DNA from: Cafeteria roenbergensis
Lineage: Eukaryota > Sar > Bigyra > Bicosoecida > Cafeteriaceae
DNA length: 64,000 nucleotides
Assembly: GCA_008330645.1 (NCBI GenBank)
Contig: VLTN01000006.1
Span: forward strand, 558,001-622,000
Reading direction: 5' to 3'
Under the pieces are notes generated by a model. It saw only the letters and a program-made list of their open reading frames with translations. It had not been told where the DNA came from and made no database searches. Positions within the stretch are counted from its first letter, which is position 1; each line of letters starts with the position of its first letter. Shown piece by piece: positions 1 through 64,000 of this stretch. The translations under genes were made by a program, and so were the position numbers.

Positions 1-1456
1 GGGGCGCAACGGAGGAAGCGAACATCGTGCCGCCGGCACCGCCAGCAGCGGCCCTCGGGCTGGCTGAGGACAGCAGGGACGCCGACGTCGGTTGCGCCGC
101 CGCCGCGGCGCCCAGCGGGGAGGCCTGGATGGAGGCTCGCGCCTGGGCGAGCGCCGCCTCGAGGCTGGCCAAAGGGGCGCCCGCGCCCTCGAGGGCGGTC
201 CTGGCAGCGGCGGCCACGGCTTCGAGGGCGCGGAGCGCTGCGGCTCTGCCCTCGTCGCGGGTCCAGTCCAGAGCCCTGCCGAGGTTGTTTGTGCGGCGCT
301 CGACCTCCAGGTCGTCCAGCGCGGGGCTGGGCCCGCTGCCCGCCGACAGCACGGCCGAGAGGGAGGTGGGGGGCACTGCCGCGACAGCTGCAGGGCACGG
401 GGCAGCTGACGCCGGGGAAGGGGGAGCGGGGTCCACGGGGCGGGGGGCTTGTGCTGCAGAAGACGCCGGGGCGGCCGCGCTGGCTGGCTGAGAGAGGGCG
501 TCGTCTGGCGGCGCGGCGCGGCGCGCCTGCGCGAGCAAGCGGTCCTCAGCTGCCCTGCGGGTCGCAGCGCGGCGGAAAGGAATGCGGGGGAAAGGCGGAG
601 TGGACCGATCGCGAGGGCGCGAAGCAGCCGCGAGCGCTCGTGAGCTGCACTTGCCCGCGTGCTGCGGGCTGCCCAAAGCCAGGCCTCACCGGGTGGCGCT
701 GCGCTCGATTTCCAGCTCCCGGCCCATGCGGTTGGCCACAAACTCGCTCTCTGCCTCCTTGGCGAGCACAACGGCGGCTGTCGTGCGCTGCGCGGTGTCC
801 AGAAGCTGCTCTTGCCGCTCGAGGGCAGCGCCCTCGGCCTTGACTGCGGCCTCGAGCCTCGCGTTCTCGGCCTCCACGCGCTCCAACTTGCTCATCAACT
901 GCGCGGCACGCGAGTCAGGGCAACGCGCAGTCGATTGCGGATGCTTGCCCGCCGCGGCGACGCGCGCGGGGAGGCGGCGGCGGGGTCAACGTGCTTGCGG
1001 TCAGGCACTCCCCAACACACTCGCGTGTCATTGTGACATGGATCGGCCCGCGCGGCAAGCCGTGGGCTGGGCCTCCCGCCGTCCCAGGAGCCACGCCCCA
1101 CTGCCAGCCGTGCGCACCGCCCCAGCTTCGCAGGACCGGAGGCCGACGCGAACCGCCGGTTCGGCCGCGCTTCGGGAATGTTGCGGAAAACTAGCAACCC
1201 CTGCAGCGGCTTTCAGCCTCACCTTGCCGGTGAGCTTCTCCTCCTCCGCCTCGGTGGCCGCAGCAAGGCGCTCCATGCGGTCCTTCATATCTGCCAGCAT
1301 CGCCTGCTGCTGGGCCGCCAAGGCTCGCTCCTCCTGCAACTCTCTCGACAGGCGCGCCACCGCATGTTCTGCGGACTCGCCCTCCTCCTGCGCCACGACT
1401 GGCGGCCGCTCGCCAGTCGAGGAGGCCCGCACACGCTGGGGCGACCGCTGAGCCAT
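1..1456 (-). CDS. Coiled-coil protein, 3' part beyond the window edge
   Basis: Unrecognised gene, read from three exons: 1456-1223, 898-690 and 554 to the window edge. The joins keep frame: AAG|GTGAGG to CGCAG|TTG in phase 0, then CCCG|GTGAGG to CGCAG|GG in phase 2. The start is the ATG at 1456. About 332 codons are visible and no stop is reached. Residues ~25-160 are rich in Glu, Ala, Arg and Leu with heptad-like spacing (for example LSRELQEERALAAQQQAML and LERVEAENARLEAAVKAEG), which predicts a coiled coil. A Pro/Ala/Ser-rich linker follows, then a second helical stretch around LDDLEVERRTNNLGRALDW. No catalytic motif is seen. It diverges from the SPATA17-like gene across 195 bp. A cytoskeletal role is only a guess from that neighbour. 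Confidence 0.6.
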
Positions 1457-1651
1457 GGCCCCGGGCCCGATCGCGGGTTGTGGGTGCAAACTCAGGCCGC
1501 CCTGCCGCGCCCCTCCCGCCGCCCCAAGCCACGCACAGCCCAACCAGTGCGGCTCTGCCGCAATCGCGCCCCGCCGCCTCCGGCAGCCCCCGCGGCGCCG
1601 CCACCCCGGGCCAGGACCAGCGCACGCAGGCCGCGCGACCCGGGCCCCGGC
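1457..1651. promoter_or_regulatory. Divergent spacer, presumed shared promoter
   Basis: These 195 bases separate the ATG codons of the coiled-coil gene (-) and the SPATA17-like gene (+). Both promoters and 5' UTRs must fit here, which suggests one shared control region. I recognise no TATA box or other core element. Confidence 0.45.
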
Positions 1652-3760
1652 ATGGCCGAGTTCCTGTGCCTCTGGGCCGAGCGAGATGCATTTATCGACC
1701 GCCTTCGGGAGGAGCAGCGGTGAGCCGTTCGCTTGCCGGCTTGCCGCCCCGCGCGGCGGCTCCAGCGCGATGCCGCCGGCCTGGCCCGGTCGCGCCTCCC
1801 TCGATGCACAGTTTCTGGCCACCGAGCGAGGACGGAAGCAGGGGTGCCGTGCCTGCGCTTTCGGGCAGCTTCGCGCAGTGCTGGCCGACCGCAACGCAAC
1901 TGCGCTCGCGCCGCACCGGCCGCCCGGCGCCGTGCGGACGCGCGCGAGCCCCCGTCCACTAGCCCGCGTCTTGTGGATTGCGTCGCTGTCTGCCGTCAAC
2001 TGAGCGCAGGGAGGCCGACGCTGCCGCGGAGAAGGAGGCCGCTGCCGCAGTGGTGCTGCAGCGCAACTGGCGCGGAGCCGTCACCCGCGACAACATCACC
2101 ACGCAGCTGTGAGCCTGGCCCCAGTGCGCCGCCGTGCAACATCCGCTTCGAGGAGCAGTTGGGGCTGGCGTCCGCTCCCGCCCCCGCCCCCTGTCGCCGT
2201 TCGGCTCTTGGCCGCCCAGCGGCGTGTGCAGCCACCGCACGGCGGCGCCCGGCCGCCTCGTCCCCACTCGCCAGCCGCCGCTGCGCGCGTCGGAGCCAAC
2301 CATTTTCCGTTTCCGCCCCCCTGCTGCCGCCCGCGTCTCGCAGTTTCGCGTGCCTCCTCGTGCAGCGGGTGTTCCGGGGCCACAGCGGGCGCCGCATCGT
2401 CGAAAAGCGCCGGGCCCTCGTCGCCCGCGAGCAGGAGCGCGCCCGCCTGGCCTTCGTCGCCACGCAGGTCCAGCGCATTGTCCGCGGCTTCCTCAGCCGG
2501 CGCCTTTTACTCAACTTCTACAAGCGCCGGGAGAAGGTACAACAGCGCCACGAGGCAGGCCTTCGCCTCAGGGAGGAGACGCAGCGGCGGCTTGAGCAGC
2601 AGGTCGAGCAGAAGCGCGACGAGGCAGAGACCCGCGCCAGGAAGGCCTTCGCCAAGGCGTCGGAGGGGCTCCACCATCTGGTCTCCACCAGGGCGCAGCC
2701 TGGAATCTACAACCCTCCCTACGCCGCATCCCCCGCTGACATCCCCTCGGCCTTCAACGTCCCCCTGGAGACGCACCTGCGGGACGGGTCTCGCCGCTTC
2801 ATCCGCACGAGAGGCCTGTCCTCGCAGCGCTGGCCCCGCCCGCTGAGCCGCTCCGAGGCCACGGCAGTGCGAGCAGTCAAGGAGGTTGGCGGCGAAACCG
2901 CCGTTCGGGCGTTGAAGCGCGACATCGAGGCCCTGGAGGCGGCAGGAACGCTGAAGCCCCTCCGCCCGGGGCGGTCGCAGCTTCCGCGCACCGTGGGCAA
3001 GCTGGAGCCAGCGGTGGAGATGGCGGTGACGGGGGGGGGAGCTGTCTCGGGGGCGGGAGCGACCGGCGTGCATGGGGCTGTTGCCGCTGCAGCCACGGAC
3101 CTGGACGAGGAGCGCGAGCTGGAGGCCGCGGCGGGCATGCACGGTTTTGAGGCAGTTGCCGCGCGCTCGCTGAGGCGCCAGAGGGCGGCAGTGCCGAGCA
3201 AGTCGGGCGGCGCGCAGGCCGACCGCCCCCCTCCGTTCGTGGACAACCCGCGCTCCCTGCAGGCGTCGGCCCCGTACGGCATCGAGGCGGCCAGGGAGAG
3301 AGAGGAGGCTCGGTACAGGCGGTTGGCAGAGCTGTCGGCGACGCCCTTTGCGGCTGGGGGAAAGGTGAAGGAGCCGAAGCGGCCGCTGGGCGTTGCGGCC
3401 GGCGCGCCGTACGACGAGCCCTGGAAGGCTGCCCGGTCCACTCGCGAGCTGGAGCACACGGCGGAGGCCAAGGCGCTGCGCGTGGCGCCGCAGGCCTTCG
3501 TGTCCACGGCCGGGCGGGTGGACTCGTTCGAGGCGTCGGAGCGGCTCAGAGCGTCCGGCCGCGTGCCATCCTCGCAGGCGTGGGTCACGGCTGGCCAGGG
3601 CACTGGCGGGCAGCCGGGGGCGAGCCTGCGGCGGAGCGGGAAGCTGCCGCCAGCCAAGCCGGCGAGGGGCGGCAGCGCAAGCGGCAAGAGGCGGAGCGGG
3701 GCGGCAGGAGGCGGAGCGGCTGCCGTGCGAGCGCTGCAAGCCAGCAGAGGCAACGGGTGA
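1652..3760 (+). CDS. SPATA17: SPATA17-like IQ-motif protein
   Basis: Three exons, 1652-1719, 2010-2108 and 2344-3760, give 527 residues. The joins are CAGCG|GTGAGC to CGCAG|GGAG and CAGCT|GTGAGC to CGCAG|TTTC, and both keep frame. Three IQ-type calmodulin-binding motifs lie near residues 36-50 (VVLQRNWRGAVTR), 60-75 (LLVQRVFRGHSGRR) and 96-110 (VQRIVRGFLSRR). A basic helix follows, then HHLVSTRAQPGIYNPPY, with PGIYN at 175-179. Human SPATA17 has the same order of IQ motifs, helix and a LLSTKQIPGIYNSPF-like segment. That protein is tied to sperm and motile cilia and binds calmodulin. The C-terminal ~300 residues are Ala/Gly/Arg-rich and have no counterpart that I recognise. Family assignment is good; an axonemal role is inferred from the family. 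Confidence 0.8.
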
Positions 3761-4056
3761 TGATTGCGTGCGCCCCGCGTAGCGTGCCAGTGCGCGACTG
3801 CAGCGGAGCGAGGCAGAGCGGCGGGCACGAGGAATCGCTGCTTGGACTGCCACCACTGGCAGGGCGGGCAACGCAGCGCGCCGCACGATGGCGGGCGCAA
3901 ACGAAACATCACGCAGAAACGCAAGCAGCACCTCACGCAGAGGCGGGGCAGTGCCGGACACAGAGCGGCTTCCGGCCAAGCCTGGCCACCAAACACACTT
4001 AGCACACTCAGGCGGGGCTGTGGAACAGACCCGCAAGCGGATCGAGGCGACGGCGA
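3761..4056. other. Convergent spacer
   Basis: Tail-to-tail spacer between the SPATA17-like and aspartic-protease genes, which must hold both 3' UTRs. I see no poly(A) signal of the AATAAA type and no coding potential. Confidence 0.5.
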
Positions 4057-6650
4057 TCATTGCATGTACCCGCCCACAGCGTCGCTGATCTCGTCCTCCG
4101 TGAGGCCCATCCCAGCGTCGCCAAGTACAGGCGCAGGGTTGCTGAAGCCGTACAAGTCGCCTCCCATCATCATCGGGTTGGCCTGCGCATCGTCCGCGGC
4201 CTGCGCCTCCGAGGCGCGCTCCAGGGCTTGCTCGGCCGCAATAGCCTCCTCCTCGGTCGTCGGCATTGCCTCCATCTCCGGCTCCTGGGCAGCCTTGTGG
4301 TGGGCCTTGTGGAGCGTCTTCGAGGCCGCCTTGCTCGCCACAGCAGCCTTTTGGGCGTGCTTGTGGTGGGAGCCCGCCCCGGCCTTGTGCCCGTGCTTGT
4401 GGCTGGCACGCGAGCTCGCGGTAGAGCTCACACCCACGAACTTGGTGTCTGTGTTGCGCTCCACGCTCTTCTTTGCCGCCTCCTCCTCGGCCTTCTTCTT
4501 TGCCGCCTCCTCCTCGGCCTTCTTCTTGGCCGCCTCCTCCTCGGCCTTCTTCTTTGCCGCCTCCTCCTCGGCCTTCTTCTTGGCCGCCTCCTCCTCGGCC
4601 TTCTTCTTGGCCGCCGCCTTCTCCTCCTCCTCCTCGTCCTCCTCGTCCTCGTCCTCCTCGTCCTTGTCCTCTGCATCCTCGTCCGCCTTGTCCTGCTCCT
4701 CCTCCTCGCCGTCAGGGTGGCCCTTGTCCGCGCTGTGGCCGTGGTCAGTGCCCACCGTCTTGCCGTTCTTCTCGTGCGTGGACCGCGCGAAGCCAACACG
4801 GTCGTGGTCACGGTCGAAGACGGTGTAGTGGGTGCGGAGGAGGACCTGCCCGAGGGTCCAAATGCTGTCCTTATCGGGGGCGATGCCGCTGACACACTCC
4901 TTGATGCAGCGGCTGGACTCGACGTCGTCAGCGTCCGGGTGCTCCGCCGCGAGCTTGTTGCACTCCTCCTCCGGCACGCCTGCGGCGGGCACGCGGAAGA
5001 TGAGGGCGTAGTCCTCGGGCGTCATGGTGACCCGCACATCGGGGTTGTCCGCGCCGCCAAAGAGCACCAGGGTCACCGAGGGCATGGTGGCCAGGAGGGA
5101 GCAGGAGGAGGTTTGCACGTCGCGGAGCTCCTGCTGGACCATGTCCTCGGGCCCGTACATGAGGTAGGTGCCCGTGTCGACGATGGCGCGGCACATGCCG
5201 TCGGCCTCGCTGTCGCAGACGTTGGTGGCGTACTTCTGGCCGTCAGGGTAGGAGAGCTCAACGTTCTTGAGGCCGAGGGTCCAGTAGCCGCGGTTGATGA
5301 CGGCGGCCCACTGCAGAGTCTCGCCATCGACAATGTAGTCGGTGTCGATGTCGCCGAAGGTGACCATGCCGCCGGTGGGGCCGATGAAGTAGCCGAAGAC
5401 GTTGCGGTGCAGGAGGCGGTCGTTGATGATGGTGTCGAACACAGGGGACACGCCCTCGCGGCTGAGGTCCGAGTTGGGGTACGCAAGGCCCATGATGCCG
5501 CCCCACTTCACCTGCATAAGGAGGGGCACGTCGATCTCCTCCGCCACGCCGACCGTCTGGTACTCGACCACCAGGTTTCCGATCTTGAGCCGCGCCTGGC
5601 GCAGGGGGCCCTTCACGCCGCCCGAGAGGTAGTTGATGACCATGTTCGCGGGGAGGGGGTTGCCTGTGCTGCCCAGGTTGCGCTCCGATGGGCTCCGGTC
5701 GTCCTCGTTGGCCGAGGCGTCGAACTTGGCGTGGAGCTCGCACACGGGGTCCTTGCAGTCCTTGGAGGGCACCCAGAACTCGCAGCTTCCCGTGTCGAAC
5801 AGAAGGTCGAAGTCCTTGGTGGCGGCGCCGGAGCCGAGGGTCACGCGGCCGTAGTAGGTGGCAAGGCGCTTGCGGGTGAGGATCTGGGCCTTGAGGGTCA
5901 CGTCCTCGCCGTCGTGGTGCGCCTCCTGCGCCCAGCCGCCGGCCAGCTCGCGGAAGCCCTGAACCGCAGACGAAGCGGTCTTTGAGAGCCACGTGGAGAA
6001 GCCGGCGCGGGCGCCGGCCTGGGCGTGGGCGAAGCGCGGCCCGAGCGCGTCCTCCGACAGGCCACCGCGGAGCTGGCCCTGGGCGGCCGTCTGCCGCGCC
6101 GTGCGTGCGCGCAAGCTCGCCGGGTTGTGAGCCGCACGAACAGCCTGCTCGCTGTGGCGCTGGAAGCGACGCGGAACCGCGTCCGAGTGCGACTGGCGCT
6201 GCACGTAGATGGGCCGCTGGTCCTCCTCCTCGTTCCAGAGACCGTGCTGCGCCCACCGAAGCTCCTGAAGCAGCGCCGTCCGCGTCTGCTTGTCCAGGGT
6301 CCCCTTCACGAGGGGCACGCTGCGCGTGGCAAGGGGCGGCAAACGGAGGACGCGGCAGCAGGCGTGAGAGCGGGAGGGCGAGCGGGACGCGGCAGCAGGC
6401 GTTGCCGACGCGAGGCACGCCGGCCGGAGCGCCGCCGCGGCCCGGAGCGCCCCGCCACAGCGCACGCAGATGCTCACCTGAACGATCTCTCCTGCTTGGG
6501 ACCGAAGCCGTGGCGCTGGGCACCGGCGCTCGCGCCAAGGTCGGCGCTAGCTGCTGAGCGCCTGCGCGAGGCGTCGGCCTCGGCAGCCTGCGCCCCGCAC
6601 AGCACCGCGGCCGCCAAGGCGACGGCCAAGACGGAGCGCGCTCCCTTCAT
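4057..6650 (-). CDS. Secreted pepsin-like aspartic protease with charged C-terminal tail
   Basis: Two exons, 6650-6478 and 6319-4057, give 811 residues. The join TTCAG|GTGAGC to CGCAG|CGTG rebuilds a Ser codon. Exon 1 supplies a clear signal peptide (MKGARSVLAVALAAAVLCG) that the longest single open frame lacks, which is why I start here. A long prosegment runs to about residue 205. The A1 protease domain carries the two catalytic triads at Asp233 (FDTGSCEFWVPS) and Asp439 (AIVDTGTYLMYGP), so it should be active. It continues to WTLGQVLLRTHYTVFDRDHDRVGFA, the usual end of the family. About 220 extra residues follow: an acidic block, nine-residue Lys/Glu repeats near 627-675, a His/Lys/Ala-rich stretch and an acidic Ala-rich end. 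Cathepsin D/E-like in kind; probably lysosomal or secreted. Confidence 0.88.
4469..4615 (-). repeat. 27-bp coding tandem repeat in the protease tail
   Basis: One partial and four full 27-bp units, followed by another partial unit, encode the nine-residue repeat AAKKKAEEE in the protease tail. Units differ mainly at one position (tttgcc versus ttggcc). The period preserves frame, so copy-number change would lengthen or shorten the tail without breaking the gene. Confidence 0.85.
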
Positions 6651-6945
6651 CCTGCCGCGTCAAAGGCTCAACCCCTGCTCGGGCCCTGGCCTAAGGGCGG
6701 GTGGCTCCGTGCGGCGCGCTGCCCGCTCCGGCAGAGCCCCCTGGCTCGCAAACCTGCGGCTTGCGCGGACGTCGCTCGCTGCCGGGGGTTAGGTCAGTCA
6801 GGCCGGCGGTTGCCACCCGTTTGCAGCGCGATGGCCAGACGGCCTGACCAGCCGGAGTGCCGGCTCGCGCAGCGTCTGCGCGGCCCAGGACGCAGCGCCC
6901 ACGGGCACCTGGCAGTCGGCGCGGCCTGCGGGGCAGCCGGCAGCA
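6651..6945. promoter_or_regulatory. Divergent spacer, presumed shared promoter
   Basis: These 295 bases lie between the ATG of the aspartic protease (-) and that of the kinase-like gene (+). Open frames cross it but look like GC-rich background. No core promoter motif was recognised. Confidence 0.4.
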
Positions 6946-9900
6946 ATGGCCGACTGGCTCTTCAGCGGGCCGGCGGGAGCCAAGCCCTCGCGGGGCACCA
7001 CGGTGGCGACGTACGGCCGCAGGCGCAGGGCGCCGCCCGCGCCCGCGGCCAGCTCGGAGCGCGCGGCCGCTGGGGGGCGCCGCCCCGCCCTAGCGACTGC
7101 GAGCACAAACGTGCTGCCTTGTGACAGCGAAGCGGGCGGCCGCTCGCTTCTCAAGCGGGAGCCCGCGCGGCGAGCAGCCTCGCGGGCAGTTGCCCCGGAC
7201 TCGCCCCAACCCGCAGCAGCGCCCCACGCGGCGAACGAGGCCGAAGCTGCTGCGGTGCCGCTTGAAGACGGCGCTGTACCCTCCTCGCCCGAGCCGGCTT
7301 CGGCTCCGAGGCCTGCCCGCGCATTGCGGGCAAGGAGGGCAACGCAGCGTTCCAGCGTCGCGCAAGCGACGCGGACTCGAAGGGGAGGCACGGCGTCCGC
7401 TGCCGCCGGCACCGGCGCTGCATCCATTGATTCCCTGCCCAGGCGCGCTGCGGGCGCGCCTCGGGCGCACGCGCTCGGGGTCGAGGCAACAACGCCCGTG
7501 GCCTCGCGAGCTCCCGGCCCTGCCTCGGCCGCGGCCTCCAGGGACTCGCTGGACACGCCCTCGCCAATGCTGGGAAAGCGCCAGCCAGTTGAGCAACTCG
7601 GCGCGGCCAGCCCCACTGACGCCACTCCGGAGGCCACGCGCGGCCCTGTGCGAGCGCTGCACCGCATCGCTGCGTCGCCCAGCAGCAGCCCCGTGTCCTC
7701 CCCCAACAGTGTGGGCCGGAACTCGGATGCCTTGACGTGCTCGCCCGCACCCTCGCTGCTGTCTCTGGCCTCGTCGGCCGGCGAAGGGCGCGCAAAGCTG
7801 GTCGTCCCGTCTCCCCTCTCGAGCCCCGCGGCAGGAGCGGGGGTGGCGAGGGCGAGCCAGCCGCGCTCGCGCGTCTCGCTGGGGGGAAGCTCCTTGGCCT
7901 CATCCCGCCCGTCGCCCGCCCCGTCCTCCCGGCGGCGCTCCACCGGCTCTCTTCGCTCGGGAGGCGGGGCGCCCAAGGCCGCGGGGTCGGGCCTGATGAG
8001 CTGGATCGCGTCTCTCACGTCCATCGGAGCCTCCTCGGGAGTGACCGCCTACGTGCCTGGGCGCGGCTGGCAGCCTCGCACTGCGACCGGGGCCGCTGGT
8101 GCTCCCCACGGGCAGGCTGCCGGCCCTGACGGTGCCGCGGCTCGCAAAGGGAAGAAGCGAGGCATCCTCAAGGCGCGCCTCGCCCGCGCAGTCCACGCTC
8201 GCCGCAGCGTCTTCCCAGGAGGGGAGATTGCCACCGACGCCGCGTCGCTTGCGACTTCTGCTGGCGCTGGTGCAGAGGCTGCTCCGGTGACCACGTCTGG
8301 GATCTCAGCGGGCGGCGCAAGACTGCACCCGACGCCAGACGCAGCCAGCCGTCGAAGGTCGCTCGCGCACCGCGGTGCCACTGCCTTGCATGCACAGCCG
8401 CGGGACCGCGACAGCGTCGGCTCGCTAGCGTCCCTCCTGTCAACGGACAGCGTCGGCTCTCTCGGTCCAGCAGACGCGTCGGCACCGTCCCCTGCAGCAC
8501 GTCCGGCGCCCGCTGCGCCCCGTCGTTCGCGCCTTGGAGCTGGTGGCGTGGCCAGCGATTCGCTGGGCGACGCTTCCGCCGGCACGCCCGCAGCCTGCTC
8601 CGACTCGTCGTCCGACGAGGACGAGGACGAGTTCGTGCAGGGCATTGAGGCCGTCAAGGCCGCCCTCGCGGGCAGGAGGCCGATCCCCGAGCCGGCCAGC
8701 CGCTCCTCCGTGTCGTCGGTCGCTCGCGTGTCCATCATGGGCGCGGGGCGTCGCAGCGTGATGTTCCGCCGAGTGACTCGCTCGCAGAGCAGGGCCATGG
8801 AGAAAGCCAAGGCCGCAGCGTCTCAGGCAGCGCCTGCAACGGCGCTCGCCAGGGCCAAGGAAGCGGGGCTGGCTCGCTCCGCGGCCACCAGCAAGTCGAA
8901 GCAGCCAGCTGCGGCTGCGGCGCCGAGCGGCAAGTCTGCAGATGTTGCCGCGTCTGCCGGAGCCCCTGCTGCCCCCGGCGAGGTGCCTCGTGCGCGGCCC
9001 CGCGCCCCCGCGCCGCTCTCACGCGACCTCTTGGCGCTGCGGCAGATGCGGCGCGTGTCAATGGGCGTGGCGGCCATGGGAGGCGCCCTGGGCGGCGCCC
9101 GGAGCCTGCTGGCCGCCGAGGGCGCGACGGACCCTCTGGCGCGTGCCCGTGCATCCTTTGGAGGGCATCCCAAGCGAGTGGCCCTGCCGGGCATGGCCAG
9201 CGGGCGGACCTCCCCCAAGGGCGCCGATGTGCCTCCAGCTGGACCGCTCCCGGGCGCAGCAGCAAGCGGGGCCGGTGTGGGCGTGTCCGCAGAGCTTCGT
9301 TCCGCCCTAGCTCGCCGGAAGGAGCGGATCTCCGAGGGGAGCGAGAGCGGTCGGCTTGCAGGCGTCATCGAAGAGGAAGACGAGGAGGAGGAGGAGGAGG
9401 AGGAGGGGGGGGTCGACAACGGTGACGACCACGGCCGCAGCGCTGAGGCAGGGGGCGCTGATGCGTCCGGTACCGCAGGCGCACATGCATCCACCCCAGG
9501 GACGCGACGCTCAGCAGCGGCCTCGCGGCGCAAGCGCGCAGCCGAGCCGTCGTCAGGAGCTGGCGAGACCGCCGCGGCCGCGAATCTGGAGGGCCGCGAG
9601 GCGGAGAAGGATGAGACTTCCGAGGCCAAGGCTGCGGCAAAGGGGCTGGTTGAGGGCTCGACGCGAAGTGCGGGGCAGCTCGAGGCGGTGTTGCCTCTGG
9701 TGCTGGAGTGGGTCGCGGCATCGGAATTGATGGGGCCCCTGCCACTGGTGAGCCGCGCGTGGTCGCGAGCTGCCGCCGCAGCCTTCAACTGGCGCTCGGC
9801 GGAGGTAAGCGAGGAGGTGGTGGACGAGGAGGACGTCATCGAGGGCCCGGAAGAGGACGAGGAGGCCTCTGAGGAGGAGGCTGTGCGCAGGGTACTGCAG

Positions 9901-12207
9901 GCAAGGGCGGACGAGGCGCGCGCAGCCGACGGCACCGTCACCCTCAGCGGAATCAGGCTTGCCGTGCCCCTCATCAGCAGCCACGCCGCGTTCCACAAGG
10001 CCCACCCCTGGGGCGCCTTTCTGTCCGAGGGCGCATACAAGAAGGTCTACGCCGTTTGGAACAAGGCGCTTGGCCGGCGCGAGGCCGTCTCCGTGATGGA
10101 CGTTGAGGCCATTGCAGACGCCGGTGCGTGCGACGTAGTCAGAGCGGAGGTTCGCTGTGCCTGCCTGGTCAGCGAGCTGGTGCGCACTGGCGTGTGCCCC
10201 AACTTTGTTCAGACGTTCCAGGTGCTTGCAACGTCGTTTGAGCCGTCGGAGGCCCTGTGGGGCACCGAACACTGTCGCCTTCCCAGAGGCCCACTGTCAG
10301 CCGCGGCGCTGCGCTGGGCCAGCGACAGCCCGGGACCGTCCGACTTCCGGCTGCCAGTGCCGGCAGGTCCGGATGGCAAGGCGTTTCCGAACCCCAACGC
10401 TGTGGACCTGGGCGTGTTCCAGCTGGCCCGGATGGAGCTTTGCTCAGGAGGCGATGTGGAGGAGCACCTGCGCTCCATCGAGCCGCTCGTTGCCGCCGTG
10501 GAGCAGGCCGAGATGGCCGCCGCCGCTGGGGAGGCACCCGCTTCGGCCAGTGGACAGAAGGCGAAGAAGCGCGGCTCCTCGGGGCGACGCGGGAGCGGCA
10601 GCGGCAGGACGCGAGCCAGCGGTGAATCGCCGCCTGACTCTCCGTTGGAGGTTGACAGGTGGTTCATGGGCACGGCCCAGGCGGCAGCAGGAGCCGCCAG
10701 CACCCCTGGAAGCGGCGCCCTTGGCCTCATCGCGCAGCTGTTGGCCTCGCTGCTGGCCGCACGGGACCGGCTGTGCATGCGACACTGGGATGTGAAGCTG
10801 CTCAACTGCCTGCTGATGCCTTCGGACGCCGTGCGCCCGGGCCCGCGCGCAGCCGGCGCCGCCGCCCGAGGCGGGCCAGCGCCCAGCGTCCTGGCCGCGG
10901 AGAGTGATCCAGCCCTCGGGCAGCTCGCGGGCGCCTCGACGTCGCGCTCCCTCGCGGGCGCAGAGCAGCTGGACGGGGTGGTGCTGCGCTACGGAACTCG
11001 CGGGGGCGCGCAGCCGGCGGCGACAGCGGCCCGCCAGCACGCGGCCAACGGGGGAGCCGGCGCGGCAGAGACGGAGACCTCGTCGCTGGTGGTGGCCCTG
11101 CCCCGCTCTGAGCGGGCCGCGCTTCCGCGAGGCTGGCTGCTGGCCAGGGCCTCCGAGGGAGGGAGCGTCGATGAGTCTGTCAGCGCGGCCCGCCTCCAGC
11201 TGGCTGCCCAGCCTGGCTTCGTGCTGAAGCTGGCGGACTTTGGCACGGCGGACACGCGCGAGGCGTCCCTTGGCCACCCTGTGCGCGCCAGGCACGTGAC
11301 AACCCTCGAGAACACGGCTCTGGACCTGCTGGTGATGGGCGACTCGACCAAGCAGGACTTCCACGCCGACTCGTGGGCCGCTGGGCTGTGCGTACTACAC
11401 CTGCTGACGGGAGCCGCGCCGTACGAGGAAGTGCTCGAGGAGGTCACGTGCCCCGCCCCGCTGCGCAAGGCGCTCTATGACGCGTGGACTGGCCGAACGT
11501 GGGGACGGAGGAAGCGGCCAGCCGCTGAGCCAGGCTTTGCTGCCCTTGAGCCGGTGCTGAGGGAGGACGAGGAGGACGGCACTTTGGCCGACACGCTGGC
11601 CCGGATCGTGGTCCTGTTCGGCCTTCCAGGGGCAGGCAACGACCAGGCATCGGGGTGCGCCGTGCCGGCACATCTGTGGACGGAAGAGGATGCCGCCGAG
11701 TGGGGTGCGCCTTCGCCCCCTCCGCTCGAGGCCCCGGAAGCGTTTAGCAAGTCGGTCGTGTGGAGGACGCTGCAGCAGTGGCTGGGCCCTGTTGACGCGG
11801 CCCGCAGTGGCGGGCCCGCCAAGCGGACCTCGACGCGCGCCCGTCGCCCAACCGCCCGCTCTCGGTCTGGGATGAAGGCCAGCTCGGCGGACGCAGACGG
11901 CGAGGCCGTGCGCGCGTGGTTCAAAGCTTCGCAGGAGCGGTTCAACGTGTGGGTCGGAAACCACGGGTTGATGCAGCGGGCGCGCAGGCGCATGGCCGCG
12001 GCGCCTGGCACCGCAGCGCTGCTGTGGGCACTATGCCAGTTTGACCCGGAGAAGCGGCCGCGTGCTTCTGACCTGCTTGCCGGCTCGGCGGCCTTGGAGC
12101 CGCTGCGGCAGGCAGGCCTGCCGGGCGGGGCGGCCGCGGCATCGCTCGCTTCGTACGGCGAGGTTTCGCTTCCGGCACTGGCGTGCCCGACGCGAGACGA
12201 TGTGTGA
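6946..12207 (+). CDS. Giant divergent protein-kinase-like protein with F-box-like segment
   Basis: A single open frame of 1,753 residues. The first ~900 are low-complexity Ser/Ala/Arg/Pro, probably disordered. Residues ~910-945 (VLPLVLEWVAASELMGPL, then PLVSRAWSRAA) resemble an F-box. The kinase-like domain spans ~1010-1620. It has a Gly loop (EGAYKKVYAV, from 1028), a catalytic loop HWDVKLLN at 1280-1287 in place of HRDxKxxN, and DFG at 1431-1433. Where the VAIK lysine is expected (1047-1051) the sequence is AVSVM, with no Lys. APE is replaced by ENTALDLL, then DSWAAGLCVLHLLTG follows, as in subdomain IX. About 140 extra residues sit between the catalytic loop and DFG. Either a WNK-like relocated Lys or a pseudokinase is possible. 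Target unknown. I cannot exclude in-frame introns in the insertion. Confidence 0.72.
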   Translation: MADWLFSGPAGAKPSRGTTVATYGRRRRAPPAPAASSERAAAGGRRPALATASTNVLPCDSEAGGRSLLKREPARRAASRAVAPDSPQPAAAPHAANEAEAAAVPLEDGAVPSSPEPASAPRPARALRARRATQRSSVAQATRTRRGGTASAAAGTGAASIDSLPRRAAGAPRAHALGVEATTPVASRAPGPASAAASRDSLDTPSPMLGKRQPVEQLGAASPTDATPEATRGPVRALHRIAASPSSSPVSSPNSVGRNSDALTCSPAPSLLSLASSAGEGRAKLVVPSPLSSPAAGAGVARASQPRSRVSLGGSSLASSRPSPAPSSRRRSTGSLRSGGGAPKAAGSGLMSWIASLTSIGASSGVTAYVPGRGWQPRTATGAAGAPHGQAAGPDGAAARKGKKRGILKARLARAVHARRSVFPGGEIATDAASLATSAGAGAEAAPVTTSGISAGGARLHPTPDAASRRRSLAHRGATALHAQPRDRDSVGSLASLLSTDSVGSLGPADASAPSPAARPAPAAPRRSRLGAGGVASDSLGDASAGTPAACSDSSSDEDEDEFVQGIEAVKAALAGRRPIPEPASRSSVSSVARVSIMGAGRRSVMFRRVTRSQSRAMEKAKAAASQAAPATALARAKEAGLARSAATSKSKQPAAAAAPSGKSADVAASAGAPAAPGEVPRARPRAPAPLSRDLLALRQMRRVSMGVAAMGGALGGARSLLAAEGATDPLARARASFGGHPKRVALPGMASGRTSPKGADVPPAGPLPGAAASGAGVGVSAELRSALARRKERISEGSESGRLAGVIEEEDEEEEEEEEGGVDNGDDHGRSAEAGGADASGTAGAHASTPGTRRSAAASRRKRAAEPSSGAGETAAAANLEGREAEKDETSEAKAAAKGLVEGSTRSAGQLEAVLPLVLEWVAASELMGPLPLVSRAWSRAAAAAFNWRSAEVSEEVVDEEDVIEGPEEDEEASEEEAVRRVLQARADEARAADGTVTLSGIRLAVPLISSHAAFHKAHPWGAFLSEGAYKKVYAVWNKALGRREAVSVMDVEAIADAGACDVVRAEVRCACLVSELVRTGVCPNFVQTFQVLATSFEPSEALWGTEHCRLPRGPLSAAALRWASDSPGPSDFRLPVPAGPDGKAFPNPNAVDLGVFQLARMELCSGGDVEEHLRSIEPLVAAVEQAEMAAAAGEAPASASGQKAKKRGSSGRRGSGSGRTRASGESPPDSPLEVDRWFMGTAQAAAGAASTPGSGALGLIAQLLASLLAARDRLCMRHWDVKLLNCLLMPSDAVRPGPRAAGAAARGGPAPSVLAAESDPALGQLAGASTSRSLAGAEQLDGVVLRYGTRGGAQPAATAARQHAANGGAGAAETETSSLVVALPRSERAALPRGWLLARASEGGSVDESVSAARLQLAAQPGFVLKLADFGTADTREASLGHPVRARHVTTLENTALDLLVMGDSTKQDFHADSWAAGLCVLHLLTGAAPYEEVLEEVTCPAPLRKALYDAWTGRTWGRRKRPAAEPGFAALEPVLREDEEDGTLADTLARIVVLFGLPGAGNDQASGCAVPAHLWTEEDAAEWGAPSPPPLEAPEAFSKSVVWRTLQQWLGPVDAARSGGPAKRTSTRARRPTARSRSGMKASSADADGEAVRAWFKASQERFNVWVGNHGLMQRARRRMAAAPGTAALLWALCQFDPEKRPRASDLLAGSAALEPLRQAGLPGGAAAASLASYGEVSLPALACPTRDDV

Positions 12208-12419
12208 GCGCAAGCGTTCGTCCTGCGCGTCGTGCGCCGGTGTCGCGCACTTGAGGCATTCAAGGTACATGCAAGTTGCACAGCGGAACGGGCGGGCACA
12301 GAAACTGCCAGGCACACGGGCGCACGCTCCCAAGCACGCGCACACACGCAGCTGCATTCCCAGAAAGCTCGCCGCTACAAGACTGCTTCCTGCGGATCGC
12401 GCGACCAACCGGCGCGCCG

Positions 12420-13286
12420 TCAGCGCCTCGACAGAGCCACCGCCTCCCAGTCAGCGGGTCGCAGGAAGGCCACCTTGTCAGCGGGGTCAGCCAGCTTCCC
12501 GATGCGGTCGGGCTCCAGTCCCATTGCAGCCTCACCCGCGCCGCGACGCCGCAGCGCCTCCCTCACAACCCCCGCCATGTACTGGTTCATCGGGTGCACG
12601 GACGACGCCTCGAACTCCTCCAGCGTGATCCAGCGGGCCGCTGCGATCTCGTCCGTGTGCTGGATCGCGATGTCCGTCGTCGTCGCCTCGAGGTGCAGCA
12701 GGACGTACAGGTCTCCCACGTCGCCCCGCCGCCCCAGGCCGTGCTGGTGGCGGATCGCGAGCACGGTCCGCGGCACGGCCTGGACGCTGGTCTCTTCGCG
12801 TAGCTCCCTCGCCGCAGCCACCGAGATGTCCTCGCCAGGGTCGACGTACCCGCCAGGAAACTTCCAGGCGGCCCGCTTCCTGTGCTCATTCACCACGAGC
12901 AGGCGCCCCTCGCTGTCCGTGACCACGGCGGCCACGGCGACCGTGTGTGTCGCGTAGGGAGGCACCTTGTCTTCGCCGCGGCCGGTCCAGATGTAGCAGT
13001 CCACCTCCGAGCCGCCGCCGGAGTGGACGCGAAAGCCCGCCTCGAGGAATCGCGGAAGCAGCGCCGTCTCCTCCCCGCTCAAGGCAACCCACACAGCAAG
13101 CCGACCGCTACTCCTTGCCGCGCCGATTTGCTCTTGGATTTCTGTCGGCGTTACCGAAGCTGCGTCCGTCACTGTCACGCGCACGCTGTCAAACGGCGCA
13201 GGAGCAGCCGCAAGGCTTGACGCCAGCCTGCCGCTTCTGGCGAGGCAGCAGCTGCGCATTCGCGCGATGGCTGGAGACAGCGACAT
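12420..13286 (-). CDS. NUDT6-like Nudix hydrolase
   Basis: One exon of 288 residues from the ATG at 13286. A pre-Nudix region (residues ~55-100, VWVALSGEETALLPRFLEAG and YIWTG) precedes the Nudix fold that begins at TVAVAAVV. The Nudix box near 143-166 reads GGYVDPGEDISVAAARELRE then ETSV. It keeps the Gly, the Glu and the REUxEE metal-binding core, but Ser replaces the usual Gly after EE. This architecture and motifs such as RAAWKFPGG and IRHQHGL match animal NUDT6 and plant NUDT2/NUDX6-8 proteins, which cleave nucleoside-diphosphate-linked compounds. The substrate cannot be read from sequence. The N-terminus is Arg/Ala/Ser-rich and could be a mitochondrial presequence. It diverges from the twin CX9C gene across 143 bp. 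Confidence 0.88.
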   Translation of the reverse strand: MSLSPAIARMRSCCLARSGRLASSLAAAPAPFDSVRVTVTDAASVTPTEIQEQIGAARSSGRLAVWVALSGEETALLPRFLEAGFRVHSGGGSEVDCYIWTGRGEDKVPPYATHTVAVAAVVTDSEGRLLVVNEHRKRAAWKFPGGYVDPGEDISVAAARELREETSVQAVPRTVLAIRHQHGLGRRGDVGDLYVLLHLEATTTDIAIQHTDEIAAARWITLEEFEASSVHPMNQYMAGVVREALRRRGAGEAAMGLEPDRIGKLADPADKVAFLRPADWEAVALSRR

Positions 13287-13429
13287 GCTGGCAGCCAGCA
13301 GCTCTGGCCGCGCGCTTGGCGGGCCGGTGCAGGCGCTGCGTCAGTGGCCCGCGGGCAGAGCCGCCGAATGACGCCCACCCATCGACGACGCCATCGCCGG
13401 CGCATCTGCAGCACCCTCGCCACGCAGGA
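13287..13429. promoter_or_regulatory. Short divergent spacer, presumed shared promoter
   Basis: Only 143 bases separate the start codons of the Nudix gene (-) and the twin CX9C gene (+), the tightest head-to-head pair in the window. Shared regulation is likely. No motif was recognised. Confidence 0.45.
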
Positions 13430-14169
13430 ATGGCAAGCGCACGCAAGCCCGCCGCGACCGAGAGGTTCGTGGAGCCCGGATGGGGAGTCGGAGAGGCCAC
13501 TGAGCTGGACAAGAAGGTGCCGGACCAGATCGCCGACATGCGCGTGACGCCAGAGCTCCGTGCCATGTACGCGGGGTTCCCTGAGCTGCTTCTCGTGTGA
13601 GCCAAGGCGCGCGTGGCCCGCTGCGCCACGCGCCGCCGCTTGCAGCTGCGAGAGGCCAGGCCGGCTTGCGCCCGCCAGGAGCACGCAGCTGCGCCGTCTG
13701 GCGGCCTGCGCTCCCCGCTCGCGTCACTCTGCTGCTTCGGCCACCGGCCGCGCTCACGGCTCGGCCACCGCTGCGTGGCCGCAAGCCCGGCACGGGTTGG
13801 CTGCTTGACGCGCATCGGGATCCCGTAGCGGCTGGTGCTCCAGCGCGCGGGCCTTTGGGGGGGGGGGGAGGGGCATGGTCGACTCGTTCCGGCCCCCTCC
13901 AGCAGCTGACCAGCGCGACCCGCAAACGCCGAGCGTTCCCTCCCGCGCCCTCGCCGCGCAGCCGGGCAACCTTCAGCAAGCGTTGCCGCAAGCCGTGGGA
14001 TGCCATCAACATGTGCATGCGCCAGCAGCTCGACCACGAAACGTGCACAGAGGTGTTCAAGTCGTGGCGCCCCTGCGAGGACGAAATGCGGCGCAAGCGC
14101 ATCAAGGCTGCCCGCGTCGCCGAGGACGAGCAGCGCCGGCAGTTGACGGAGCGGTCGAAGCGCAGCTGA
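13430..14169 (+). CDS. Twin CX9C (CHCH) mitochondrial protein
   Basis: Two exons, 13430-13596 and 13962-14169, give 124 residues. The join CTCGT|GTGAGC to CGCAG|CCGG restores a Val codon and keeps frame. Exon 1 alone would end at an in-frame TGA that lies inside the donor. Cysteines fall at 64, 74, 84 and 94, so all three gaps are exactly nine residues (CRKPWDAINMC, then DHETC and SWRPC). This is the twin CX9C helix-hairpin pattern of small proteins imported and oxidised by Mia40/Erv1 in the intermembrane space. Many such proteins serve respiratory-complex assembly. The tail after Cys94 is a basic helix. I cannot match it to a specific member such as COX19, COX23 or CMC1. Confidence 0.8.
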
Positions 14170-14764
14170 GCAAGGCGCCTGTCCGCATCCTCTCCCCCGG
14201 CGACCGGCAAGGGCCTTTTGCGTCAACCTGCCTCGCTTCCGCCGCAGGGTTCCTGGCGGGTGAGCTGCCGCGAGGGACCCGTGAAAGGCGGCATGTGTGC
14301 GTGCGCCCGCGGCTGGTGGTCGTCCGACCGGATGAGAGGGGTGCGCCGTGCCGCAACTCGCGGATGCGTGGTCAATTCAGATGTCTGTGGTTCTCATTCG
14401 GCCCCCCCCCCCCGATGCGGGTCACTATCCACTTCAAGCTTCAGCGCCGCGCGGCCACAGTTGACGCACCTCACCAGAAGCAGGGGGCAAACGCAGGCGA
14501 ATAGAGGGCTGGTGGGGGGGGGCAGGGCTTCACCGCGGCACCTCGCAACGGCGCAAACACAATAAAAATCTCCCCCTCATGCCCGATGCAATAGACACCG
14601 CCTCACAGCGGCATGGCCGGCAGCCCGCGCAACGAGCACACCGTCATTCTTGAGCGCACGTGCGCTATCAATGGCTCCGCGTCCGCCCACCCTCCGGCAC
14701 CGCCGGCCTCACGGAGACGCCAGCTTGCCGCCCAGTCAGGGGGAGGCGCCAGCTTGCCGCCCAG
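14170..14764. other. Convergent spacer
   Basis: Tail-to-tail spacer between the twin CX9C and CLC genes. It holds a 12-base C run near 14400, G runs near 14510 and one AATAAA hexamer at 14561. The left unit of a 29-bp duplication lies at its right end. No credible gene was seen. Confidence 0.5.
14561..14566 (+). terminator. Possible poly(A) signal AATAAA
   Basis: An AATAAA hexamer stands out in otherwise GC-rich DNA, about 390 bases after the twin CX9C stop codon and on its strand. It could be a cleavage/polyadenylation signal, but many GC-rich protists do not use AATAAA, so this is tentative. Confidence 0.25.
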
Positions 14765-14776
14765 TCAGGGGGAGGC
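14719..14776. repeat. 29-bp direct duplication over the CLC stop codon
   Basis: Two perfect 29-bp copies, 14719-14747 and 14748-14776, begin gccagcttgccgcccagtca. The TGA stop of the CLC gene (14767-14765, minus strand) lies in the copy nearer that gene. Since 29 is not a multiple of three, gain or loss of a copy here would change frame downstream. Confidence 0.9.
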
Positions 14777-17700
14777 GCCAGCAAGGTCAAGCCTGCCCGG
14801 CGAGGCAAGGTCGTCCTTGAAGATGACACCAGCGAGTCTGCCCCGCTTGGTGACCAGCAGCTGCGAAAACACGCAGGTCGCTAGCAGATAGTGCGCCTTG
14901 GGCAGCGGCGTGAGCCAGTGCACTTCCATCGGGGCTGGGTCGGCTGGGATTGCAGGGTGAGGCTGCGCAGCGCCCCCACCGGCGGCGCCGCCGGCGGCCG
15001 AAGAGGAGGAGGGCGGGGCCGCACCGGGCTCTGTGATCAAGGAAGCCGCCGTTGAGGCGGAGGGCGCGGGAGAAGGCGACCGGCCGATGAGGGCGGCGCC
15101 CTCGCAGCCGCTGTCCGGGTCCTCTGAGCCCTGGCGGGCCAGGCCAGCTGATGCAGCTGACGGCACGGCGAAGGTCGGGGGCGCCCTCTTGGGAGACGGG
15201 TGTCGGGGCGCCCCGGCTGCTCGCTCCGCGGCGGGAGAGGCAAGCGGGCTCGTGGCGCCCGCAGCCTCGCCCATGCCCGACGAGGGCACAATGGCTGTGG
15301 CGTCAAGGCCTTGGAACCGAAGCGGGTCCCGCAGGTTCGGTGGCACAACCGCCAGAGCCGCGTCACGGCGGCTCGCCGGTGCGGGCGACGCTGCCGCCGC
15401 AGCGGCTCCCTCCTGCCGCAGGGGCTCGCCGTCCCCAAGCTCCCGCGCAAGGTTGCGCCTGGAGCCCGTGAGCAGGTGCGCCGGGGCTCCCGCCCTGCGG
15501 ATTGCTTTGGCGGCGTCGGCGAGGAGCGCAGCCCCGAGGTCTTCGAGGCCGCGTCGCTCAAGCGCCGACTCGAGCGAGCCTCTGGCAACGGTGCCCAGCA
15601 GGCGCATTGCGGCGAGGCTGTCCACGACGGGTATGTCGGACACGGGGGGCGTGCCGGCGTCGTCCGCCCTGCGCCGAGAGGCGGAGCGGCCGCCGCCAGC
15701 CGGCGTGGCGGAGGCGGAGGCCGCTCCTGCTGCGTAGTCCCGCGCCCGGCCGGAGGCGGCTGCCGACGAGGAGGTGCGCCCGGCTCTGCTGGCGGCCAGG
15801 TCAAGGGGTTGGGCGAAGGCTGGGAGAAGGTCGTCCGTCCGCGAGCGCAGGGCGTCGAGGACGATGGCGCCGTCCAGGCGGGCTTGACTGGCCTCCATGC
15901 CTCGGTTGCGGTGGGCTCGGAGGCTGGCAATCGCGGCGGCTGGGACCAGCGAGCCGACGCGCCGGCAGCAGGAGGAGGGCATCCACGACGAATTGCAGAG
16001 CGAGCACGAGCAGCAAGAGGGGGGCGAGGAGGAGGACGACGACGCAGAGGAGGAGGAGGAGGAGGAGGCGGCGGAGAGCGTTGGGGCGCCGTTGGTCACG
16101 GCGAGGAGCGCGGCCACCTCGAGCGGGGTTGCCTCGTCAAGGGCGAGGGCGGGGGGCGGCCGCATGACGTCACACGCGCGCAAGGCGTAGTGCCTCGCCG
16201 ATCGCAGGCGCGGGAGGTACGGCAGGCCGGCGACCGCCATGAGAGCGTCGTAGACGGACACGGTGAACAGCGAGGCGGTGAGGTACGCGGCCACGACGGC
16301 GACGAGGACGGGGAGCATGTGGTGGATCTGCTGGGTGAGCTCGAAGACGATGAGGGCGACGGAGAGCGTCTGGGTCACGCCGGCGGTGAGGGCGGCGGCC
16401 CCCACCACAGCAAAGGCGCCGGGCTCGATGTTGGCTCCCGGCGCCATGAGCAGGAGGAGCTCTCCCGCCAAGCGCCCCAGGGCTGCCCCCATGGCAAAGA
16501 TGGGAGTGAACAGCCCCGAGGGGATGGGGAGGGCGATGGATACGGGAATGAGGACGGCACGGGTGGCCACGAAGGCAAGCAGCGTGAAGACCAGAGCCGC
16601 GCCCTCGCCCCACACGGGGGCCAGCGGGCCGGCGCTTGCGTCGGAGGCGGGCGTGAGGGACGAGTTGCCGGGCGGGGCGAGGCCGGGCGCGGGCTGGCCT
16701 GGCGGCGCCGCGCGCAGTGCTGGGTCGTCGGCGGCTGTGTAGCCATCCTTGTCCTGGAAGAGAGAATTGATTGCGTTTCGGTCGCTGAGGCCGAGGGCGG
16801 GCGCCGAGGACGAGGCCGCGGACACGGCGAGCGCGACGACACACGCGAGCGCATAGCGCGCCCAGGGGCCGCTGCACCGGCGGAGGAAGCTTCGGCGGGC
16901 GAGGTTGGCGGCGGCCGTGAGACGCACCATGGCCGAGGCCACGAGGCCGCAGGCAACGCCGAGCGCCGCGAAGGCGATGAGCTGCCAAGACATGTCCGGG
17001 GCACCGAACTCCGTGGGCTGGAAGAGCTGGTCGTCGGCCAGGGCCTGCAGAGCCTCGAAGACGAAGACACAGACGAGGGAGCAGAGCACGCCCCTCCAGA
17101 GGCTCGACACCTGATAGTACGTCGCCGTGGCCTCCACGCTGAAGATGACGCCGCCCATGGGCGCGCCCAGCGTGGCAGTCACACCCGCGGCCACAGCTGC
17201 GGCGAGGGCCTGTCGCTTTAGCGTATCGGACCTGCGCACGCCGCTGAAGCAGGGGAGGCGCCAGAGCTTGGCAGCCGCCGTCGCAGCCATGTGCACGAAC
17301 GGACCCTCCTTGCCGACAAACAGCCCGGAAGCGAGGGCCGCGATGAGCCCGATGGTCTTGGCTCCCAGCGTGGGGAGGCTCAGCTGCTTGTGGAGCCAGG
17401 TGCCCGCGAGAATCGCCTTGACCTGCGGGATGCCGGAGCCCTCCGCTCGCTCGGTGAGCAGGTGCCCAACCGACACGGCGAGCATAGCGAAGAAGCAGGC
17501 CCACAGAGCCGCCACGGGCCAGCCGGAGAGGCCCGGCGGCGCGGCCTCCTGCAGCGAAGCGCGCGCCCCCAGCAGGCTGCCGACGATGCCGTCCACCGCC
17601 GCGCCGCCGAGCGCAGCGGTGGCCCCCACAAGTGAGAGGAAGAGGATCGTGGAGGGAGTGTCCGCGAATACACGAAGCAGCATGCGCATGCGGGCGCGGA

Positions 17701-18067
17701 GCACTTGCAGGCACCCCGCCCGCCCAGCGGCGCGCATCGCGGCCAGCTCAGCGCGGGTCTCTGCCTCGGCCTCCTCGACCCGCTGCACCTCGCCCTCCAG
17801 CTCGTCGTGTGCCCTGCTGGCGTACACTGCGCCGCTTGAAAACGCCAGAACAGGAGGGGGGGGGGGGGTGGCTTCGAGTCGCGCAAGGACTGCGCCGAAC
17901 GCGCGCTTGCCACGTCTCGCGCACGGCAGCGGGGTCAGTCGCACGGCCTTTCCTGGCTCACTGTCGGTGATGTGCATCCCGCCCGCATGTCGCGTCGCGG
18001 CCCCGCTCGACGCGATTTCGTCCCGAATCTCCGTGAGGAACGCCCTTGCGCTGGACGTGACGGCCAT
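14765..18067 (-). CDS. CLC-type chloride channel with CBS domains
   Basis: One open frame of 1,100 residues with the hydrophobic pattern of a CLC protein. Signature motifs are GSGIPQ at 210, GKEGPFVH at 252 (gating Glu254) and SGLFTP later. After GAPMGGVIFSVE the next residue is Ala. The exchanger 'proton glutamate' sits at that position in antiporters, and channels have a non-acidic residue, so I predict a chloride channel of the animal CLC-1/2 type. A cytosolic tail starts near residue 620. CBS1 begins at CDVMRPPPALALDEATPLEV and is split by a ~40-residue Ser/Cys-rich insertion. CBS2 ends the protein at LLVTKRGRLAGVIFKDDL. A 13-C run encodes Pro near residue 68; a short missed intron there cannot be excluded. 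Confidence 0.9.
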   Translation of the reverse strand: MAVTSSARAFLTEIRDEIASSGAATRHAGGMHITDSEPGKAVRLTPLPCARRGKRAFGAVLARLEATPPPPPVLAFSSGAVYASRAHDELEGEVQRVEEAEAETRAELAAMRAAGRAGCLQVLRARMRMLLRVFADTPSTILFLSLVGATAALGGAAVDGIVGSLLGARASLQEAAPPGLSGWPVAALWACFFAMLAVSVGHLLTERAEGSGIPQVKAILAGTWLHKQLSLPTLGAKTIGLIAALASGLFVGKEGPFVHMAATAAAKLWRLPCFSGVRRSDTLKRQALAAAVAAGVTATLGAPMGGVIFSVEATATYYQVSSLWRGVLCSLVCVFVFEALQALADDQLFQPTEFGAPDMSWQLIAFAALGVACGLVASAMVRLTAAANLARRSFLRRCSGPWARYALACVVALAVSAASSSAPALGLSDRNAINSLFQDKDGYTAADDPALRAAPPGQPAPGLAPPGNSSLTPASDASAGPLAPVWGEGAALVFTLLAFVATRAVLIPVSIALPIPSGLFTPIFAMGAALGRLAGELLLLMAPGANIEPGAFAVVGAAALTAGVTQTLSVALIVFELTQQIHHMLPVLVAVVAAYLTASLFTVSVYDALMAVAGLPYLPRLRSARHYALRACDVMRPPPALALDEATPLEVAALLAVTNGAPTLSAASSSSSSSASSSSSSPPSCCSCSLCNSSWMPSSCCRRVGSLVPAAAIASLRAHRNRGMEASQARLDGAIVLDALRSRTDDLLPAFAQPLDLAASRAGRTSSSAAASGRARDYAAGAASASATPAGGGRSASRRRADDAGTPPVSDIPVVDSLAAMRLLGTVARGSLESALERRGLEDLGAALLADAAKAIRRAGAPAHLLTGSRRNLARELGDGEPLRQEGAAAAAASPAPASRRDAALAVVPPNLRDPLRFQGLDATAIVPSSGMGEAAGATSPLASPAAERAAGAPRHPSPKRAPPTFAVPSAASAGLARQGSEDPDSGCEGAALIGRSPSPAPSASTAASLITEPGAAPPSSSSAAGGAAGGGAAQPHPAIPADPAPMEVHWLTPLPKAHYLLATCVFSQLLVTKRGRLAGVIFKDDLASPGRLDLAGASP

Positions 18068-18346
18068 GGCGGCGAGTCACACTGGTCGGCAGTCGCCCCG
18101 TTGCCGGGCAGAGAGCGCGCAGCGCACGCTCAGGAGCCCCGGGGACGCGCAGGCGTGCAAGCTACAAGGCCACACGAGCGAGGCCGCCCGGACGACCGGC
18201 CGCACTCGCAGGCCCCGGCAGGCGCGGAGTGGGCCACGGGTGTTCCAGCCGCACGGCCTTGCCCCGGCAGAGCAGCGCGAAAGGGCTCCCCAATCGGCCG
18301 CCTGCCGCGAGCCGCGCTCGCCACTGCCACTGCCGCGGGCGTGGTC
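18068..18346. promoter_or_regulatory. Divergent spacer, presumed shared promoter
   Basis: These 279 bases lie between the start codons of the CLC channel (-) and SEC63 (+). No core element was recognised. Confidence 0.4.
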
Positions 18347-21300
18347 ATGGCCGGCCAGCTCGACTACGATGGGAGCGCGTTTCGCTACTTTGCGGCATGC
18401 ATGCTGATGCTGTACCTCATCCCGGGCGGCTGGTTCGCGTGGGCCGCCCACTCCGCCTTCAAGAAGTCCACTGGCCCCGAGGCTGTCAAGGTGCGTGCGC
18501 AGCCCTGCGGCGCCCTCCGGCGCTCGCCGCCGGCGAATCGCGCGCCCCTGCTCAGCCCTGGCGGTGCCCTCTACTGCGGCGCCAGGCTCCTGCCACCCCG
18601 GGACCTGCTTGCGCGGCGCGGTGGCTGTCGCGCCCGCGTGCCACGTTGGCCAGTTCCTGCTCGCCTAGCGCAATCCGCCCCCCAGCAAGCCCTCGCGCGC
18701 GACTGCCCTCGCCGCCCCCTCCCGCACGGGCCGCGCCTGCTGCGGCCGAAGCTGCAGCAGTTGGCCCCGCCGCGCGCGGGCTTGCGCCGTTCGGCTGCTC
18801 CGCTGCGCCAGCGCGGCACCTGCACCTGCCCCAGGCAGCAGCTCCCCCCGCGCGCGACTGCGCCACCCCCGGTCGCCCGACCGCTCCTCTTTGGTGAACT
18901 GCGAGCGCCGCAGGGACGGTCAAAGCCGGAGGCCCAGATGCTCAAGACCCGCATCGGGCGCATCAAGCTCTTCACGCCCTGCTTCATGCTCAACCTGGCG
19001 ATGCTCGTCACGGCCGTGCTCTGCCTCTGCTACCTGGTGCCCTCCATCCTCACGGAGGCCGCCATCAAGCAGTACGACCCCTTCGCGGTGAGGCCAGCCT
19101 TGCTGTCCCCAGGCGGCGGCGTTGCAGTGCGCGGGCGCCGCTTCTGCGCGGCGGCCGCTGTCGCTCCCGCCCGCGAGCGCTTGCCCGCCCTCTCCCCCAT
19201 GCCGCCGCCCCGCAGATCCTCGGCATCGAGGACACCGCAACCGACCGCGAAATCAAGAAGGCGTACCGCAAGCTCTCGCTCAAGTACCACCCCGACAAGC
19301 GCCAGGGCAACGAAGACATGTTCGTGCACATCACGAAGGCCTACCAGGCGCTCACGGACGAGGTCGCCAAGGAGAACTTCCGCCTGTACGGCAACCCTGA
19401 CGGCAAGCAGGCCATCGGGTTCGGCATTGGCCTCCCCGCGTTCCTCACGGACGAGGCAAACAGGCCTTTCGTGCTGGCCGGCTACATCGTTGCGCTGGTT
19501 GTGGGCGTCCCCTTCGTCTTCTACCTCCTCTACCTCTCCTGCCGCGGCGTGGAGGCGCCCCGCCTCAAGATGCGAATCGAGACTGCGAACTACACGCTCG
19601 CGCACATCAAGGAGCAGAACGAGCCCTTCCAGTCCCGCAAGTTCCGCGTGTCCGAGGTGGTGGCCGGCCTGCCCGACCTCCAGGACCTCGCGCAGAAGGC
19701 TGTCAAGGGAGGCAAGATCGACATTGACCCCGAGGCGCTCGAAGACCTGGTGGAAGTCATCGAGGAGCGCCTGGACTCGGCCGGCGGCGCTGGGGCCTTG
19801 GTCCCGTCCGCCGACGCGTCTTCCATCGTGGTGGCCTCCCCGGGCCAGCCCACGTCGCTCTGGCCGGCCGAGACTGGCGAGCCCGTGACCCTCCTGCCCC
19901 GCGTGAAGCTCTGGAACCCCCTTGTGGAGGCCGAGTACAAGGCCGGCCCGCCTCGCGGCGACCGGGTCCAGGTCGTCCACCGCATCCGCTACGACGGCCT
20001 GCCCCCCAGCGAGCAGCGCCGTGGCATCGCCCCGTCCATGTTCATCAACCCCCTCGTCTTCGACCGCAACCACGCCCTGCTGTGGGCGCACATGCTCCGC
20101 ATCTCGCCCGACACCCCCGCCCTCCAGGCCATCCTCTCCACCGGGGCCGGCGCCGAGACCCTCCAGCAGATGCTCATGCTCGCCGAGCAGGGCCTCGTCG
20201 CCAGCGCGCAGACTGCCGCCCGGGGTGCCTGGATCAACCCCGCCACCTTCGTCGGGGCCAACCCCCCCTCCCGCGAGGACGCTGACGCGATCATCAAGGC
20301 CATGGGGAAGCGCCCCGCCGCGGCGGCCAAGGCCAGCGCCAAGAGCAAGGTCAAGAAGCGCAAGACTGCCGCGGAGCGCACCCTCGCCAAGAAGATCCGC
20401 CAGGCGAAGGAAGCCGGCGACGAGGAGGAGCTCGCCAAGCTGGAGGCCAAGGGCGCAGCCAAGGCCGAGAGCCGCGCGTCCAGCATCGAGACGGGATACG
20501 CTGCCGACGACCTGGAGGGCGACGACAAGCTCGACTGGGCTGAGGCCGTGAAGGACTTCCACCGAGGCGTGGAGAAGCTCAGCTTCAACGTGGTCAGCCA
20601 GCAGCGCCCTGCGGACTGCGTCCGCACCCTCCTCATGGCGCAGCGCATCGCCCAGGCCTTGCCGCCCACGGCCTCCCCTCTCGCGCAGATCCCCGCGCTG
20701 GCGAGCAACGCCGCCCTCATCGACATGGTGGGCACCGAGGCCCTCAAGCGAGCGGTCGCCCGCCGCCGTGCCGCTGCCGACGGCGAAGACGTCGACGAGG
20801 ACTCTGCAGCCGGCACCACCGCCGCCGCCGCCGCGACGGCCGGCAAGCCCCGCAGGTCCAAGGCCCGCAAGGCGGCCGCCAAGAGCGCAACCGTGCCTCA
20901 CAGGCGCACGAAGCTCGACGACCCCGACGACGCCCTGCCGGGGGAGGACGACGACGTGCCGGAGGACGAGGCCGAGTTCAGGCAGGCGTGGCCCCAGTGG
21001 TTCCGCCTCGCTCGCCGTGGGTGGTTCGCCGATCGCGGCGAGCTCGCCGCGCTGGCTGAGCTCCCGGCGGAGGAGCGCGCCACCCTCCTGGCCGGCCAGG
21101 CCGTGGACCCGCAGGCCGCCCAGGAGGTCGAGGACCTTGTGCGGTCCTTGCCTCGCGTCAGCCTCGAGGCCAGCGCCACGATCAAGCGGTTCGACTTCAG
21201 CGCAGCGGGCGCCGGCGGGGCCCCGCGCCTGAAGGAGGAGTTTGACGCCTTTGAGACGGAGGACGAGGACGGCGAGCCTCACACCGTTCAGGAGAACGAG

Positions 21301-22146
21301 ATCATCAAGGTCGACGTCATCCTGCGCCACGAGAACTTCGGCTGCACCGCGCCCGAGGGGGGGCCTGCCCCGCCCGCCAAGCGCGCGAGCACGGACGGCG
21401 ACGAGGAGGACGACGAGGACGCCAAGCTGCCTGGCTCCGGCGAGCCCGACGACGGCGACGACGGCGACGACATCATCGAGGAGGACGACGGCATCACTGT
21501 CCGCAAGTCCCGCAGGCCAGTCGCCAGCGTGGCGCCTCTGGCCGACGAGCCCAACGCCCAGGTGCCGGTGCCCGAGCCCCACACGCCCTTCCTTGACAGG
21601 CCGCTGCCCAAGACGGAGCGCTGGGCCTTGTTCGTCTGCACGGACCGCGGGTGGATCCTCAACGCGGAGACGCTCTGGTCCCCGGCAAGGGGCATCGTGC
21701 ACGCGATTCACACCGCGGACGCGAAGACTGCCCGCGTGGACGTCAGCATCCCCGAGCGCTTCCTCCCCGGCCCGGGCGAGCACCGCCTGTTCGTCGTGGC
21801 CATGTGCCTCGACTACGCGGGGCTCGACGTCGTGCAGGAGCTCGGCACAATCCGCCTGGACGTCAACCGCATGCTCCCCCGCAGCGAGGAGCGCATGAAG
21901 ACTCTGCGGCTCCGGGCGCAGCAGGCGGAGAAGGACAAGGCCATGCACCGCGCCCACGCCCTGAACAAGAAGGAGGCAGAAGGCGGCGCCGGGTCGGAGG
22001 ACAGCGAGAGCGACGGGGAAGGCGCAGAGGACGCGGCAGGCGAGGAGGAAGAGGAGGAGCAGGGTGGCGACATTTTCGAAGAGCTTCACACCATCGTCCG
22101 GCCGGCCAACCAGCTGGATGATGAGGACGAGGATGCGATTGAGTGA
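18347..22146 (+). CDS. SEC63: ER translocation protein SEC63
   Basis: Three exons, 18347-18490, 18914-19087 and 19216-22146, all phase 0, give 1,082 residues. Transmembrane segments lie near residues 12-33, 72-92 and 178-200. A lumenal J domain follows the second (ILGIEDTATDREIKKAYRKL) with the HPD tripeptide at 131-133. This TM/TM/J/TM order defines SEC63, which recruits BiP/Kar2 to the Sec61/Sec62 translocon. The cytosolic part holds the two Sec63/Brl regions, recognisable at LEVWNP-like and EERWALFVCTDR-like stretches. It is interrupted by Lys/Ala- and Asp/Glu-rich inserts. The protein ends in a strongly acidic tail (DDEDEDAIE), the region that in other SEC63 proteins is phosphorylated by CK2 and binds Sec62. 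Human SEC63 is 760 residues, so the inserts make this one longer. Confidence 0.93.
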
Positions 22147-22604
22147 TCTCGCAGCGCTGCCAACGGGGCGCCAAACCTTGCGTTGCAGTTGAAGAGTCTG
22201 GCAGAACAAGCGAGGCGCACGCACCTCAATCCCCCCCCCCCTCCCCCTCCCCCCTGCGCCCGCGAACACGACTGAGTTTCGTGCGGTGCCTGGTCATCGA
22301 GGAGCAGAAACCCGTTCTGCGGCTTGCCATGGGCAGAGTGACGGCTTGAAGCCGGCAAGGCAGACTCGGGAGGCAGCGTCGCTGGCTCTGATTGGCAGCG
22401 ACCATCATTGCGCGCCTGTCCGAGTCTCTCTCTCGCACCCCCACCTTGTTCACGACCACTGCTGCGCGCAGCCACGCGCGCTCGGTGGCAGCGCGAAGCA
22501 GCCACGGCCAGGCCGAGGCACCACCCATCCAGCACAAATGGCCATTGCTGGCCCTGCGTCATGCAAGCGCACATAGCCCGAGCAAGCCCGCTGCCACCAA
22601 GCCA
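22147..22604. other. Convergent spacer
   Basis: Tail-to-tail spacer between SEC63 and the glycosyltransferase. It contains C-rich runs near 22230-22260 and a somewhat AT-richer stretch around 22380-22450. No gene or RNA cloverleaf was recognised. Confidence 0.45.
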
Positions 22605-24014
22605 CTAAGCACCAAGCCAGCACTTGACGGCCATCCCACTGTCCATGCTGAGAAAGTCGGTTGGCCGCAGACCTGTGCCCGACTGGGGGTGAGAGGTCGC
22701 GTGGACAAAGGACGCATAGCCGAGGTCCTCGCCACATCCAGCACGGAACGCTCCCAGGACGTCGTTGAGTAGCGATCCAGGCACGAACGACAAGGCCCAG
22801 GCGTCTGGGGCGAGGTGCCGCTGCGCGTCGTCGAGCAGCCCCGGCATGCGGCACCGAAGCGAGCGTACTCGCTCTGGCGAAAGTTGAGTGGCTTCCTCTC
22901 CCGGCCCGCCACCGCTCGGAGCAGCAATCGGGTCCGCCAGCACACCGAGCGCCTCGTGCAGGGCCACCCCCGTGCGCAGGGCCGCGAGCGACAAAAAGTC
23001 ACCGTCGAGCCCAGTGCACACTCCAGCCCGGGCCTTGCCTGAGGCGCACCACTCGCGTGTCCACCTGCGGTGCACGGACGCTGCCTTGGCCGAGGAGGCT
23101 GGGTCCCGCCCGAACAGCGCTTGCATCGCTGCCCGCGACAACATCACTGGCGACCGGTCCGGCACTGCGGCGAACGGCAGCCCAGCAGTCGTCCCAGAAA
23201 AGGTTCGCCTGGGTCCCAGAAGCACCGGGAGGTCCGATGTACAACAGCCCAGCTGCTCGACGGAGCGAATCTGCCGCTCCATGCCGGGCCGCCAGACGAA
23301 GTTGTCGTCCCACAGCCGGACGACCCACCGATGGTGAGGCTGTGCTCGGCGCGCCCAGACATCAGACCAGACGTCTAGAAGGAGGTCTAGCCTGGAATCG
23401 GGCCGAGCGTCAGCGGAAGGCGCCACGACATGCACGACTGCACCCGCCGCCTCAAGCGCTGGCGCCGGCTCGCTTGCCATCCAGATCAGACCCGGAATGC
23501 TGCGACCCCACACTTTGTGTGCCGCCGCCGCCTGGTGAACCCGGGTGGCTTCTACAACGGCGAAAGGCAGCACCTGTTCCCAAAAGCGCGCGTTCGGCGG
23601 CGCCCTGTCGTCGTCGACAACACCACTCTGGGCTCCGGAGGGCGGACACGAGGCACCGCCCCCCAGGGCCGGCACGCCAGATGATGGTGGGGCACCTCGC
23701 CTCGCTTCTTGCAAGCGCTGCTCCAAGCAAGGTGCAGCCTGGAGACCCCATACAATCACACTGAGCGCGCCTGCCACTGCAATGAAGCCAAAGGCACGCA
23801 GCCTGCGTCCCAGCTGCCCCCCTCGACAGACTGGGAGCTGCCAAGATGCGCCCCCGACCATCTTGGAGAGGCACTCCTTGGCCGGGGTCCCCTCCCCCCT
23901 CCAAACCCCGCGCCCCGGTTCGGTGCTCAGCTCGTCTCGATTCGGCAAGGGCTCTGCAACTGGCCCGATTCTCAAATCGGGCGCACGGGTCCTGCTCCTG
24001 GAGCCCTCAAGCAT
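22605..24014 (-). CDS. Fringe-like type II membrane glycosyltransferase
   Basis: One exon of 469 residues if translation starts at the ATG at 24014; the frame extends upstream only to a GTG. A second ATG at 23861 would leave a ~20-residue cytosolic tail before the single anchor (LRAFGFIAVAGALSVIVWG), the usual type II Golgi layout. The catalytic part has WVVRLWDDNFVW at about residue 230-241, with a DDN equivalent to the DxD metal and UDP-sugar site of fringe/GT31 enzymes. It is followed by VLLGPRRTFSGTTAGLPFAA, similar to the GGAG-type acceptor loop. Later Cys and Asp residues (CTGLDGDFLS) match the family's second half. It probably adds a sugar to secretory glycoproteins. Donor and acceptor are unknown. 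The upstream region merges with the tRNA repeat array. Confidence 0.65.
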   Translation of the reverse strand: MLEGSRSRTRAPDLRIGPVAEPLPNRDELSTEPGRGVWRGEGTPAKECLSKMVGGASWQLPVCRGGQLGRRLRAFGFIAVAGALSVIVWGLQAAPCLEQRLQEARRGAPPSSGVPALGGGASCPPSGAQSGVVDDDRAPPNARFWEQVLPFAVVEATRVHQAAAAHKVWGRSIPGLIWMASEPAPALEAAGAVVHVVAPSADARPDSRLDLLLDVWSDVWARRAQPHHRWVVRLWDDNFVWRPGMERQIRSVEQLGCCTSDLPVLLGPRRTFSGTTAGLPFAAVPDRSPVMLSRAAMQALFGRDPASSAKAASVHRRWTREWCASGKARAGVCTGLDGDFLSLAALRTGVALHEALGVLADPIAAPSGGGPGEEATQLSPERVRSLRCRMPGLLDDAQRHLAPDAWALSFVPGSLLNDVLGAFRAGCGEDLGYASFVHATSHPQSGTGLRPTDFLSMDSGMAVKCWLGA

Positions 24015-24301
24015 AGCAGGCGAGCCGCCAGATCGCGTACCCCGCGGGATCGCCACCGTCGTGACCTGCCACGCCACCCCTCAACGACCCGCCCGGAAGC
24101 TCCTTCCCAAAGCACACAGCGCTCTGGCTGCACTCTCCCAAACGACGAGAAAAACGCTCACAGTGGAAGAAGCTGTCTTCCGGAGGCCGTGTCGAGGCGA
24201 CCAGTGACGCGGGAAACAGACCCGAGTGGGCGCGTGCGGGGCGTGGGCGGCAGGCGGTGTGTGTTCCCGGCGCCGGGGACCAAAAAGAGCAAAAGAACAA
24301 G

Positions 24302-24374
24302 TACTCGAACCGGGTCTCGATCCCGGGACTTCCACATTATCAGTGTGACGCGCTACCGACTGTGCCATCCGAGC
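24302..24374 (-). tRNA. tRNA-Ile(GAT)-like gene, array copy 1
   Basis: 73 nt fold as a full cloverleaf. The acceptor stem is 7 bp (GCTCGGA with TTCGAGT, G1-U72 a wobble). The D arm has G18G19. The anticodon stem TCACA/TGTGG closes loop CTGATAA, giving anticodon GAT (Ile, ATC codons). The T arm is CCGGG/CCCGG. Discriminator is A73. The A box (TGGCACAGTCGG) fits the consensus and the B box (GGATCGAGACC) has one deviation, A54 for T54. The D stem has one A12-C23 mismatch. T runs for Pol III termination follow on the minus strand (24294-24291 and 24286-24282). Function is plausible but unproven. A nuclear GAT anticodon for Ile is unusual. Confidence 0.75.
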
Positions 24375-24938
24375 AGATTGGCAGACGTCAAAATTCTGAC
24401 AATCCAGTGCGTACCATCCGGAGCAAGCCAGCGCCGCAAACGGAGCAACACACTCCCCTGCCAGTGGACACGCCACCGGGCGAGGGACGCGCCACGCGCC
24501 CCCCCCCCCCCCCCCCACACGCCCCGACAGGCACTGGTCGCCTGGCACTCACCCCTGCCGCGGGTGTGCCTGTGCCGGGGCGGCAGCCGGGCGCGAAACC
24601 TGCTCCGGTGGCTCGACCGAGCGCGGGGGGCGCCGTACCCGCTGCTGGTGCTGGTGTTGCCGCCGCCCGTGGTCGGCAGGGCCCGGGGGCGGGCGGGGCC
24701 CATGCTCCCCTGGCTGTGCGACGGGGGAGCGGGCCCGCCCTGGACAGAGTCGACGGCGAGCGGGCGGCATTTGCTGCCGCCGATGCGCGCAGCAGTGGTT
24801 CCGCGTGCGGCCTTCACTGGGGGGCGTGTCGAGGCGACCAGTGACGCGGGAAATAGACCCGAGTGGGCGCGTGCGGGGCGTGGGCGGCAGGCGGTGTGTG
24901 TTCCCGGCGCCGGGGGCCAAAAAGAGCAAAAGAACAAG

Positions 24939-25011
24939 TACTCGAACCGGGTCTCGATCCCGGGACTTCCACATTATCAGTGTGACGCGCTACCGACTGT
25001 GCCATCCGAGC
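24939..25011 (-). tRNA. tRNA-Ile(GAT)-like gene, array copy 2
   Basis: Identical over its 73 nt to copy 1, including the A12-C23 mismatch, A54 and the downstream T runs. It is 637 bases from copy 1. Confidence 0.75.
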
Positions 25012-25573
25012 AGATTGGCAGACGTCAAAATTCTGACAATCCAGTGCGTACCATCCGGAGCAAGCCAGCGCCGCAAACGGAGCAACACACTCCCCTGCCA
25101 GTGGACACGCCACCGGGCGAGGGACGCGCCACGCGCCCCCCCCCCTCCACACGCCCCGACAGGCACTGGTCGCCTGGCACTCACCCCTGCCGCGGGTGTG
25201 CCTGTGCCGGGGCGGCAGCCGGGCGCGAAACCTGCTCCGGTGGCTCGACCGAGCGCGGGGGGCGCCGTACCCGCTGCTGGTGCTGGTGTTGCCGCCGCCC
25301 GTGGTCGGCAGGGCCCGGGGGCGGGCGGGGCCCATGCTCCCCTGGCTGTGCGACGGGGGAGCGGGCCCGCCCTGGACAGAGTCGACGGCGAGCGGGCGGC
25401 ATTTGCTGCCGCCGATGCGCGCAGCAGTGGTTCCGCGTGCGGCCTTCACTGGGGGGGGGCGTGCCGATGCGACGAGTGACGCGGGAAATAGACCCGAGTG
25501 GGCGCGTGCGGGGCGTGGGCGGCAGGCGGTGTGTGTTCCCGGCGCCGGGGGCCAAAAAGAGCAAAAGAACAAG

Positions 25574-25646
25574 TACTCGAACCGGGTCTCGATCCCGGGA
25601 CTTCCACATTATCAGTGTGACGCGCTACCGACTGTGCCATCCGAGC
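25574..25646 (-). tRNA. tRNA-Ile(GAT)-like gene, array copy 3
   Basis: Identical over its 73 nt to copies 1 and 2, 635 bases from copy 2. Its unit has a few private changes outside the tRNA (for example catgccaccg for cacgccaccg), so the tRNA is more conserved than its flanks. Confidence 0.75.
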
Positions 25647-26209
25647 AGATTGGCAGACGTCAAAATTCTGACAATCCAGTGCGTACCATCCGGAGCAAGC
25701 CAGCGCCGCAAACGGAGCAACGCACTCCCCTGCCGGTGGACATGCCACCGGGCGAGGGACGCGCCACGCGCCCCCCCCCCCCCTCCACACGCCCCGACAG
25801 GCACTGGTCGCCTGGCACTCACCCCTGCCGCGGGTGTGCCTGTGCCGGGGCGGCAGCCGGGCGTGAAACCTGCTCCGGTGGCTCGACTGAGCGCGGGGGG
25901 CGCCGTACCCGCTGCTGGTGCTGGTGTTGCCGCCGCCCGTGGTCGGCAGGGCCCGGGGGCGGGCGGGGCCCATGCTCCCCTGGCTGTGCGACGGGGGAGC
26001 GGGCCCGCCCTGGACAGAGTCGACGGCGAGCGGGCGGCATTTGCTGCCGCCGATGCGCGCAGCAGTGGTTCCGCGTGCGGCCTTCACTGGGGGGTCGTGT
26101 CGAGGCGACGAGTGACGCGGGAAATAGACCCGAGTGGGCGCGTGCGGGGCGTGGGCGGCAGGCGGTGTGTGTTCCCGGCGCCGGGGGCCAAAAAGAGCAA
26201 AAGAACAAG

Positions 26210-26282
26210 TACTCGAACCGGGTCTCGATCCCGGGACTTCCACATTATCAGTGTGACGCGCTACCGACTGTGCCATCCGAGC
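26210..26282 (-). tRNA. tRNA-Ile(GAT)-like gene, array copy 4
   Basis: Identical over its 73 nt to the other three copies, although this unit is truncated and more diverged at its right end. Confidence 0.75.
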
Positions 26283-26746
26283 AGATTGGCAGACGTCAAA
26301 ATTCTGACAATCCAGTGCGTACCATCCGGAGCAAGCCAGCGCCGCAAACGGAGCAACACACTCCCCTGCCAGTGGACACGCCACCGGGCGAGGGACGCGC
26401 CACGCGCCCCCCCCCCTCCACACGCCCCGACAGGCACTGGTCGCCTGGCACTCACCCCTGCCGCGGGTGTGCCTGTGCCGGGGCGGCAGCCGGGCGTGAA
26501 ACCTGCTCCGGTGGCTCAACTTAGCGCGGGGGAGCGCCGTGCCCGCTGCTGGTGCTGGTGTTGCCGCCGCCCGTGGTCGGCAGGGCCCGGGGATGGGCGG
26601 GGCCCATGCTCCCCTGGCTGTGCGATGAGGGAGCGGGCCCGCCATGGATGGTGTCGAGAATTGCTCGGTCCACGCAGCACAACTTTTTGTTGCCGAGCCG
26701 CAGTCGGAATATACCTCTCAAGCTCCAGCGCAACAAAGGCTTAAAA

Positions 26747-26819
26747 CACTCCAACTGGGTCTCGGCCCCGGGACTTTCACACTTTCAGTGTGACGTGCAA
26801 TCGAATGAGCCATCCGAGC
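26747..26819 (-). pseudogene. Diverged tRNA-like copy with anticodon GAA
   Basis: A 73-nt relative of the array tRNAs shares the acceptor 5' strand GCTCGGA, the anticodon stem start and the AAGTCCCGGG segment. Its anticodon loop is CTGAAAG, giving GAA (Phe). The D stem (GCTC/GCAC) has two mismatches, the G18G19 pair is lost, the T stem and acceptor each have one mismatch and position 73 is G. A TTTT run follows directly (26746-26743). The unit around it no longer resembles the array. It is probably a decayed older copy; a functional tRNA-Phe is unlikely. Confidence 0.6.
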
Positions 26820-26893
26820 ATGCTTGTCGATCGCAGCGGTTTCCTGGCTTGGCCCGAGTGGTGACGAAACCGAAACCATGCTCAACGTCAACA

Positions 26894-29800
26894 TTAAGGC
26901 CTTGAGGCCGCCCGGCCAATGGGCACAAGCTCGGGAGCAAACGGGTCGCCCCGGGACACAACTGGGGGCTGCTGATGGGCGGGCTGCGGAACAGCGCCGC
27001 GAGCGGGCCACGGCTGCCCCGCGGCCGGACCAGCCCACTGAGCCGGGCCGCTAACGTGCTGCCCACACTCGGGCAAGTGAGTGGTGTCCAGCGAGCGCCC
27101 CACGCTCGCTGTCGTGCCTTCGGCAGAGTCCTCACTTCCCGAAGAGCTGCCGTCCTCATCGCTGCTGGCGTCAGGAGCCCCGTGCCACGACTTGGTGTCG
27201 GACCCTGAGTGGCGCCTACCGTGCCTCGCCGCACTGGGAACCAGGCCCTGGGCGACGCGCAGCACCGAGACCGCCTCCGCAAGGCGTTGCTCGGCAGCCT
27301 TGCGGCTCTGCATCTCCCGCTCAAGCTCAGCCACCAGCATCTGGGCAGCATCCTTGCGCCGGGTCGTTGCCCCGCTGCAAGCAACAGCTGCGGCCGCCCT
27401 GGCAAGCCGGAGCACCTGGTCTTCGCGCTCTGTCGCCAGCCCGGCCAGGGCCGCTTCGCGGGCTTGCAGCGCTGCCTGGTGCTCGGCCGCGATTGCAGCC
27501 AGGCGCCGCTCGACGCGTGCTGTGACCTCCGCGTCCACGGCCTGGCTCCGTCGGGTTGCCACCCCAGTGGCAAGGGCGTCCTCTGCTGCCTCCCTGAGGC
27601 GCCGCTCTTGGCGGGAGGCGCTCTCCGCGGCCTCCGCCCGGGCTTCGGCGGCACGCAGGGCCGCCACGAGCGCCTGCGCCGCGTGCCGCCTGGGGCTCTG
27701 CCGCCCCGCCTCGGCCGGAAGCTGGCCGTCGCTGCTGCTGGCAGCGTGGCCACCGCCCTCCGGCGCGTCGCTCAGCAGCCCCCATCGCCGCAGCTCCTGC
27801 TCCCGCCGAGCCATGCCCGCGGCCACTGCCTCGGCCGCCTCTCCCGCCCGCTTCACCTCCTCCGCTGCCCTGCCGAGAAGGGCGCTCTCCCGCAGCCTGG
27901 AGAAGCACCGGGCCACCCGTCGCTGAGCAGCAGCGCGTAGAGTGCGCGCAAGCGACATTGCCGCGCCGCGCCGCGCCCCCGCCACCAGGTGCGACCGCAA
28001 CGACCCAACCGTCCGCGCCAGTCCGACCGCGGCCTCCGCTGCGCGCCGTGCCGAAGTCCCGGCCGCCCCAGCCGCAGCCCCCTCCTCCCGGGCGAGGTGC
28101 GCCACCCGTGCTGCCTCGTCCTCCGCCTCAAGGCACTGCGCTGCCATCGCGTCGCCTTCGTGTCGGAGCCGCGCGGCCTCGGCTTCTGCTGCGGCTGCTC
28201 GCGCAAGGTGAGCGCCCTCCGCGTCAGCGCCGCTCCGCTGCTCGACAGCGTGACCCGGACCGGCCAGCCTTTCCCCGGGGAGCAAGGGAACGCTGACAGG
28301 CGGCAGCCGGGGCATGGGGCCGCGCGCCTGCCCGGCCCAGCCCGACGACAGCACCGCTGGCGCCAACGGGGGCGGAGGCGGCTGGCTCGCAGGCTGGCGA
28401 GATGCATCCGTCGGGCGCCGACCAGCCGCTTCTCCACCGGGTATGTGCCCGTTTGAGCCCACCGGCTCGGCCCTGGCTTGCGCGTCCCATCGCAGAGCGC
28501 GCAGGGGCGAAGCCGCATTGGCCGACGACGCAACAGACGACCGGAGCGCCGGACCCCCCGGTGGGCCGCCCGGCTCCCCTTCGGCGGCGAGCGCCTCCCG
28601 CCACGACGCCGGGTCGCTCGGCAGAGCAGACGCGTGCGCTGTGTCCGCGCCAGCGAGAGTTGGCATGGCTCCCGGCTCGGGCACGGGGAGCGACGCAGAG
28701 CTCGTTGCGCCAGCGCCAGACCCAGCGCCGGGCGCGTAGAGGTGTCCGTTGAAAGAGTGAATCGTGATGCCGGCGCCCGCGCCAGCTGCTGCTGCTGCTG
28801 CTGGCGCCGTCGCGGACTCTCCGCCGGTAGAGCTGGCCGGCTGGACGCTGCTCGCGCTGAGAGGCGCCGGCGGACCCCTGCCAGCGCCCGAGCCCAGCGC
28901 CCGCGACTGGTCCCTGCCTGGCTCGCCGCCAAAGGCGCCGGCGACGCCCTCACTTGCCCGGCCGCTCTCGAGGGGTTGCTGCCACCACGACGCCGTCGCC
29001 CGCGACGCTGACGGTTGCCCATCAGCAGCAGCCGGGGCGTCCGCTGCCGCCGCCGATGACGACCGCTGCTGTCGACCAGCCCGCTGCGACCCCGCCGACC
29101 GAGGCCGGGAGGCCCTGGGAGGCCGCTGGCCGCTGAGGCCCCCACGTCCATCGCGGCCATCGCTAGCCCCGCCGCCGGCGCCGTTGCTTGAGGGAGAGGA
29201 GGCCTCGTCCACCCCGTAGCCCCGCCGACGAGCCGGCGATCGGGCGCCTTCAAGTGACCCAGTGTCTCCGTCGTCGTCCTCGTCATCCAGCGAGTCTCTG
29301 ATGCGGCTGGGGGCCTCCCCTCTGCGACCCGCGGCCCGCACGCTCTCCTCGGCCCTCCGCTCAGCTGCCTCGGCCTCAACAGCGGAGTCCGACGGGCCGA
29401 CCACCGCCGTGGCTCTGACCCTGCCCCCAAGCCGAAGCCGAGTTTTGCCTCCCGGGCTCGCAGAGGGGAAGGACACTTCGATCGCGCCGCTGCCACTGCC
29501 GCCTCGCTCCCGGTGCGCCCAGTCCGGGTCTGCCTCGCTCGCCCCGCCCTCGGAGGGGGGGCCTCGACGACGCCTGAGTCGGGCCTCCGCCAACGCGGCC
29601 CGGAACCCCTCGCTGCTCCGGTCGCCCCTGGAGCTAGAGCGGCCCGCTGCGGGGAGAGAAATCCGCGCGGCCTCCTGCGACCGGCCACTCATGCGTCCGC
29701 TACCCGCCCGAGACGGAGCAGCGTCGGCAGAGCGCCTCGATGGCGGCGAGCGGCGCCCGCCCGACTTGTAGCGGAGCGCGGCCGCCACGCCCCCCTCTTC

Positions 29801-30753
29801 CTGACGTGAAGGGGACCGATGGCCTGCCGGGGCCTGCTGGGAAGGGGGCGGAGGTGGGCCATCTTGCCGGCGGGACGGAGAGGGTGGTGGCGCCCCGTCG
29901 CCCGCGAGCTCGAACCTGCGAGCGCGATACAGGGGACACGGGATGGCGGGGGGGGGAGTTCCGATGGGCGTTGGAAGGCTTTTGGAGGGGGGGGGCGGCG
30001 GCCGCAGAGTCGCGGGCGCCGGGCCGCCGCCGCCTCGCCGCACCAGCCCCAGAGGAGAGCATCTCGCAAGCATGGCTGGGGGACATGGCGAGCGCCCGGT
30101 CATGCGTAGCCCTGGCATTGCAGCGACGCGAGGCGCGTCCTCACCGGTAGGTTTCCTTGTCGTAGCCGAACCGCACCGTGTCGCCGGAGCGCAGCGGGCA
30201 GGCGCCATCTTGGATGCGGCCGTCGTTCACGAACGTACCGTTCATTGAATTCAAATCAACGATGCGGGCACGCTGCGTGCAGGTGTCGGAGACAGCGTGG
30301 GGCCAGCTCCGATGGCGCTCGTGATGTGAGTGCTTGTGGTCGGCAACCGGCCACGCGCCACCGCACCCCAGCGTTCGCCCACACGCACGCAGCCTTGCGC
30401 CAACTGCGATGCAAGCCAAAGGCATTTCCCCACATGGCGTCCGGCCCTCACCTTGCGCTCCGGGTCGATCACAATGCGAGCGTGCACGCTGGACACCGAC
30501 CGTGTCGAGGTGAGGATCTGCGGCTCAGGAAAGTCTTTGCGGGCCGCGCGCATCTCATCAACACTCGTATGGAGCCATAGCCGTCGGGGCACAGCCAGCA
30601 CCCCTCCGGGAGGAGCCCGGGGGCGCCTCGAGCGCTGCTCACGATGTCGTTGTCCTCCCCGCGGCCGATTTGCGTTTCGGCGTCTTCCAGCTCGTACACG
30701 ACAGTAGCCCCCCGCAGAAATGCGAGCGCTGGAGCCTCGGGCGAGCTTGCCAT
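26894..30753 (-). CDS. CEP170-like FHA and coiled-coil protein
   Basis: Four exons, 30753-30643, 30517-30452, 30272-30145 and 29915-26894, give 1,108 residues. All joins keep frame (ATC|GTGAGC, AAG|GTGAGG and CCG|GTGAGG donors; CGCAG acceptors). The FHA domain at residues ~15-105 is built from all four exons: TQIGRGEDNDI, then TRSVSSVHARIVID, then DLNSMNGTFVNDGRI and RSGDTVRFGYDKETYRF. The SxxH and NGTFVND phosphothreonine-binding motifs are intact. The NGTFVNDxRI and RFGYD wording is closest to the CEP170/CEP170B FHA among proteins I know. The rest is Arg/Ser/Pro-rich, then from about residue 670 a long Ala/Glu/Arg coiled coil, then an acidic Ser-rich end. A centriole, basal-body or microtubule role is inferred. 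An ATG at 30822 could add 23 residues. Confidence 0.75.
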
Positions 30754-30925
30754 GCCTGGCCAGACTCCCGCGCCTGGGCCGCAGGGCAGCGGTGCAGCGC
30801 TTGCCGTTTGGGCCAGTTTCAACCGCGGCAGAGCCCGCCGGCCGGCAGAGCGGCGACAGCAACTCCTTGCCGTCGAAACTCTTGCGGCGCCATCTCAGCT
30901 AGCCAGCACACTGGATCCATTCGCA
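30754..30925. promoter_or_regulatory. Divergent spacer, presumed shared promoter
   Basis: 172 bases between the start codons of the CEP170-like gene (-) and adenine phosphoribosyltransferase (+). No core motif was recognised. Confidence 0.4.
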
Positions 30926-31552
30926 ATGGCCGCCGCCGCCCCCGAAGATGCCAAGCCGCTTGCCGAGCCTCTGCCCATGGATGCCGACATCCGCACGGCC
31001 TTTGAGGCGGCGCTGACGTACCACAAGGACTTCCCCAAGGAGGGCATCACCTTTGTGGACTTTTTCCCGGTGTTCCGCGACGCGGCCCTGGTCAAGAAGA
31101 TTGTGGCCGAGCACGCCACTGCGATCGCGATGCGCGGTGCAGTGACCGGAGTGACCGTAACGCACATTGCTGGCCTGGACAGCCGCGGCTTCATGCTTGG
31201 TCCCATGATCGCCGCGGAGATGAACTTGCCATTCGTCCCGGTGCGCAAGGCAGGGAAGCTCCCCGGCAAGACGATCATGGCCGAGTACAAGCTCGAGTAC
31301 GGCAGTGCCAAGATCGAGGTGCAAGAGGACGCTGTGCCCAAGGGCGCAACTTTTGCCGTGGTGGACGACCTGCTTGCGACCGGCGGCACCATGACAGCAG
31401 CCGTCGGGCTCCTCATGAAGGCTGGCGCCAAGGTCGACGCGACGTACGTAGCCATCGAGCTGGCCGGGCTTGGCGCGGCGAGCAAGGTGGGCGCTCCGGT
31501 GTTTGCTGTCAGCTCGGTCACGGACGAGGACTTGAGCGCCCGCGTCGCCTGA
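30926..31552 (+). CDS. APRT: Adenine phosphoribosyltransferase
   Basis: One exon of 208 residues, the family's usual size plus a short N-terminal extension. The PRPP-binding loop FAVVDDLLATGGTM is intact, as are the earlier FPKEGITFVDFFPVF and IAGLDSRGFMLGPMIA segments and the flexible loop region RKAGKLPGKTIMAEYKLEYG. The enzyme salvages adenine to AMP using PRPP in the cytosol. The start at 30926 is chosen because the longer open frame upstream is background and would overlap the divergent spacer. Function is confident. Confidence 0.95.
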   Translation: MAAAAPEDAKPLAEPLPMDADIRTAFEAALTYHKDFPKEGITFVDFFPVFRDAALVKKIVAEHATAIAMRGAVTGVTVTHIAGLDSRGFMLGPMIAAEMNLPFVPVRKAGKLPGKTIMAEYKLEYGSAKIEVQEDAVPKGATFAVVDDLLATGGTMTAAVGLLMKAGAKVDATYVAIELAGLGAASKVGAPVFAVSSVTDEDLSARVA

Positions 31553-31954
31553 GGAGGCCGCGGCGAGCCCCCCCGGCCCAGGGCCTGACAGGGCTGGGTC
31601 GGGTGCAGGCATGACGGCGTCGGGAGGCTGATGCCGGGCATGGCTGCGGCGTCACCCGCCGCAGCTGCCTTGCAGGGCGCAGCGCCTGCAGCGCTGCCCG
31701 AGGCCCCGAGCGCCTGCCCCGGAACCGCCAGTGCGTGTGCGCGTGAGTGAACCAAGAGGGGACCGTTTGGGCCCCTGCTTCAGCCAACCGTGCTTGGACC
31801 ACCGTGCGCTCACAACCGTTCAAGGGCCCGCGGCACCGAGCGGCCCCGGGCACAAGCCGCAAGCACCAGCCACGCTGCTTCATTGCAAGCCCCCAGCCCG
31901 AAGCAAACTGACCCCGCAAACCCCCTTCGCCCCCGAATGATATTCTAGCCGCGA
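31553..31954. other. Convergent spacer
   Basis: Tail-to-tail spacer between APRT and PSMG3. It is GC-rich and nothing beyond 3' UTR sequence was recognised. Confidence 0.45.
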
Positions 31955-32835
31955 CTAGTCGCGCTTGGCGGAAGCTGGCCCCGCCCTCGGTCCTCTGCTG
32001 AAAGCCGCCATGAGAGTCTCGCGGGTGGCCTGCTCGGCGGTGACGCCGCCGCAAGCGGCAGCGGCAGCGGGCGCAGCGGCAGCGGCAGCGGCAGCGGCAG
32101 CGGCATCCCCAGAAGCCGAGCCACCAGCAGCGGGTGCCTCGTCTTCCGGTGCAAGCGCCGCAGTCACGCCCTCCATCGATGCTCTCCTGGCTGCTGCTGC
32201 GCCCTTGATGGCCTCCGGGAGACGGGCAAGGACGGCCCGGAACAGGCCAGGGGAAGGCTCATCCCCCCCACGCAGCGCGGCGGACAGCAGCAGGGGCAGG
32301 CCCGTGGCGCGCCGCACCACTTGGGCATTTGCCCGCGCGAACACGTGCAGAGCGTCATCGCGCCGCCGGTCGCCCACCAGCGTGAACGGGCCCGCGCCGC
32401 GCCCCTCCGCGCCCAGCTCCGGGTCGGCTCCCTGACAATCGATCTGCGCACAAGGGCGGCGAGCGTGGGCAAGGGTTGCTTGAGAGGAGGGGCGTACGAC
32501 TGCCGCCGCCGCAGGAGCTGGAGCTGGTGCACTCTGCTTCCACTCACGATGCTGCCGATGCCTGGGACTTGCGAGAGCACCACGAAGACCCTATCCGCGA
32601 AAATAGTCACAGAGAGCGAAGTTTTGTCGCCGTCCACCTCCTGTGGGGAGCGCGCAGGAGACAGCAGCGGCGAGGGGCGCGATTCACTGGCGACGAAGCT
32701 GACCAGACAGCAGCGTCTTGGACATGCGGCATGGGCCCTCCAGCGCAGCAACCTCGGCAAGCTGCTGCCCATTCTCACAAAGTCCTCTTGGAACGCTGGG
32801 GACGGGACTGCTGTCAGGCCGTCGGCGCCAGCCAT
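31955..32835 (-). CDS. PSMG3: Proteasome assembly chaperone 3 (PSMG3/PAC3)
   Basis: Three phase-0 exons, 32835-32779, 32640-32548 and 32443-31955, give 212 residues. Donors are TTT|GTGAGA and ATC|GTGAGT; acceptors are CACAG and CGCAG. The spliced protein reads SLSVTIFADRVFVVLSQVPG, then IGSI, then LVGDRRRDDALHVFARANAQ, then LPLLLSAALR. It aligns by eye with human PSMG3 (CTAFSSHILVVVTQFGKMGT, then LIHVFAKNLVAFV, then AVLLAMAVKD). PSMG3 works with PSMG4 in building the alpha ring of the 20S proteasome. After residue ~115 there is an extra Ala-rich low-complexity tail, which includes an 11-Ala run. The small first exon is the least certain part. Confidence 0.75.
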
Positions 32836-33127
32836 CCGAATCGGCTGGTCGAACCGGGTAGTCGAACAGCGGTCTCGCCAGGGGGGGGGGGGCAGCCTTA
32901 CTGGCGAAGTCGCAGACGCAGCGTACCCGACACGGGAGGCAAGCGGCGCAAGTGGGTGCCCTGCGCACGGGTACGCTGGCAGCGCACTCGGGGCGGGTCG
33001 GCGGGCGACCGACGGCTCTGCCGACACTTGCTTTTCGCGCCCCGACAGGTCGTCGGCCGACGAGCAGCGGCAACACGTGCACCGGCAGGCGAGTCGTGCG
33101 TGCCCCGAAGGCGTAGGACCCGGCGCG
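32836..33127. promoter_or_regulatory. Divergent spacer, presumed shared promoter
   Basis: 292 bases between PSMG3 (-) and the Ser/Asp/Ala-rich gene (+). It includes a G run at about 32880-32892. Open frames cross it but do not look coding. Confidence 0.4.
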
Positions 33128-35689
33128 ATGGAGACTCCAGCGCTGGCAGCTCCTGCCGTGACATCGGCAGCCAAGACCAAGCGCAGGCGCAAGAAGTCCG
33201 CGAAGACCGCAACCTCGGCCGAGGCCGGTGCCGCACAACCCTCCGGCGCTTCAAATGGCAAGCGCCAGAAGCGGCCCAGGGACGATGCAGCTGCAGGCGC
33301 GGCCGAGGCTGCCAAGACCTCGTCAGCGGCTGCTGCGCCCGCGGCGGAGGACGCAGCTGCGAAGCGTGTGCGATTCTCCGGAGGCGAGGCCGCTGCTGTT
33401 GCACAAACTCCGAGCAGCGCGAAGGAGCGCCCCCAGCCGCGCTCGGCTGCATCTACGGCTGGTGCTACTCCCGCCCCGGTGTCCAAGACGGCTTCCAAGA
33501 CTGCCGGGCGCGACGCGGCAAGCAAAGCGTCGGTGAAGCGCCGGCAGCGTCGCAAGCGCGCGGGCCCTGGGGGGCTGCAGGCCGCCGACCTCATCAAGGC
33601 GCTGGAGGCCACTGCCGCGGCAGAGGTTGCCAAGGCCGCCCGCCGTGCCGCCCCTGCTCCTGGGAGCTCCTCGGCGGCGTCTGAAGCCGTGGCTGCCGAT
33701 GCCGCCGGCGCCCCTGTCGTCTCTGCTGAGCCCAAGGACCTCCTTGCTGCCCTTCGCGATGCCCACGCGGCGCTCTCGGCTGCAGCCAGCCAGCACGCGC
33801 GTGCTGCCGCGGACTCCATGGCCATGGCTGCGCGCGTCAAGGAGGTGCTGGCCGCCGCCAAGGCGGCCTCGGACGCTGCTGCCGCCGCCCCAGCCGCCCC
33901 AGCCGACGCTACAGCCGACCCCGCGCCTTCCTCTTCATCCTCGTCTTCCTCGGTTGCCGCCGCGCCCGCTGCCGCCGCACCCGCCGCCGCCGCTCCCGCC
34001 GCCGCCGCTGCAGCCGCTTCTCCCGATCCCGCCGCCGCTGCAGCCGCTTCCCCCGCCAAGACTGCCCCCCAGTCCGCCTCAAGGCCGAAGCCCCCGCAAG
34101 CCCGCGCTGACAGCGTGAGCAAGGGAACTCGCGTCGCGTCCGGGGGCTTCGTCTGGGAGTCTCGCCGCATCGCCAACGACAAGGCTCGCTGGCGGCGCGT
34201 CGGGAGGGAGGGGGAGGTCGAGAGCACCCCCGCCCAAGGCACTGCTTCCAAGGCAGCGGGTGCCAGCGCAAGCGCAGGTGCTGCTGGTTCCTCAAGCGAC
34301 TCTGGCAGTGACGACGATGACTCGGACAGCGAGGACGAGGCTGGCGACGCCACGACCGCCGGACAAACCGCAGCCGCAGCCATTGCCGCTGCCGCTGCCG
34401 CCAGAACGAGCAGCTTTGACCCAGACGCCACTCTGGACGACGCCTCAGTCGACAGTGCAGACCTCGCCGAGGCTGCGGCACCTGCTGCAGCTTCCAAGCC
34501 AAGCTCAGATTCGGCCAGCGAATCCGACTCTGACTCTGACTCCGACTCCGACTCCGACTCTGATAACAACACCGGCACAGCCGCCAAAGCGCCAGCCGCT
34601 GCTGCCCCCAAGGCTGTCGGCACCCCCATCGTCCGCGGCACCCCCATTGTGCCTGGAGCCGCTCTGGGCAAGGCCGCCGCCCCGGCGAGCACGCCTGCAG
34701 GCGCCGTGTCCGCGCCGCCCTCGGCCGCCAAGCTGGCCCGGGAAGCCGTGGCCTCCGAACGCAAGGCCGAGGCCGAGGCTGCCAAGGCCAAGGGTGCCGC
34801 GCGCGCCCGTGAGGTGTTCAACGACATCGTCGCCAACACCAGCACGGACCGCCTCAAGGGGTGGGCCATCGCTGACGCGGACGACCTCCGCAAGGACATC
34901 AAGGCCACCGGGTGCTGGCCCGCCGACGCCCCGGCCCCCACCAAGAGCGACGCTGCGGAGTTCCAAGGGCTCGTTATCGGTGCGTTTGCCGACCGCCGCT
35001 ATGCGGCCCTGAACATCGCTCGCTCCTCGTCCTCTTCCTCCTCAGCAGCCGCCCCGGAGGCTGCGAAGCCGGTGCAAGCCGCTGTGACGCCAGCGCCTGC
35101 TGCTGCCGCTGCGCCTGCCGGTAGCAGCAGCAGCAGCGACTCCGACAGCGACGAAGACTCTGATGACTCGGGCGACGAGCAAGACTCGCCCGCCGTCGCT
35201 CCTGCCCCGTCCCAGGCCAAGGCACCGCCCGCCACTCAGGTTGAGAAGCCCAGTGCCGACGAGTCAGCCAGCCTGGGCAGCTCCTCCAGCGAAGTGTCCA
35301 GCGACGAGTCGAGCGATGAATCGAGCGACGACGACGACGACGACGACGCTCCAGCTGGCGCTGCCTCCGCCGGGCTCGGGTCTTCCGCCTTTGGCGCCGC
35401 GGCGCGCAGCACGCCTCGGAACGCGCTAGCCGAGCTTTCCTCTCTCTCCATGCCCGCCAGCTCCCCCGCCAAGGCGCAGGCCAAGGCACCCACCCCTGCT
35501 GCGGCGGCGCCAGCCCCGCGCCTTCCCGCCGCCTCCCCCGGCCAGCTGGACATCTCGGAGCTGTCCACCAGCCACATGAGCGCCGCGCAGACGCCCTACC
35601 GCAACGTCTTCTCTGCCAGCGGGGCCAGCACCGGCGGCAAGGCGTCCAAGAAGAAGAAGGCCAAGCGCACGCGCAAGGACAGGGCCTGA
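33128..35689 (+). CDS. Ser/Asp/Ala-rich nuclear-type low-complexity protein
   Basis: One exon of 853 residues from the ATG at 33128. Not recognised. The N-terminus is strongly basic (KTKRRRKKSAK, GKRQKRPRD, KRRQRRKRAG), resembling nuclear or nucleolar localisation signals. Alternating Ala/Pro-rich linkers and acidic Ser/Asp runs follow (for example SDSDSDSDSDSDSD and SSDESSDDDDDDD), then a basic C-terminus KKKKAKRTRKDRA. Only ~65 residues near 558-622 look folded (AREVFNDIVANTSTDRLKGW and following). The pattern of acidic serine patches between basic stretches recalls Nopp140/NOLC1/SRP40 nucleolar proteins, but I do not see a convincing SRP40 C-terminal domain, so this is only an analogy. Likely heavily phosphorylated by CK2. 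Confidence 0.7.
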   Translation: METPALAAPAVTSAAKTKRRRKKSAKTATSAEAGAAQPSGASNGKRQKRPRDDAAAGAAEAAKTSSAAAAPAAEDAAAKRVRFSGGEAAAVAQTPSSAKERPQPRSAASTAGATPAPVSKTASKTAGRDAASKASVKRRQRRKRAGPGGLQAADLIKALEATAAAEVAKAARRAAPAPGSSSAASEAVAADAAGAPVVSAEPKDLLAALRDAHAALSAAASQHARAAADSMAMAARVKEVLAAAKAASDAAAAAPAAPADATADPAPSSSSSSSSVAAAPAAAAPAAAAPAAAAAAASPDPAAAAAASPAKTAPQSASRPKPPQARADSVSKGTRVASGGFVWESRRIANDKARWRRVGREGEVESTPAQGTASKAAGASASAGAAGSSSDSGSDDDDSDSEDEAGDATTAGQTAAAAIAAAAAARTSSFDPDATLDDASVDSADLAEAAAPAAASKPSSDSASESDSDSDSDSDSDSDNNTGTAAKAPAAAAPKAVGTPIVRGTPIVPGAALGKAAAPASTPAGAVSAPPSAAKLAREAVASERKAEAEAAKAKGAARAREVFNDIVANTSTDRLKGWAIADADDLRKDIKATGCWPADAPAPTKSDAAEFQGLVIGAFADRRYAALNIARSSSSSSSAAAPEAAKPVQAAVTPAPAAAAAPAGSSSSSDSDSDEDSDDSGDEQDSPAVAPAPSQAKAPPATQVEKPSADESASLGSSSSEVSSDESSDESSDDDDDDDAPAGAASAGLGSSAFGAAARSTPRNALAELSSLSMPASSPAKAQAKAPTPAAAAPAPRLPAASPGQLDISELSTSHMSAAQTPYRNVFSASGASTGGKASKKKKAKRTRKDRA

Positions 35690-36230
35690 GCCACGCCCCT
35701 CACCGGCGCTGCCGCGGGCGCAGGCGCAGCGCAGCGCCTGCGCACGAGCGACCTTGCGGCCACGGGGGGACGCAGGATGGCGGGGGAAGGCTCCCGCCGT
35801 CCCAGGCGCTGCACTGCAGGTTGCGTGTCGATGTTCTATTCGTGGGGCTTTTTTGCGTGCTCGCCGCGCGTCGCGTGGCGTGTCACCTGCAACTGCGCGG
35901 ACCTTTGCAGCTGGCAGCGCGCCGTCAGGAGTACTCCTCACGCACGAGTCGCGCCTGTACCCGGCTCAATCGCGCACGCGTGCGGCCGCTGCTACGTTGC
36001 TTGCGTTTCAATCCAAGGCTCGCCGAGAGTGTGGCCGCGCAGGTCGCCAGCCGTGGGACGACGCACTTCTGGTTCTACTCAACACTCAACACCCTCCAAC
36101 TCCTAACCCCCCCCCCCCCCTCCCACCCCCGCGGCAACTCCAGCCCCCACGAGCACACCCATGCGCACGAGGGGCCGGGGCAAACAGTCGGTGGCCAGTT
36201 CCGATGGCCCGCGCAGCCATGGACGCCAGG
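35690..36230. other. Convergent spacer
   Basis: Tail-to-tail spacer between the Ser/Asp-rich gene and the EGF/TSP gene. A C run lies near 36107-36120 and a T run near 35850. No coding or structural RNA signal was recognised. Confidence 0.45.
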
Positions 36231-39008
36231 TCAGTGCCAGCCGCCCACGGCGTGAGGCGATCGGGCGCTGGCCGCCTCCGCCTTGAGAGGAGAGTCCTCG
36301 CCCGTCGAGCCTCGCCCGCCGAGTCCTCGCCGGCCCGGCGGGGGCCTCATCGGCGTTCGCGCCGAGGCGCCCGTGAGCGTGGGCGTGATCCACGCTCCAC
36401 CGCCGCTGCCACCGCCTCGCCCTGGGGCGCTGGACGGTGGCTTCTCGTCGTTGGTGTCGTCCACCTGGAGCTCGGCGATGCTCCTCCGCGCCGCTCCCTT
36501 GGACCGCCTGCTTCCGCTGCCCGCTGCCCGGTGCGTGCGCCGGGCTGGCGAGGATGCCGCGGCATGCTTAGCCGCCCCCGCCGCGTCAGCCGCCGCGCTG
36601 CTGCTGGAACCGGCTTCCTCGGCCGTCGCCGGTGACACGCCGGTGATTGCCGACTGACGCCGCTGCGCCCTCGCGCCCCTTCCGACGCTCAAAATGACAG
36701 TCCTCTCGCCGCGTTTCGCCCGCTCAATTGTGCGCTTCTCCGACGCACCCACAGCCCTGCCCGCGCACCGGAGGCAGCACCACCACGCGTTGAACAGCGC
36801 GCCCCCCATCAGGCACCCGCAGCACAGGCCCAGGAGCACCGCCGCGCCCACAGACAGCCCAATGATCCAGTCCAGCGACAGGCCCGCATTGCTCGAGGGC
36901 GTCTGCGCCTGCCCCCCCACCGCCCCGGCCTGGAGCGGCACAGGCCCCGTGGCCGCGACGCCTGAGCTGCCCAGCCACCGCCCCGGCCCTGTGTGCCGCC
37001 AGGGCCGCTCGCCGACAGCGCTTGCGGGCTCCAGCGCTGTACTCAGCGCGCTGGCAGCGTCCTCGGCGCCCGGCTCAGCCAGCAGAGCCGCCCGTGCCGC
37101 AGCCACGGCCACGCTGCCTTTGTCGCTTGCGTCGTCCTGGGCCTCAAGAAGAGCTGATCGCGACGTCGGCGGCGCGATTTCCACCGCGACGCGCGACCCT
37201 AAGGCCGCGGACTCGCCTGACCACAGCAGGCCGGTGTCGTAGCCCGCAGCAGCCGCGGCCAGCCGCGCGGCCGCGGCCCCTGCCTCGCCCGCGGGAACAG
37301 GCCCCAGCCCCAGCACGGTGATGCGCCCGCGACTCGCACCCGAGGCGTTGCTGACCCACGCGGTGAGCTGCGAGTCCACGGCGAGCCGCTGCGCGAAGGT
37401 CAGCGAGAGGGCGGCAGCGTCGGCGCCCTCTGCCGTGGAAAAGTCTAGCACCGCGGCCACTGCAGCAGCAGGGCAGGGCCAGTCACCGCAAGACCTCAGG
37501 ACGGGCGGCCGGGCGGCCAGCGGGAGCGACTGGGCGCACCCCCGCGGGGTGTCCGCCCGCGCTCCGTCGGGCCACACCTCCCACGTGAGCAGAGTGTTGG
37601 TCACGGGGTCCCTTCGGAAGCGCAGACAGGTGACGTTGCGGGCAGACACGCCGCCGCCGCAGGAGGCTGAGCACGGCGCCCACGGGCCCACCGCCCAGGC
37701 CGGGGCCTCGTCGACGTCGGCGTCTCCCCAGGCAACGGGGGACGCCGATGGCGAGGGCCGGGCCGGCGGCGAGGCGGTGGCCGACGCGTTGCTCCCGGTG
37801 AAGAACGGCGTGACGCTGGGCGTGACTGTGGGGGTCGGGGTGGGCGCAGCGGACGCCGAGGGACGGACGGGGGCTGAGCCCGCCACGCTGCAGTTCGCCC
37901 CGCCCGTCCCGGGGAGGCACGCGCAGCGCCAGGGCACCCCCGCTGTCGCTGCTGCGGCGAGAGCCGCGGCCTGTCCCGTCCCGCCGCCCGCTGCAGCGCC
38001 CGAAGGCGCTGCCGCCGCCAGCACCGCCCTGAGCGTATCCCCGCCCTTGTCGGCGGCAGCAAAGCACGCGCCTGCCCCGCTGCACGTTCCTGGCGGGCAC
38101 ACGTCCCCGCCGTCGGCAGCGTCGCCGGTCACGGCAACATCACAGCCGGGTCCACCCCAGCCGGCGTCGCACACGCAAGACCCCGAAGGGCTGTCCGCGG
38201 ACCCGAGGCACCGGCCGTGGCCGGAGCACTCCAATGTGCCGTCGAGCCCCCCGCACGGCCGGCACCTCGCCACAGCACGGGAGGCGGGCCACACGCGTAC
38301 AGCGTCCAGCTCCGGCCCGCTCAGCGCCGCCCCGCGCAGCGACGCGCCCCCAGGCCCCAGTGCTGGCACCATCGTCGCGTTGCTCACCCCGAGCGACGCG
38401 GAGCACGGTGCGAAACCGCTGGGGCAGACGTCCACCAGAGCCGCCTCGCCCGCCGCAGTCCACAGCAGGGCTGCCGAGGAGCCCGGCCCGGCCCAGAGGG
38501 CGGCCCCGCGGCGCAGCACGGGGCTGCAGGCGCCACTGCCGTCCGTGGCGAAGCACGCGAGGGACCACTCCGGGGCGCTGCCGTAGCCAGCCGCAGCGGT
38601 CGCCGCGGCGTCGCAGCCGCCACACGCTGCCACCCAGTGTCCACCGGCGCAGAGGGAGCAATCGGGGCCCGACTCGGCGCCGCTGCACTGGCACTGGCCG
38701 CCAGAAGCGGCGCTCGACGCGCTTCGGTGGCAGGTGCCCCGGCCCGAGCAGAAGCTGCGGGCGTCGCCCTCAAGCAGCACGGCACCCCCCCGCGCGGGCT
38801 CCGTGGCCGAGGGCGGCGATACGCCAAAGGGAATCGGAACAGAGGGATAGGTCTCCCTGCCAGGGCACTCGAACGGCGTAGCCGAGGGCGTGACGGAGGG
38901 AGAGGCGGAGGGCGAGGGCGTTGCAGTGGCGGACGCGTTCTGAGCGACCGCGGGCGCTGCTGCGGCCAGCGCCATTGCCGCGGCGACTGCGGCCAGCATG
39001 GCCAGCAT
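36231..39008 (-). CDS. Type I surface protein with EGF-like and thrombospondin type 1 domains
   Basis: One exon of 925 residues. The frame extends to a GTG at 39059, but the first ATG (39008) begins a signal peptide (MLAMLAAVAAAMALAAAAP), so I start there. A Ser/Pro/Thr stalk (PSPSASPSVTPSATPF) comes next. Then come Cys-rich EGF-like modules (CSGRGTCHR, CSGHGRCLG and CVCDAGWGGPGC, CSGAGACF), a second S/P/T stalk, and a thrombospondin type 1 repeat (WAVGPWAPCSASCGGGVS ending CGDWPC). One transmembrane helix near residue 690 (LDWIIGLSVGAAVLLGLCCG) precedes a ~210-residue basic, Ser/Ala-rich cytosolic tail. Probably an adhesion or recognition receptor; the ligand is unknown. Confidence 0.8.
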   Translation of the reverse strand: MLAMLAAVAAAMALAAAAPAVAQNASATATPSPSASPSVTPSATPFECPGRETYPSVPIPFGVSPPSATEPARGGAVLLEGDARSFCSGRGTCHRSASSAASGGQCQCSGAESGPDCSLCAGGHWVAACGGCDAAATAAAGYGSAPEWSLACFATDGSGACSPVLRRGAALWAGPGSSAALLWTAAGEAALVDVCPSGFAPCSASLGVSNATMVPALGPGGASLRGAALSGPELDAVRVWPASRAVARCRPCGGLDGTLECSGHGRCLGSADSPSGSCVCDAGWGGPGCDVAVTGDAADGGDVCPPGTCSGAGACFAAADKGGDTLRAVLAAAAPSGAAAGGGTGQAAALAAAATAGVPWRCACLPGTGGANCSVAGSAPVRPSASAAPTPTPTVTPSVTPFFTGSNASATASPPARPSPSASPVAWGDADVDEAPAWAVGPWAPCSASCGGGVSARNVTCLRFRRDPVTNTLLTWEVWPDGARADTPRGCAQSLPLAARPPVLRSCGDWPCPAAAVAAVLDFSTAEGADAAALSLTFAQRLAVDSQLTAWVSNASGASRGRITVLGLGPVPAGEAGAAAARLAAAAAGYDTGLLWSGESAALGSRVAVEIAPPTSRSALLEAQDDASDKGSVAVAAARAALLAEPGAEDAASALSTALEPASAVGERPWRHTGPGRWLGSSGVAATGPVPLQAGAVGGQAQTPSSNAGLSLDWIIGLSVGAAVLLGLCCGCLMGGALFNAWWCCLRCAGRAVGASEKRTIERAKRGERTVILSVGRGARAQRRQSAITGVSPATAEEAGSSSSAAADAAGAAKHAAASSPARRTHRAAGSGSRRSKGAARRSIAELQVDDTNDEKPPSSAPGRGGGSGGGAWITPTLTGASARTPMRPPPGRRGLGGRGSTGEDSPLKAEAASARSPHAVGGWH

Positions 39009-39651
39009 GCTGCTCGCAGCGCCTCGTCTCGCGTGAGCAGCGCCTCCCGGTGCGCGCACCAGCGCCAGGCGGCAGTGTCAAAGACGGAGCGAAAGGCGAA
39101 GCCCCTGCAAGGCCGGGCGGTCGGTCCGCGCGCGCCGGCGCTGTCCCCGTCGCCGCTGTCAACGGCCCTTCCAGGGCCTGGCGGCGCGGGTGTGCTGGAG
39201 CCCGGGGACGGTGGTCTCGCGGCGGGTCGCAGCGGCGCGAGCGCCGGTTGCGGCAGAGGCACCGCTGGAAACGGACCGAGCGTGTGAGACGAGAAGGCGT
39301 TGCTCCAGGCAAACGCCAGCCCACCGCCGCCAGGGAGAGCGCCGCCGATGCCCTGCAAGGCGAGAGGAGGCGGGAATCGCGCGCCCGCCGTGGAGCCTCC
39401 AGCACATGCGGGGAGGCAGGCCCCGAGGCGCCTGGCGACAACTCGCGCCGCGCGCGCAAGCCTCTCGTCTGGCTCGTGACAAGTCGGCCAGCTCTGCAGT
39501 GCTCACTTGGCGGGCGCAAAGCTGCCGCGGCCAGCGTCCGCACAGCAAGCTTTCCGAGGCCGCAACTTCTCCGACGAGGCGGGCGCCCGTTGCAGGTACA
39601 GGACACCAGCCAGCTGGCGCAAGTCTGCGCTCCTTCAGCCCCCCGGCGCCG
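39009..39651. promoter_or_regulatory. Divergent spacer, presumed promoter region
   Basis: 643 bases between the EGF/TSP gene (-) and pantothenate kinase (+), longer than most head-to-head spacers here. Open frames cover it on both strands but lack family similarity. A small 5' exon of either gene could hide in it. Confidence 0.35.
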
Positions 39652-41103
39652 ATGATCGGCCCTCGTCACCTGCGCGTGGCGGCCAGAGCGGGAACGCGCG
39701 CCCTCGGTCTGGGCCAGCGCATGGCGTCGGCCCAGGCTGAGGGCACGCTGCAGTGGCCCCTGGGCAGTGTCATGTCCCTCGACATTGGCGGGTCGCTCAC
39801 GAAGCTCGTGGTTCGCAGCCCGGCAGGCGTGGCCACGGCGAATGACGTATCACAGGGTGGCAAGCCCTGGGACGTGGAGCAGGCCGTGGCCGCGGCAGGC
39901 TCGGGCGGGGTGGACGGCCCGGACGGGTTTGTGGGCCGCATTCTGCGCCGCATGCCGCGGCACCCGGGCTACCGGGCGGAGCTGGAGCTCAGCGACGGCA
40001 TGGGAGGCGCGCTCAGCTTTTTGCAGTTCGAGACGCGCTGGATGGACGACTTTGTCGACATCCTGGCCGACCTCCACCCGTTCCCGCAGCACCCCGACGG
40101 CGGGGAGCTGGCGGTTCCAGCTACGGGCGGGGGGGCGTTCAAGTTTGCGCCCATGTTCCGGGAAAAGCTCGGCTTCCGGCTGGAGCCGTCGGACGAAATG
40201 CACGCTCTCGCCCGGGGCATGCGCTACTTCGAGGCGGCGTCTGCGCACCGCTGGGCAGAGGAGGAGGCCGCGTCGGGGGCGCCCTCTGGCACAGGCGCCG
40301 GGACCGCCGGGGCGAGCGAGGTTCCGCCCCCGCTCTCGCCTACCGGCCCAGAAATGTTCACGTACGACCTCGGCGGCGACCGGGTCGTGGCCTGGCGCGA
40401 CCCAGCTCCTGGAGCGCCCTGCTTGCTTGTGTCCATCGGCTCGGGGGTCTCCATCATCAAGGTGGGCCAGTCACAGCCGTGCGGGGACGTGAGCGTGGAC
40501 CGCGTGAACGGCTGCTCCGTCGGCGGGGCCACCTTCTGGGGGCTCTGCCGCCTGCTCACCTCGTACCGGACGTTCGACGAGGCTGTGCAGGCCGCCGACG
40601 TCGGCGACAACTCCAAGATCGCAATGCTGGTGTCGGACATTTACGGGGGCGAGTACGCGAAGCTCGGCTTGCCCGGGGACATCGTGGCGTCGGACTTTGG
40701 CAAGGTGGGAACCAGGCGGTACCCGCGGGCCCCCTGCGTGCAGAAGCGCGAGGACGGATCGTCGCTCGTCGAGCCGGCGGTGGAGGAGGCGGACCTGACG
40801 CGAGCGCTGCTGGTGATGGTGCTGAACAACATTGCGCAGGTTGCGCACTCGAGCGCGCGCGAGCACGGCATCGACCGTATCTTCTTCGGCGGGTCGTTTC
40901 TTCGCCGAGGCACCATGATGCGGGTGCTGACGTCGGCGCTCAAGTTCTGGTCAGGCGGCAAGACGCGCGCCGCATTCATGCGTCACGAGGGGTACTTTGG
41001 GGCGATGGGTGCCATGCTGCTGGCTGCGCACTGTGGCGCTGACAAGGGCCTGGCCGCGCTGCCGCTTCCAGGCTCAGACGGATGGGAGGAGCGGAGCGAG
41101 TGA
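39652..41103 (+). CDS. PANK: Eukaryotic (type II) pantothenate kinase
   Basis: One exon of 483 residues from the ATG at 39652. Motifs of the acetate/sugar-kinase fold are present: MSLDIGGSLTKLVVRS, FKFAPMFREKLGFRL with the SDEMHAL segment (the family's catalytic Glu region), LLVSIGSGVSIIKV, then VGGATFWGLCRLLT, DIYGGEYAKLGLPG and MRHEGYFGAMGAMLLA. The order and wording match animal and plant PanK. It phosphorylates pantothenate, the first and usually rate-limiting step to coenzyme A. A ~20-residue Gly/Ser/Ala insert near 205 is private. The N-terminus MIGPRHLRVAARAGTRALGL is basic and could target mitochondria, as in PANK2; starting at the next ATG (39721) would remove it. Confidence 0.93.
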   Translation: MIGPRHLRVAARAGTRALGLGQRMASAQAEGTLQWPLGSVMSLDIGGSLTKLVVRSPAGVATANDVSQGGKPWDVEQAVAAAGSGGVDGPDGFVGRILRRMPRHPGYRAELELSDGMGGALSFLQFETRWMDDFVDILADLHPFPQHPDGGELAVPATGGGAFKFAPMFREKLGFRLEPSDEMHALARGMRYFEAASAHRWAEEEAASGAPSGTGAGTAGASEVPPPLSPTGPEMFTYDLGGDRVVAWRDPAPGAPCLLVSIGSGVSIIKVGQSQPCGDVSVDRVNGCSVGGATFWGLCRLLTSYRTFDEAVQAADVGDNSKIAMLVSDIYGGEYAKLGLPGDIVASDFGKVGTRRYPRAPCVQKREDGSSLVEPAVEEADLTRALLVMVLNNIAQVAHSSAREHGIDRIFFGGSFLRRGTMMRVLTSALKFWSGGKTRAAFMRHEGYFGAMGAMLLAAHCGADKGLAALPLPGSDGWEERSE

Positions 41104-41488
41104 GCGAGCGGCAACGCAAAATGTTCAGCCGCAGCGACGGGGGCCGCCGCCCTCCTCGCAGCGACTCGGCTGCGAGGCGCGGACTCCGCGCCCTGGTTGT
41201 CGGCGGCGCACGTATTCTATTCGCGCCGTAGGTCTTCTGCGCGCTGCGCTTGGAAGCCGTTGCGCGACGAACGGTGCCAACGATGCAACTTCTGAAGACG
41301 CGGTTGCATCAGGTGCCGGTGTGGCATCCTCGGTCGAAGCACAGACCCGACGCCACCACCGATGGTCAGTCGCCGACGAACGCAGACGCGCACATGCAGC
41401 CACGCACTCACTTGCACACACGCTCGCACGCACGGTGTTCGAGGCGCGAGAGCATGTGTGATGGATAGGGCCTCCCTCTGTGCCTGGC
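41104..41488. other. Convergent spacer
   Basis: Tail-to-tail spacer between pantothenate kinase and the kelch gene. It has a mixed, less GC-extreme sequence around 41280-41460 with no gene recognised. Confidence 0.45.
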
Positions 41489-42899
41489 TCAAATGGTGAG
41501 CAGCCACACGTCGTTGTGCAGGTTGTCGTCAAGGCCGCCGCCGTATCCCGAGAACCCGCCAAACAGCCACAGACCGTGCGCCCCCCCAGCGCCAGCAGCG
41601 TTGACGCGGGCGATCGGGCGCCCAGCGCTACTGGAGTACGTGCTGTTTTGCAGCCGCTGCACACCCACGGCAGATCCGCCGTTGGAGGTCAGGGCGACAA
41701 GATCGCCGAGGTACAGCGAGCTTGCGTCGATTCCGCGCTGTCCGCCAAACACGAGCATGCTGTTGGGAGCTGACGGGACGCCCCAGCCGACGCCCCCGTG
41801 GCGGGCGCCCAGGACATCGCCGGCGGCATCGAGAGTGCTCCATCGCCCGGCGGCGATGTCAAACTGGTATGCAAGCGTGGAGTCCTGCCCCAGGCCATCC
41901 GTGCCACCCACCACGACAACGTGCGTCGGCCTGTCTGACCCGTCGGGTCTGCCTCGGACCGCGCCGCCCGAAGGGCGGAGGGTCACAGCCGTGGCGACGT
42001 GGTTCACCAGGCCCTTGAATCCGGCGTCTGAAACCTGGCGCCACGTCCAGGTCCAGTCCTCGGGACCCGCAGAAGGGTCGCCGCTGGCGACGAGGATCCA
42101 CGAGTCTGCAAGTACGTCGACCACGTTCCGGCCACCGGCGACGAGGAGCGCAGGGAAGGTTGCGCCCGCCCCGCTGATAAGCGTCGCTGTGTGACCGGCG
42201 CGAGGAGGCAGGGCGGGGGACGGCTGGAGCTGGGTCCATGCCGGGGCCGCGCCGTCTCCCGAGAGCCCTGAGGTGGGAAGCAGCCAGACGTCCGACAGAA
42301 AGCCAGTTGCGGCGTTGCTTCCCGCGATCAGGGCGGCGGTAGCGCCGGCGCTGCCGCTGGAAGCAGCGGGAATGGGCGTCATGGAGTGGTACAAGCGGCC
42401 GCTGGGCGCAGTGTCCGCGGCGGGCAGTTGCTTCCACTGGCCAAGAAGCGCAGCACCAGATGACGGGTCGACAACGAAGGCCCACAAGTCTCCGAGGGGG
42501 GCGTAGCAGCAAGAGCTGGAGCAGCCGCCGTGCACAAGCTGCGGAGCGGCAAGCGGACAGACTTTGCGGCCCGGGCGTGACGGGGCAGGCTTGGGAACCG
42601 CTGGGCCGCGCGTGCGTCACACAGAGCCCAAGTCAGAACACTTGCGTCCTGGCCAAGGCGGAGTCGTGCGCCGACCCCGCTTCGGCCAGGGCCAGACGGC
42701 ACCATGCGCGATTCTACCTTGCCAGGCTCACAAGTCCCGAGCCGCCGTCGAGGGCCGTGGCTGCCATGCCCAGACGCGCCGACGGCAGCAGTGACGTGGT
42801 GTTTTGCCCTTGCCTCCAGACGGGAGAGGGCGTGGCCTCCGCAGCTGCTAGCGCCCCGAGGACCAAGAGCATGGTGTGGGCGGTTCCGGGTGCGGGCAT
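41489..42899 (-). CDS. Secreted kelch-repeat beta-propeller protein
   Basis: Two phase-0 exons, 42899-42732 and 42538-41489, give 405 residues. The join CTT|GTGAGC to CGCAG|CTTGTG completes a kelch blade, from RLGMAATALDGGSGL to LVHGGC. The N-terminus (MPAPGTAHTMLLVLGALAAAEA) is a predicted signal peptide; an ATG at 42872 would give a shorter one. At least five kelch-type repeats are seen by eye, with Gly-Gly pairs after hydrophobic strands and later Trp (VHGGC...LGDLWAF, LIAGSN...DVWLL, LVAGGR...DSWIL, VVVGGTD, LVFGGQ, LFGGF...NDVWLL). The protein ends right after the last blade. Propeller proteins of this type bind other proteins or glycans. No membrane anchor is seen. It diverges from another secreted propeller gene. 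Confidence 0.8.
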
Positions 42900-43238
42900 G
42901 GGGCTGGCTTTCGTCGGGAGTCCCGCGGGCCAAGCCAAGGTGTGCACGACATCGGTGGAGAGCAGCAGCCAACCATTGCTCCCGAACGCAAATATAGACT
43001 GCCTTCCGCCGGCGACGCGTCTCGGAGCCTGTGGAGACTGGCCTAGCCGGACGGCAGCCGTTGCAACTTCGAGGCACAGCACCGCGCGCGGCTTGCCTCC
43101 GCGCCACGACCAGCGTGCCGCCGCTGCGCGTCTGGTCGGGGCGGCGACGCGCAGAGCCGCCGGAACTTGCCCGGACGTGCTCCCGAAAATCCAAGGCGCA
43201 CCGCACACTTTCGTTCCGCAGCGCCGGGGCGAGTTCTG
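42900..43238. promoter_or_regulatory. Divergent spacer, presumed shared promoter
   Basis: 339 bases between the kelch gene (-) and the PQQ-like propeller gene (+). Both encode secretory propellers, so common control is plausible. No motif was recognised. Confidence 0.4.
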
Positions 43239-44963
43239 ATGCGCGGCGTGATCCCGGCCCTCGGGCTCGCTTTTGCTTTCGCAATCGGTGCTGTTGCTGA
43301 CGCGTCGGCGCCGTCGACCTTCTACGGAAGCGACCCCTTCCGTTCGGGGCGTGCTGCCGCAGGCAGCCAGTGGCTGACGGGCTCAACGGGCGAGGTTGAT
43401 GTCCTCGCGCGGTGGGACCCCAAGTACGCGCCCTACGCGGTCTACTGGGCCCCTGTGGTAGTTGACGCGCCTGGCGGCGACCCCGCGAAGGGGCCTCTGA
43501 CCATCGGGTTTGACGGGCGCGACGTGATTGCACTGGCGTACGAGCCGCCCAAGCTGACCGAGAAGTGGAGCATTGACCCCGGCACCTCGCCCGCCGCCCA
43601 GATTGCTGTGCTCGGGTCTCCCGGGCGCGCCGTGGCAGTGGCGTTGTCGAACGGCAACCTGGCGGGGCTGGAGCCGCTCAACGACGAGATCATGTGGCTG
43701 GTCGCCGGACCCTCGGGATGCATCGCGGCCAAGACGATGCTCGCGCTCAACGCGTCCGTCCTGGCCATGGCCAACATTCAGGTCAGCGACCCGGCCCTGG
43801 GCGCCCTGGTGGCAGGGTTCAGCTGCCCGGGAACGCACCCCTTGGTGCGCATGATTGACGGGGGCAATGGCTCCACAATCTGGACCTCGCCGCCGCTGCT
43901 CATCCAGCCCAAGGGCTACGTGCCGGACCTCAGGGACAGCGGCCCCACCCTGGCTCTCCTTCCTGGCGGTGCGCCTGTGGTTCTCATCGCTGACACGGTC
44001 GGTGTGATGCGCGCGTTTGCGGCGGGCGATGGCTCCCTCGTGTGGAACTCCACCTATGCCCAAGGCCCGACCGACGCCTCGCCGCCAGTCTTCAGCACCA
44101 AGACCAGCACAGTGTGGATCACTGGCGAAGACAGGGAGCTGTACACCGTCAACGTGACGAATGGCGCGCGCACGGCTATGATGGTCAGCAACTACGCGCA
44201 GCGCCCCCCCGCCTTGCCCACCATCGGCTGGCCCACCGGCCCGTACGAAGAGACTGCGGTATGGAACACCGACCGCATCGAGGTCATGTCCAGGGACAAG
44301 TCGGTCTTCCTCAACCGGGTTCTGAATGTGCCGCTGCAGACCGTGGTGCCGGGCACCAGCCCGCACTTCAGCGCCACCCCGCTTATCTTCAGCCCCGAGA
44401 GCGCAGCGGCGGGGGGAGCCGCCAGCGGCGAGTGGGGCGTCATCGCGCTGTCCAACAACGGAGACCTCATTCACGCCACGATCGACGCCGCGGGGCAGCG
44501 CGGCACCGCGCAGTGGGCTCTCTTCCTCACCCCCAACCGCCAGCACAACACCGCGGAGGTGGCGCTTGCTCCGGCCATGGCCCTCATCCAGCAGTGCCCC
44601 GTCCCGGGCATCGTGCCGACAGGCCCCTGCCTCGCTGTGTCGCTTCGCAACGGCTCTGTCGTCCTCGTGGGCCGCGCCCGAAACCAGCCGCTCCCCACCC
44701 CATCAGTGAGCCCCGCGCCCACGATGACCCCGTCCCCGTCCCCGAGCCCCCAGTCTGGCAACAACAACGGCCCGCTGGTTGTGGGCCTGTCCGTGTCGGG
44801 TGCCATCGTCGGCTTGGCCGCAATCGGCGCCTGCTGCTACATGAGGCGGCGTAAGGTGGCGGAGGCCGGGGAGGGCTCCTTCGACGACCGCACCAAGCTG
44901 TCTGGCGAACCCGCGTCCGACCACTACCAAGGAATGGACGACGACCGAGCCGCCTGGGAGTGA
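43239..44963 (+). CDS. Type I membrane protein with PQQ-like beta-propeller ectodomain
   Basis: One exon of 574 residues from the ATG at 43239, chosen because it starts a signal peptide (MRGVIPALGLAFAFAIGAVA). The ectodomain shows repeats typical of PQQ-like/quinoprotein propellers (GFDGRDVIALAYEPPKLTEK, RMIDGGNGSTIWTS, MRAFAAGDGSLVWNS, VIALSNNGDLIHATID, AVSLRNGSVVLVG). A Ser/Pro/Thr stalk (PTPSVSPAPTMTPSPSPSP) leads to one transmembrane helix near 512-533 (PLVVGLSVSGAIVGLAAIGA). A short cytosolic tail starts CCYMRRRK. No PQQ-binding or dehydrogenase catalytic residues are recognised, so I read it as a binding propeller rather than an enzyme. Ligand unknown. The stalk wording is shared with the EGF/TSP protein 5 kb away. 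Confidence 0.75.
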   Translation: MRGVIPALGLAFAFAIGAVADASAPSTFYGSDPFRSGRAAAGSQWLTGSTGEVDVLARWDPKYAPYAVYWAPVVVDAPGGDPAKGPLTIGFDGRDVIALAYEPPKLTEKWSIDPGTSPAAQIAVLGSPGRAVAVALSNGNLAGLEPLNDEIMWLVAGPSGCIAAKTMLALNASVLAMANIQVSDPALGALVAGFSCPGTHPLVRMIDGGNGSTIWTSPPLLIQPKGYVPDLRDSGPTLALLPGGAPVVLIADTVGVMRAFAAGDGSLVWNSTYAQGPTDASPPVFSTKTSTVWITGEDRELYTVNVTNGARTAMMVSNYAQRPPALPTIGWPTGPYEETAVWNTDRIEVMSRDKSVFLNRVLNVPLQTVVPGTSPHFSATPLIFSPESAAAGGAASGEWGVIALSNNGDLIHATIDAAGQRGTAQWALFLTPNRQHNTAEVALAPAMALIQQCPVPGIVPTGPCLAVSLRNGSVVLVGRARNQPLPTPSVSPAPTMTPSPSPSPQSGNNNGPLVVGLSVSGAIVGLAAIGACCYMRRRKVAEAGEGSFDDRTKLSGEPASDHYQGMDDDRAAWE

Positions 44964-45233
44964 ACCTGATTGAGCTGCTGCGCCTTCGTCCTTTGCGTGC
45001 GCTGCCGAAGCCCTGCGCTCTCACAGAACAGAGATTTGCATGCCATTTGCCCAGTCCAGCACACGGCAGCAGCCCCCTGTGGTCGCCGGCGGCGCGGGTG
45101 CGCGATCCCGAGAACTGAGCTCTGGCGCGCAGTTGCAGCAGAGTCTCTTTGATTCGGGAGCGAATTCCTGTGTTCTGGCCACGCCACAGGGAAGAGCACA
45201 CACGCGAGCCCGGATCCCGAGCCGCCGCACGCC

Positions 45234-47627
45234 ATGGCCGCTTCGAACGCAGAGGCCGAAGCCTTCAAGGCACAGGGCAATGCCGCTCTGAGCGCCCAGA
45301 AGTTCGACGAGGCCGCCGACCTGTACACCAAGGTGAGAGCGTCCTCGGGAACGCTGCCAGCGCCGCGCTCGCCGACGCGCTCGATCGCCGCCGATGGCCC
45401 CACTCGCCCGCCCGCTGCGGGGGCGGTGGTCTGAGAGCTGCGTGCTTGGGTTTTGCAGCGAGCGGCGGCGGCGGCGGCCTGAGCAGCGAGCGGGCCCAGT
45501 CGCCGCGAAGCTGCCGCGTGGCTCTGTCTGCAAAACGGGAACCACGTGGCCTGCGCTTCCCGCCGAGGGCCGGCCGCGCGGGCCGGGCCCTCGGGTGCCT
45601 CCGCATCGCGCGCGTGCCACGCGTTGATCCCCGCGATCGCATGCAAAGCTGCTGACGAGGGCGCTCGCTTCGCGCTCGCGCGCGCTCCGTCTGACTCCCT
45701 TGGCGCGCTCTTTCCGCACCCGCTGAGCTGCTGCAGGCCATCGAGCTGGATCCATCCAACCACGTGTATTTCTCCAACCGGTCTGCGGCCTACTTGTCCG
45801 CTGGCAACGGCGCCAAGGCCCTTGAGGACGCGGAGGCTTGCATTGCCGCCAACCCCACCTGGGCCAAGGGCTTCAGCCGCAAGGGCGCGGCGCTCCACAA
45901 GCTCCAGCGCCTCCCCGAGGCGGTTGCTGCGTTCGAGCAGGGCCTCACTATCGACCCATCCAACGCGGCGCTCAAGTCGGGTCTCGAAGACGTCAAGCGC
46001 GCAATGGCGGCCAACCCCTTCTCCGACATTGTCGCTTGGTGCTCGACGCAGCCCCGCTTCGCTGCGCACATGAGCGACCCGGCCTTTGTGTCCCGCCTGA
46101 AGCTGCTCTCGGGAGGCCCCCAGATGCTGAGCACCATCGGCGACGACCCCCGCATCATGGAGGTGATCGGCGCGCGCCTCGGCATCGACCTCAGCGGCGC
46201 TGGAGGCCCCCCAGGCGGGGCTGCTGGCCCGGGTCCCAGTGACGGCAAGACCGCTGCCGAGCGCGAGGCAGAGGCCAAGGCCAAGAAGGAGGCTGAGGAG
46301 CGTGCGGCGGAGGAGGCTGCCCGTGCCGAGGCGGAGGCGGGCATGACGGAGGAGGAGCGCGCGGAGCTGGAGGCGGAGCGCAAGGCCAAGGCGGAGGCGG
46401 AGGCGAAGAAGGCAGAAGCTGACAAGGCAAAGGACGAGGGCAACACCTTCTACAAGGCGCGCAAGTTCGGTGAGGTCCTGCCCAGCAGTTCTCCCGCGCC
46501 CCCCCCCCCCCGCCTGCTCGCAACCTCACACTCACACACACACACATTCCCCCTCCCCCCCACCTCCCTCTCTCTCCCTGTCTCTCTCGTTCTGCGTGGA
46601 GGGTTCCTCTGCACCGCCTGCCGCCTCCCACCGTCTTGCGTCCTTCGCCTCGCCTTCCGCTCGCCCCCTCCCCGCAGACGAGGCCGTGGCCTGCTACGAC
46701 CGTGCCATTGCCATGGTTCCCGAGGAGGTGACCTACAAGCTGAACAAGGCGGCGGCGATCTTCGAGGCGGGCGACTCTGACGGCTGTGTGGCCCTTTGCG
46801 AGGAGGTGGTGGAGACCGCCCGCGGCCAGCGGCCCATCCCCTGGGCCAAGATCGCCAAGGCCTTTGCGCGCATGGCAGCTGTCAAGCAGCGGGCGGGCGA
46901 CATCGCCGGGGCGATCGACCTGTACGAGAAGGCCCAGGCGGAGTCCGCCTCCGCGCCAATCGACAGGCGCATCAAGCAGCTCCGCAAGCAGCTGGCAGAG
47001 AAGGAGGCCCTCGACTACCTTGACGCGGAGAAGGGCAAGGAGGCCAAGGAGCGCGGCAACGAGGCGTTCAAGAGCTGCAACTTTACCGATGCGATTGACC
47101 ACTACAGCGAGGCCATTCGCCGGGACCCGGAGAACCCGATTTACTGGACCAACCGCGCCACGGCCAAGTGCAAGGTGATGGACTTTGGCGGGGCGCTCGA
47201 CGACTCCGTCAAGGCCATCAAGATCGACCCCAGCTATGCCAAGGCCTATGCCCGCAAGGCGCGCATCGAGATGTTCTCCAAGCTCTTCCACAAGGCGCTC
47301 GACACTGTCATGGAGGGACTCTCCAAGGACGAGGACAACGTGGAGCTGCGCCAGGTCAACACTGAGCTCCAGGCAAAGATCCAGGCCGCCATGTACGCCC
47401 CGCCCGACCCGGAGAGGCAAGAGCGCGCCATGCAGGACCCCGAGATTGCCGGAATTATGCGCGACCCCATGACCCAGCAGGCTCTGCGCGACCTTGGCAC
47501 CGACCCGTCGGCAATGAGCCGCATCATGTCTGACCCCGGCATGAGCCTGAAGCTGAACCGCCTGATCCTCGCGGGTGTGGTGTCCTTTGGCGGCCCAGGC
47601 GCTGCGCGCGGTGGCGATGACGAGTGA
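45234..47627 (+). CDS. STIP1: HSP70/HSP90 organising co-chaperone STI1 (HOP)
   Basis: Three exons, 45234-45332, 45737-46469 and 46678-47627, give 593 residues. The joins AAG|GTGAGA to TGCAG|GCC and TTCG|GTGAGG to CGCAG|ACG each restore a TPR helix (FDEAADLYTK to AIELDPSN, and ARKF to DEAVACYDRAI). The domain order is that of STI1/HOP. TPR1 (from FKAQGNAAL), DP1 (MAANPFSDIVAWCSTQPR, with a DDPRIMEVIG helix) and a Lys/Glu/Ala linker come first. TPR2A (AKDEGNTFYKARKF), TPR2B (AKERGNEAFKSCNF) and DP2 (MQDPEIAGIMRDPMTQQAL) follow. The Lys/Asn carboxylate-clamp residues of the TPRs are present. It passes clients from Hsp70 to Hsp90 in the cytosol. Human HOP is 543 residues. Confidence 0.94.
46498..46600. 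repeat. Poly-C / (CA)n / (CT)n tract in STI1 intron 2
   Basis: The 208-bp intron (46470-46677) holds a C run, a short (CA)n run near 46530-46546 and a C/T-only stretch with (CT)n. On the transcript it acts as a long polypyrimidine tract before the CCCCGCAG acceptor. Confidence 0.8.
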
Positions 47628-47989
47628 ATGTGATGCGGTCGCGCTTGCGTCGGCTGCGTGACAAATTTGCGCAGCCAGTCACCCGTCACGAAGCGGCCCG
47701 ACACCACCCCCCTGCGCTCGGTGGGCGAGCCCCTGCGCCGAAAAGCTGCACCATTGGACTCGGGAGCACCAACGCCGCCCCCGCTTTGTCTTTTCGGGCA
47801 CATTGTGCGCTTGTCCGGCTGCCGCAATGCGACTGAAAAGCTCTGCAGGCGTTGCCTGATGTGTCTGGCCCCTTGCACGCATAGGAAGGCCGCCACACGG
47901 CCCGCGTCGCCAGCCTTGGCGGCCCAGGTGGCAGAGGAGGCGCATCCCGGGGCGCCCCTGTCCGGGCTGGCTGAGCCGACTGCGAAGCC
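47628..47989. other. Same-strand intergenic region
   Basis: 362 bases between the STI1 stop and the next start codon on the same strand. It should hold the STI1 3' UTR and the promoter of the N-myristoylated orphan. No motif was recognised. Confidence 0.4.
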
Positions 47990-50900
47990 ATGGGGGCGGC
48001 GGCTTCATCGCTGTTCCCAGCGGCGAACCCGCGCCCAGGGGCAGGGGAACCCGACAGGCCTCGCGTAGTCCGCCCCCGCGACGTTGACACGCGCGTTAGC
48101 ATAGGCGCTGCGCCCAAGAAGCACCCGGTGTTCTCGCGCCCGCTGTGGGGGGAGGAGAGCAAAGCGGGCATGGACCGGCTGACGGTTGCCGCTCCGACCA
48201 CGTGCTGCCACGGGATGTACTGCTGCGCGGACGGCTTCCGTGCGTGGTGTGGCCGCGTGACCCTGTGCCCGCCGCCGCTTCGGGACACCGGAACGCAAGC
48301 GGGCCTGCCGGCGACCTCCGAGGTGGGCACCCTCGCTGTGTTTCGCAGACGCACCAGCGACGGCGAGTGTCAGACCCCCTCCACGCTCACTGCGGACGCA
48401 GCCACGAGTATGGGAAACCTGCGTGGGTGGGTGTCTCACTTTGGGCACAGTCAGCAGCTCCTCCGGCTTCGAGAGACGGTTGGCGGGCGCGAAACCGTTC
48501 GCAGGCTCATTGCTCACCACGAAATCACCACGGCGTTCGAGGTGGAAGCCCAAGACACGTTTACAGGAAGCAAGACCTCAGAGGCTATCCACTCGGACAC
48601 GCTGCGGGGCGTAAACCAAGACACACTGCAGCAGAGCGCGAGACGGTTTCTGTCTCGCCTCCATGGCGCCGCCCGGGCAGCGTCGGAGCCTGAGGTGGCG
48701 AGCGACGACGACATCACAGGGGCTGGCGCCTCCCGGCCAGAAGCTGCTGCTGCCAGCTCCGGGCTGTGGAAGCGTGGCAGGGATGGAGTGTCCCCTGCAG
48801 GGAGGCAGCCAACTGCTGTTCGGACTTCCGACATCATGCCGGACAGCTGCATCGACTCCCGGCGCGTCAAGGTGCTGGCGACCATGACACAGCAGAAACA
48901 CGATGGTCGGACCATCGTCGTGACCCTCAAGGTGCCCCTCGACCCAGCTCACGGCGCGTCATGGGGAGACGAGCAGCGGCTCGCCCTCCGCCGCATCGTC
49001 GCAGACAGCGCCCGGCGCACCGGCCTGCGCAGCCCTGAGCAGCGGGCCCTGGCCACGGATTCCGCCCGCTCGCCCGGTTCGGGCGCGCCACCTGGCTCAG
49101 GACCGGGCAGCGGGCCTGCCGCGGAGCCTGCCGACGCAACTTTGCAGCGCGCCACCGATGGTGGCGCACAGGGTGCGTTGATTCGTCGCATGGCGCTGCC
49201 TTCGGAATCGGATTGCTCGGGCGACAGTCAGGTGCCGTCAAGACCCGACGCTCCTTGGGAGGCACGCACCGCGCGCATTTTCGAGCTCGAGGAGTTCGAA
49301 GTGGGCAGTAGGCGGCTGCAGACGACGAAGATGTCCTTCAATGTGCTACTCGCTCGTGCAAAGCACCCACGACTCGTTCGGGCTGCGACTGCGTTCATGC
49401 GCAAGCTCGAGCGAGGCCATGGCGGTGGCATAGGCTCGCCTCTGTCGGCGCTCAGCGTTGCAGCTGGCGTTGGTCCAATCGAGCCGGCTGCTGGGGACCG
49501 CCCAGACCGCCCCGGCTCCGCCATGGCATTGCTTGGCCATGGGAAGTACAGCGACTGGATCCCGCTGTCCCGTGTTCCGTGCTCGCTCAAGGGGGTTCCG
49601 GCCACTCTCACGGTGAAGATGCGGTATCGGAGGTCACTGTTCCAGCCGGAGAGAGCCCGCCTGATCCGAGAAGAGCGCCAGAGAGCTGCGCGAGTCGGAG
49701 GCGCACCGCTCCCCGTCCATTCCGGAGCCACAACGCACGCGTTGACGCGCTTTGTGTTCGAGGTGGCAGGAGCGAACGACGGCACGATTCTGCTTAAGCA
49801 GCACGTGTCCTACGCGGAGCTCTTGGCGTCCCAGAAAGCTGGCCTCGTGGACTTGGCCGACGACGTCATCGCGGCCATGGAAATTGCCGAAGGCGAAGTC
49901 CAAGAGAAGCAACTGGAAGTCTTGGAGGTGTTGCAGCGGAGCGCCGTGGCAGAACACGACGAAGGCGTAAGGCACACGCTGGTGCCAAGCTTGATCGCAT
50001 CTCGGGATGAGGCGGCAAGGAGGATCCAGGAGGCGGTGCGGCGCTGGCGAGTCCGCCGAAGGCAAGCCGTCGTGGACGAGCTGGTTGGCCTGCTTCGCCA
50101 GTCGCCGCACGCGCGCGACGAAGCGCGAGCCGCGGCGCAGACGATGCATTGCGCCACCATTCGGCAGTGGCTGACGGCCATTGGCCCGTTTTCGGCCAGC
50201 ACTTCAATGACTCGCGCGATCACAGCGCGCCGGCGAGCCATGGGTGGCCAGGGCAGAGTGTTCATTGACCCAGTCACGGGCAAGCGCCGTGTCACGCACC
50301 CGACGCGGCCGAGAGAGCCATTCGAAATTGAGCCGGATGAGCCAGACCCCCAGGTCGTGGAGGACATGCTGGCAGTGCTGGAGGAACAAGTGACAATGCA
50401 AGCACTGGACGGTGCCTCGTTGGAGGGCGCGGCTGGATCCAGCGCAGCCGCACGCCCGCAAAGGGTCCAGAGCCACTTGGCTCGCTCGTTCTGGCGAGCG
50501 GCAAGACCGTCAAGCCTGGCGACGCCGGGCCGAATGGATGGGCCGATGGTATCAGCCCCGCAGGGAGCTCCAGTCGCGGCTAGCGCCGGCCAGGAGCTGC
50601 AGGCGTTGGTCCCCCACGACACGAACTGCCGCGATGGAGCACGACGAGCACTTCTGCTGGCGAAATCTGAGGCGGCGACCTCGGTTGCATTGTTTCACGG
50701 CATTGTGTCCAAGAGTCCACGAGCAGCGCAGGAGGCCGACGCTGCTCCGCAGATTGAGAGCCCGAGTCCTCCCCGCGCCTTGCGCAGCACCGACTGGCAC
50801 GGCGTTCAGCAAAGCCCATTGGCGCAACCGCTGGCGCTGGCATCGCCCGAGCAGGCCTCGCCTGACGAGGCGATTTCGCTCTCCGACCTCCCGTCCGCAA

Positions 50901-51931
50901 GTCCTGCGCACTTTATGCCTTCAAGCGCACTTGCAATCGACAAGTGGGTGACGCTCCTGGACGACGACGCGTCGCTCATGGCCCTGGAGAGGCAGTGGCA
51001 GTTCTTCAACGCTCACCGCATTCCGGACCCGCTCGTTCAAAACATGAGCGAAGGTCGAACCGTCTATGACGCCGACCCAGCAGTGGCCCCCCTGCCTGCC
51101 GTAGCCTCGGGAATGGCGGAGACCGCTGCAAGACGGCGTCACGAGGAAATGACAGACGCGGAGCGCGCAGCCCAGAGCAGGAGGCGGGCCATGGATGACT
51201 CACTTCGGGCTGTTGCATTTACAATCGGCGCCACGGCAGGGCAGACGCAAGGCGTCGCAGACGAAATGTTTCGGGCGCAGGACCCGAGCGGGCGGGTGCG
51301 TGCCCGCTTGTCCGCCCCACCGGTGCCTCTGCAGAGGTCCAAGAGCGAGGCCATGGACCATGTCCTGCTGTACAACGAGGGGCTTCGAATGCGCCATGAG
51401 GCTGAGGCGCTCGCAGTCGCCCCGAGCGGCTTCGGGAACCAGCCTGCGCTTTCGTCGGGCGGTGCAATGGTCCGCCGCACAGGAGCTGGTGCGGCAAAAT
51501 TCGCCCACGGCAACACGGAGCGCACGGCACACACTGCAGCGATTGCAAAATCTGTGCGAGACGCCCAGGCTGGGTCCGCCTCCGGACAGGGCAAGGACGG
51601 CCCACTTGCGATGCCGCTGTCCGAGCAGCTGGGCGAGGTCGAGTGGAGCATCGCCGCTTCCGATGTCGGAATCTTGGGGCGAAGCAAGACGATGCCGAGG
51701 CGCGTACCGCTGGACCGGGGTGTGCCGCCGTCCATCGGCGCTGTTGGGCGCTCGCTCAGCACCAAGGAAGCCGCGAGGCTGCTCAGCACGCGCCGCCCGC
51801 TTGCCGCAGACCAGCCTGCCGTCGAGGGGCCGGCAGGCTTTGCCGGTGACTGGGCAATGGGGAGGGGGAGCCTCGCGCGAGGCAGCGCCGTTCGCCAGTC
51901 TATGGGCTTGCATGGGGAGACGCAGCAGTAG
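47990..51931 (+). CDS. Large orphan protein with N-myristoylation signal and IQ-like motif
   Basis: One exon of 1,313 residues; not recognised. It begins MGAAASSLF, which fits the N-myristoyltransferase rule (Gly2, small residue at 5, Ser at 6), so membrane attachment is likely. A Cys cluster at about residues 71-93 (TCCHGMYCCADGF and CGRVTLC) could bind metal or be palmitoylated. A region near 440-600 looks folded (ARIFELEEFEVGSRRLQT, DWIPLSRVPCSLKGVPATLT, FVFEVAGANDGTILL). An IQ-like helix at about 670-690 (ARRIQEAVRRWRVRRRQAV) suggests calmodulin binding. The remainder is mostly disordered, with many Ser/Arg stretches. Its codons seem a little less GC-extreme than those of its neighbours. 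A signalling scaffold is a guess only. Confidence 0.75.
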   Translation: MGAAASSLFPAANPRPGAGEPDRPRVVRPRDVDTRVSIGAAPKKHPVFSRPLWGEESKAGMDRLTVAAPTTCCHGMYCCADGFRAWCGRVTLCPPPLRDTGTQAGLPATSEVGTLAVFRRRTSDGECQTPSTLTADAATSMGNLRGWVSHFGHSQQLLRLRETVGGRETVRRLIAHHEITTAFEVEAQDTFTGSKTSEAIHSDTLRGVNQDTLQQSARRFLSRLHGAARAASEPEVASDDDITGAGASRPEAAAASSGLWKRGRDGVSPAGRQPTAVRTSDIMPDSCIDSRRVKVLATMTQQKHDGRTIVVTLKVPLDPAHGASWGDEQRLALRRIVADSARRTGLRSPEQRALATDSARSPGSGAPPGSGPGSGPAAEPADATLQRATDGGAQGALIRRMALPSESDCSGDSQVPSRPDAPWEARTARIFELEEFEVGSRRLQTTKMSFNVLLARAKHPRLVRAATAFMRKLERGHGGGIGSPLSALSVAAGVGPIEPAAGDRPDRPGSAMALLGHGKYSDWIPLSRVPCSLKGVPATLTVKMRYRRSLFQPERARLIREERQRAARVGGAPLPVHSGATTHALTRFVFEVAGANDGTILLKQHVSYAELLASQKAGLVDLADDVIAAMEIAEGEVQEKQLEVLEVLQRSAVAEHDEGVRHTLVPSLIASRDEAARRIQEAVRRWRVRRRQAVVDELVGLLRQSPHARDEARAAAQTMHCATIRQWLTAIGPFSASTSMTRAITARRRAMGGQGRVFIDPVTGKRRVTHPTRPREPFEIEPDEPDPQVVEDMLAVLEEQVTMQALDGASLEGAAGSSAAARPQRVQSHLARSFWRAARPSSLATPGRMDGPMVSAPQGAPVAASAGQELQALVPHDTNCRDGARRALLLAKSEAATSVALFHGIVSKSPRAAQEADAAPQIESPSPPRALRSTDWHGVQQSPLAQPLALASPEQASPDEAISLSDLPSASPAHFMPSSALAIDKWVTLLDDDASLMALERQWQFFNAHRIPDPLVQNMSEGRTVYDADPAVAPLPAVASGMAETAARRRHEEMTDAERAAQSRRRAMDDSLRAVAFTIGATAGQTQGVADEMFRAQDPSGRVRARLSAPPVPLQRSKSEAMDHVLLYNEGLRMRHEAEALAVAPSGFGNQPALSSGGAMVRRTGAGAAKFAHGNTERTAHTAAIAKSVRDAQAGSASGQGKDGPLAMPLSEQLGEVEWSIAASDVGILGRSKTMPRRVPLDRGVPPSIGAVGRSLSTKEAARLLSTRRPLAADQPAVEGPAGFAGDWAMGRGSLARGSAVRQSMGLHGETQQ

Positions 51932-52124
51932 GGGCGCATTGACTCCTTGGCCCACGTGTGTCTGCAGTCGCAAGCTGCTGGCGGGGCTTGAGTTGCGCAA
52001 GGCAGGCCTGATAACCCGATCTTTGTTCGCAATAATCGCGCGCGACTGCCCAGCCAGCCCGGCATCGCTCGCACGCACCGCGCTGCTCAGACGCATCCGT
52101 CTTGGACCTCGAACACGGCAGCAT

Positions 52125-55100
52125 TTAGCTCCTCGACCGCCCCACGGCGTCAGGTCCGCCAACGCTCGTCAGATGCCGCTTCACCGCCAGCCTCCACGCT
52201 GAAAAGCCGCTCTCGCGCTTGGCAATGGCGCCTGGGACCAGCTGCTGAACGTCCAGGGCCCGCCTGTGTTCAGTCTGGAGGGTTCGGCGGATCAGCCGGT
52301 GGACCGCGGCGTACACCATGAGCACAAACACGAGCTCCAGCGAAAGAAGAAGGTTTTGCGTCGTCTCCAGCACCGACATTTCGGCAAGGCCTTCCGACTT
52401 GTGAATTTTGACGGCCGCGCCCATGCCCGACCCGATGGCGCCCCTTTCCAGCTCGAACGCAAGGCTGAACTTTGGCAGCGCCAGGAGTTGGCCCTGGCTG
52501 AGGCCCGGCCGAGGGCGGGAGCTGTTGGAAAACTCCTGGTGCAATTCTTCCATTGTGGAGGTGTACAGGCGGAACAGAGGGTCAAGTCCGTAGGCCGCCA
52601 GGGCATCCGATGGCACGGTCACGCCTGGCACTTGAAGGCTGACGATGTCCGCAGCCTCGAAGCCGCTCTCCTGGCGGCCGTACATCAGGTCCTCCAGCGC
52701 CTGGTACCGCCGGGATGCCCCCGGTAGGCCAAGGTCCTCGTCGCCTCTTCTGAGCCCGTTGTGGACTTTGCGGTAGAAGTTGATGTTCCAGTCCAGCCGC
52801 TGGGCCAGCTCAGGAAGGGAGGCGACCTCTCCGTCGTTGATCAGCATCTCCCTCGCGGTGTTCAGGGTCTCGCGGGCGAGGTAGCGGCGCCTGCCGGCGT
52901 TGTTCAGCTCGGCGGGCTTGGTCGATCCCGAGTTCACGATGTGCAGGGTGAGCCAAAACTCCACCACCTGGCCGATGACAAGGAGGGAGAGTACGCCGAG
53001 CACACGCAGTGTGAGCCCTCGCAGCTGCTTGTCGCGCCAGACACCGAGGGACTTGTCCAGCTTGTGGCCCTCGGACGCCCGCCCTCCGCTGCAGCAGAGC
53101 CAGTTGCAAGGGCGGAACCTTGATCCCGACTTGACCCCCTCGCGAAACCTCACCGTCCCTTGCGCGATGGCCGACGCAGGCGGGAGGCGCATGACCTCCG
53201 GGTGGCGGGTTGCCAGCCTGCTCCGCGAGCGCCGGCTGCTGCTCATCCCTTGGGCCGCTGACCCCTCGTCGGACCCGTCGTCCGCGGCCGAGAGGGAGGA
53301 CGGCGATGCCGGGCGCTCCTTGCCGTCGGCGCGCAGGCCGCGGGCGAGCTTGCTGCGTCCCGGGGACGCTGGCGAGGCCAGCGCAAGCTGGCCACTCACC
53401 CGCGACGCGTCTGCAAGCAGAGGCGTGGGCGCGGCTGCGGCCTCGGCGACTACCGCCCCACCTGAGCTCGCAGCCGGCGAGGCACCCTGCAGGGGTTCCG
53501 GCCCCCTGGCACCGGCGGACGGGGCGGGCCGCGCCAGCTGCGAGGAGACCGTCGGCCCTGCCTCTGTCTGGGGCGTCTTGAAGCCTTGGTCACTGCTGGC
53601 GTCGGTGCCGCTGCCGGGCTCCGCAGCCAGGGCCGTCGCAGAGACGTCGCCAGCGTCTGGCGTCGCTCCCCCACTCCTTGGGGACGCGCGCTGCTGCGGG
53701 CTGCTTCCGCCATCGCTGGGACCAGAGACCTCCTGCGCCGCTGAGGGGCGCTCACCCTGCTCGGTGTCGCTGGAGGGGCTGGCAGGAGCCGGCGAGTCCC
53801 CAGGCGGCTCCTCCAGCTCGTCACACTCCGCGTCGTCGTGCCGTGCGACCAGGCTCATTCCGCCCGCCGACAGCCGCACCTTGAGCGCATCCTCCACATC
53901 CATGCCAAGGGTCACGGCCTCGTGCCGCTGCTGCATCAGCGAAGCGAGCTCCTCGGCGTCGTGGACGCCTTCGAGCAAGTCCGCCTCCGTGACCAAGTCA
54001 ACGCCGCTGCCGCGTCGGGGAGCGGTCGGCGCCCCGTACCCGCCGTCGGCTCCCAGGCCCTGCGCCGCAGCGTACGCCGCAACTCCAACCGCAGCCGTCT
54101 GCTCAGCTGCTCCGGCGTCGCCGGCGTCTCCATGGCGGTGCCCGCTTGCGGGGGTCGCCGCCGACTCTTGGCGTGCTGCCCCCTGCCGCCCCGCTACGGC
54201 CGAGCGCTTGGGTTTCGCCGCAGCGGCCGGCGAGGCCTTTGGGCCCGTCCGCGTCGGAGCCACAAGGTGCTCGTCGTCGTCCCGGGCCGACACCTTGATT
54301 CTGCGCTTGTGGCGCTTGGACTCGGGGGGGATGCCCTTGAGGAAGGTGACGTCTTTGAGGAAGTTGTACACGGCCGACGTCGGGTCCACGTCGTCCAGCG
54401 AGGTCATGCCTTGCTCCAGCTCCCCAAAGGCCTTTTCCACGTGGCGGAACCGCCGGGCCATGTGCCGGGAGAAGTGCTGCGGCAGGGAGCGAACAAGCAC
54501 CTGCAAGTCGGCCTTGCCGCGCTGTATGGAGCGGAGAGCGGGAAGGAAAACGCACCAGCCGAGAACGAGCAAGGTGATGAGCTTGAGCCCCAGCACAACG
54601 GAGTCGATGAGCGACTGGAGGATGACCGTGCCCTCGTCCTCGGCCTCGTAGACTCGCACCGCCAGCTCAAAGGCGTTGAGCATCGCGTTGGGCGCGTTGT
54701 CGATGACGAAGCGCCACTCCGGGTTCGTGCTGGCCGCGGCCGCGAGCACGCTCATGTTCAGGCGCGCCATCCGGGAAGCAGTGGCCACGAACATGTTGCC
54801 CGCGTCCCATAGCGTGAGGGACTGGTTGTACAGCTTGCCCAGGTCCTTGTTGTACAGGCGAAAGGTCACCGCGTTGTCCCCGCCCCAGAGCTTGTCAATC
54901 TCGGGGAAGCGCTTGCCGTGGTAGTAGAGGAACGTGTGCTTGAGGCCGAGCGTGTTCATCTCCGTCAGCAGGTGCTTGCGGAGGGCCGTGTAGCCTGCCA
55001 GGTCGCCGTTGAGCGCCATGAGCTGCATTCCGCGAGCCGCGTACCAGGAGCTCTCCGTGAGCTTGCGGCGGAGGCCGGCAGCGTCCATCGTCTCCACCGA

Positions 55101-58100
55101 CAGGCGCAGCGTGGAGAACACGACCCACTTGGAGACGAAGAGGACGCCGACCGCCGCCACCAGGGCGAGCAGCGCCAGCTGGAAGCCGACTGTGGTGCGC
55201 TTCACCACAGGCAGGTCCGTGCGGTGGACCTCCCTCGCGTTGAGCGCGCGCTGGCGGCGACGCACGATGTCGGAGCTCGTCAGGTTGCTCGAGGAGCCGA
55301 CCGAGCCGGCGCCCCCACCGTTGTCGCTGGACCGCTCCATCTCGGCCTCGGCCGCGGCAATCATGTTCATCGACATGGTGGACCCGCTTGCCACGCTGCC
55401 GGCCACTCTGCCCCCGGCCCTGTCCTCCCCGTTGTCGTCCACGTCCTCAGACACCCGCACGTAGGCGGCGCCCAAAACGTCGCACCGGACGTTGATGAGA
55501 AAGATGCCGTAGGCCCTGGCAACCGTGCGCGCCTGGGGGTGGCGCTCCAGCAGCCGCAGGTACTTGCGCTCGGCTCGGTCCGAGATTCGCGCAATGCTCT
55601 GCACGCGGTCAGACACGGTGGAGCCGCGCATGTTCACGCCGTCTGTGGTCTTGTCGCCGAGGGCGCGCCACCACGCCGCCAGGTGCCGCACGGCCTGGGC
55701 GTGGAGCGTCTCCGCGTCGCGCAGCTCCTTGCGAAACTCGATCAGCTCGATGGAGTCCACGGCCCCCTTGCGGCCCATCTGCGCGAGCCTGCGCAGGTCG
55801 AGCACCTTGGTGATCTTGGCGTACGTCACGTAGCGAAGGTCGAACGGGGCGGGCAGGCGCGCGGCGTCCGCCAGCAGCGTGATGGCGAACAAGGTTTGCC
55901 CGTCGGTCGCCCAGTTGAGGAGGAACGTGGCGTACGTGAGCCGGACGAAGACGGACTCCGGGTAGACTCGCAGGGCCTCGTCGAGCAGCGCCCGAGCAAC
56001 CAGGATGTCGCGCGGCCGGGGGCGCCGCAGGAGTGCCCGAACCATCAGCTCCACGTCTGTCTCGGCCGAGAAGAAGCTGTGAGCGTGCTCCGACAGGGAC
56101 CCATGCGCAGGGGGCGGGCGCAGCGGCCGGTCGAGGTCGAGGCCTGAGGGAAGGACGGAGCCTGGGCGAGCGGCCCGGTGCGCTGCCCCGTGCAGCGCCG
56201 AGGGCGTCGCGCCGACCTTGGACGAGGTCCCTCCTCCGCGCCCGCCGCCGCCGGCGCCGCCTCCAGCACTGGAAGTGTCGTGACCGCTGCTGTGATGGCT
56301 GTGGTGGGCGTGATGCCTGGCCCGTCGGGCGTCCCTGTGGCAGCAGCAGAGGCTCCAGAGCGCCCAGCCAATGCCGCGTCGCTCCTCGTCCATGCGAGCC
56401 TGGAGGGCGTGAAGCAGCTCGCCGGACGAAGCGGCCACTACGGCGTCCATGCAGATCCGTTCGCCCTCCGTGACGGCAGAGCCAGTATCGGACGCGCCAT
56501 CGCTCGCGCAAGAGCCGCTGACCTCCCCCGACCCGGCGCCCCTCGTTCCCGAGTGCTGGGGCACCAGCGACGATCGCACGGCCTCCAGGAACTGCTGCTT
56601 GGAGGTGTTTGGAACAGCCTTTCCCTCGGCAGCGGCCGGCTTTGGCGCCTCGACGGGCACAGCGCTGCCTCGCTGCCTGGCGCGAAGCTGGACGTCCGAG
56701 CTCATGTTCGCGTGCCGAGGGAGGCCGATGCCGTGGTGGCCGCCCACCTGAGGCGACTGCTCGTCGCGGCTTGCTCGGCCCGCTGCGGAGCTTATGCCCG
56801 TGCTGGTGAACGGGTCAGCAACCGAGTCGCTCCGGTGCGGGAAGGTAGCCCCGTGCGTCACGCGGGCGGCTTCCTGGTCGGAGGCAGGGCGCCCCTCGCG
56901 GTGCCCAACGGCCCGGTCGCTCTCCGCTTGCCGCGACAGCACCGGGACCTCGTGGGCTTGGTGGGAGCCGGCCCGGGAGTCCAGGCTCTTGAGGTTGTGG
57001 TGTCCGGGTGGCTGCCTACTGGAAGCGCCTGCGGCCTCGGGTGGGCCAGTGCGCTCACGCCTTGTTGCGTCGGCGGCGGCCCGTGCCTGCCTGTGCTCCG
57101 CCCGGCCCTCCTCGTCGATGGCCTTCGCGTCGGTGCTGACCACCTGCAGCCCTGCGCTCCCCTCCGATTCGTGGCTTGTGGCCCCGTCCTCCCTATGCTC
57201 TGGAATGGGCCGTGTGATGTCCAGGCGAGGCCTGGCGACGCCCCCGCCGCTGCCCATGCCGGAGTCCACGTCCCCGTCGTCGGGCTGTTGCACGCTGGCT
57301 GACGCAGCGGCGCCTGCCGCCCCCGGTTTGCAGCGAGGTCGCATCGCGCCCTCGGGGATGATGACCCTCCCTTGGTCCGGCCGCTGCGACCCCCCTAGCG
57401 TCTCGACCCCGATCACCACCTTTGGCTGGGGGAGCCGGCCCACCTGCTCCATCATTGCGCCGTACCTGGCGCGGTTCCGCTTGGCCTCTTGCTCGTGGTG
57501 CCGGTGCTGCCGGCGCAGCGCCACGAGCGTCGCGTCTTCCGCTGCGAGCCTCATGCCGCGGTCCCGCGCCCACCCGCAAATCCAGCCGACCGCAAACGCG
57601 CCAAAGCTTCCCAAAAGCCACGCCCTCGCCACCTCCTTCACGTCCACTTCGGACACGCTGTTGTCTCGCATCACGGCAAGAGCAAAGCCCCCCAAAGCGA
57701 GCCAGGCGCTGATGGCCGCCTTCCCCAGGCGCACCTGGGTCATCCACAGGATGTAGTACGGCATCTGCCTCACGCTCAGCAAAAACAGGCCCTGCGAGGG
57801 GGGGCAGCCGCACGAGGGCGAGGAGGCCGTGCGAGGCTGAGCGGCGTGCCCGGGGGGCAGCCTCAGACTGGGCGCGGAGCTGCGCCGGGAGCGGTGGCGG
57901 CGAGGCGGGGCCGCTGCCGCGGACGCGATGTGCTCACCGTGTATGCGACTGCGGTGATTGCCGTGAGACCGAGGCGCGACTGCTCTGACGCGAACAGGCT
58001 GATGTACACGAGGAGCGTCCTCGCCATCGTGTCCAGCAGTTCCGCGCGGGCCAGGGCCTTGGCCTCCACGTTGCCCGAGGTCGGCGCGTCGTCAAAGTAC

Positions 58101-58765
58101 ACTGCCTGCATCACCAGCGCGAAGGGGACGAAAAGCAACACCACCACGAGCGAGACCGCAAACAGCGCGCCGTGGCTGGCGCCCCAGCACTCCGGCGCCT
58201 CTTCCTTGTACGCCTGCACCATGGCGTCGCAGGACATGAAAACGGATGCGGACTCGAGCAGCGGAATGTACAGCGCAGTCAGCGCCACCGTGACGAAGGC
58301 GCGGAGTGTTCTCAGCGGCCACACGGAGCCGGTAACCCCGATGGCCACGCGCCACACAACCAGGCCCGTGTTTGCCAGCGCCAAGGACATCACGGCAAGG
58401 CTGAGGGCCCAGACGGTGAAGGCGACCGCCCAGCCGACGACCATGATGCGCAGCAAGCGTGTCACCGAGAGCACGGAAGTCCAGCTCAGAAAGTCAAAGC
58501 TCCAGCCAAGCTCCGGGCTGGTCAGAATGCCCGCGACTTGCACCGCGTCGGTGAGCAGGAGCAGGATGGACAAGGTGTTCTGGCCGCGAGTCACCTTCTT
58601 GGTCTGCTCGGTCATCAGGCGCAAAAGCCTAAAAATCACGGCGCGGACACGGTCTCCCGCGAGCGGCGTGACGCTCCCCGACGTGGCAGCCTGCAGCTGG
58701 GCCACCATCTCGTCCAGGTCAGCGCCCTCGGACGCGCGGGCCAGGTCGTCTTGCACGGCTGCCAT
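52125..58765 (-). CDS. TmcB-like giant multi-pass membrane protein
   Basis: Two exons, 58765-57938 and 57791-52125, give 2,164 residues. The phase-0 join ACG|GTGAGC to CGCAG|GGCCTG merges two open frames into one hydrophobic segment (ITAVAYT to GLFLLSVRQMPYYILWM). The N-terminus has several TM helices (TLSILLLLTDAVQVAGILTS, RAFVTVALTALYIPLLESAS, LFAVSLVVVLLFVPFALVMQ). After a long disordered region a TPR/HAT-like helical part follows (ARALLDEALRVYPESVFVRL, RKYLRLLERHPQARTVARAY). More TM helices flank extracellular-type loops (TTVGFQLALLALVAAVGVLF, QSLIDSVVLGLKLITLLVLG, LRVLGVLSLLVIGQVVEFWL). This layout resembles the 'Tiny macrocysts' TmcB/TmcC proteins expanded in ciliates, amoebae and algae, whose function is unknown. 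The start at 58765 is uncertain; an upstream exon is possible. Confidence 0.72.
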
Positions 58766-59486
58766 CGCGCGTGCCTGCTGTTGAACCAGCGCGTCGGCTC
58801 CTGCCGCCAAGTCTCCGCGCGAGCTGCGGGGCCAGCCGTCCGCAACAACTTGTCTCCACAGCCCGGCGCGCTGCCTCCGGCCGCGGTCCTGCCCCCCGCC
58901 AGGGCGGCCGGCAGCGAGTGCGCAGCGTCGCGCGGCAACTGCGAACGCCTCCTTTCCGATCGCAACGCACTGCTCTGGAGCAACATGCTCGGCCCGAGTC
59001 AGACATCTGTCACGGCCGGCGTTTTGCTCAATCCCCTGGCCGGCCGGCCTCTGCTGCAGCGAAAAGGCCCGCCCCGGCAGCCTCCCCTGCCCTGCCCCGC
59101 TGGCCGACAGCAATATCGACAACAAAAGCAACAGGCAACGACTCGGCGGGCACAGCTTGCTGGCTTCGCCGGGGCCGGGCGGTTGCCGGCGCGAGGGCAG
59201 GCAGCAAACTCGAGTTTGCCTGCTGGCAGGCGCAAGCGGCCTTGGCGCCTCGCTGTGTCATTGCGATTGTGTGCTTGTGGCGGTGGGGAGGGGGCATCGC
59301 TGGGGTCGTGGGGGGCAGCGGGGCGGGGCGCCAGCGTCAGCGGGCGGGCGTTCGGGCGGCACGCGAAGCCAGCACGCGTCGCTGCAACGCAATACCCCCA
59401 AGCTCGCAGCTGCTGCGGGGCGCGGGGCGCGAGGCGCGGGCGTGAATCAATCAGGTTTGGGAGGGAAAGCATGCGCGTCGCCAGCC
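58766..59486. other. Same-strand intergenic region
   Basis: 721 bases between the LETM1 stop and the chosen TmcB-like start, both on the minus strand. The reading frame stays open into it, so an N-terminal extension of the TmcB-like protein is possible. It contains a perfect 16-bp palindrome at 59204-59219. No other feature was recognised. Confidence 0.4.
59204..59219. repeat. Perfect 16-bp palindrome
   Basis: GCAAACTCGAGTTTGC reads the same on both strands and lies between LETM1 and the TmcB-like gene. It could be a dimeric protein-binding site or chance. Confidence 0.5.
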
Positions 59487-62400
59487 TCAGCGGCGCGAGT
59501 CCAGGTCTTCTGCTGCGGCTGCCGCGGCCGAAGAGGCGCGCTTTGCGGCAGCCGTGCTGGCCTCGGCAGCGCGCAAGACGGCCTGACGCTCAGCCTCGTC
59601 GTCGTAATCGTCCTCGTCCTCGTCGTCGCTGTTGGCGTTGGCCGCTTGGGCGGTGGAGGAGGCCTCGCCCTCCTCGTCGATGTCCCCGCGGGCCTGGTCC
59701 ACTGCCCTGCGCACCTCCCCGGGGTGCATCCAGTCCGCCTCCGCCTCGGCCTGAGCGCGGAGCTGCGCGTAGCGCTTCACCTCCTCGATGGTGATGGCGC
59801 CATCGCGGTCGGCGTCGAGCCGCTTGACGATGGCGGCGGCTGCGCTCTCCATGTTCTTGTTTCCGAGCACGTCCATGATCGCCTTCTGCAGCTCCTCCGC
59901 GGACACGATGCCGTCGCGGTCCTGGTCGAGCAGCGTCAGCGCGGAGCCCAGCGACTCGTCCGCGGCCTCCAGGTCGTCCTCGAGGCGGTTGAGGAGGTTG
60001 TCCAGGGCGGAGCTGACGCGCGTGTTGGCAGTGTCCTTGCCGAGCTTGGCCGCAGCGTCGTGGGCGCCGTCGCCGTGCTCGTCGTGGGCCCCGGCCTTGA
60101 CAGTCTTGGCCGCGTCGATGCGGCCGCGGGCAAGCATCTCGCTGGCCTCGATGCGCAGCCGGGCAGCCTTGATCCGAGAGATGCTGGCGCGCTCGTGCTG
60201 CAGCGCCGTGGCGCTGGCCATGGCCAGGAGGGCCTCCGCCTCCTCCTTTCCGAGCTCCAGCAGGTCAGCGGCCACCGAGTCGTCGTCGTCGGCGGTGGGG
60301 GGAGGCATCCCGCGCTCGGCGTCGGCCGAGGACTGCAGCCGGGAGGCGGCATCCACCAGGGCGCGGATGCCGGAGTCGCCGCTGAGGGCGGCCATGAGCT
60401 CCGGGTCGACGGGCGTGCCGGCGCCGTCGTCCCCCTCCTCGTCGTCCGCGGCCGAGGCCGCAGACCCCTCCTTGGCAGCTCGGCGCTTCCTCCTGCGCCG
60501 GGCAACCGCCTCGGCCATCTCGCCGGCAGCCACCTTGCGAAGCTCCACGTACGCCTCCTTGGCCTTCTGGCCGGCTGCAGCGGCCGCTTGCGCGGTGCTG
60601 GAGGCTGCCACGATCGCGGCGGCGAGCTGCTCCTCGTCGCCCGAGCGGCGCACGCCCTCCACAGCGTTGGCCTTCTCCTCCGCTTCCTTGGCGAGCGAGT
60701 GGGCGGTGGCCGCGGCCTCCTTGGCGCGCCGCTCCATCTCGATGAGCTCGTTCTCGCGCTCCAGGGAGCGCAGCCGCATTTGCCTGACAGCGAGGCCGTC
60801 GCCGTCGGCGCCGCCGTCCACGGCGCCGAGGAGCGCCTCCTCCACGATGGTGCTGCCCAGGTGGGCGATGGAGTCCTGGAGGGCGCGCTCCATGTTGGTG
60901 GAGGGAGCGACGGGGGCCGCGGCGGGGGCGGGCGCGTCTGCCTTCGACTTGGGCTTGGAGGGCGCGGGCTGGGCGGCGGAGGCCGGCTGGGCGGAGGGGG
61001 TCGCCGGCGAGGCCTCCTTGGTCGAGGGCGCGGCAAAGGTCAGGGCGCGGGAGAGGATGAGGAGGGAGAGGGGCACCTCCTTGCGCGTGGACAGGTCGAG
61101 CCACTGCTCGAGCTGGTCGCGCAGACCGCCCTCCGTGAGGCCCGTGGAGCGCATGCCGCGCTCGCGGCATGCCTCGGCGAGCTCCTCCTTGGAGAGCGCC
61201 TCGAGCCCCTCGCGCTTGATCTCCGTGTCGTCGACCTTGATGGCCTTGATGCGCGAGCGGAGCTGGTAGCGGAGGAAGCCGTCCGTGCCGTAGGTGGCCA
61301 GGCCCAGGAAGCGCGCCATCGCCATGAGCTCGTGGCGGCCCACGTTCTCGAGGGTCAGCTCGTCCTTGAACAGGCGGGAGACCTGCACGATGTCCGCGGC
61401 CTCGAGAACGCGGCCGGCGCGTGCGCCCTGAACCAGCTCCACGAGCTTGGAGCTCGCTGTGGAGTCGGCCTGGTCGCCCGCCTTGCCGGGGCCCGCCTTG
61501 GTCCCCATGAACTCCATCGTGTCCTGAAGGAAGGTGGCGAGCTCCACGCGCATCTGCAGCGCCTTCTTCTGCTCTGCGGCCTTGGCGTCCTGGGTCTTGA
61601 ACGTCGAGGGGAGGAGGTCAGGGTAGATCTTCAGCGCGATGGGGATGAGAGCCTCCCCGCCCGGCACGATGATGAAGATGGAAAAGGGCACCAGCCGGAA
61701 CAGGTCCGACGTGGTGCGCATCAGCTGGCGGCGCTCGCGGCGCGTGAGCTGCTTGCCGTTGAGCACCCGCTTGACGAGGCCGTAGGCCGTTTTCGCGTCC
61801 ACGCCCAGGAGCTTGAAGCCCAGGTAGTAGTGCTGCGCCTCGTGCTTGATGGCGTCCCAGATGTAGTTCATGCGCGCCTTGAACTTGGGCCTGTCGGTGA
61901 TGGCCCACATCATCGTCTGCGCCGGGTACTTGATCAGGTACTCGGCCACAAACTTGGTGATGACTCCTGGCAGCGTCTTGAGCGCCTCGCGCGTCTTGGC
62001 CCACATGGTCGCGAGGTTGATCCCCGCGTCGCGGATGGAGGCCGGGGCCTGCGGGCGAGACGTCATGGCCGAGGCGGCGCGCGCCGCGAACTGCTCGGCG
62101 GTGGATGCCGCCTTGGCCGTCTTGGCGTCCGCCGCTGCGCTCTCCGCCGCGGCAGTCGACCCGACCTCGTTCTGGATGGGCGGGGGAGGCACCGCTCCGT
62201 CCTCGGCAGCAGGCTTGGCGGGCGTGCTCGTCGCCGCAGGGCGAGGGGCCTCGCTGGCTGCGGCGGGCTTCCGGTCAGCAACTGACGCTTCCGTCGAGAG
62301 CATGCGCCGCGCGTAGTCGAGCGCCGGAGTCGGCATCGCCGAGAGCTGCAACCTCCCTGCCCCGGGGAGGCGCGAAGCGGTGCCGAGCGCAAGGCGGGCG

Positions 62401-62501
62401 CTGCGCAGGCGGAGCTCCGTCAGGGCCGGAGGCGCCGGGGCAGGACTCCTCGTTGCGGAAGAGATGGGGCGCGCCGCCACAAAGCAGGCAGCGCGAGGCA
62501 T
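59487..62501 (-). CDS. LETM1: LETM1 mitochondrial inner-membrane cation transporter
   Basis: One exon of 1,004 residues from the ATG at 62501; another ATG at 62630 is in frame. The N-terminus (MPRAACFVAARPISSATRS) is Arg/Ala/Ser-rich without acids, as in a mitochondrial presequence. The LETM1 core runs from about 180 to 420: KYPAQTMMWAITDRPKFKAR, then the membrane segment RLVPFSIFIIVPGGEALIPI with its family-typical Pro, then LPSTF. A ribosome-binding-like helical region and coiled coils follow. Two adjacent canonical EF-hand loops lie near 857 and 895 (DQDRDGIVSAEE, DADRDGAITIEE). LETM1 mediates K+/H+ or Ca2+/H+ exchange and controls matrix volume. It ends in an acidic and Ala-rich tail. Confidence 0.92.
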   Translation of the reverse strand: MPRAACFVAARPISSATRSPAPAPPALTELRLRSARLALGTASRLPGAGRLQLSAMPTPALDYARRMLSTEASVADRKPAAASEAPRPAATSTPAKPAAEDGAVPPPPIQNEVGSTAAAESAAADAKTAKAASTAEQFAARAASAMTSRPQAPASIRDAGINLATMWAKTREALKTLPGVITKFVAEYLIKYPAQTMMWAITDRPKFKARMNYIWDAIKHEAQHYYLGFKLLGVDAKTAYGLVKRVLNGKQLTRRERRQLMRTTSDLFRLVPFSIFIIVPGGEALIPIALKIYPDLLPSTFKTQDAKAAEQKKALQMRVELATFLQDTMEFMGTKAGPGKAGDQADSTASSKLVELVQGARAGRVLEAADIVQVSRLFKDELTLENVGRHELMAMARFLGLATYGTDGFLRYQLRSRIKAIKVDDTEIKREGLEALSKEELAEACRERGMRSTGLTEGGLRDQLEQWLDLSTRKEVPLSLLILSRALTFAAPSTKEASPATPSAQPASAAQPAPSKPKSKADAPAPAAAPVAPSTNMERALQDSIAHLGSTIVEEALLGAVDGGADGDGLAVRQMRLRSLERENELIEMERRAKEAAATAHSLAKEAEEKANAVEGVRRSGDEEQLAAAIVAASSTAQAAAAAGQKAKEAYVELRKVAAGEMAEAVARRRRKRRAAKEGSAASAADDEEGDDGAGTPVDPELMAALSGDSGIRALVDAASRLQSSADAERGMPPPTADDDDSVAADLLELGKEEAEALLAMASATALQHERASISRIKAARLRIEASEMLARGRIDAAKTVKAGAHDEHGDGAHDAAAKLGKDTANTRVSSALDNLLNRLEDDLEAADESLGSALTLLDQDRDGIVSAEELQKAIMDVLGNKNMESAAAAIVKRLDADRDGAITIEEVKRYAQLRAQAEAEADWMHPGEVRRAVDQARGDIDEEGEASSTAQAANANSDDEDEDDYDDEAERQAVLRAAEASTAAAKRASSAAAAAAEDLDSRR

Positions 62502-63678
62502 TCTGGTCGAGCCAGCCTGCGCGGACGAGAAACGCGCGCGCACGCAGCGAGGAAAACTTCGGTGGCGGGCACGGAGGGCGGGAAGCGGGGGCCGCCTGGG
62601 CCAGGGGCCGCGCGAGCGGGGGCGCGACATGCGGTGCGCCGCTCAAGGGGAACTGGGGAGGGGAGCGGGCAATCTGCGCCATCGGGCACGGCCGCCGAGC
62701 CCCCCCCGCGCAGCCAGCACCGCCCGCAAGCGGCGCTATACTCCGACAGTGGGCCCGTGGTGGCGGACTGGGCCGGGGCCGAGGTCCCTGTCGCCCGTGC
62801 GCCTCGCTCGGAACTCTCGAGCAAGAGCTCGACCGCGCCGCACCGCACGCAACCGAGTCGAAGGGCAGGCCCGGCCCTCCGGGCCTGGCCGCGCGCCGGA
62901 ACCGCCGCCCCCCAATGCGCTGGTTGGGACCGGCGCAGCCCCTGGGAGGGGTTTCCGCACGCGCGGGGCTGCCTGGCAGGTGCGCGCCACAAGCCAGCGA
63001 GGCAATCTGAAGCGGACGCTGTCGGCACGGTGAAGGGCGGCTCGGGGCTGGCTGCCGCGGGAGGCGGAGGCGCGCCCGAGATGGGTGCTCGCACAGAGGC
63101 ACTGGTGGCCGCCTGCCCCGCCTGCCGTCCGGGGCGGGGCGAAAGCGGGGCGCGTTGCTTGTCCCAGCGGCCGGGCTCACCGTGGCTGCACTCCTGGGAA
63201 TGCCGGCAGAGGCCGGCAGGAGGGCGCCCCGAAGCGTCACTGAGCGGGCGGCACGAGCCCGGTGAGAGAGAGCCATGGGGATGCGACCTGGTCTCTGGGC
63301 TAAGCGGGAAAGGGAGGAGCTGCCGTCAGGAAACGCCGGCGGATGAGCGCCGCGAACAGTGCCGCGAGGCGCGTTGGCGTCTGCCGGCGCGGAATGTTTG
63401 CCAAAGCGCATACATGTGCACGGCAAGCGCAATTGCTTCCACGATGGCGCCCGCAGGGCGCCGGCGAGGCGAGGCCGCGCCGCGGCGGCACTTGGTCCGG
63501 CGCCTTGCGGGCGCCCCTGGGCTCGGTCGCTGCCTGGCCTGCGCGCCTGCGTGACAGCCGGGGCCAAGCGCATCCGCGTCGGCCCGCGCCGCACTGACCC
63601 TCCCGGCAGTGCCGCCAAGCGCTTTGCCGTGCTGCCAACGCAGCAGACGCGCGCCGGTGCTGCATGCGGCCCAGGGCG
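62502..63678. other. Large spacer upstream of LETM1
   Basis: 1,177 bases between LETM1 (-) and a possible gene start at the right edge (+). Many open frames cross it, but all are Arg/Gly/Pro/Cys-rich background with no family motif. It may hold both promoters and a 5' UTR intron. It is the longest stretch in the window outside the tRNA array for which I see no gene. Confidence 0.4.
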
Positions 63679-64000
63679 ATGTTCTCTGGATCTGTGCCGG
63701 ACTGGGCCGCTTCGCAGTGGTCGGCGATCGCTGGGTCACTCTCGCGGGCGCCGGCGAGGGCCGGCCAGTCGGGCGGCTGGTCGCAGGGCCGCCAGTCCTT
63801 CTCGCGGGCGGTGGCCGCAGCCTCGGCCGCAGCTGCAGCGGCTGCTCTCGCCGCGATGCCGGGCAGCGCCGCTGAGCCGGCGCAGGAGCCGCAAGCAGGC
63901 TTGGGCGTCTCGCCAGCGGCCGCCGCGCCTCCAGGCCAGCCAGAGGGGCCGGTGGCGGCTGCGCGAGCGCACCCGAGCAGTGCCGGCACTGCAGTTGGCG
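63679..64000 (+). CDS. Possible N-terminus of a gene running off the right edge
   Basis: An open frame starts at the ATG at 63679 and has no stop before the window ends (107 codons). It begins MFSGSVPDWAASQWSAIAGS, an amphipathic pattern with Trp spaced along a helix, followed by an Ala-rich stretch and a Pro/Ala/Gly linker. Amino-acid use resembles the real proteins here (Ala/Ser/Glu/Pro) rather than the Arg-rich shadow frames. Peripheral Golgi or vesicle proteins often begin with similar amphipathic helices, but no family is recognised. Confidence 0.35.
   Translation, partial: MFSGSVPDWAASQWSAIAGSLSRAPARAGQSGGWSQGRQSFSRAVAAASAAAAAAALAAMPGSAAEPAQEPQAGLGVSPAAAAPPGQPEGPVAAARAHPSSAGTAVG

Follow-up and report, generated by a model that had tools for sequence, protein, structure and literature searches.

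The window, that is, the whole 64 kb stretch of DNA analysed here, contains four tRNA-Ile(GAT) genes according to ARAGORN, all on the minus strand and each carried by one unit of a head-to-tail array spanning positions 24182 to 26657. The unit borders were placed from BLAST self-matches, combined with alignment, and define the minus-strand units U1 (24182-24818, 637 bp), U2 (24819-25453, 635 bp), U3 (25454-26089, 636 bp) and U4 (26090-26657, 568 bp). The unit-to-unit matches have an E value of 0.0, so the repeat is not due to chance. Three of the four units are complete; U4 is truncated, with some 68 columns missing from one end (the first 68 columns of the alignment). Pairwise identities range from 96.75% (U1 with U4) to 99.35% (U1 with U2). 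The left-hand units U1, U2 and U3 are the most alike, and U4, at the right edge, is the most diverged (96.75%–97.29% identity with the other three). The locus is a tandem tRNA array, with near-identical units arranged head-to-tail. An earlier note on this DNA had described four tandem units of about 636 bp; the number and the tandem arrangement hold, with the corrections that only three units have their full length and that the tRNAs lie on the minus strand.

The tRNA genes are located at 24302-24374 in U1, 24939-25011 in U2, 25574-25646 in U3 and 26210-26282 in U4 (in the ARAGORN calls, 24301-24374, 24938-25011, 25573-25646 and 26209-26282, respectively). They are 73 nt long, letter-identical in the BLAST self-comparison, and each of them matches the Rfam family RF00005 with 54.1 bits, bearing out the claim that every unit contains the same GAT cloverleaf. 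Apart from the four units and a decayed relic described below, BLAST did not reveal any other copy of the unit or of the tRNA in the 64 kb window. Each unit also contains a weak plus-strand Rfam match to a Hac1/Xbp1-type bZIP intron (24520-24582, 25152-25214, 25790-25852 and 26423-26485), with 27.6 bits for a cut-off of 41. The folds of the U1 copy of this match on the two strands, with z-scores of −0.81 and −0.73, are no better than those of shuffled sequences; we therefore treat this as a chance match, probably favoured by the high GC content. Rfam matches to CDKN2B-AS and plastid ycf2 are also below their cut-offs.

In the U1 copy, the A box (tRNA positions 8-19) is at 24356-24367 and the B box (positions 52-62) at 24313-24323, both on the minus strand; they were read from the sequence by the consensus for these boxes. 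The B box is near-canonical, with an A instead of a T at position 54. Two T runs follow directly 3' of the tRNA, four T's at 24291-24294 and five at 24282-24286 (minus strand). They are alike in all four units and terminator-like, and presumably serve as Pol III terminators. The A box and T runs are thus as the earlier note had them, and its B box departs from the canonical form at one base. In the cloverleaf, 20 of the 21 pairs are formed, the exception being A12-C23, which is mismatched in the D stem, and ten of the 11 conserved bases checked are kept, the exception being A54; the GG of the D-loop is also present. At the acceptor end, the Rfam alignment places a G1-U72 wobble pair. The variable loop has five nucleotides. 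The anticodon loop reads CTGATAA, and the combination of GAU with A37 and A73 is that of an Ile tRNA.

The main eukaryotic reference for judging this tRNA was NZVC01000054.1, a contig of 12 kb (1-12017) picked up by a relaxed pattern search and filed under the bacterial metagenome-assembled genome (MAG) Maritimibacter sp. NAT7. It carries 69 tRNAs by ARAGORN, many of whose anticodons are of the nuclear ANN type, and a 5S rRNA; it is apparently a misbinned, remarkably dense eukaryotic nuclear tRNA/5S cluster. The 54.1 bits of the array tRNAs (gathering score 29) fall within the range of 52.2-73.5 of 45 reference tRNAs from the first 8 kb of this contig, three of which have 54.1 bits or less; this range omits two Val(AAC) genes called by ARAGORN and includes two Tyr-like genes that it passed over. 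In the fold comparison, 29 of 47 reference tRNAs were used, with eight dropped because the fixed layout misplaced their anticodon and ten because they were too long. The cloverleaf of the array tRNA is 3.2 kcal/mol above the minimum, compared to 0-5.7 for the 29 references, and its energy of −18.9 kcal/mol is weaker than that of any of them. When folded freely, the tRNA takes a minimum-energy form other than the cloverleaf, no better than the folds of shuffled sequences (z −0.08). Some eukaryotic cytosolic tRNAs have A54, and here it is present in two of the 29 references, Met at 4262 and Ala(AGC) at 3020. Score and structure suggest a plausible working tRNA, at the weak end. By its covariance score, its cloverleaf and conserved positions, and its A and B boxes followed by a T run, it is a predicted nuclear tRNA, supporting the eukaryotic type proposed before. 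An initiator character, for which A54 and A60 might be cited (PMC10602860), was discarded because Ala(AGC) of NZVC01000054.1 also carries A54.

The same weakness would be expected if the array were a cluster of tRNA-derived repeats or pseudogenes, SINE- or satellite-like with a tRNA head, without use in translation and with identical tRNAs only because the units are young. The seed of a tRNA-derived repeat family was also among the possibilities raised in the earlier note. We give this explanation substantial weight, but doubt it more than we believe it. The low-end covariance score, the D-stem mismatch, the cloverleaf energy (weakest of 30) and the shuffle-like free fold all agree with it. 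So does the closeness of the units: they differ by only 0.65%–3.25%, so that identity of the tRNAs proves little, and a change-free tRNA alone has a P of 0.046. Among 620 compared columns, 24 are variable (21 columns, at the start and in a G run, were left out, and U4 is absent from the first 68); 17 of these 24, counted over 24182-26657, are transitions. In favour of a working tRNA, none of the 24 falls in an invariant run of 170 columns, which takes in the tRNA, its T runs and 75 columns of the 5' flank. In 100,000 random placements, such a run covered the tRNA in 0.231% and a run of that length occurred anywhere in 0.945%, values for a block that was noticed first and then tested; gene conversion could be an alternative source of it. 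Against a repeat or pseudogene cluster, the A box, the T runs and ten of the 11 checked conserved positions are intact in all four copies, and, the four units and the relic apart, BLAST of the 64 kb window found no dispersed copies of the unit or tRNA. In cattle, eight tRNAs with unusual anticodons are outside the high-confidence set and likely non-functional or SINE-derived (PMC10763252), and in S. mansoni 2,342 of 2,368 tRNA-Gln(TTG)-like calls are classed as SINEs (PMC2770079).

Beyond U4, on the minus strand at 26747-26819, lies a fifth, decayed tRNA-like copy that the count of four in the earlier note had missed. It has 60 of its 73 letters in common with the array tRNA and carries GAA at the anticodon position. 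Its score of 15.9 bits is below the tRNA family cut-off; it lacks the GG of the D-loop, A21, T54 and T55, and keeps 17 of the 21 pairs. When aligned to the array tRNA, its score was equalled by none of 1000 shuffles. The flanks, in which similarity was sought as for an in-register fifth unit, did not give a convincing match to the array units, with scores equalled by 447 (global) and 474 (local) of 1000 shuffles for the 5' flank, and by 40 (global) and 316 (local) for the 3' flank. A decayed copy adjoining the array is what a pseudogene cluster might contain, but the confinement of the likeness to the tRNA suggests a past constraint on the tRNA itself, arguing against that explanation.

To which isotype the array tRNA body belongs was assessed by comparison with 78 tRNAs: 47 from the first 8 kb of NZVC01000054.1, 24 from the rest of this contig, five from viral contigs and two from E. 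coli. The nearest is Phe(GAA), with 71.6% identity, followed by the viral Asn (68.5%); the nuclear Ile(AAT) has 62.2% and the E. coli Ile(GAT) gene ileV 54.1%. With the anticodon loop removed, for the 51 of 78 tRNAs comparable in this way, the values are 71.6% for Phe, 66.7% for Asn and 64.7% for Ile(AAT). An Ile-type body outside the anticodon loop was thus not found in what is essentially one eukaryotic reference set, and by this identity measure the body is not Ile-like, which is also compatible with a tRNA-derived repeat. The five cross-lineage tRNAs from the viral contigs (four Met, one Asn) served as a control. All four Met were nearest to Met of NZVC01000054.1 (71.2%–76.7%), but for the Asn tRNA the closest match was Arg (76.7%), ahead of Asn (75.3%); the method can therefore miss.

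Within these limits, a tRNA of another identity probably acquired its GAT anticodon by a shift. The leading candidate for the ancestor, judged against essentially one eukaryotic reference set, would be a Phe(GAA) tRNA changed at position 36, as the body resembles Phe more than Ile and GAA is the anticodon of the adjacent relic. The body of the relic is nearest to Asn, not Phe, and this, together with the single reference set, reduces the Phe ancestry to a best guess. An elongator-Met ancestry, suggested by a resemblance, was the first lead; it was dropped because the Met tRNAs, with 59.5%–64.9% identity, are below Phe and Asn in the full comparison. In the viral contig collection, a pattern with anticodon bases 35 and 36 fixed as A and T found four tRNAs, all Met(CAT), but only NAT anticodons could match it. 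An anticodon-free pattern found the same four Met plus one Asn(GTT) in the viral contigs, and two Met sites, on one contig, in the genome contig collection. Neither the exact 44-nt core nor the exact T arm of the array tRNA had a match in the viral contig collection, two relaxed patterns had none either, and neither had an Ile(AAT)-type pattern, so an Ile control could not be taken from there. The Asn(GTT) gene is at 4924-4996 of a 175 kb viral contig and has ten of 11 compared D-arm letters in common with the array tRNA.

GAT is a normal Ile anticodon in bacteria and organelles (PMC8007984 for a mitochondrial case; the E. coli annotation for bacteria), and the array might thus derive from a tRNA-Ile(GAT) that reached the nucleus as a copy from an organelle or a bacterium. 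A bacterial Ile(GAT) was sought in 19 of 30 loci and nine further stretches of the Maritimibacter sp. NAT7 contigs, where there was none, and E. coli ileV was therefore used. As the sole bacterial Ile(GAT) compared, and a proxy for the host organelle tRNA, it has only the 54.1% identity given above, with 46 of the 78 tRNAs closer to the array tRNA. The only Rfam match with an organelle label, to plastid ycf2, is sub-threshold (22.5 bits, cut-off 65.7) and on the strand opposite to the tRNA. The A54 shared with two of the 29 reference tRNAs, a trait that some eukaryotic cytosolic tRNAs have, also speaks against such a transfer. An organelle origin is disfavoured by these sequence comparisons, and a copied organelle or bacterial gene appears extremely unlikely.

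The window has a GC content of 70.5% and contains Pfam matches to an aspartyl protease, a CLC channel, NUDIX, HOP/STI1 repeats, LETM1 with EF hands, a Fumble-type pantothenate kinase, TmcB repeats and DnaJ. A GT-AG intron of 208 nt interrupts the HOP-like gene (46470-46677), with the exon junction judged by eye. These Pfam-backed eukaryotic genes and the intron identify the window as nuclear eukaryotic DNA, supporting the nuclear context claimed earlier; the statement that the array sits between spliced nuclear genes is borne out for this one intron, the sole one checked. The aspartyl protease frame contains, in its 3' part, a 27-bp repeat in seven copies (4467-4655), which encode an AEEEAAKKK-type repeat. 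A long open frame on the minus strand (52125-58091) contains the TmcB-type TPR repeats and adjoins the LETM1/EF-hand gene.

Around the array itself, coding-like signal is sparse, and none of the five long frames over or next to it has a Pfam match. This would suit a locus retained mainly for a role as a chromatin boundary (insulator) and only secondarily for decoding, an idea also raised in the earlier note, as would the example of the human tRNA tandem repeat at 1q23.3, whose GC-rich units bind CTCF and which was proposed to be a boundary element (PMC4041453). Like the array described here, the human repeat consists of GC-rich tandem units in which the tRNA is more conserved than the rest; it differs in having 7.3-kb units in 9-43 copies and CTCF binding, compared to four copies of a 0.64-kb unit. 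In the array sequence, nothing speaks specifically for an insulator, and we consider this explanation very improbable.

In six Pfam-anchored stretches of the window, the Ile codons are ATC in 103 cases, ATT in 12 and ATA in none. With AUC accounting for 103 of 115, demand matches the GAU anticodon. The new decoding role put forward in the earlier note is not needed, as G34 pairs with AUC by ordinary rules. A further possibility is that the expressed tRNA receives not Ile but another amino acid, for example Phe, leading to misreading of some AUC codons. The body, nearest to Phe(GAA), is in its favour; on the other hand, the array tRNA has a U at position 36, whereas recognition as Phe is expected to require A36, and with AUC as the dominant Ile codon misreading would be costly. 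The nematode nev-tRNA-Ile(UAU) undergoes maturation and accepts Leu in vitro, but mistranslation by nev-tRNAs was not detectable in C. elegans (PMC4300185). Mischarging of the array tRNA is, we think, very unlikely.

For many of these features parallels have been described. According to a review of over 60 eukaryotes, GAU is absent from Eukarya (PMC8007984), in line with the premise of the earlier note that GAT is unusual in nuclei; the premise has exceptions, as a tRNA-Ile-GAT is reported in S. mansoni (PMC2770079) and in T. vaginalis Ile-GAT is given as a parent of tRNA fragments (PMC7844918). These tRNAs share the unusual anticodon with the array tRNA, and the excerpts describing them do not place them in a tandem array, unlike the genes reported here. 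Alloacceptor shifts are documented in 31 cases, 30 of them eukaryotic (PMC3923123). They likewise combine a body of one identity with the anticodon of another, but were detected by synteny in related species, while the shift proposed here is deduced from similarity and a neighbouring relic.

Tandem arrays of tRNA genes are known as well (PMC2888827, PMC4041453, PMC2652664). Those of Entamoeba (PMC2652664, PMC2888827) consist, as here, of head-to-tail tRNA-bearing units in a nuclear genome; they differ in that a unit can contain as many as five tRNA genes separated by short tandem repeats and in that the arrays make up more than 10% of the genome, compared to four units with one tRNA each in our case. 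The nematode nev-tRNAs (PMC4300185) show that a tRNA with a deviant body can be matured; like the array tRNA, they are nuclear and can have an Ile anticodon, but they have a long variable arm instead of a 5-nt variable loop. Eukaryotic Ile(GAT) tRNAs, anticodon shifts and tandem tRNA arrays have thus each been reported already. A tandem Ile(GAT) array was not found in a literature search on nuclear Ile-GAT, which does not prove its absence.

Taking the evidence together, we lean towards a small array of anticodon-shifted nuclear tRNA genes of Pol III type, arranged in tandem, multiplied by unequal exchange and expressed to read AUC, a reading we hold to be probable, if only just. The anticodon would have come about by a shift, with Phe(GAA) changed to GAU through position 36 as the candidate route. 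A unit of about 636 bp with a single tRNA gene would then have been multiplied by unequal crossover, with an older tRNA relic, since decayed, left beyond U4. Each copy would be transcribed by Pol III, trimmed and provided with CCA, and the product may receive Ile by virtue of its G34-A35-U36 anticodon and A37. The charged tRNA would read AUC and, through wobble, also AUU, in addition to the usual inosine-bearing Ile tRNA. A stronger claim is that the mutual exclusion of A34 and G34 Ile tRNAs has been broken here, with a Phe-type tRNA remoulded to GAU, amplified in tandem and carrying much of the AUC decoding of a GC-rich genome, possibly replacing the inosine-34 tRNA; this we regard as unlikely.

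If the array is expressed, it would be a natural case in which to study why eukaryotes avoid GAU. It would also raise the questions of whether the Ile enzyme charges a remoulded tRNA correctly, and whether growth in copy number of a G34 tRNA follows a strong AUC bias. If it is not expressed, it would caution against taking odd nuclear anticodons from tRNA finders at face value, since a drifting tRNA gene that has recently been duplicated in tandem can give rise to such calls.
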